A DNA stretch of 34,811 nucleotides from contig JNDT01001726.1 of assembly GCA_000697055.1 (NCBI GenBank), positions 1 to 34,811 of the forward strand, in the 5' to 3' direction. The number at the start of each line of letters is the position of its first letter. Position 1 is the first letter of the stretch. This stretch comes from Saksenaea vasiformis B4078. Taxonomy: Eukaryota > Mucoromycota > Mucoromycetes > Mucorales > Saksenaeaceae. Shown one piece after another: positions 1 through 34,811 of the stretch. The translations under genes and the position numbers were made by a program. Below the pieces are notes generated by a model. It did no database searches and was not told the DNA's origin. It saw only the letters and a program-made list of their open reading frames with translations.

Positions 1-495
1 TGTCTTCAGCTTCGCTGTCTCCTGACTACACTGGCTATCATTCGTAGATGCATCTCGCATATACTGGAGGTAATGCTGCACATCTGCTTTCAGAGCAAAA
101 ACAGTATCTTCATCAAAAACTTTAACATTTTTTTTGTGAACTTTGCTGAGAAATGGCTTCTTCTTTGCGATATGACTGTGGAATCTTTGTTCATGAAGCG
201 TTCTGCGAACTGTGCGCTCACTGACTTTAACTGGTAATGCCTTCGTAATCTCACTTAGCGTTGCGCGACGATTCTTCTTCACTATTCTCAGTAGATTGCG
301 AATATCACGTTGCTTAAATTTTTTGGGTCGTCCAGACCCTGCGGGTCGTTTGACTGTGTGTCGTCTTTCGTAATTATGCAAGACGCGATATACGGTTCTT
401 AAATGTACTAAAGTCTTATTTGCAATCTCTTTTGGTTTTATACCAGCTTGAGCAAAAGCAACAATCCGAATCTTTTCTTCGTCAGTCAAATGCAT
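1..495 (-). CDS. Tc1/mariner-like transposase, N-terminal part (runs off left edge)
   Basis: The minus strand is open from an ATG at 495 to the window edge (165 codons). The protein starts MHLTDEEKIRIVAFAQAG, followed by KPKEIANKT and a second basic helix-turn-helix with a GSGRPKKF linker and SERTVRRTLHEQ, the bipartite paired-like DNA-binding region of Tc1-type transposases. The catalytic DDE half is not in the window. After about residue 127 (LSKVHKKN) the sequence no longer resembles the usual run-up to the first catalytic aspartate (VFDEDTVFALKADVQ and on), so the copy may be rearranged or spliced there. Activity cannot be judged. Family call is secure; intactness is not. Confidence 0.8.
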   Translation of the reverse strand, partial: MHLTDEEKIRIVAFAQAGIKPKEIANKTLVHLRTVYRVLHNYERRHTVKRPAGSGRPKKFKQRDIRNLLRIVKKNRRATLSEITKALPVKVSERTVRRTLHEQRFHSHIAKKKPFLSKVHKKNVKVFDEDTVFALKADVQHYLQYMRDASTNDSQCSQETAKLKT

Positions 496-610
496 AATAC
501 ACAAGTTTATGAATACAACAACCTTTGGAAGCTCCTAAAAATTTTTGCCAATTTTTTTTGTCATGAGGAGCTACTTTTGAATACTGTTTATTGGATCACT
601 TTTTACACTA
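496..610 (-). mobile_element. 5' terminal region of the Tc1-like element
   Basis: Upstream of the transposase ATG lies a 7-bp inverted pair, AGCTCCT (530-536) and AGGAGCT (566-572). It is followed by sequence ending ...ACTTTTTACACTA near a TA dinucleotide at 609-610, a plausible element end. The segment from 582 on also resembles the start of the dispersed repeat seen at 16663 and 21475, so the exact boundary is uncertain. Confidence 0.45.
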
Positions 611-1465
611 CTTAAACAAACTTTGCGTCCATCAAGGGTTCAATCTGCGCTAAGGAAAGTTTGAACACGCGTTATTACTTCATCAACTTTGCGTCAGAGT
701 ATCAATGAACCTACATGAACTTGGGCCCTCCAATGGACACAGAATTTATTCAAGCATCATAAAAATAATTTCATGGTTAATAAATGGAATAATATTTGGA
801 TGTCATTTTACATAACCCCCGAAGGGTATTATCATCCTTCGATGGCATCCAGCCACCGCACCTTACTCGGTGGGGTGGTTGTTATTTGACGATGGCTTCC
901 ATGGAGCGACCACGTTTGGATTTGACAGCGTGCAGAGGACTTGAGGCGATGCAACATCTGCGATCTATTCCGAAAGATGAGCGATCCTGAGTGTGTGACA
1001 GCATTTATTTACTTGAGTGAAGGGCGTAAGTCACCAACACAGCTAAGACAGTTCGGGACCAAAGCCATGCATCCTAAATGGCAGACAAAAAAAAGATAAA
1101 TCATCTTGTATATGTAAGAAATTGGCATCTTACCGGGGATGTTAAAGGTAAACAGAGTCAACGGAAAAAAAATATGATTCATGCGTCCCTTTACATACGG
1201 ATCATTGTGGGTGGAACCTGCGCTTCTCTTGAAACATTTTTACTGCTTTCGGAGAAGATACCAAAAAACCATCACTGAAGTATCTCAATGCAATATCGAG
1301 GTTACCCAGGCACAAAGTATTCCTTGGATTAAGGTAAAATGAGCTAACTTCCCTGCGCAAAAGATCGTCACTTCCCAATGCGAAATTATTACACATGAAC
1401 GTCTGAGGATATCTAACTGACGCAAACGTTTGTTCAAAATCCAGTAATTCGACCGAAGCCACACA
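582..1465 (+). repeat. Dispersed non-coding repeat, copy A
   Basis: This roughly 880-bp segment aligns by eye along nearly its whole length with copy B (16663-17645) and in part with copies C, D and E. Shared landmarks are TTGCGTCCATCAAG near 624, GCAGAGGACTTGA near 931, GTGTGACAGCATTTA near 993, CTTACCGGGGATG near 1130 and GGTTACCCAGGC near 1301. It carries only short meaningless reading frames. Divergence between copies indicates an old family. Confidence 0.75.
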
Positions 1466-2256
1466 GTACCGGAGCCAGTAACGCTGTGATGATGTATATT
1501 CTTTTCTTAAGGTTTAAGGAATGTTGAGACGTGTGGAAGATTGTCCCCCAAAACTGGCGGCTGCTCCGATTGTTTCACCATTCTCCTTGTGCACGAAAGT
1601 ATACTCGTTCAAAAACCAGTAAAACAGCATATGTACCGTTAAGCTTCCGCAAGTCATTGAGGACCTGCATGAACAACTACGGGAGCAAGTGTGAATCTGC
1701 CATGTGTTCTATATGCCCTCAGGGAATATTGTCAGGAAGTCGGATCAAATGCTACGGTAATCAAGGAGGTGTTGATATACCGACCGCCAATGAGCATCAC
1801 AGTTTGTAGGCTCGTGCCGTCTATTACCCTAACCCGGCGCCTCGACCGGAACGCGAAAGGGATGATCAATGCAGCGAAGGAAAATCGGCCGCTGTCAGTG
1901 GTCCATTCCCATGAATGGACATCGTTCCTTTTACCAAATAGGGCGTGCTGCACACAAATGAGAACGTCATATGGCCCTAACTCGGCATGAAGCTTATTTC
2001 TGGCCACACTACCACCACTTGACCATTCAGCCACCATCATCGTTGGTCTCCGGTAATTCCAGGAGCAGAGAATAAAGGCGCGATAGCCCTGCGCTAACCT
2101 GATCGACAACTAAACACAGAATTAAGAAAACAAGCTAATTGATAGCATAGAATAGCTTTAATGATCCCCACCCTTGAAAACAAGTGACGCACCGTAATGT
2201 CCTAAAATGTTACAACTTTAGCATGCCGATAGGTTCTCCTGAGTCCGACTTGGCGA
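1466..2256. other. Intergenic stretch with no recognised gene
   Basis: Short overlapping frames occur on both strands here (up to about 125 codons), but none shows a recognisable domain, consistent frame across introns or a convincing start context. A short TTTTG-type simple repeat lies at about 2265-2286, close to the 3' end of the flippase gene. An AATAAA-like signal on the minus strand (about 2257-2262) could serve that gene. Confidence 0.5.
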
Positions 2257-2379
2257 ACGCGTTTTATTTTGTTTTGTTTTGTTTTGCATTTTCGAACGAG
2301 TAGAAGTACAAAAAGTCTAGTATATACAGAAGAGAGTGTACGTGTAAAATTAATTGTAAAAGATAAATAGAAGTAGACG

Positions 2380-5300
2380 TTAGGGTGTGTTGATCTTGTC
2401 GTTAGGATGGGTAGGCAATCGTTCTTCCAGTGTGTAACTTTCGCTGTTCTCGTCCTGTTGGGGCTTCCGTAGGACAAGCTCAATTTCACGAATGATATCG
2501 TTGTCATAAGGAAAGTACTGGTGAAGATAGTACTTTGCTGCCATACGTGGGATGAAACTAGCAACCACTGTGAGGATCAGCACAAGCCAATAGGACCCCG
2601 AACCAAACAAACGGAGATGACCGGCGAAGATGAAGGTGTTAATCTGGGAATAAACAGCCACAAACGCATAATAAACCAGAATCGATAAAGAGATAATACC
2701 GATTTGAATCCAAGTGTAGCTGTAGAGAGAAAAGACGATGAAGAAATTAGCAACGCAGACCGCGATGCTTGAGACGATGGTGCCAATTTCGTAAACACCG
2801 TTGGAATCAAAACCGTGTGGATCGACAGCTCCGCCAACCAGAAGCATGTAAGGGAAAAAGAAGCAAACAGAGGACTGAAAGATCGAATCAAAAATTGTAA
2901 GCCAGAAGCGCCACATCTTGAAGGTATCACGTCGTAGTCCCATACGATACAATTCGGGGTAGCAGAGTGAGATCTTGGCCGACAAATCTTGATCCCATAT
3001 ACCCAAAAAGATGATAGGGAGAGACGTAAAGATAAGATTGTATAATGTCACAAGAGCGTAGTCAAACATCATTGTTCCGTTAAACCTGTAACACTCGTTA
3101 GTCCCAGTAAAACAACGAAAAGGGAAAGGACTTACTGGCAAAAGATTTGGTACCAGAACAGTACAAACGTCCACACGATGTTTTTGAAGAAAAAGCCCAT
3201 AATCATTTCGGCGGTTCGCAAGTAAGACCACCGACCATGCACAAGCAGCAGCTTCCGAAGAAATCGAAACTGGGCAATGGCGTAGTCGGACGCCATTACA
3301 GCTTGGCGACCTTCCACACCCGAAATACCAATGCCCACGTTCGCCTCTTGGATCATGGACACGTCGTTAGCACCGTCACCAATTGCAAGCGTCATAACGT
3401 GGAGCGTCTTCTTGACCAACGTGACCACTTGTGCTTTTTGCTTAGGGCTCACACGACAGCAGATCACACTGGAGCATCGCATGCCGATTTGAAGAAGAGT
3501 CGTTTTGTAGGCCTCCTTAAGACTGTGTTTCAGCGTAGTGCCATCGATCACCAAAGCGAATTTCTTCGTTTCCGATGCATCGTTGACCTTTGCTAGGGTT
3601 GATTTTAGCTGCGTTTCTGTTTCTTCCTTGTTTTGTGCACGGACGATCAGGAGTTCCATATCTGTTGTCAGAAGATTGCATGCAAAACCGATGTTGATCG
3701 CTGTTTCAGTCTTGTCACCTGTTAGTACCCATAGTTTAATGCCAGACTTGGCCAACTCAGCAATAGTTTCAGGTACGCCCTCTTGAAGTCGATCTTCGAT
3801 AGCAGTGCCTCCCATCAGGAGCATATCACGTTCGATCTTTTCACAGACTTCATCTACCCGTTCATCTCGATTGTATATGCTGGCGCTGGCATCCTGAAAC
3901 TGTCTGTTCCAAGGCTCATACTCTTCACGAGAAATAAAACGGTAGGAAAGACAAAGGGTGCGTAATCCTGCAAAGAGATAGTGAGCCACATCAGTAAAAC
4001 GGGATTTCTATGTCTTTTTTTTTTTTTACCTTCATTGGCATACATTTCCAAATGGTCACTTGTTGTCTGACGTAATTTTTCCTGTGCCGCTGCCAAGTCC
4101 GTTTGTTGACCAAACTTCGTGCATAAGCGCTCGTAGATCACCGAGTCTGCACCCTTGCATAACAGCACAATTTTGTCTGTATTGTGTGGCTTGATGATCA
4201 CACTCATACGTTTACGTGTTGAATTGAATTCGAGAACGTTTAACAGCGTAAAGCGCTGAACTTCGCCCATGATTTCCACCGTCATGGTCTTTGTCTTGGC
4301 CTCGTAGCCTAGGAAAACAAACCCAAGATCACGAGCAGTGGCTACCAGCGCTGCTTCGTCGGGTGATTGTGCCTTATATTCGATATAGTCCGGATTCTCT
4401 TTGTCCGGCCGTTCGGCAATGGCTGTGTGACATAGTGCTAGGGTCTGACAGAAATGAATCATTTGCTGGGTGTGATCATTGTCTTTTTCAAGATCCTGGT
4501 AAAAATTGGTATCAATGAAGGTGGGGTTGGAGGGGGCGTAATTGGTGTTGAAAAGGGAGGCTTGATGGTCGTACATGGATTTCTTGGCAGCTTCGAGCTT
4601 GGCGTCTTCCATTGTTTCGACGTTACCATGATCCCGCAGCTGCGCACCTCGTTTCGCCTCTGTGTCACCTAAGCCGTAAGAGACACCATTGATGGTGCAT
4701 TTGCGAAACTCCATGACGTTCTGCGTCAGCGTTCCTGTCTTGTCAGAGAAGACATACTCGATCTGACCGAGATCATCAGAAATATTCCACGTCTTCGGGA
4801 CGCACGGGGTATCAGTAGGTTCGTAGTACATATCAATATCAGCAAAGATAAAATAAGCCTGCATGAAAAATGGATCAGTCAACGCGTATCACTTATAGTT
4901 AACGTACGGCAAACGTCTTCACAATTTCAACCGAGATATACAACGAGATGGGAACGATATTCTGATACAAGATTAATGTGACCCTGCGTAACAAAACAAG
5001 TGAGCCATTGGAAACAACAACAAAGATTAAGCCCTTACCAGAAGGTCAGGAAACCTGAGTAGGAGGCGTTTGTCCCTTCAATACCATAATCGAAATGCCG
5101 TGAGGAACCGCTTCCATGGAACTGCAGACTATCCATGATGGAGCTGACGATACAGATAACAGCCAAGATACAGAAGTTGGCAACGACCTAAGCGAAAAGT
5201 TTAAGTAAACAACAAATTTCCTACGTAGACGGAGCCTTACATGAGGAGTTGTCGCCTTTGCTAATTTACTTCGTTTGGAAGGTGTGCGACCTGAGTTAAG

Positions 5301-6689
5301 CATGATTTTGGTGTCATTACCTGTATAGACCACGACACCGATAACCCATTCAGTGTTCCGTAAAACACACCCTCTGAGAAGGATATTGTTATAGCCGACG
5401 GCGTCTGATTTTTGATGCGTTACTCCCGAGCGTATGGTTCCGCCGTCTTCGTCAATATCCCACTTTAATACACCGCTGAATTGATACAGGTTGACATGAG
5501 GTGGCTCGCACTCGATGTGGAAACGGGCACGTTTACAGTCATGTTCATCCTTAATTTCCGACGTTCCGGGGAGGCCTTGGCGGACCTTCAGATTAGTCTC
5601 TCCATCGAGATTCTGAGTCTCAACGTAGCAGATATTATCTTCGTCGGACGTTGAGAGGATGACAACATCGGCGGGAATATCTTCATCGTTTCGGATTTTG
5701 ATATAATCCCCTACACGGATGTCCTGCCACTGTGTGGTTTGCCATCGGGTTTTGCACGGGCACACGGCGGGCTCTCCGGGGAAACCGTCGGCGCAAGTCA
5801 TGTTTGCAGGGTGAATCGTCGAAGGACGTCGGCTTCCCTCCGTCGTGGTACGGTGAAGAACAGAGTGAGGAATAGAGCCCGGACGATACGGTTTTCGTCT
5901 TTCATTGCTGGGTCGGAACATACTACTAAGTGAACGAATGGTATCAGCGCGTGGTCGCAGCGTCGATAATGCTCGTCGTGGTTCAGGAACAGGTTTGGGT
6001 GACGAACGCGGTGTTTGCTGCGTAAGTTCAGTCAACGGCAACTTCTCTTCTCGGAGAGATCGACTGTCGTCGTTATTTTTCTTACGCTTTGAAGAGTTTC
6101 TAAATGCATTACTGTATTTGTTGTCAATACCCGCAAGCATACAAAAGAAACCGAGTACGACTTTCAGAAAATACCAAGGACCTTTGGCCTCGGTTGGTAT
6201 ATTCACATTCTGCCAATGACTTAGTGTCAGTGTCCTTGCGTTATTTACTCTTTGGTCACTTTGATTACGCTTCCAGTCTTCAACAGCATCCTTGATAGCA
6301 GTGATAATCAAAATGGCAATCAAGGGAAGTGCAGATACAGCTGGTTCAGTGACACCGAAGATGGGTATACATTGTAAAATGACAAGAAAAAGGAAATACA
6401 GGTTGGCGACGTTTCGAAATTGTTCGAACAAATTTTTCGGCACAAAGGTCAAGGGGGTGTATTTGGCGGTACGAATACGATTACTGAGAAAATGTTGATT
6501 GATTTGTCGGCCATTATCATCGTATTCAGATGGAGGTAGGTCAATATTAACATAGATACGTCGTTTGATCTGCATGTATGAAGAAGCTGTTTCGGTTCGA
6601 CGCAGTTCTCTTTGCTCTTCTTCGTCTTGAAGCTCTTCTCTTGCCTTTCGGCGAAACAAAGCTTCCACTCGTTTTCGTCTGCTACTCAT
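2380..6689 (-). CDS. DNF1: P4-type ATPase, Dnf1/Dnf2-like phospholipid flippase (six exons)
   Basis: Exons on the minus strand are 6689-5241, 5187-5039, 4983-4908, 4858-4030, 3967-3136 and 3085-2380. All five introns are GT-AG, 49-62 bp, and the joined frame is 1346 codons. The family moves phospholipids from the outer to the cytosolic leaflet at plasma and endosomal membranes, usually with a Cdc50/Lem3 partner. Visible motifs are TM1-TM2 at about 93-135, DGET at 362, the PISLYISVEIVKT segment of TM4, the phosphorylated aspartate in DKTGTLTQN (D597), SPDEAALVATA in the nucleotide domain, TGDKTETA (about 917) and GDGANDV (1031-1037). Exon 6 supplies further membrane helices. A Ser/Arg/Pro-rich insertion at about 150-318 between TM2 and the actuator domain is typical of fungal Dnf1/2. 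The start MSSRRKR was chosen over an in-frame upstream ATG at 6785 because residues before it look like leader sequence. All catalytic motifs are intact. Confidence 0.96.
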
Positions 6690-7082
6690 TGTTAAAAACG
6701 CGTTTTGGTAATGAACATGTGCAATGGAGGAGAAGAAGTGTCCCTGAAAAATAAAAAGGTTAAACATTGATCCAGGGGTTACCATGCTAGTACCTTATTT
6801 TCAAAGAGGAAAAAAAGGAGAGAAAGGGTGAATGAAAGAGAGCGAGAAAAAGGGAACAGTAAATAAGCGGGAAGGATGAGTAATCAGCTGAAAAGTTGTG
6901 CGCGTTCGAATAAAAGAAAAAGCTGGTTAAAATTAGCGCTCTCTCCCCTTTATTCGTCCCACGTGGAGGTAAACCATCGACGATCCGGGCTTTTATTGAT
7001 CCAATTCGGTAAAATAATCCCCGGTGCCTGTATTTGTCATTTCATCTCCAACCCTGTCGATCTTACATATAATGTATTTTAA
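6690..7082 (-). promoter_or_regulatory. Probable flippase promoter with pyrimidine-rich leader
   Basis: Immediately upstream of the flippase start the coding strand is strongly pyrimidine-rich (purine-rich on the plus strand at about 6800-6870). This is a common feature of fungal core promoters and leaders. No clear TATA box was identified. Confidence 0.35.
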
Positions 7083-7990
7083 TTTACTATGCCTTTGATT
7101 CAATCTCATCAAATTACTGAAAATAGAAGCGGAACTTCTACCGCTACAAGAGAAATGTAGGAAAAGCAATGACCATGATCACCTGGTCTGGTGGGACCAA
7201 TGCTACGCAATTTTTAGAGCTGAAACTCCTTTTTCTGTACATAGATAAAAAAACCTTGGTGAAACAAATGAGTCGCCGCTTGGTCGGAACCATTGGCCCG
7301 GATATTTTTTTGCGTCGGGACAACAAAAAGGCGCGGTAGTCCATCAAACAAGCTATCCATCCGAAGCCAGTCCCTTGAATCACAGGGCACCACAAAATGC
7401 ACGGTGATTATCTGACGTTCCTGTACAGGCAATAATGTGGTCTTGAGTATCTTTAAATATAGCAGGCTTGTTTGTATCAGAAGTGGTAAACGTTTATCAG
7501 CAATCTGACATGGATGATACTTTAAGCCCGTTTTCTCATCACGTGCGACACTTTCTTTGCAGTGCGTATTGACAACAGCAGGAAAACTGATATATAAAGA
7601 AAAGGAAGTCAGTTCGGATGAATGACACGATGATGGATAACGAATATTCCTGTGGGTAGTCCTCCATACAGATTTTCGCTATCATGAGTTATATTCACAC
7701 GCCCGTGTCAACATGCTCAGAAAAATATAAATGACAAGCACTGTAACATTGATCTACATTGTTGTATTCACCTGTAGCAACTATTGCTCTATGGAAAACA
7801 AGATTCAATGGTGAGGACGAGACGACAAAAGCAGCAATGGATGACGAAAGTGCACTATAAAGGGAAAAGTCTTCATACGCTTGAGCAAACTCCGGGAACC
7901 CTAATTTTCTATCATTCCGTTATACTTTGTCTTCCACCACGGTAAGACACGCCCAATACAAACAGTCATCAGAATCAAGGAGTGTATATG
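7083..7990. other. Intergenic stretch with no recognised gene
   Basis: Only small frames are present, for example 7395-7144 and 7432-7214 on the minus strand, which overlap each other in different frames. None contains a domain I recognise. No tRNA, repeat array or clear promoter was seen. Confidence 0.4.
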
Positions 7991-7996
7991 CACAGA

Positions 7997-8570
7997 GAGT
8001 TTATTCAAGTTTTCGCGTTATTTCAATAGCATGTGTGTCCCTCTCTCTGAGCCTGGATGACAGCTTCGAATCTGCAAGCCACGACGTGACGCAAGTTTTC
8101 ATCGTCTTCCGAGAATAGCGGCTTTCAGCTGTGCAGTTTTCTGAATTCACTTTCTTTGCTTTGCCAGACGGCGCTCCAGACTATCCCAAAGGTTCTCAGT
8201 TGTGTTCAGATCTAGATTCTGCGAAGACCAGTCTAGCATAACAGAAACACGTGTCCTTTTGCCGACTGAAGTCGTATCGTCCCATGTCGACTAGTTAGCT
8301 TTAGTCTGCGGATAGCACGGTACGAAGAAATACCGAGCTCATGCACAGCTGTTGCAAATGTGTTCATATACGAGTCGGAGGAAGTCGCGTAATGAGTTTT
8401 CAGGGGTGCGCATGGGCTCCTACGGATAACAAGCTTAATGACCCATTATGGCAGTCCAATGATCTTCCTTTTTTTCTGATCTTGGCTTCAAAGGCGCAGA
8501 ACCTATCGTTTTCCCTGTTTCTTGCAGCTGGTCGGATCCCTTGGCCTTTGCGATAGCAATGCAAGACATT
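7997..8570 (-). pseudogene. Decayed Tc1/mariner transposase
   Basis: On the minus strand, 8233 downward reads DWSSQNLDLNTTENLW and then SLERRLAKQRK before a stop. This corresponds to the DWPSQSPDLNPIENLW region holding the last catalytic glutamate of Tc1 transposases. Further down, a shifted frame keeps FEAVIQAQ and GHTCY, the usual C-terminal end. Upstream (about 8283-8370) LGISSYRAIRRLKLTSRH resembles the end of the DNA-binding half. The stretch between, which should hold the first two catalytic aspartates, is missing, and there are several stops and frameshifts. It is inactive. Confidence 0.7.
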
Positions 8571-10400
8571 CTTATCTATACCGTTCCGTAAATCTTGGAG
8601 CGCTCTTCCACCGAAAGCTCAACGTATAGATCTTTTAGTGCTCGGTAATGTTGATGTGCTTGCTATGTCGGTGGAGTTTAGCCAAGAGCCAAGATCAGAC
8701 CAGTCATTTGGAGACCGTAGAATTTCTGACAAGGGTGAGAAAAAAAGAAAGCCGGCTACCTAATAATAGTAATGCATACACCAATTTGTTAGTTTTGGAG
8801 ATTGAAATGGTAATGATGGAAGCTCCTGTTGGTCATTCCCTATGCAGAGCTTCGGATCGCCAAACTATACAGTATCTTTCCTGCTAGTATCAACACATTC
8901 GCCATCGACGTCATATCCATCCTAGCAATCGCCTGGGAAAGGCAAGAAAATGATCAATGCTATGCGCAAGCAAAGAGGAAAGTCTGCCAATTTTCTTATT
9001 CCACGATCCACTAAATCAGTCAACCGGCAACAACGCGATTTTAGCTTGCTTTTCTCTTTCCTTCACGTACCTGCACTGCCTTCCTATTCGAAACATGACG
9101 CATTATTGTCTAAGTGGACGGTGTTAAGCTATTACTACACAACTTTGTATGCACCCACGACACTACATTGAACATACGGGCACTTGGTGCATACACTGAT
9201 AGACGAAAATACTTGCATGCCAAATCATATATCATTTATTTTTAAAACATTAAGAATAGAGCACCAACTATTATACCAGTACGGGACAACAAACCTATAT
9301 CAAGACATGAATTAGCCACTTATTCTGAATAGGATCCAGAAATAAAAGAGATAATAATGAGTGATTTCAGAAATTTGGGTATAGCTTATTTTAGTCTACA
9401 GCATAATTCGGACTGACGTGCAAATGTCTTTATGAAGTTCATCATATCGTACTTGAAAGAAGATAATAAAAAATGCGAAAACTTCAACATACCTTTTGTT
9501 CCGAAAACAAACAGGAAAACCTGCAAAGAGTTTATTTTTTTTTCAACGCGCCCCGCTCCTTCTTATATCGCCTGCAAAAAATTTTTTGCTTCAGTCACGT
9601 ACATGGATTTCAAATGCCGATTTGCTGATATCAGCAAATCAGGAACGATAGATACTTCCGCAATATATTCAGAGAGAGACATGTACACAAGTTGTAAAAA
9701 TAAGAAGACTACCGAGTACGACCCTGCTTAAAAAGATATGAGAACTGAGGAAACGCGAGATTCGCTAGAGTTTATCGGCATTTCAATATCTGAAACTGTC
9801 AATCCTGGATCTCATCGCCCAATCCGGAAGTGGCTCATCCCCCAGACCATAACGTCAGTGTGCAGCATTTTCATATGCATCTGAGCTGCCGGCGTGCAGT
9901 CATTTTTTAATGGGGTTAGCCCTAACAATGCAAGAAGTATTATTATGCTTTCCACCTGATTGACATTGTAGGAGTATCGACAATGAATCTTGTCCAGTGA
10001 AGGCCACTCTCAACATATAACGTATCACCTCTATCAGTTCAGTCAAAATGCCACCTATCACTGTTGAAGCTATTAGACAACAATAGTACGCTCACGCAAA
10101 GACCAGCGCTATTGACTCTAATTCAATTTAATATTCCAATGAACTCCGTACACTGTCATGCCGACTACATCGATAAGAGACTGCACGGTAACATCGTTCC
10201 ATTTGTGCCATGTTAGATCTATCCAACAAGAGGATCATCCTTCCTCAATAGCTTGCATTTTCGACAACTACCACGTACGCAATCAGTGGAATCATTACTT
10301 CACATAGCGTCGCTGCCCATCCTGCCATTAATATGCACAATGCATCCTTTCTTCAAAAGAGAACAAACACGCGTTTATTGACAACGAACACTAAAGGCTT
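8571..10400. other. Gene-poor stretch with no recognised gene
   Basis: About 1.8 kb with only short frames, the largest being 9432-9731 on the plus strand (99 codons, Lys/Phe-rich, no domain). No conserved motif, RNA gene, repeat array or convincing promoter was seen. The right end (about 10330-10400) is the 3' flank of the eL24 gene. Confidence 0.4.
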
Positions 10401-11144
10401 TTAGCGGGAGGTAGCAGCAGCCTTGGGGGTGAAGCCCTTGGCCTGTTGCTTGCTGATCTTAGCACCACCAGCGGGGGCCTGTAAAAAAGATTGTCAGATC
10501 CATTGCTCACACCTTACATATGCAGAAAAACTTACAGCAGCCTTCTTAGCGGCCTGAGCAGCCTTCTTGGCTTCCTTGCTCTTAGCAATAGCAGCCTGGC
10601 GGGCGGCAGCACGGGCTTCGGGCTTCATGGAACGCTTGGCACGGATAGCATCCCAGGAGGCACCAACAACGGCACGGTCGTGCTTGACGGTACGGCGAGT
10701 ACGCTTCTTGGCGATCTCCTCAGTGATACCCTTCTTGTTCAAGCGACGGTAGATGACGGTCCACTTGATCTTGCGGGGGTTCAACTTTTGAAGGAAGTAG
10801 GATTCAGCCTTGCCGTTGATAAAGCGGAAAGTCTACACAAACATGACGCTCAGTCCTCAACATTCTCTTCACATCCCCTTTGCTCTGCTTTCTATTCATC
10901 CTTGCTTTCCAACTCGATTTCATCACTTACTCTAATACAAGGAGTTAATGGACCATTTCGCACTAACTAGCATTCTATAACACATACCTGCTGTCAATGC
11001 GGACATAAGTCTTACCCTTACCAGGGTAGATCTTGTAGCCGGAGAAGGAGCAAATCTCGAGCCTATCCATTCATCCAATATACATCATAAGTTGATCTGT
11101 TCGAATGGCGTCTGTGTCGATGGATGTTCACGGTCTTACTTCAT
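10401..11144 (-). CDS. RPL24: 60S ribosomal protein eL24 (four exons)
   Basis: Exons on the minus strand are 11144-11140 (only ATGAA), 11062-10988, 10832-10536 and 10478-10401. The product begins [19 protein letters not shown], continues [16 protein letters not shown] and [13 protein letters not shown], and ends in an Ala/Lys-rich tail finishing KAAATSR. About 151 residues is normal for eL24, a structural protein of the large cytosolic subunit. The tiny first exon is supported by the exact join ATG AA/G CTC GAG. Introns 1 (77 bp) and 3 (57 bp) are GT-AG. Intron 2 is odd: the obvious GT...AG boundaries leave the reading frame one base short, and the expected Arg-Thr join needs one extra G. This is either a sequence error or a non-canonical junction. 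Identity of the gene is not in doubt. Confidence 0.95.
10833..10987 (-). other. Long second intron of eL24; weak C/D snoRNA candidate
   Basis: At about 155 bp this intron is two to three times longer than others in the window. On the minus strand it contains GTGATGA (a match to box C, RUGAUGA) and, about 65-70 nt later, CTGA (box D), the arrangement of a C/D snoRNA. Ribosomal protein introns commonly host snoRNAs. Against this, no terminal stem is apparent and the CTGA may simply be the branch-point region. Confidence 0.2.
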
Positions 11145-12064
11145 TTCAACAGATTTGACGGAAGGCGAAAGAGAAGGTTCTACTTTGCGTGGAAAATGGT
11201 GATGGATTGGGAGCGCGGGACTCAGTGCGCGCATCACACAACGTCCGCAAATTAAAATGAATCGATTGGTTCATAAATTCCGGACACCGTAACATTCCGG
11301 TTCCTCCCCGGAAAAAAGCAATCCAGGTCCGACGGACAGACTGGACGACAGGTACCCATACCATTAAAGCGGCTTGCAGGAAACTGAGTCCTCGCTCATT
11401 TAACCGAGCTTGATGAAGCCCCTTACTCTTGTCTAATAGACCATTAATGAAGAATCGTGAAAAAACTCATTGCTCTGGTCGATAGAACTACAAAAGATTC
11501 AGTAAACATTGCTCTTTTTGTTATTACACATAGACGACACTTACGAAAGAGATACCAGCTAAGAGAGATCACTTACAGAGATCCAACAGACCTAGTGGAT
11601 CAACTTTATTGCAAACATTCACAAGCGGTTTACAATGTAGTAAAATGAGCTGCAGTTAAGTCGTCCATGAAGAAACAGATGAGTAAAGCTTGTTCAACAG
11701 TGCTCAACTCAAAGGGCATTGAGCTTTGTCCCAAAGCCGCATTGGAATTCTCCTGTTATTTTTAATGCTGGAGCAGCAGAGGGAACCGTCACTGGAAACG
11801 GCAATGAACAGAAGCACAGTTGTTCAGTAATCATTCATGTAACTGATGGACATATACCCTAAGAAATTACAGGGTATTACCTACAATTTTGCGTCCATTT
11901 GTGATATTTCCGTATGATTGCCAGATGAACTCTGCGCTTTGGAGTATGTCTTTCTACGTTCATACAATACTATGACTTGCATGTCGTACAGTTCCATGTT
12001 ACCTTTGTGTCATTGATAGCTTCCTATTATCAGAGACAAAAGATGTATCAGAAACAGGCGTCGA
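11145..12064. other. Divergent intergenic region between eL24 and the 585-residue gene
   Basis: The two genes are transcribed away from each other, so this stretch holds both 5' flanks. Only small unsupported frames are present (for example 11457-11648 plus, 11364-11146 minus). No TATA box or known site could be assigned. Confidence 0.4.
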
Positions 12065-12255
12065 TTGTCTTGTGCAAAAGTCGTGTTAAGAGACAGGGTT
12101 CGATTGTTGATGTTAGAGATAGAGTTATTTGTCTTATGCAAACGACGTGTCAGTAATCAGATCCCCTTATTTCACGCACAAGTTGTGTGTGACAAGTACG
12201 GTTCTTTTGCGATAGGGTCCTATTGTCTCATGCAGTGAGTGTGCCGGTGATTGGA
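12065..12255 (+). repeat. Four degenerate short repeats upstream of the 585-residue gene
   Basis: A motif of the form TTGTCTYRTGCA followed by a GTGT-containing tail recurs at about 12065, 12129, 12167 (diverged: TTATTTCACGCA) and 12223. The spacings are 64, 38 and 56 bp. The copies are imperfect, suggesting an old tandem array or clustered binding sites ending about 150 bp upstream of the coding start. Confidence 0.4.
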
Positions 12256-12402
12256 CGCCATACTGAGAGATGATGGTTGAGTGCATCCGAAACGGAGGAG
12301 AGAAAAAAAAATGACCTGGCCATCTGACCACATTACACAAAAGAGCAATTATTTTTGTCCTCTTCTCCTCCTTTCTTGCTTTCTTTTTTGTTTTTCTTTT
12401 AT

Positions 12403-14160
12403 ATGACAAAATACGACAAAACAGTGTACACAAGCCCAGCTACATCCAACTCGCCTTCTGCAAGCCAAAAGAAAAATGGCACCACAGAAGACAATAGAAC
12501 GATTGATGAAATTGGCTATCCGCAGCCCAGTCAGAGACACGCCGTAATCCCGTATAATGAAGAAGAACAACCTGATGTTGCTGGCCCAACAAAATCACCT
12601 CCACCTGTTTTGATGCCACGCCCTATTCCTGCGGTCGCTCCAACTAGAAACTTATTTCAGAAAGATGGATCATCATCTTATGCATCACGTCCCTTCAGTT
12701 ACGTCAGTTACAGGGAAACTGAAACTACAATTGAAGAAAAGAAAATAACTACGACTTCGAGTCCTCCTGCAGGAATCTTGAAAAAGTCAGCTGAAGATCG
12801 TTCTAAACCCAAGAAAGCTCCACAGCATGACACGGGATCACACGAAAGTAATAACGCAACGTCATTCTCCCCACCAACCGGCAAACCTGACAAACGACGG
12901 GTCACATCATGGAAGATAGCAACAAATTCTTCATCGCTGTCCTCACCAAAAATGGTTTCGCCATCGATAGAAGGGGTACATCGTCGTCGATTGCCTGATA
13001 AATCATCTGACGAGATCGCGGAGTCTGATGCGTTGTATTCCCATCAATCCCTAATGGAGGAAAATGCACAATTAAAGTACGAGATTGGGCTGCTGTTGCG
13101 AGAACGGGAAGAACTAGTGTACGACTGTACTAGGATGCACCATGAAAACCAATCTATGGGAATGCACCTCCGTCAACTGGAACAAAAGATGCGTGATTAT
13201 GCGAGATTGACAACAACGAAGGATCCAAAGAATCAAGCGGAACCCGGAACTTCGGATGAAACACACCGGGAAAGCAAAGGGAATCTACCAAATATGCAGG
13301 AGAAAGAAGATCGAGAACCAAAATTCTCAAGCCCGGTTCAAAGTGGCGCTCATAATGACAATGATAAGGTGCCTCGTCCTGTACTTTCCTTTTCAGAACC
13401 TGTCCGTTTGCGGCCTTCTAGACGACATTCAGTAAATGAACCATCATCATTACGTAAAAATGGTGGTGTTGAAAACGAAGAGTCACCAGAACCAATCGAA
13501 TACACAGGACCTCCAGATCCAACCACGTTTAGAAGAGTCCGCCGACGAGTACCTTGGCAATGGGAAGAGTACGAACTGGATGATCACTATCCGAGCGAGG
13601 AATACTTTGTGAAAATGCCTGTGCGGAATCGCAATGGCGGAGGCGCCCCACCGGGTCGACACCCTTGGCGTGGTGGATATTATAGTCGAGCAAACGAGAG
13701 CAACTTATATTATCAACATGAGTATAATTACAACACAGATTCAGCTGAGGAATGGGAAGAAAGGCAATACATGATGTATCCGCGCCGTCGTCGGCCGTTA
13801 ACCCGGCAGAAATCATGGACCTCTGACGCAAGCAAAGTACGTCGATCTGGATCTCTGACAAGACGACGGTCAATGTCATCGACACCATCCGCAGCGCCAT
13901 TTCCACACCCTCCCCCATCCATGTCCCAACCTCATTTTGTACCACACGACATGATCTGGCCAGGATACGACGTTGATCCTGCAGACGCTATAATGTATCC
14001 GCCTATACCACCTTTCTATTATACCTCAGTGCCACCAGAACCTCACAACATGGATCGTAAAGGCTATCCACAATCAAAACAAGCTCGTACGATTCGAAGA
14101 AGGCCGTCGGTACGAGAGGCTCAAGATCATGCGTATTCCGCCTACGGGACTTCTATGTGA
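12403..14160 (+). CDS. Disordered protein with a central coiled coil, 585 residues, function unknown
   Basis: A single uninterrupted frame. The ATG at 12403 follows a long C/T-rich tract (12359-12400); extension to a TTG at 12355 would just translate that tract. The first 200 residues are Ser/Thr/Pro/Lys-rich. A charged heptad-like helix at about 213-268 (LMEENAQLKYEIGLLLRERE and on) is a likely dimerising coiled coil. An aromatic stretch RRVPWQWEEYELDDHYP lies at about 380, and a Pro/Tyr/Met-rich tail follows. Several basic sites of PKA/AGC type occur (RRHS, TRQKS, TRRRS, RRRPS), so phosphorylation is plausible. No enzymatic or DNA-binding domain is recognised. Length, composition and absence of stops make it a real gene; a scaffold or cell-polarity role would be a guess. 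Confidence 0.75.
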   Translation: MTKYDKTVYTSPATSNSPSASQKKNGTTEDNRTIDEIGYPQPSQRHAVIPYNEEEQPDVAGPTKSPPPVLMPRPIPAVAPTRNLFQKDGSSSYASRPFSYVSYRETETTIEEKKITTTSSPPAGILKKSAEDRSKPKKAPQHDTGSHESNNATSFSPPTGKPDKRRVTSWKIATNSSSLSSPKMVSPSIEGVHRRRLPDKSSDEIAESDALYSHQSLMEENAQLKYEIGLLLREREELVYDCTRMHHENQSMGMHLRQLEQKMRDYARLTTTKDPKNQAEPGTSDETHRESKGNLPNMQEKEDREPKFSSPVQSGAHNDNDKVPRPVLSFSEPVRLRPSRRHSVNEPSSLRKNGGVENEESPEPIEYTGPPDPTTFRRVRRRVPWQWEEYELDDHYPSEEYFVKMPVRNRNGGGAPPGRHPWRGGYYSRANESNLYYQHEYNYNTDSAEEWEERQYMMYPRRRRPLTRQKSWTSDASKVRRSGSLTRRRSMSSTPSAAPFPHPPPSMSQPHFVPHDMIWPGYDVDPADAIMYPPIPPFYYTSVPPEPHNMDRKGYPQSKQARTIRRRPSVREAQDHAYSAYGTSM

Positions 14161-15180
14161 TAGGTTGACTATACGTGTAACGCCTATCATAGAAACCCTA
14201 GTCTTTAAGAAATCGTTATATTTTAAAATGTGTAGTATTCATGACGATAAATCATGATTCACTCGACATACATAAATCTATACATGTAATAAGTGGTTCA
14301 TCCACCTAGCAAAGGTAGATTGATATAAATAAAGTATCGGAGCGTCTTCCTTCGAAAAAAATGTCTACATTATCTGAAGGGTCGGAGCACGCTATTACGA
14401 AATTCTCTGTAAAGTTGCCTGACACAAAAGTAAGTTGCCAGACTGTCATACTCTTTTGTAAATGTGATGTGCACAGAAATAGTAGCTGTGGTAAGCCATA
14501 TGGCTTGCGAGAAGTACTGATCTTGGCTCAGCGACAAAGTGAGAGTTACTTCGAGTTACAGATTGACTCTCCGGAGACCGATTGCTAACTGCACCTGCTA
14601 GTACCATGTAGCCATAGAAGCTCGCACCAGAGGCACAGCATGTTAGGATACTCACCAATTTCCAAATCCTCTTTATTCAGGTGACAATTGACAAGGGCAA
14701 AGAGAAGGCCATAGGTGGAGGAACGCATCAAGGTCATTGTTGATTTTATTGATGCTAATCCTTCTGCTTTTGTCGCTAGAGTGAACGAGCATTGGTGCAA
14801 CGGTCTTAAATTCTTAAATCCACTAGTAGCACTGGTTATAACCTCCATGAGAATAGGTTGCGAACCTTCTATGTAATAAGCAGTGCTTCGTTATATCGAA
14901 AAAATAACTCAACAGATTAGTGAAGCCACGACCGGTGCGTAAACAGGAACAGGGACTTCTTAAGAAATTGTACAAACGTTTGGTGAGTGTGCGTTCCATT
15001 TAAGCATCAAGCGCACAAGACTTGGCCTAAAGGGGTTACTCCTACCATCCTTCGATACGAACTGCAAGCGAGAAGGGCACGTCTATATGGCATATCTCTG
15101 CTTCACGTTTAGTCGAAGTATGCTTGAAAAGCCCTGGATGTGTGAGAAGCGATGCTGATTCAGGGCATTGTTTAGCACTT
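14161..15180. other. Intergenic stretch; possible small gene start at 14361
   Basis: GATATAAATAAAG (about 14322-14334) resembles a TATA box, and about 27-40 bp later an ATG at 14361 opens a 75-codon frame (MSTLSEGSEHAITKF). Its first segment runs into AAAAGTAAGT at about 14426, which could be a splice donor. I recognise no domain and cannot follow it into a second exon. The rest of the stretch shows nothing. Confidence 0.25.
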
Positions 15181-15189
15181 TAAGCTGAA

Positions 15190-15475
15190 ATGAGCGAACG
15201 AAAGGTCGCTATGTCGTTACAGAGAAGTTCCTTCGAAAGTACTAAAAAGTATATTACCGCCCCAGGGTGTCAATGTACCAATCGTTCTTGCTACTCTCCT
15301 GAGTTGAACTCAATCGAGCAGCTCTGTTCCATCATTAAAGGTAAAGTTAAGGGACACAGGTTTCTGGAATAACAGACTTCATTGCCACAGATCAGCGACG
15401 CTTTCAATAACATAGCGTTACGTGATTTCGGTGATTTATTTTCTCAAATGGTTTCCACCAATACAAATATGTCTT
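15190..15475 (+). pseudogene. C-terminal remnant of a second DDE-type (Tc1/IS630-like) transposase
   Basis: The frame at 15190-15372 contains CYSPELNSIEQLCSIIKGKV and then KGHRFLE. This matches the LPPYSPELNPIEQ-W-IIK-KVK region with the final catalytic glutamate of the DDE_3 transposases common in fungal genomes. A stop follows, and after a frame change AFNNIALRDFGDLF (about 15400-15440) resembles the next helix. The N-terminal and first catalytic aspartates are not recognisable upstream. It differs from the Tc1 remnants at 1-495 and 8.0-8.6 kb. Confidence 0.65.
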
Positions 15476-16662
15476 CGTGTCTGTGAAGCTGCTTTAATAT
15501 TTTTCACTCGACCATCAGACGCGTATTTTAAGCATACTGCTGACGTGGGTGCAAAACATATGAAGAGGGATCGAGTTCGGTGGATTTATTGACTTATTGC
15601 GATGCTCTTGAACGCGTAGCCCTTCGTAGGTTGAGGGAAGTTAAGTACGGGCTTTAAGATCTTCTCCACCTGGGCGTTTTAACCAAATGTCAGTCTTTCA
15701 GCATAGACTACATTACATATAGGCATAGCTAAATGTAGAGATAGATCGTGTGAGAGTCAGAAAGAATTTGCTGAACGCGCTATGTCATCTGAGAAACGAT
15801 TGAGAGAATAAGTCTTGAAAGCGCAGTGGATGTCGAACTTCTTTTATGAATTCATTTCTCACTGATCTATAGACACCATCCAAGCGACGGGTGAATATTA
15901 CTCGCTGTATCAGAGACTGAAGTATCATTTCGATTATCTAAGCAACCGATACCTACTCACCAAGCAGAAATGCAGTGAGGCCCAGGATGCACTGCGCTCT
16001 CCGCGTCCGTGTATCTTCCCATGGCTACACGTAGCTATGTGTCAACCTGGTCAGTGGTCGTCAGAATAGTGATGATGGGTAACCAATATGCAGAATAGCA
16101 TTTACAATGTTTTCATATGCATGATCACATTATACGCGCGCTTGCTGGGCATAAACCGAGACGCTCAATTGAAACGAGTCAATTACCAAGTCAGGTGGCC
16201 GATGTTTCCTGCTGTGTTCTTCTCCATTCTTTGCGGTGACAATACGTCTCCCGATGATCCGTTAGTGGCTGTTTTCAGATACACAAAGCTGTATTCCAGA
16301 TCAGATACCCATTGATGTAAGTAGAGAATGAGCTTATCGCCGACATATATACTCTATGGATGCATACAAATCATAAGTCAGACTTATCGTGGCATAAATG
16401 CATACGGTAGAGCTGTGTTAAAAGCCACCCTTCTTTACCTTTACCGCTCCAAAGAATGGTGTGCAATTTCGTGCAGCCAGTTACCGCGCTGATCTTTACT
16501 TAACACATTTTCGAGGATATTGGAAATCTGATATCACAGCCTGGCTACAACTATTTATGCTATAGCAACATCCAAGAAGTTCATTCTGCAACGAGAGCGA
16601 TCGAGGCCCTACAAAATTGGAAAAAAGTGCACAATGAAGGATCCATCCTCTCAGCAGTAACA
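15476..16662. other. Intergenic stretch with no recognised gene
   Basis: Only one frame above 60 codons (16088-16315, plus), with no motif. No RNA gene, repeat array or promoter could be supported. Confidence 0.4.
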
Positions 16663-17645
16663 TACTGTTTATTGAATGTATCTTTACGCTACTCTATGTA
16701 AATTTTGTGACCATCGAGAGCCAGGTTTGTGCTAAATGAGGGGTGAAATACGCGGTTATCAGTACATAAATTGGCGATAAAATAATACTCTACTTACATC
16801 AACTTGGTCCCCAGATGAAGGCAAAATTTATTCGAGCAGCATAAAAATTTATCCACGGTTAGTAAACGGAAGATACTTGATGTCAATTCACTTACCCCCA
16901 AAGAGCATACCTGCCCGTTGGCAGCAGCCTGCCCCGCACCTGACGCGACGGGGGTGGCAGAGGAGACTATACTGGTGCAAGCACCAGTTTGGGTTTTGAC
17001 GCCGTGCAGAGGACTTGAAGCGATGCAACGTCTGGCGAGGTTATGTCGTGGAAGTTGAGCGAGGCTGCGTGTGACAGCATTTAATTACCTGGTGAACAAT
17101 GGGCTACACTACAGCCGAGATGGTTCGGGACAGAGGTCATGCAGGCTAAAGAATAGACATAAAAACATGAGTAATCCTGCACGTATATAAATTGACATCC
17201 TTACCGGGGATGCCCTTTTGAGAAACAGAGCCAAAGAATTTAAAAATGGTTCATCCATGCCTTTAAATGCGGATCATTTTTGGATGAAACCTTTCCTTAG
17301 CTTGAGCACATTTTTATTGCTTTCCGACGGAATATTGGGAAATCGATCGCTGAAGTACCTCAATGCAAAGATAATGTTCTTGCTTCAACGGAACGTTTGC
17401 CTTACCTTGAGACATTTTTACTGCTTCCGGGAAGAATACAGAAGAACCATCGCTGAAGCACTTTAATGTAAAACTGAGGTTACCCAGGCGCGAATTGTTC
17501 CTTGGATTAATACAAGTGAACCACTTCTTCACGCCAAGACGCATCACTCTCCAGTGCTAAAATTATTTGGCTTGAACGTCTCATAACATTTATTTGCTGC
17601 AAACGCTCACTAAAAATCCAATATTTTCGCTAGCGGCGACCAGAG
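16663..17645 (+). repeat. Dispersed non-coding repeat, copy B (longest)
   Basis: Begins TACTGTTTATTGAATG and aligns with copy A over its full length, with the landmarks GCAGAGGACTTGA, GTGTGACAGCATTTA, CTTACCGGGGATG and GGTTACCCAGGC in the same order. It contains an internal imperfect tandem duplication of about 100-115 bp (about 17300-17410 and 17411-17485). Both halves hold ACATTTTTA-TGCTT followed by CATCGCTGAAG-like sequence. It has no coding capacity. Confidence 0.75.
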
Positions 17646-18009
17646 AGGAACGCAGCCATTGTATTCGCTAATGTCTCGGTTGGATTACCCTTTGGAGAAC
17701 CGTAGTTATGCCATAGCCGTTCTGGGATAAACCTAACTTAGCAGGTTGCATACTATCCATTGCCTGCAAGCGCGCGGTCGCCTACGGATCCTACCGTTAA
17801 TCTTAGACTTTATCTCCCCGCTCTTCTCACTTCTAGACTACTATCCGTTGCGTTCAGATTTTTTCCCCTTTTGTCTCGCAGAAGTGTTTGGCCATTTTCA
17901 ATTCTTTTTGACTGGGATAGAGCGGACATTTTTGATTGCCTACGCGCTCATAGCCATCAATTGAACATTAAAAAACGAAGCTAAGTTTTGCTTCTCTGGA
18001 GTGTCTGCT
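17646..18009. other. Spacer between repeat copies B and C
   Basis: Two overlapping frames of about 72-74 codons (17746-17964, 17760-17984) in different registers, neither with a recognised motif. Nothing else is apparent. Confidence 0.4.
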
Positions 18010-18535
18010 CTAATGAAGAATCAGTATGTAGTCATTAGTACATAAACTGGCAATAAGTCTACTTACACCAACTCAGTCCCTCAGCAGATACAAACTTACG
18101 CAGAGTAGCATAAAAGCGTCCATGGTAAGTAAACGGGATAAAAACGCTACGTCATTTTACTTGCGCCAACCGTGGCAGACCCTCACCGTGGCCAGTAAGA
18201 GCAATCCTGGAAAACTCTTGCGGTTATGGGCATTGGTAAGCTATGCACACTGCAGAAAAACTAAAGCGATGCAGTGTCTTGTCATCTATCGCAGAAAATG
18301 AATGGTCCCGAGTACGTGATCGTATTAATTTACTGAAAGATGGCCTTGACCACTATAAACTCCCAAGACGATCCGGGATACAGATCATGTAGGCTAAACT
18401 TCGCACGAAAAGACGTGAATGATGCTGAATACGTGTTCCATCAAAAGTACATATCGGACATGTTAAAAGGAAACAGAGTCGAAGAAAAGACATTATGCAT
18501 CCTTTAAATATGCATCCCCTTCGTTATGTATAATA
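18010..18535 (+). repeat. Dispersed non-coding repeat, copy C (partial)
   Basis: Aligns with the central part of copies A and B: the GTACATAAACTGGCAATAA start, the GCATAAAA-GTCCATGG-TAGTAAACGG block near 18108-18135, GATGCAGTGTCTTGTCATCT and the GGAAACAGAGTC block near 18470. It lacks both ends and is more diverged than copy B. Confidence 0.6.
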
Positions 18536-18921
18536 AATATTGCAGTTGAACGCTTGAACAACGAATGAGAAACAGTCGAGATAATACACCAGCATGATGC
18601 ATTTTAAGTTTATGCTTCCCACAAATGTTTGGTGTCACAGGGCGCAAAAAGTGGTATTCGAAATATGGCGTTGACACTAGTTTATACAGAAAATTCTGTT
18701 ATTAACTATTGGTTATCGCAAAGCAGATGACAGCAGAGCGGATCCGATTCAGGATCAGATGTGCTACAACTGACAGAGACCCTGTTTTATTGCTCTGAAG
18801 TCCAAGACACTTTATGTAGCTGGATTTCAATCGGAAGTGTTCTGGACAGCCTAGTCTAAACAAATGTGGTAGTTCTCGACGATGGCGTAACGTTGCGAGA
18901 TTGAAATTTTGATGGTGCTAT
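18536..18921. other. 5' flank of GST1
   Basis: No reading frame of note. The right half shows patchy resemblance to the DNA preceding the GST4 relic (28100-28280), including a GCGTAAC-TTGCGA block at about 18888 versus 28230-28240. This marks duplicated promoter-proximal sequence. Confidence 0.4.
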
Positions 18922-18956
18922 TTGTCATCATCGCTGAGGCGCAGCCACTATTACAA
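18922..18956 (+). promoter_or_regulatory. Conserved upstream box of GST1
   Basis: Starts TTGTCATCATCG, has the core GGCGCAGC and ends TTACAA. The same box stands before GST3 (23408-23443) and GST4 (28280-28313), each time ending 76-80 bp before the ATG. It is absent before GST2. Conservation above the surrounding sequence suggests a binding site, though shared descent alone could explain it. Confidence 0.5.
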
Positions 18957-18976
18957 CCATGATCCCTAGAGTTTCA

Positions 18977-18986
18977 TATATATAAA
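18977..18986 (+). promoter_or_regulatory. TATA box of GST1
   Basis: TATATATAAA lies 51 bp upstream of the GST1 ATG and just downstream of the conserved box, a good core promoter arrangement. Confidence 0.6.
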
Positions 18987-19036
18987 GGGTGGAGATTACA
19001 ATGCTTCTTTTTTTCCATCAAATCAGAAACCACAAC

Positions 19037-19925
19037 ATGAGCACAGCAAACTTTCCAAAGGTTACACTTCACTACTTCCTTCTTGGTGGAGATCGTAAGT
19101 AAAACAGTTACGTTGATTCACCGTAACTTAATGCATATTTTACCAGCCAAGCGAGGTCTTGGTGAAAATGTAAAATTGTTGTTGGAGGATGCTGGCATCG
19201 AGAACGAGTATGTGCAAGGAGCATATGAAGATTGGCCTGAGAGGAAAGCAAAGCTGGTCGAAGAAGGTTACGACATGGAAACCCTTCCCATGCTTGAGAT
19301 CGAAGGCAGAAGACTCGGAAAGACTGTACCAATCATGCGATACGTTTCTAAAAGGCTGGGTGAGTTCAGTATTAACGCTTATAACAGCTGCTGACCCTAT
19401 ACCTAGGCAAATATCTCGGATCTAATGATGAAGAGGATCAATACTTGGATGCCTTGTCCGATATCCTTCTGGATTGGGGAAAGTATTACTCCTATGCAAC
19501 TTATCGCGGTACAGAGGTAATTGTAACTAGGCCAGTTGGATTATTTCGAATTAAAGCATTCTGCATTAATAGGAGCAAAAGAAAGAGTACAGCACAGTTA
19601 CCGTTCCAAAGTATCTAAGCTTATTTGAAAAGTACTATTCTCGACATAATGGTCCATATGTTTTGGGTGATAAGGTCAGCTTATTTCATTAAGGATTCGG
19701 CGTGCTCACGTTGAAGTGCATTAGATTACCTATGTGGATTTCCTAGTATACCACAGGATTGATAGCGACTGTGCAGACTACAAGGTAATGTGATGATCAA
19801 ATGCTATGAGACCAAGACCCGCTCACAACATCCCATAATAGAACTCTCCAAATTTGGCGAAGTTCGTTGAAGCGTTTGTCGAAAGACCTAACCTTAAGGC
19901 TCATCTTGCTCGTGTCAATGCTTAA
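19037..19925 (+). CDS. Glutathione S-transferase, sigma-like (GST1), six exons
   Basis: Exons are 19037-19094, 19147-19359, 19407-19516, 19573-19674, 19725-19784 and 19842-19925. All introns are GT-AG and about 47-57 bp, and the join gives 208 residues, normal for the cytosolic GST fold. The thioredoxin-like half has HYF at 12-14 (candidate catalytic Tyr13), LGENVKLLLEDAG, cis-proline in TLPMLE (Pro67) and KTVPIMRY (78-85), where Thr79 replaces the Ser of the usual Gln-Ser glutathione-binding pair. The helical half ends in NSPNLAKFVEAFVERP. The family conjugates glutathione to electrophiles or isomerises lipid-like substrates in the cytosol. Exon lengths match GST2 exactly up to exon 6, and a promoter box and TATA precede it. 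It appears intact. The neighbouring terpene synthases suggest a role in terpenoid handling, but general detoxification is equally possible. Confidence 0.9.
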
Positions 19926-20457
19926 TTTCGTCAAAATAAAAATAAACAGATCATGTCAGTTCATCTTATACCAGCACAGGTTAACTGCACCTGGCATACA
20001 TCTGCAGAGTTACCATCTCATGTACAATTGGTTGACTAGCAAATTTTTCGACGCTTATTTTCAACTACGCGCATGCTAAAGCCATGTACACTGGACGAGT
20101 TTGCACTTCTGTTGTAGCAACCTATTCATCTATCCTATGACACCCTGAAGAAAGTCAACACGTTTACTTTGACAATTACAGATGCTACCATATGGACAAA
20201 ATGGGTTTCACTTACGAAAAAAAATTATTATTGCATTATACCAAGTAGTTAGCATAGGACAAAGTTTAGTCAGAGTGTAAATATTGTTTTCCATGAACAA
20301 TATGCAATTTCAAACATGAACAGAGTGATTAACACTTTGTGTGAAAAACGTGACAAAATGTCACTAGAAGCTGGTCCTTCGGTAATGCATCGGAATGGAG
20401 CTGAAAAGATGCATCTGATATATTGAAATGCAGCAATAACCAACTAAATTTTCAAGG
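19926..20457. other. Spacer between GST1 and GST2
   Basis: Contains the GST1 3' flank and the GST2 promoter region. The 70-codon frame at 19867-20079 overlaps the last GST1 exon out of frame and is a shadow. The GST upstream box is not found here. Confidence 0.4.
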
Positions 20458-20465
20458 ATATAAAG
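20458..20465 (+). promoter_or_regulatory. TATA-like element of GST2
   Basis: ATATAAAG lies about 40 bp upstream of the GST2 ATG. Unlike the other GST copies, no GGCG-AGC/TTACAA box precedes it, so GST2 may be regulated differently. Confidence 0.45.
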
Positions 20466-20503
20466 AACAAAGACTTCCATCGCAACAAAATAACGAACCT
20501 AAC

Positions 20504-21397
20504 ATGACTACAGTTGCCTTTCCAAAAACTACCCTTTACTATCTTCTTCCTCCGATAAGTTGTAAGTCAGTTAGACCGTTAAAATACCATTCTCTGACAA
20601 CCCTTTTATTAGACAAGTTTGGCCTTGGCGAAAACGTAAAGTTGCTATTGGAGGATGCTGGCATCGAGAATGATTATGTACGAGTGTCATATGAAGATTG
20701 GCCCGAGAAGAAGACAAAGCTGTTCGAGGAAGGATACTACCTGCAAACTCTTCCCATGATCGAGTTTGAAGGCAAACGAATCGGAAAGACCGTGCCCATC
20801 ATGCGATACATTTCTAAAAGTTTAGGTTAGTCTTTCATTGATCCTAACAACGTTCCCTGATCATATTTAGGCAAATATCTTGGATCGAACGACGATGAGA
20901 ATCAATACTTAGATTCTTTGTCCGATGCCGTTATGGACTGGGCCCAAGACTTCTTTTCCACATTCAGACAAGCTACGGAGGTACAACTATCTTTCTCAAT
21001 TTCGTGACATTTTATAAACGTGCTGCATCCATAGGATACAAAGGAAAACTATAAGGAAAAACTCTTACCAAAACACGTCGGTATCTTTGAAAAAGTCTAC
21101 GCCCAACATATTGGTCCTTACATTCTGGGTGAACAGGTCGGCTTAGTTGTTTAGCAAGTTGATAAACTCACAATAAACCCGATAGATTTCGTATGTGGAT
21201 TTCCTAGTATTCCACGAGTTGGATCAGGAAGAGGTGGACCTGAAGGTGAGATCATTCGCAGTTGCAAACCGAGAAAGAAGCTGACGGAAATGGTATAACA
21301 GGACTATCCGCATCTCGCTGAGTTTGTTAGTACTTTCATTGAACGTCCTAATATAAAAGCCCATTTCTCTCATACTAGCGCCTCGTTTTATCAGTAA
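20504..21397 (+). CDS. Glutathione S-transferase, sigma-like (GST2), six exons
   Basis: Exons are 20504-20561, 20613-20825, 20871-20980, 21035-21136, 21186-21245 and 21302-21397, all GT-AG, giving 212 residues. Intron positions and phases are identical to GST1. Features are TLYYLL near the N-terminus (candidate catalytic Tyr), FGLGENVKLLLEDAGIENDY, cis-proline in TLPMIEFEG, KTVPIMRYISK and a helical half ending HLAEFVSTFIERPNIKAHF. Exon 2 is closer to the GST3 relic than to GST1, so GST2 and GST3 share a more recent ancestor. The C-terminus is four residues longer than GST1. It appears intact. Substrate is unknown; likely a cytosolic glutathione-dependent enzyme acting beside the terpene synthases. 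Confidence 0.9.
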
Positions 21398-21474
21398 TAA
21401 ATGTCACACACCAGAGTAGCGTTCTTACTCGTGATAGTCTCTTTGGCTAAGGTAATAGGAAAACAATCATAGTA

Positions 21475-21680
21475 TACTGTTCATTGAATGCTTCTTTACG
21501 CTACTCTATGTAAATTTCGCGTCCATCAAGAGCCAGGTTTGCGCTAGGGAAGGTATGAAATATGCGGTTATCAGTATATAAAATTGGCGATAAAATAATA
21601 CTCTACTTACATCACTGTAGTCCCCAGATGGATGCAAAACTTATTCGAGCAGCATAAAAATTCATCCATGGTTAGTAAAT
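21475..21680 (+). repeat. Dispersed non-coding repeat, copy E (5' end only)
   Basis: TACTGTTCATTGAATGCTTC through ATGGTTAGTAAATG is nearly the same as the first 200 bp of copy B, then similarity stops abruptly. It begins about 80 bp after the GST2 stop. The high similarity to copy B suggests a younger copy or a shared duplication. Confidence 0.7.
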
Positions 21681-23407
21681 GCCATTATAACCAAATCTTT
21701 CAACATTATTTTCCTTTAATGTCTCGATTCCTGCTTGAGGCTGTCTCCTGTTCCTGGCTTGCGGCAATTGCTAGTTCCAGTTAGTTCTGTCACGGCCCAA
21801 CACGCACCATTGCTACAGACGTGTGTCATTGCGGCGACATATTTTTTCTTCGGGAATATACAAGTGGCGTTGCCTTTCTTCCTTAGCATCTCTTCAGAAT
21901 TTTTCTAGCAGCTTGCTAATTTTTGGGAATTCTTATTTGGCTACAGCATTTCCTGGCACTGTTGATTAATGCTTAGCACGGTCACGGAATATATAATTTT
22001 CCGACGTATCGTGCCGCGTGTAAACTCAGCAATCTTGCTTGCGAGACATCCATGCTGATCTGATGAAACAACGATCAGTTCTCTTAAACTTCCTTTTTTT
22101 TTACGGAAGCGTTACAAGGGGTTTCGATAAACATGCATCTTAAAGCTTGGAGAACGGCGTAATATTATATGCAACTTCTGTACGTGGCTAATTCATCAAG
22201 TGACTAAGGAATCGAGGTCTTCGAACCAGCCACTAGTGCTCCTCGGGAGTAACTTACCGGATTAAAAAGTACCACTTTTTCCGTGTGCTTCTATTGGTAA
22301 ACTTTCTGACCATGACTTCACTGGCTCGTGAAACGCAGAACCAGTTCCAAAGGATATATCCGACTATAGAAGGCTGCGTGATAACGTCTTATTGCGTATC
22401 TACAAGAAGTTATCTAATATAAAATTGGTATGCGACTTGAATTAGGTCTCATAAGGAAAATACCAGTAATAATCTCGGTAGAAAGAGGATGAACCTGAGT
22501 AAATGTATTGTAAGCACTATTTGAACTCAAGATACCAAACTAAGCACAGATTCCGCGGCACCTTTCGATGCATGTACGGAGAGTGCTTGTCAATCCATAC
22601 TGTGCCGAAATGACGATTATGTGCTTTCGTTTGATTTCTCTAGGTATCAATTCTGTTAGGTTGACGGTCATTGGGACACTGGGAGGAAGATAGCCAAATT
22701 TGGAAGTAGGTGAACGGCCTTAGCGCAATGATCGATCCGGCCTTGGTTACACAGAGAAACGTGTTACCTTCGTCTCACATCCCTTCCTTTTCTCTCTGCC
22801 TATTGAATGAGGCATACATGGTAAAATCTTTCATCCTAAATGATGGAAAGCAAATGTCTACTGTTATGAAGCAGTTAATTAACCCCTTCGCCGTTTTCAA
22901 GGTTTGAACGCGTATGGCATCTGACGGCACAAGATTTTTATAGATTTGATCGACTGGTTCTCCAGTTCATCTTGGTAGTCAGTTCAAAGTAACACGCTTT
23001 TAACTAACAATTATATGTACAGACACAATTTCATTTAGTAGAACCCATGCAAATATTATGTCATTTTTTGCAGGAACGGCCCGCCTATTTTTCCTTTTAT
23101 TTTAATGTAAATGATTCGCTAATAAAGGTATGAATTTTCCGCTACACCGTTATCATTAGCAAACAATATAGATATACTTGTATACATCCCAACATGGCGT
23201 TATCATTGGCTCAATGTTCTGTATGAGTTCCGAAGTCGGGACCTCACCACTTTGTGTGGCATGCGTTCTCCCTACTGAGAATGGCGAAGCCAAGAACCTT
23301 TATTGGGTAGACAACGTTCGCCTAGCGGTACGGTGTCGAACACTCCTAAGCAGTACACAGCTGGTAAAGTTTAGATTCGTCAAATTGATCTGCCGAAAAC
23401 TGCGTAT
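21681..23407. other. Long spacer with no recognised gene
   Basis: About 1.7 kb with only small frames (22710-22907 and 23178-23423, plus), neither with a motif. No RNA gene or transposase fragment was recognised. The last part is the 5' flank of the GST3 relic. Confidence 0.4.
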
Positions 23408-23443
23408 TTGTCATCATCATTGAGGGCGGAGCCGGTGTTACAA
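23408..23443 (+). promoter_or_regulatory. Conserved upstream box of the GST3 relic
   Basis: TTGTCATCATCATTGAGG, then GGCGGAGCC and TTACAA, ending 80 bp before the ATG. It is nearly identical to the GST1 box. A TATA-like TATAAAA follows at 23463-23469. Confidence 0.5.
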
Positions 23444-23522
23444 TAATTTAGATCTTCATGCATATAAAATGCGTACAGGTTGTTTTTCATCGAACAAAAA
23501 AAATAGCTTCGATAACGACGAT

Positions 23523-24152
23523 ATGAGCACGACTGCCTTCTCAAAAGTTGCTCTTTATTATTTCATGCCCTTTGGAAACTGTAAGTAAGCCGGGCTCCTT
23601 GATGTACCATTCCTGATATAGTTTGTTACCAGACAAGTTTGGCCTTGGCGAAAACGTGAAGTTGTTATTGGAGGATGCTGGCATTTAGAACGAGTATGTA
23701 CGAGTGTCATTTGAAGAATGGCCCGAGAAGAAGGCAAAGCTGCTTGAAGAAGGCTACTACCTGCAGACTCTTCCCATGATCGAGTTTGAAGGCAAACGAA
23801 TTGGAAAGACCGCACCGATCATGCGATACATTTCTAAAAGTCTAAGTTAGTCTTTTAAAGGTCCTAATGACAATTACTGATCAACCTTAGGCAAATATCT
23901 TGGATCGAACGACGATGAGAATCAATACTTGGACGCTACAACCGATATCGTCTTGGACTGGGTCAAAGCCTTTTTTCCACATTCAGTCAAACAGAGGTAC
24001 GAGCATCCATCTCAATTGCGTTGTCGTTTATTAATTTACTGCATCCATAGGACCAAAAGAAAGACTACAAAGAAAATACCGTACCAAAGTACCTTAATAT
24101 CTTTGAAAAGATCTACGCCCAACATAATGGACCGTACATTTTGGGTGAAGAG
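23523..24152 (+). pseudogene. GST3, broken glutathione S-transferase copy
   Basis: Exon equivalents are 23523-23580, 23633-23845, 23887 to about 23998, and about 24051-24152. Splice sites are largely kept and exon 2 is nearly the same as in GST2. It is dead for several reasons. A TAG stands at 23686-23688, where GST2 has a Glu codon. Exon 3 is about 4 nt shorter near its end, shifting the frame. Exons 5 and 6 are absent: after GAAGAG|GT the sequence departs from GST2 and never returns. The promoter box and TATA survive, so it may still be transcribed. Confidence 0.85.
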
Positions 24153-25546
24153 GTCGGCTGACTTGCTTAACAGTTGATACGAGCATTTTCGGTTTATCAA
24201 AACTCACGGATTTATATAGTCCGCCAGCTGCCCACGTGACCCGTGATTTTGAGTTTGGGCTCACGGACGGTATCTGAAATCCCAGGGATAAATGTATAAC
24301 CGTCTTCATATAGCTGATTTCAATGGCTTCACGTCTTACTGCTGATTATTAGGGTTGCAAGCAATATTTATTTACGTTGCCTTCATCATGTCTTTACTAT
24401 AATGTAGATATATCATCTAGCACTTGTATCTCGCTCATTGACGCCGGCTTTAATATTAGGCGAAGTGGAACACCTTTGTTCATGGATAGTGGTTTCGGAT
24501 TACGTGTGATGATTTATGCATCTCCACTCTTTCTCTACCCAGAATGATATAATGAAATTCGCTATCATATATCATGGATGTTCCAGATATGCTCTAGTTT
24601 GTACCGGGTGTCCTTCATGCCCGAGAAGCTATTGGCCACACAACGTGTTTATCGTAATCTATCTGTGAAGATTTCTTGTTTGAGGCATGACCTGTTCTCG
24701 TTCTCAAACACATATTTAAAAACAAATATTCTATTCGATTGTCACCTATAACAAGCTATTATCCCTTTTACTTCATTCTTTCGAATGTATTCATCTTAAA
24801 GGTATTTTTCTTTATTGGTAATCATGTCATGGACTAACCTGTTCTTCAGGATCCTCTTTCCGCGTGAGCCATATCATCAACCTACGTAGTTGCGGGTACG
24901 GGATGGCTTCCTTGTAATGATATCAGCTCTTTTTTTCCTTTAACCAAACGGTTTGTCATTATTATTCCTTGTATGCCAATACTTACTGTGCAATAGACTT
25001 CTGAACAGTTTATTACCTTCTTTTGTCTTTACCGATAACCAAGGGTAGGTACCTTTACTCCAAAATAAATCAAGCTAATATCCTTCTAACAGTGGGACAT
25101 CTATGGTGATGACTGCTCAAGTCGTATTTGGTATTCGCCATCTCGTTTTCTCGCTGAACGCATTTTCCATTTATTGTAAGTGATTTCGCTGCAGTAACGT
25201 TTTGATACTGAGCTTTTGAATCTACTATTGGTTGACGGTTATGGTACACCCACAACACCATGTTGTGGGTGTTTACAAAAAAAAAAAAAGCGCCGTAGAT
25301 CCTCCGGGAACTGTAAGCGTTATTTGATCAGGGTTCACTTGCATTGTACTAATGTCTTTTCCTAACAGGTGGCTTTGTGTGATGGCATCAGGACTACGTA
25401 GGTAACGCGCTTTCTTGTGTTCACCATCTCATCCAAGCTACTTTCAGGGTCCTGCCAAAACCATCGGGTAAGAAAAAATGTCGGACTTTTGTGTGAGCCG
25501 ACTTTTCCGTGATGTTTCACATCGCTGTGTTTGGCGTTCTTTTCAG
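24153..25546. other. Spacer between GST3 relic and TPS1 flank
   Basis: No supported gene; frames of 60-90 codons on the minus strand lack motifs. It contains the perfect hairpin at 25246-25272 followed by an A-tract, listed separately. Confidence 0.4.
25246..25289 (+). repeat. Perfect 12-bp hairpin followed by an A-tract
   Basis: Left arm ACACCCACAACA (25246-25257), 3-nt loop CCA, right arm TGTTGTGGGTGT (25261-25272), then TTAC and 13 A residues. The arms are perfectly complementary. It is not associated with a recognised gene end. Confidence 0.7.
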
Positions 25547-26072
25547 CCCAGGGCGGAGGTTTGGCAGATTTTGTGCGACAGCCAAGTAAATTTCGGCATT
25601 CGAAAGAAAACATCCTTGGCTGAAACGCTTGCTAATCTCTGATGGCGCAAGTATTTCTAAAAATGTACTGTTGTTCCTTTTTAAAGAGAAGAAAGAAATT
25701 TCTGAAAGATTGATTCTTCTAAAGCCTGCAATTATTGGGTTAGAACCTATCTGAAGCTTGCAAAAAGAAGCAAACTTCTCAAAACGGAAGATCAAAGATC
25801 TCGAGAGTGCTTGGAACTTGAGTGAATGTTATGCACGCCATGCATTGACACGTCAAAATATGTTTTCTTTCCTTTACTTATAGTATCTTGGTATGAGGAG
25901 TGGGCATGTTAGACATAATAAACTAATACCCACTGGGAATCTAGATCGAACTTGATGAAGTGCACTACGGGAAGCCGGTTCCTGATTGAATACTTTTGCC
26001 TAAGTAAAAAATAGTCCACACGGGAACCGGCTTCCCGTAATGGTGCTAGCAACGTACCGATGAAAACAGGAC
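25547..26072 (+). repeat. Duplicated 5' flank of TPS1 (pair with 29297-29754)
   Basis: Aligns by eye with 29297-29754 upstream of TPS2. Shared blocks include AAGTAAAT, CTCTGATGGC, TAGAACCTAT, GGCATGTTAGAC versus GGACATGTTAGAC, AAACT and ACTTGATGAAG. The TPS1 side carries an extra 70-bp hairpin insertion (25966-26039). The match shows that TPS1 and TPS2 arose by segmental duplication including the promoter region. Confidence 0.7.
25966..26039. mobile_element. Tiny MITE-like hairpin element with TA duplication
   Basis: A perfect 17-bp inverted pair (TACGGGAAGCCGGTTCC at 25966-25982 and its complement at 26023-26039) encloses a 40-nt loop. The outermost TA on each side fits a TA target duplication, as made by Tc1/mariner-type transposases. 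The element is absent from the corresponding place upstream of TPS2 (about 29729), so it is an insertion polymorphism between duplicates. It lies about 175 bp upstream of the TPS1 start. Confidence 0.7.
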
Positions 26073-26152
26073 CTCAGACGCACGCGGGAGGCGTTTTTTG
26101 CGGCATAACGTATTTGCTCTTATTCGTGTGCGGATGATAGATCCCAAACTTC

Positions 26153-26160
26153 TATATAAA
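26153..26160 (+). promoter_or_regulatory. TATA box of TPS1
   Basis: TATATAAA lies 55-62 bp before the TPS1 ATG at 26215, the same placement as in TPS2 and TPS3. It argues for the ATG at 26215, because a start at 26098 would lie upstream of the TATA box. Confidence 0.6.
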
Positions 26161-26214
26161 CACGGATTCATTCACGGCTCAACCGACAGCATGCTGTTTG
26201 CTCACGAATCAACC

Positions 26215-27108
26215 ATGGAACAAGCTTTTGTCGTGCGTCGAACTTATCAATTTGACGACAAGCAACCACAAAGCAATGTTATTGCCCAAATTTTGGATTA
26301 CTTCCAAATACCACGCACACAAGAAGTCTGCATCTATCGTTTCAAGGAAATTGACGACCTAGCTCAACAAGTGGTTGACGAGTACAAGCTCAATATTAAC
26401 CTTGACGATATACGGTTGAACGGATCGTTGATGCCAGATAACCACAAGTCATCTGGCATTCAAGCGTTCTATTACTTTGCAACTGTCATTGATGATTTGA
26501 TCGTATTCCGTGGGATCGACTATGTCGATGTTATTAATGCACTTGAATACCGTGTTAACAACATGCCGCCCCTGGTACAAAAATTACTCTCTACCATGAT
26601 GAAACACATGGAAAAAGATTTCGGCGACAAATTCACTACTCTGCGTACAGAGATGATTAGCGCGGCCACTTTCGTGAATCAGCAGCTCCAAGCAAAGTTT
26701 AGCAGGAACGAGTACTTTATATTCAAGCTTCGATGCCATGGCTCTTACTTTGTTCTCTTTTTCATGTTCATGCTACGCGATATCCAGTGTACATATATCG
26801 AGTATCATGAGATGCAACATACGTATGAAATGCTCATGTTCTATATAAACGAGCTGGCGTCATGCATCCGGGAAAAGAACGAAGGTGAACTATCGTCAGT
26901 CGACAAGCTCTTCTGCACAAACGACTTCTCCAGGATTGCGGAATATTGCAGCAAGCAAATTTACAAGACGATGGATGGGCTTGAAGAGAGGTGCAACTTA
27001 ATGGCATCCTTGGAATTGTTTCGGCTATGCAAGAACACAGTCTTTGTTCACCTTGCTTCAGAGCGACACGAGAAGTTCTTCATTCATACTGAAGAGCACA
27101 AACAATAA
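26215..27108 (+). CDS. TPS1: trichodiene-synthase-like class I terpene synthase (intronless)
   Basis: 297 residues in one exon. The frame is open further upstream to 26098, but the paralogue TPS2 starts at MEQ and a TATA box sits at 26153, so ATG 26215 is the start. Class I terpene synthases ionise a prenyl diphosphate with three Mg2+ ions. Matching features: helix motif YYFATVIDDLIVF (Asp93-Asp94), NSE triad NELASCIRE (Asn212, Ser216, Glu220) fitting N(D/E)xxSxxxE, basic sensor position Arg173 in KLRCHGSY about 40 residues before the triad, and SERHEKF at the end where the family usually has Arg-Tyr. Total length and motif spacing (119 between DD and N, 64 from Glu220 to Arg284) resemble Tri5-type sesquiterpene synthases. 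The aspartate motif lacks the distal acidic residue, and position 285 is His instead of Tyr. No overall sequence match could be tested; catalytic activity is inferred. Confidence 0.72.
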   Translation: MEQAFVVRRTYQFDDKQPQSNVIAQILDYFQIPRTQEVCIYRFKEIDDLAQQVVDEYKLNINLDDIRLNGSLMPDNHKSSGIQAFYYFATVIDDLIVFRGIDYVDVINALEYRVNNMPPLVQKLLSTMMKHMEKDFGDKFTTLRTEMISAATFVNQQLQAKFSRNEYFIFKLRCHGSYFVLFFMFMLRDIQCTYIEYHEMQHTYEMLMFYINELASCIREKNEGELSSVDKLFCTNDFSRIAEYCSKQIYKTMDGLEERCNLMASLELFRLCKNTVFVHLASERHEKFFIHTEEHKQ

Positions 27109-28279
27109 AAGTAGTTGATGCTAAGAGCTATTATTTCTCTCGTCTCTGTTTGTTTTTCAATGTTATCAGAACAATAAGGGAGGACCATTCCAGTTTACAG
27201 GGTGCATACGTAACCTTCTTTTTCTCTACTGCGTCTCATTTGTAATGCCAGCCAATGGCATTACGTATAGAGTAAGGACTTAAATGTAGTACTAATGGAT
27301 GGACGGACTAAAAACCGGACGGAGGAAGTAGAAGTCTCCTTGGCCATTTTGCATCGAAGCTGAAGGAGCAGACGCACGCAGTGATTGCTTTTCTCTCTAC
27401 CACCATGTCCATTTTTAACCAGAAATCGTTCATATCAGGGATTGAAACAAAGATGGGCCATAGCATCTGTTATAAACTTGGTTTTTAAAGGTTCAATAAT
27501 GTAGACAATCGAGAAGTATCGTGAGAGTCGTGTTTATTTAGAAATTGTGATGGGTCAGTATTTATAACCTCGGATAAATGTCTTCCCTTTCTGACTATAT
27601 TATGGACTCCGATTGATAGTTGTAATTCATTGACCCTGCTCTTATAGCATGTAATTGAGAAAGTATAAGTAGAGAGTTGTCTCTCATAACCGTTGTTGAT
27701 TTACCACAGCATCTGCTTGGTACTCCAACAAGGACAATCTTGTGGTGAGGTTTCCGCGGGAATTTACCTTGGAAGCCCAAATCATGTTTTATTGTCTGTC
27801 CTATTCCTGAATCTTTATTTCTGTCTCTATCTAAGGAATTTCGGCAATTACGGTGAGGTAATGCACTTCATCTTCCAGTTGACGAGCATGTATTGTATCT
27901 TTACTCAAAGTTCCCACCAGTAATATTCTATGACTTTGTTTGCAGGAATTTTGAAGGGTAGCTGAAACTCCAGTGAGATGAACATGAAAAAATGCAACAA
28001 TAATAACAAAATTTACAACGATGCTATCTACAGTTACGGAAATCTTATTCTCCGGCAAATCACACAAATAGATTGACCTATTTACGCGGTGATAGGACTT
28101 CGTCTGTAGCCGCAGCAAATTTGTATCACAAGATGCTGGTCTAGTTGGACGAGGATGAACTTGTTTTATATAAGAGCAGTGATAAAGTGCCCTTCAAAGA
28201 CGCTGAAATACGGAATAATGGGCTATCTCGAGAAAATGACGTAACTTTGCGAAATCTGAACCTTCTGATGGTGTTATAT
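27109..28279 (+). repeat. Duplicated 3' flank of TPS1 (pair with 33447-34811)
   Basis: Non-coding DNA that aligns in order with the DNA downstream of TPS3. Shared blocks include CAATGT-ATTAGAA, GCCAGCCAA-GG, ACCA-GTCCATTTTTAACC, GTACTC-AACAAGG-CAATCTT, GTCTGTCCTATT, AAGGAATTTC, ATGAACATG, ACGGAAAT-TTATTCTCCGGC and GATGAACTTGTTTT. The pair differs by about 530 bp present only on the TPS3 side. Frames here (27693-27923, 28145-28378) are broken or overlap the GST4 promoter. Confidence 0.7.
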
Positions 28280-28313
28280 TTGTCTTCCATGGTGGGGCGC
28301 AGCGGGGTTACAA
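28280..28313 (+). promoter_or_regulatory. Conserved upstream box of the GST4 relic
   Basis: TTGTC, then GGGGCGCAGCG and TTACAA, ending 76 bp before the ATG. It is the third occurrence of the GST box and is more diverged than those of GST1 and GST3. Confidence 0.45.
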
Positions 28314-28388
28314 ATGCTCTCGAATTTTATGCGTACCTTAGAACAGTTGTTTCACTCAACAAAGCACAAAATCGATGATCGTAACAAC

Positions 28389-29020
28389 ATGGCTGCAACT
28401 ACCTTTCCTAAATTACCCTTCACTATTTCCTCGTCCAGAATGATCGTAGGCTTGACTGATTTGTCATGCTATTGGATCTGATCCATCTCTTCTTAGACAA
28501 GCGTGGTCTTGGTGAAAATGTGAAACTGTTGCTGGAGTATGCTGGCATCGAGCACGATTATGAACGAATAATTATCGAAACGGCCCTGAGAAGAAGGAAG
28601 AGTTAGCTGCGCGAGGCGACATGCTGCAAACTCTTACTATGCTTGAGTTTGATGGAAACGATTTAGGGAAGGTTAGACCCGTATGCGCTGCAGTTAGAAG
28701 AAACCAAGTAAGTTCATTTTTCTTTGATAAAACTAGTCGAGATTACACAGGAAAATACCTCCTGTCAAAATGACGAGGAAGAACCACTCTTGGATGGTTT
28801 GTCTGACACTACGTATCATACGACTGGATCGCAGGTTACTCGAGAACTTTCTACCATAGCACAGATGGACGGATGATGATACACGTTTGCCGAATTTGGG
28901 TCATTTTTCCATATCGACAGGACGAAAAGGATTTTGTATAAATCACCCAGCCCAAATATTTGAACGACTTTGAAGCGCTCTTTGCTGAACACATCGGACC
29001 ATATCTCCTGGGGAAAGGAT
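28389..29020 (+). pseudogene. GST4, heavily decayed glutathione S-transferase copy
   Basis: Starts ATGGCTGCAACTACC like the other copies, but exon 1 (28389-28445) is one base short, shifting the frame. Exon 2 begins at 28497 with KRGLGENVKLLLEYAGIE, then has indels and a stop near 28606. Exon 3 and exon 4 relics are traceable at about 28747-28860 and 28920-29018. The last keeps the NDFEALFAEHIGPYLLG pattern after a frame change. Exons 5-6 are not found. It is the oldest-looking GST copy, lying between TPS1 and TPS2. Confidence 0.8.
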
Positions 29021-29296
29021 CGATCGAAATGTGTGATAATTTGACAAACTGGGGAACAATTGAAGGAGATCTATTGCCCTTGGAAGGCAGCTAAGCTGGG
29101 AACCAGTTGGGGAAATTTGAGATGAAATGGCAGCAAGGGAGCTGTTACATTAATTATAAGATACCTACACATTTATGGCTACGGCTAGTGCGTCTCCAGT
29201 AAACCGGTAGAGAATAACTTTGCCAGTGACAGTCAACGTTTGCATAGCCATGTTTCGGGGACTATATCCTCAAAGATGAGGACATTGTTGTTCCAA
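29021..29296. other. Spacer between GST4 relic and TPS2 flank
   Basis: No reading frame with a motif. Nothing else was recognised in it. Confidence 0.4.
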
Positions 29297-29754
29297 CCCG
29301 GCGCGGATATTTGCAAGCTTTTCTGCAAGATACAAGTAAATACCGGCGTTGTAAAGAAGACGCACTTGGTGCAAATGTAAGCTAACCTCTGATGGCAGAA
29401 ATATCTCCAAAAAGATACTCTTGCTCTATTTGTAAACAAAAGAAACGAAGTCCTTCGATAGTGATGCCGCAGTAGCCTGCTGCTTTCGGGATAGAACCTA
29501 TTGAAGTTTGCAGAATGGAATAAGCTTCTCTGCAGGATGGTTGAGGTCGCTAGGATGTCGGAAAGTTGAGAGAATATTATGCATTTGCGCGTCATGCATC
29601 AGCTCTGTCAAAATATTTTTTTCTTGTCTTTAAGGATAAGTTTCTCTCGCAGTACTTCTGTGTGAAGAGTGGACATGTTAGACCTGATAAACTGACACTC
29701 GCTGGGAATGCCGGTTGATCTTGATGAAGAGTAAACAACGTAGCGATAAAAACA
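29297..29754 (+). repeat. Duplicated 5' flank of TPS2 (pair with 25547-26072)
   Basis: The counterpart of the TPS1 upstream flank without the hairpin element. Minus-strand frames across it (29595-29233, 29883-29608) have no recognised domain and are not conserved in the paralogous flank. Confidence 0.65.
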
Positions 29755-30310
29755 GAGTTCGAACACAAGTCGAGTACAAAGGCGTGGGAGCTGAGATATA
29801 TGTGTGTGAAAGTGTGAGTATATAAGTGAAAAGACCAGACAGGAAAAATCCTTTGAGGCTGAGTTATCCTTTATCGTCCTCATAGTTAAGCTGTTTATAT
29901 GATGTCTCTGTGTACACGGTGTTGTCTATGTGTTGTCTCCCAATAAGTACAGAATATAGATTAAGCAAGAGAGAATCGGCTGCATGGACAGAATTACAAT
30001 CTGTTGTTGCATTGTGCATGTAGTAGGATGGTCTTATCGTCTTAACACTGCTACGTGAAGAGATATACATTGTACAGGAAATACGATGATCTATGAACCT
30101 TTATTTAGATAGTACATTGAAGACTCGCTTCTCAAGGTGCATTACACATATCAGCTGTACGAACCAGTTTAGAAAATTCAGTCAATACCTAGTTAGTTCA
30201 TCTTCAACATGGGACCGCAAATCACGGCACTAAATAAATCATTCTACACACAAAAAAAAAAAAATCAGCTGTACGACAGAAGTCACTTTTGCCGCAAGAA
30301 CTCAAATATT
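29755..30310. other. TPS2-specific upstream stretch
   Basis: About 550 bp that separates the duplicated flank from the TPS2 core promoter and has no counterpart before TPS1, so it was inserted here or lost there. It has a 13-A run near 30250-30264 and no recognised gene. Confidence 0.4.
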
Positions 30311-30320
30311 TATATAAATA
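30311..30320 (+). promoter_or_regulatory. TATA box of TPS2
   Basis: TATATAAATA lies 52-61 bp before the TPS2 ATG, the same placement as in TPS1. Confidence 0.6.
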
Positions 30321-30371
30321 CTGTCTTATTAGACATTCAGCAGATAGAGCACTGATTCCCGAAAACTGAAC

Positions 30372-31265
30372 ATGGAACAAGATTTTGTCGTGCGCCGAAC
30401 TTACCAATTCAACGACCAACTTCCGCACAGCGACATTATTGCTGGACTTTTGGAGTACTTCCAGATCCCTCATACATATGAAGTCTCTGTTAACTATTGT
30501 CAGGAACTTGATAACATTGCCCAGCGGGTGATCGATGAGCATAAGCTCGTCATCAACCTTGACGACTTGCGCTTGAGCGCATCGTTGATGCCAGAAAACC
30601 GCATGTCACGTGGCGTCATATCATTCTATTACTTTACGTTTATTATCGATGATTTGATGGTATTCCATGGATTCGATTACGTCGATGTGATTAATGCTCT
30701 TGAATGCCGGCCTAATAACCTGCCCTCAGCGGTGCAAGAGCTGGTTGCTACTTCCGTAAAGCATTGGGAGAAGGATTTCGGCGACAAATTCGCTCTACTG
30801 CGGACAGAAACGATTATCTGGGTCGCTTCCGTGAACCAACAGCTCAAAGCAAAGTTTAACAAGAACGAATACTTCATGTTCAAGCTTAAATGCCATGGGT
30901 CCTACTTGGTTCTCATTTTGATGTTTGCACTGCGCGATGTTCAATGCACGTACCTTGAATACCGTAACCTGCAGCTGACGTACGAAATGCTTGGGTTTTA
31001 CATAAATGAGCTAGCATCGAGTATCCGGGAAAAGGACGCAGGCGAACTAAACTCTGTCGATAAGCTCTTTTGCACAAATGACTTCTCCAGAATTGCGGAG
31101 TATTGTAGCAAACAAATTTACAAGACGATGAATGGACTCGAAGAAAAGTGCAATTTGATGGCGTCTTTGGAATTGGCTCGACTATGCAAGGATACAATCT
31201 TCGTCCATTTTGCCGTGGACAGATATCAGAAGCTTTTCGTTCAAATCGCACAACGTAAACAGTAA
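30372..31265 (+). CDS. TPS2: trichodiene-synthase-like class I terpene synthase (intronless)
   Basis: 297 residues, exactly the length of TPS1, in one exon starting MEQDFVVRRTYQF. The metal-binding motifs are kept: YYFTFIIDDLMVF (Asp93-Asp94) and NELASSIRE (Asn212, Ser216, Glu220) followed by KDAGE. The C-terminal Arg-Tyr pair typical of the family is present (VDRYQKL), unlike in TPS1. The upstream basic position is Lys173 (KLKCHGSY) where TPS1 has Arg. These swaps could alter product or activity. TPS2 is the most diverged of the three, and its 3' flank is not shared with the others. It appears intact. Assignment rests on motif order and spacing rather than a search, and a non-catalytic paralogue cannot be excluded. 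Confidence 0.72.
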   Translation: MEQDFVVRRTYQFNDQLPHSDIIAGLLEYFQIPHTYEVSVNYCQELDNIAQRVIDEHKLVINLDDLRLSASLMPENRMSRGVISFYYFTFIIDDLMVFHGFDYVDVINALECRPNNLPSAVQELVATSVKHWEKDFGDKFALLRTETIIWVASVNQQLKAKFNKNEYFMFKLKCHGSYLVLILMFALRDVQCTYLEYRNLQLTYEMLGFYINELASSIREKDAGELNSVDKLFCTNDFSRIAEYCSKQIYKTMNGLEEKCNLMASLELARLCKDTIFVHFAVDRYQKLFVQIAQRKQ

Positions 31266-32089
31266 AAATCAGTTCGCTACCTCGTCAAAATCTTGGTAGC
31301 TCTGTGCATCTTTGCGTTAATTTTAAAATATTTTGTATCAGCTCCAAATAGGAAGTATTTTATTATATGTTGATGCAATGTTAAATATGATAAGGTGTAC
31401 AAATTGCATGTGCAGCGATGGTGGGTACAAACAATTTTGTCGCGCCATTGACAGAAGGTCTGTACGGTGACCTTCCCTTTTATGCACATGTTCAGTGCTT
31501 GCGAGAGGGTTTAGATTTTTGGATTATGCTGAGTATGAGCACGATGTGGCGACCGATAATGCCTTCCGTAGTCTGACAGGTTTACTCTCTATTGCCAGAT
31601 CATTGAGTTGGTGATCGAGCGAAGGTATCGTCTACGGTAGCAATCCCCATTGCCCCCGTTTAACCAGAGACCACATCACTATTGGTCGCGCTATGAATGC
31701 AGCAAGGGATATCGAGCTGAAGGTCGTTTTCACAACGGTCTATTCAGGTGGAAGTCCATTTATGTCATGTAACTCCCAGTACAAGCACTTTCAAATGATG
31801 TCTAAGCATTTATTATCATATTTTAATACATACTCTGACAGGCAAGCAGCGATTGATATTACCAAGGGCAGCACCAATATTTGCATAATCATGCATCATG
31901 AGCTATACTCTTTGGGGGGAATATTCCGCATTTTCGTATCAGGTCAGAGGCCAGTCTAATGCGTCTTTTGTATCTGCGGCTAGATCAATTGATTCCTACG
32001 CCCCCAGAAGGGCGCGTACACTCGGTTATGTTTGCTGCAAAGTGCTAAATACATCTTATAAACACGCAGGCGATCACGTAAATTTTGCA
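31266..32089. other. Spacer downstream of TPS2 with no recognised gene
   Basis: Contains small frames (31693-31959, 31898-32113 plus) without motifs. It does not match the flanks downstream of TPS1 and TPS3, so a breakpoint lies close after the TPS2 stop. Confidence 0.4.
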
Positions 32090-32182
32090 ACACCAGCAGC
32101 CAAGCAGAAATAATCGTTTGACTTGAACGTACAATGACATTTATTTGATGCAGATTCTCAATCAAACTCCAGGATTTTCAGT
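32090..32182 (+). repeat. Dispersed non-coding repeat, copy D (3' end fragment)
   Basis: TTGAACGTACAATGACATTTATTTG, split here as TTGAACGT, GACATTTATTTG and CAGATTCTCA, matches the 3' end of copy B near 17568-17630 (TTGAACGTCTCATAACATTT). Only the last 90 bp of the family are present. Confidence 0.5.
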
Positions 32183-32477
32183 GAGACCTAGTCGTCCTTG
32201 AGCGACACTTCGTGCTGTACATGGGAATAGACATGCACTTCGCAAATTGGTAACTAGGAATTAAATGGGATGATTTGCTTATTGAAGAAATATTCATACA
32301 TCGGATGCTATCCATGACCTAGTTTGTGCAGAAATAAGACAGTGGCTTTAATGAGAAAGCATGGTGAAGTCGCACAAGTATACAGAAATATGTGAATCCT
32401 AATTAAGTATAAAGTCCTAGGATGCAGCTTGTTAGTTTCCTTGCTTGAATGCTGCACGGGTAGGTCTCAGAAACCAG
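32183..32477. other. TPS3 upstream region
   Basis: No gene. Apart from the TATA box at its end, it shows no clear match to the TPS1/TPS2 upstream flanks, so TPS3 may have a different promoter. Confidence 0.4.
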
Positions 32478-32485
32478 TATAAATA
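32478..32485 (+). promoter_or_regulatory. TATA box of TPS3
   Basis: TATAAATA lies 65-72 bp before the TPS3 ATG. Confidence 0.5.
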
Positions 32486-32549
32486 CAGGCTCGTCTAACA
32501 AGTGCATCGGTAACAGCTGTAAGGCGATTATAGCGCCAAAAGCAAAAGT

Positions 32550-33446
32550 ATGACCATCGAGTCAGACTATGTAGTCCGTCAAAGGTACGAATTTGATGGC
32601 AGGCACCCACAAAGCAACGTTATTTCCGAACTTTTGGATTACTTCCAAATACCTCGCACACGCAAAGTCTACATCAACCGCTTCAACGAAATCGACGAAA
32701 TATCTCAACAAGTGGTTGACGAGTACAAGCTCAATGTTAACCTTGACGATATACGGTTGAACGGATCGTTGATGCCAGATCACCACAAGTCATCCGGCGT
32801 TCAAGCATTCTATTACTTTGTATTTATCTTTGATGATTTGATGGTGTTCCGTGGGTTGGACTATATCGATGTTATTAATGCACTTGAATACCGTGTTAAT
32901 AGCATGCCATCTCTGGTACAAAAGCTGCTTTCTACCATCCTAAAACACTGGGAAAAAGATTTCGGCGCCAAATTTACTCTGTTGCGTACAGAAATGATCA
33001 CATGGGTCACTTCCATGAACCAACAGTTAAAGGCAACGTTTACCAAGAACGAATACTTTATGTTCAGGCTCAAATGCCATGGCTCTTACCCCCTTCTTCT
33101 TTTGATGTTCATACTACGCGATGTCCAATGCACATATATCGAGTATCGTAATTTGCAGCACACGTTTGAACTGTTCATGTTTTATATAAATGAACTGGCG
33201 TCATGTATCCGGGAAAAGAACGAAGGTGAATTATCGTCAGTTGACAAGCTCTTCTGCACAAACGACTTCTCCAGATTGCGGAATATTGCAGCAAGCAAAT
33301 TTACAAGACGATGGATGGGCTTGAAGAGAGATGTAACTTGATGGCATCTTTGGAATTGATTCGGCTATGTAAGAATACGGTCTTTGTTCATCTCGCCTCG
33401 GAAAGATATAAGAAATTTTTTTATTAAAACCGCAGAGTATCAATAG
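32550..33446 (+). pseudogene. TPS3: frameshifted terpene synthase copy
   Basis: Starts MTIESDYVVRQRYEF and follows TPS1 closely. It keeps YYFVFIFDDLMVF, RLKCHGSY and NELASCIRE. At about 33274 one base is missing compared with TPS1 and TPS2, so the frame leaves the family sequence and stops at 33341 (263 codons). In the original register the rest is still recognisable to a terminal SERYKKF, and a run of seven T at 33416-33422 carries one extra base. The two indels are of opposite sign, but the out-of-frame stop lies between them, so the product loses the last helices including the Arg-Tyr pair. All metal-binding motifs precede the break. It is probably non-functional unless the indels are sequencing errors. 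Confidence 0.8.
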
Positions 33447-34811
33447 TAGAGGTAGCTTGTGCTTACACCTATTGTTTCTCTTGTTTCCGTTTGCTATTCA
33501 ATGTCATTAGAATAATAAGGAATGACCGCTGAGTTTCTAAGGTGCGTATGTAGCCTCCTTTTTCTCTGTAGTGTGTCATGCGTAGTGCCAGCCAACGGTA
33601 TCAAATGTAGAGTAAAGACAGTTAAATGGATGGATGAGCTAAAAGTTGGACGGAAGAATTAGAAGTTTCCATGGCCGATTTGCATCGAAGCTGAAGAACG
33701 AGGCGTAGCCTGATGGTAGTATTACTTTTTTCTCTACCTCTATGTCCGTTCTTTAACCGGAATCGTTCATAGGAGCGATAGAAATAAAGACGGGTTATGG
33801 TGCTTGATCGGTACTCTAACAAGGTCAATCTTGCGGTAAGTTTTCCACGGGGTTTTTAGTTTGGAAGACCAAGCCATACCTTTGTCCGTGTTTTAGTGTC
33901 TGTCCTATTTCTGCATCTTTATTGCTATTTCTGTCCAAGGAATTTCTGCGTTTGCGGAGATGTAATGCAGCTGATCTTCCTATTGATGAAGATATATTGG
34001 TGTCTTCACTTGAAGACTCCACCAGTGAGATTTAGGACTGTGACTACAGGAAATTTAAAGGATAGCTGGACCTCCAACGAGATGAACATGGACAAATACG
34101 GTAGTAGTAACGAAATCTACAATGATGAAGAGCAGCGTGACAAAATGGAAGTGCAATATGATGACTATACTATTTCTGTTTGTGAAGTGAACATTTGCGG
34201 CAGAGCAGAGCTGCTGTTCGGTATCTACAACCTTAACAAAAGATGACTTCCGCTTGGAAAAACCAGTGTTTGCATCCAGCCTGGCTTACTCGTACCGAGT
34301 CTGTCCTCATATTCTCAATTACTTTCACCATGAGAAAAATGTTGCTGACTATCGACAGTCTCTTGTCATTTTCAGGCAAATATCTCTAATTTGTGTCACT
34401 TTCGCTAAGGATTTGGTGGCGTGTATCGGTATTTCCGAGTACTTATCAGAAAATGACAAGGCGCTCTTAAATTTTCTACAACCTTTCTCGATCTGTTGTG
34501 GCTGTTTTCCAAATTCTGACGGTGAAAACTGTGTTACATCGTTCAGGCCCCATAAAACCTTACGATCGGAGATGAACGTGGCTTGGAAAGCCAAATGCTT
34601 CTTCTCGTACTACTTTCCAAAGCTTTCGAATGTCATTGATTTGTCATGCTACCTACGGTTACGGAAATTTTATTCTCCGGCGAATCACACAAGGAAATTG
34701 GCTTATTTACGTGTTGCTAGAACTTTGTCTGTAGCCGCAGCAAATTTGTGTCACAGGGTGCTGATCTAGCTGGACGATGATGAACTTGTTTTTATAAGAG
34801 TAGTGATAAAG
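33447..34811 (+). repeat. Duplicated 3' flank of TPS3 (pair with 27109-28200)
   Basis: Matches the TPS1 downstream flank in order and ends at the window edge within GATGATGAACTTG-TTTTATAAGAG-AGTGATAAAG. That equals about 28151-28187, roughly 200 bp before the GST4 relic start. Between about 34126 and 34650 it contains sequence missing from the TPS1 side. The frame 33896-34246 is open here but broken in the paralogue. Confidence 0.7.
34126..34650 (+). other. Copy-specific 525-bp segment with open frames, possible gene fragment
   Basis: Present only in the TPS3-side duplicate. The frame covering 34040-34246 gives a charged, stop-free stretch (for example RDKMEVQYDDYTISVCEVNI). A second frame at 34254-34769 is stop-free for 171 codons, with NDKALLNFLQPFSICCGCFP in its middle. 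TTTTCAG followed by GCAAATATCTC at about 34372-34386 resembles a splice acceptor plus the first bases of a GST exon 3, then diverges. No family is recognised. Confidence 0.25.

What the first reader, a model, noticed from the sequence alone, without database searches (positions are those of the whole stretch)
19037..34811. Tandem array alternating GSTs and Tri5-like terpene synthases
Seen: four sigma-like GST copies and three intronless 297-codon genes with class I terpene synthase motifs, all on the plus strand within 16 kb, in the order GST, GST, GST, TPS, GST, TPS, TPS. Known: class I terpene synthases make volatile or precursor hydrocarbons, and GSTs often accompany fungal secondary-metabolite genes as protective or tailoring enzymes. 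Inference: this is a minimal terpenoid locus in an early-diverging fungus, a lineage not known for rich terpene clusters. It evolves by birth and death of gene copies.
Basis: partly seen in the sequence, partly recalled or inferred. Interest (0 to 1): 0.85.

Follow-up and report, generated by a model that had tools for sequence, protein, structure and literature searches.

The report
Unnamed terpene synthase family, duplicated array
A mould related to Mucor carries a short array of duplicated genes for a so far unnamed kind of terpene-making enzyme, interleaved with detoxifying-enzyme genes that were probably copied along with it by accident rather than forming a pathway.

Summary
The array is real, but less tidy than described. 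GST1 and GST2 are intact six-exon genes; GST3 and GST4 are pseudogenes. TPS1 and TPS2 are intact 297-codon intronless genes; TPS3's frame is broken. A 324-bp identical contig-end overlap shows that the array continues into an intact GST5 on contig C203.

Alternation follows from segmental duplication: TPS1-spacer-GST4 is colinear with TPS3-spacer-GST5. A fourth, strongly conserved TPS copy (C460) has no GST found within about 28 kb, and Apophysomyces has the GST clade but gave no TPS hit. A pathway is unproven; birth and death is supported.

The parts
19037..19925 (+). GST1, intact, 6 exons, 208 aa (GST_C_3)
   Evidence: splice model with five GT-AG introns; Pfam PF14497 1.1e-20; nearest named relatives Apophysomyces 61%
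20504..21397 (+). GST2, intact, 6 exons, 212 aa
   Evidence: splice model; PF14497 2.3e-19
23523..24170 (+). GST3 pseudogene: in-frame stop in exon 2, no match to the last two exons; 82% DNA identity to GST2
25541..25960 (.). block upstream of TPS1, 67% identical to 29291-29729 upstream of TPS2
26215..27108 (+). TPS1, intact intronless 297-codon class I terpene synthase-fold gene; RY pair reads RH
27111..28187 (.). TPS1-to-GST4 spacer, colinear (with gaps) with 33452-34811
28390..29110 (+). GST4 pseudogene (many frame breaks); lies in a block 77% identical to the spacer end and intact GST5 of contig C203
29291..29729 (.). block upstream of TPS2, partner of 25541-25960
30372..31265 (+). TPS2, intact intronless 297-codon gene; modelled here (pLDDT 88.4, pTM 0.87)
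32550..33424 (+). TPS3, frame broken near codon 240; C-terminal homology continues in another frame
33452..34811 (.). TPS3-to-GST5 spacer; the last 324 bp (34488-34811) are identical to the end of contig C203, on which GST5 lies

Best explanation
The TPS genes encode a so far unnamed family with the fold and most signatures of class I terpene synthases. Shown: the class I alpha fold (predicted model), an invariant DD at the end of the helix that carries it, an NSE-type triad N-E-L-A-S-x-x-R-E, a helix break where the helix G break is expected, and a C-terminal RY pair. Inferred: Mg2+ ions held by D93 and by N212/S216/E220 grip the diphosphate of a prenyl diphosphate (perhaps FPP; no call predicts the substrate), the chain is ionised and cyclised in the cavity, and K171-C174-H175 do the job of the canonical sensor-linker-effector triad Arg-Asp-Gly. 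One copy of the genome (contig C460) is kept nearly unchanged and probably makes the ancestral product. A copy that lay beside a GST was tandemly duplicated as a TPS-spacer-GST segment. After duplication different partners decayed: TPS1 is intact and GST4 is dead; TPS3 is broken and GST5 is intact. The intact array copies keep the metal ligands and look constrained, but changed positions that are invariant in the rest of the family, so they probably make other products or are losing specificity.
Against: The third acid of DDXX(X)D is missing, the sensor is Lys instead of Arg and lies 41 instead of about 46 residues before the triad, the Trp six before RY is Val in nearly all rows, and the Asn 8-9 after the triad is not Asn. 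No sequence-level link to a known terpene synthase: Pfam, NCBIfam and PDB gave only chance-like hits, and the profile search reached only the family itself. TPS1 has lost the Tyr of the RY pair, TPS3 has Arg at 171. YN00 dN/dS is higher, 0.29-0.58. No activity, expression or product data.
Confidence: 0.7

Rival explanations
1. A minimal terpenoid pathway locus: GSTs conjugate or isomerise, or protect against, the product of the TPS, and selection keeps them together.
For: They are interleaved in 16 kb and one duplicated segment carries both; three GSTs and two TPS remain intact, with NG86 dN/dS of 0.17-0.27 among the GSTs.
Against: No GST found within about 28 kb of the conserved TPS copy on C460 (tblastn with GST1/GST2; no C460 place, whose lists are lower bounds). 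The GST clade exists in Apophysomyces, from which no TPS hit came. No Mortierellaceae or Gigasporaceae among the 24 named of 29 GST hits. No P450 among 79 matches lies on C334, C203 or C460; transporters could not be judged (9 of 259 MFS candidates scored), and three other open frames of the array region had no Pfam match. Partners decay independently.
Confidence: 0.15
2. The family keeps the class I fold but no longer makes terpenes by ionisation, for instance as a prenyl-diphosphate-binding regulator or an enzyme with another chemistry.
For: Missing third acid, Arg to Lys in the sensor, Cys-His instead of Asp-Gly, no Trp before RY; strong conservation (TPS2 is 49-62% identical to the relatives, which lie in other subphyla).
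Against: Metal ligands, the NSE triad incl. its K/R position, and the Arg of RY are invariant in 39 of 39 rows. A natural enzyme with altered Asp motif, triad Asp and even Gly in place of the sensor is active (SmTS1, PMC8450962 passages).
Confidence: 0.17
3. The array copies are dying relics; only the C460 copy matters.
For: GST3, GST4 and TPS3 are broken; long branches; RH instead of RY in TPS1.
Against: TPS1 and TPS2 are full-length, and NG86 dN/dS is 0.115-0.142 against each other and against C460, bootstrap upper limit 0.20; YN00 gives 0.29-0.32 for the same pairs.
Confidence: 0.15

Closest known systems
Microbial class I terpene synthases (LrdC 6oh6, Cop4 8gr7, aristolochene synthase 5in8, selinadiene synthase 4okm, Orpheovirus synthase 8jw3)
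   Different: 6-16% identity in the 50 rows shown; no sequence-profile link; trigger positions K-C-H, no third acid, shorter sensor-to-triad distance; predicted beta strands at both ends (5-13, 35-42, 289-296)
Trichodiene synthase family (TRI5, PF06330)
   Same: General fold only (recalled)
   Different: No PF06330 match in 39 of 39 members at E<=1
SmTS1 sestermobaraene synthase (PMC8450962, passages seen)
   Same: A class I enzyme with natural departures at the Asp motif, the triad Asp and the sensor that is nevertheless active
   Different: Different replacements (Gly at the sensor there, Lys here); bacterial
Terpene synthases counted in Mucoromycota genomes (PMC8070225, passages and section 3.8; PMC7466969, passages)
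   Same: Same phylum
   Different: Those censuses describe ERG7-like, squalene/phytoene-type and four TS2 genes; whether the four TS2 genes include this family could not be checked

Membership tests
Class I terpene synthase superfamily | all-alpha class I fold | tested here: met
   on a predicted model:
Class I terpene synthase superfamily | strict Asp-rich motif DDXX(X)D (usual, not obligatory: SmTS1 has NDLTV, CotB2 DDxD) | tested here: not met
   DD invariant in 39 of 39 rows, third acid absent (DDL[LMI][VI]F). The fold places it in the superfamily; the unmet strict motif is why it is called a new variant
Class I terpene synthase superfamily | NSE triad ND(L,I,V)XSXX(K,R)E | tested here: met
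   N212/S216/R219/E220 invariant in 39 of 39 rows; second position E instead of D
Class I terpene synthase superfamily | Arg pyrophosphate sensor about 46 residues before the triad, with helix G break | tested here: inconclusive
   invariant Lys 41 residues before; model helix breaks at 175-176
Class I terpene synthase superfamily | C-terminal RY pair | tested here: met
   R284 invariant in 39 of 39 rows, Y285 in at least 90%; His in TPS1
Class I terpene synthase superfamily | Trp six residues before RY; Asn 8-9 after the triad | tested here: not met
   Val 278 in at least 90% of rows; Ser 228 invariant. SmTS1 also lacks both
Class I terpene synthase superfamily | turnover of a prenyl diphosphate | not testable with these tools
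   needs an assay
Trichodiene synthase (Tri5) | match to PF06330 | tested here: not met
   0 of 39 members at E<=1
Trichodiene synthase (Tri5) | closest structure is trichodiene synthase | tested here: inconclusive
   not among the 50 rows shown; not listed does not exclude
Terpene_syn_C_2 (PF19086) | score above the gathering cut-off | tested here: not met
   the TPS3 open frame reaches 17.1 bits, cut-off 23.7; 0 of 39 members at E<=1
Cytosolic GST, sigma/mu-like | GST_C_3 and thioredoxin-like N domain | tested here: met
   PF14497 above cut-off for GST1 and GST2, PF02798 just below (18.3 and 18.2 bits, cut-off 20.9); PDB sequence hits of GST1 to GSTs named sigma, mu, alpha and pi; class not resolved
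Fungal secondary-metabolite gene cluster | conserved co-localisation of core and tailoring genes in relatives | tested here: inconclusive
   C460 copy without a GST found, no P450 on C334, C203 or C460; other fungal genomes not available

The most novel reading that the evidence does not exclude
An ancient terpenoid synthase family specific to Mucoromycota, conserved like a core gene in Mortierellaceae, Gigasporaceae and one Mucorales lineage, which triggers substrate ionisation with an invariant Lys-Cys-His instead of Arg-Asp-Gly and makes a shared, still unknown terpenoid (signal or membrane compound); duplicates in Gigaspora and here independently remodel the same cavity positions to make new products.
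Probability: 0.3. Interest if true: 0.8.

Novelty: new variant of a known kind. Interest (0 to 1): 0.55.

Why it matters
Terpene genes are common in early-diverging fungi, but the published censuses describe mostly squalene, phytoene and carotenoid types; in PMC8070225 (157 genomes) the canonical terpene synthases were 33 ERG7 homologues and four TS2 genes. A family without a Pfam or NCBIfam model is likely to be missed by domain-based cluster finders (inference). If active, it opens terpenoid chemistry of mycorrhizal Gigaspora and soil Mortierella to direct test, and its invariant Lys-Cys-His tests how strictly class I synthases need the Arg-Asp-Gly trigger.

Tried and rejected
Sequence routes to known synthases failed: Pfam on single proteins and on 39 members (six families, best E 0.031, unrelated), NCBIfam (seven families, one member each, best E 0.0046, unrelated), PDB by sequence and by profile (E 0.21 or worse, unrelated), profile search of 5.8 billion proteins (41 hits, all the family). 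No prokaryotic or viral relative was found by pattern scans (14 pattern matches each, none confirmed; limited sensitivity, two peptide patterns each). The viral structure library gave Orpheovirus terpenoid synthase as its only hit at E<=0.001: shared fold, not shown kinship. PF19086 in the own genome gave nothing, but its control rang nowhere, so this says nothing. The MFS search scored 9 of 259 candidates and says nothing about the array.

My first overlap count of changed sites (21 shared vs 11.0 expected, p 3.6e-5) included the C-terminus of P0032, which looks like a mis-annotated end. It was repeated up to position 268 without that end and, separately, without P0032 (the latter is the number used). 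Up to position 238 it is 15 vs 7.7, p 5e-4. For TPS1 alone it is weak (8 vs 3.8, p 0.011), for TPS2 alone strong (12 vs 4.3, p 2e-5). For TPS3 alone (9 sites) it is 4 vs 3.0, p 0.35, computed only with the flawed set.

YN00 gives higher dN/dS (0.29-0.58) than NG86, and dS of the distant pairs is near saturation; three GST pairs with C173 could not be estimated. No paper on TPS/GST fungal arrays or on this family came up in the listings (open-licence papers only, listings of at most 25); supplements of PMC8070225 could not be read.
Full report
WHERE IT LIES. The window is a whole contig (C334, 34811 bases) of a 38.7-Mb assembly of 666 contigs. Of 29 GST1 relatives found, 24 bear names and all 24 are Mucorales (by my knowledge of the genera), the nearest being Apophysomyces (61%). 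A GST on contig C173 of the same genome is 78% identical to an Apophysomyces protein and groups with two of them at 100/99 support (tree of 27 rows: 23 of the 24 named hits plus four of this genome; P0054 and five unnamed hits left out). So the host is probably a Mucorales fungus near Apophysomyces; this is inference.

ANATOMY. GST1 and GST2 are intact six-exon genes; GST3 and GST4 are pseudogenes; TPS1 and TPS2 are intact and intronless; TPS3 is broken in its last fifth. The last 324 bp of the window are identical to the end of contig C203, so the match reaches the ends of both contigs (C203 is 103410 long). On C203, 215 bases past the window end in joined coordinates, lies an intact six-exon GST5 (35026-35922 joined). 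The array is therefore GST1, GST2, (GST3), TPS1, (GST4), TPS2, (TPS3), GST5, brackets marking broken copies. The genome search with TPS2 found, besides the window copies, one more gene on C460 and one weak stretch on C624.

HOW THE ARRAY AROSE. Self-comparison of the joined region shows TPS1-spacer-GST4 (26229-29012) colinear with TPS3-spacer-GST5 (32570-35657 joined) at 81, 74 and 77% identity in three blocks, and a block upstream of TPS1 paired with one upstream of TPS2 at 67%. TPS1/TPS3 is the youngest TPS pair (dS 0.43, NG86). The alternation of the two families thus needs no pathway: one segment holding both was copied. Decay then took opposite partners in the two copies.

MOTIFS. PMC8450962 (passages) gives DDXX(X)D, ND(L,I,V)XSXX(K,R)E, an Arg sensor about 46 residues before the triad, a helix G break with a Gly effector, and a C-terminal RY pair with Trp six before; PMC6808215 (passages) gives sensor R178, its partner D181 and effector G182 of selinadiene synthase, that is positions n, n+3, n+4. 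In this family D93-D94 stands near the end of model helix 80-99; N212-E-L-A-S216-x-x-R219-E220 in helix 194-223; the helix break lies at 175-176; K171, C174 and H175 stand at n, n+3, n+4 and are invariant in 39 of 39 rows; R284-Y285 stands at the C-terminus. In the 34 comparison rows these positions do not vary; of the array copies TPS3 has Arg at 171 and TPS1 has His at 285. Missing are the third acid, the Trp before RY (Val 278) and the Asn after the triad (Ser 228). The assignment of K-C-H to the trigger rests on spacing and model secondary structure, not on coordinates, and the distance of 41 residues is five short of the usual.

ONE KEPT COPY, SEVERAL RESTLESS ONES. The copy on C460 differs from the family at 3 of 135 columns that are at least 97% identical in 34 other rows (the fast rows P0030-P0032 and the partial P0038, P0039, P0069, P0070 left out); TPS1 differs at 17 of 135, TPS2 at 24 of 135, the part of TPS3 before its break at 10 of 105. 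The four genome copies are one clade (100/99) in a tree of 42 rows, C460 having an end branch of 0.04 against 0.21, 0.41 and 0.18. NG86 dN/dS is below 1 for 6 of 6 TPS pairs and for 3 of 3 array GST pairs, with bootstrap; some bootstrap draws failed by saturation (92-100 of 100 used), and the three pairs with the C173 GST could not be estimated. YN00 gives 0.29-0.58 for the TPS pairs. Gigaspora and Dentiscutata show a similar picture: neighbouring gene numbers (F8M41_015271 and 015272; 9738 and 9739) and fast copies in Gigaspora (P0030, P0031, P0032; P0032 has a doubtful end). Up to position 268, with P0030 (labelled partial by its source) and P0031, 15 of the 26 columns changed in the array copies are also changed in the fast Gigaspora rows, 7.0 expected, p 1.5e-4. 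Eight of the 15 are 147, 176, 179, 180, 183 (next to the helix break) and 204, 207, 208 (before the NSE triad). In SmTS1 the residue four before the triad Asn matters for the substrate (A222V, PMC8450962 passages); it corresponds to M208 here, a Gly in TPS2. That the sites line the cavity is inference; tolerance of these sites is the plain alternative.

IS IT A PATHWAY? C460 was fetched from 14.0 to 73.0 kb around the TPS at 43.7 kb; GST1 and GST2 find nothing there beyond one 16-residue stretch at E about 0.5, and the genome-wide GST searches, whose lists are lower bounds, show no place on C460. None of 79 P450 matches lies on C334, C203 or C460. The array GSTs form one clade (100/99) with four Apophysomyces proteins, so that GST group is probably older than the array and occurs in a genus from which no TPS hit came. 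The functional link is therefore neither shown nor excluded.

WHAT IS KNOWN. The census of Mucoromycota clusters (PMC8070225; passages and section 3.8) names as canonical terpene synthases ERG7 homologues (33) and TS2 (4), with a weak bacterial signal for TS2 clusters of Diversisporales; whether those four include this family could not be checked. PMC7466969 (passages) reports terpene cyclases as the commonest predicted core genes of zygomycetes, mostly annotated as squalene or phytoene synthases. The listings brought no paper on this family.

VERDICT. A real, partly decayed tandem array of a family with the class I terpene synthase fold that has no name in the libraries searched; a new variant of a known kind. 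The Tri5 label is not supported and the GST partnership is best read as co-duplication.

Noticed in passing
window 581-1449, 16662-17626, 21474-21689: Dispersed repeat (69-87% identical copies in the window); a 596-base piece has 39 further scored copies at 84-88% in the genome (1144 candidates, 40 scored with itself). One copy lies just after GST2.
   Followed up: partly
window 25963-26042: Imperfect palindrome of about 80 bases (77%) upstream of TPS1, without another copy in the self-comparison; may be a small fold-back element.
   Followed up: no
window 18882-18945: Block before GST1 that is 78% identical to the block before GST5 (34860-34927 in joined coordinates): possibly a shared promoter element.
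   Followed up: no
window 2380-6785 (-): Gene for a phospholipid-translocating P-type ATPase (flippase) in several open frames, probably split by introns (PF16209, PF16212).
   Followed up: partly
window 10494-10784 (-) and neighbourhood: Ribosomal protein eL24 gene (PF01246).
   Followed up: partly
window 12355-14160 (+): 601-codon open frame without a Pfam family above cut-off (best CENPH 13.9 bits, cut-off 27).
   Followed up: no
G000:C624:296875-297174 (-): Weak TPS-like stretch (33% over residues 134-235, E 2.9e-4, three stops): an old relic or chance.
   Followed up: no
TPS2 model residues 5-13, 35-42, 289-296: Predicted beta strands near both ends of an otherwise all-alpha synthase; the structural matches span residues 16-290.
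   Followed up: no
P0033-P0037 (unnamed sources): A distinct clade of the family from unnamed short contigs, rich in Lys and Ile by eye, on a long branch (0.86): perhaps an unsampled lineage.
   Followed up: no
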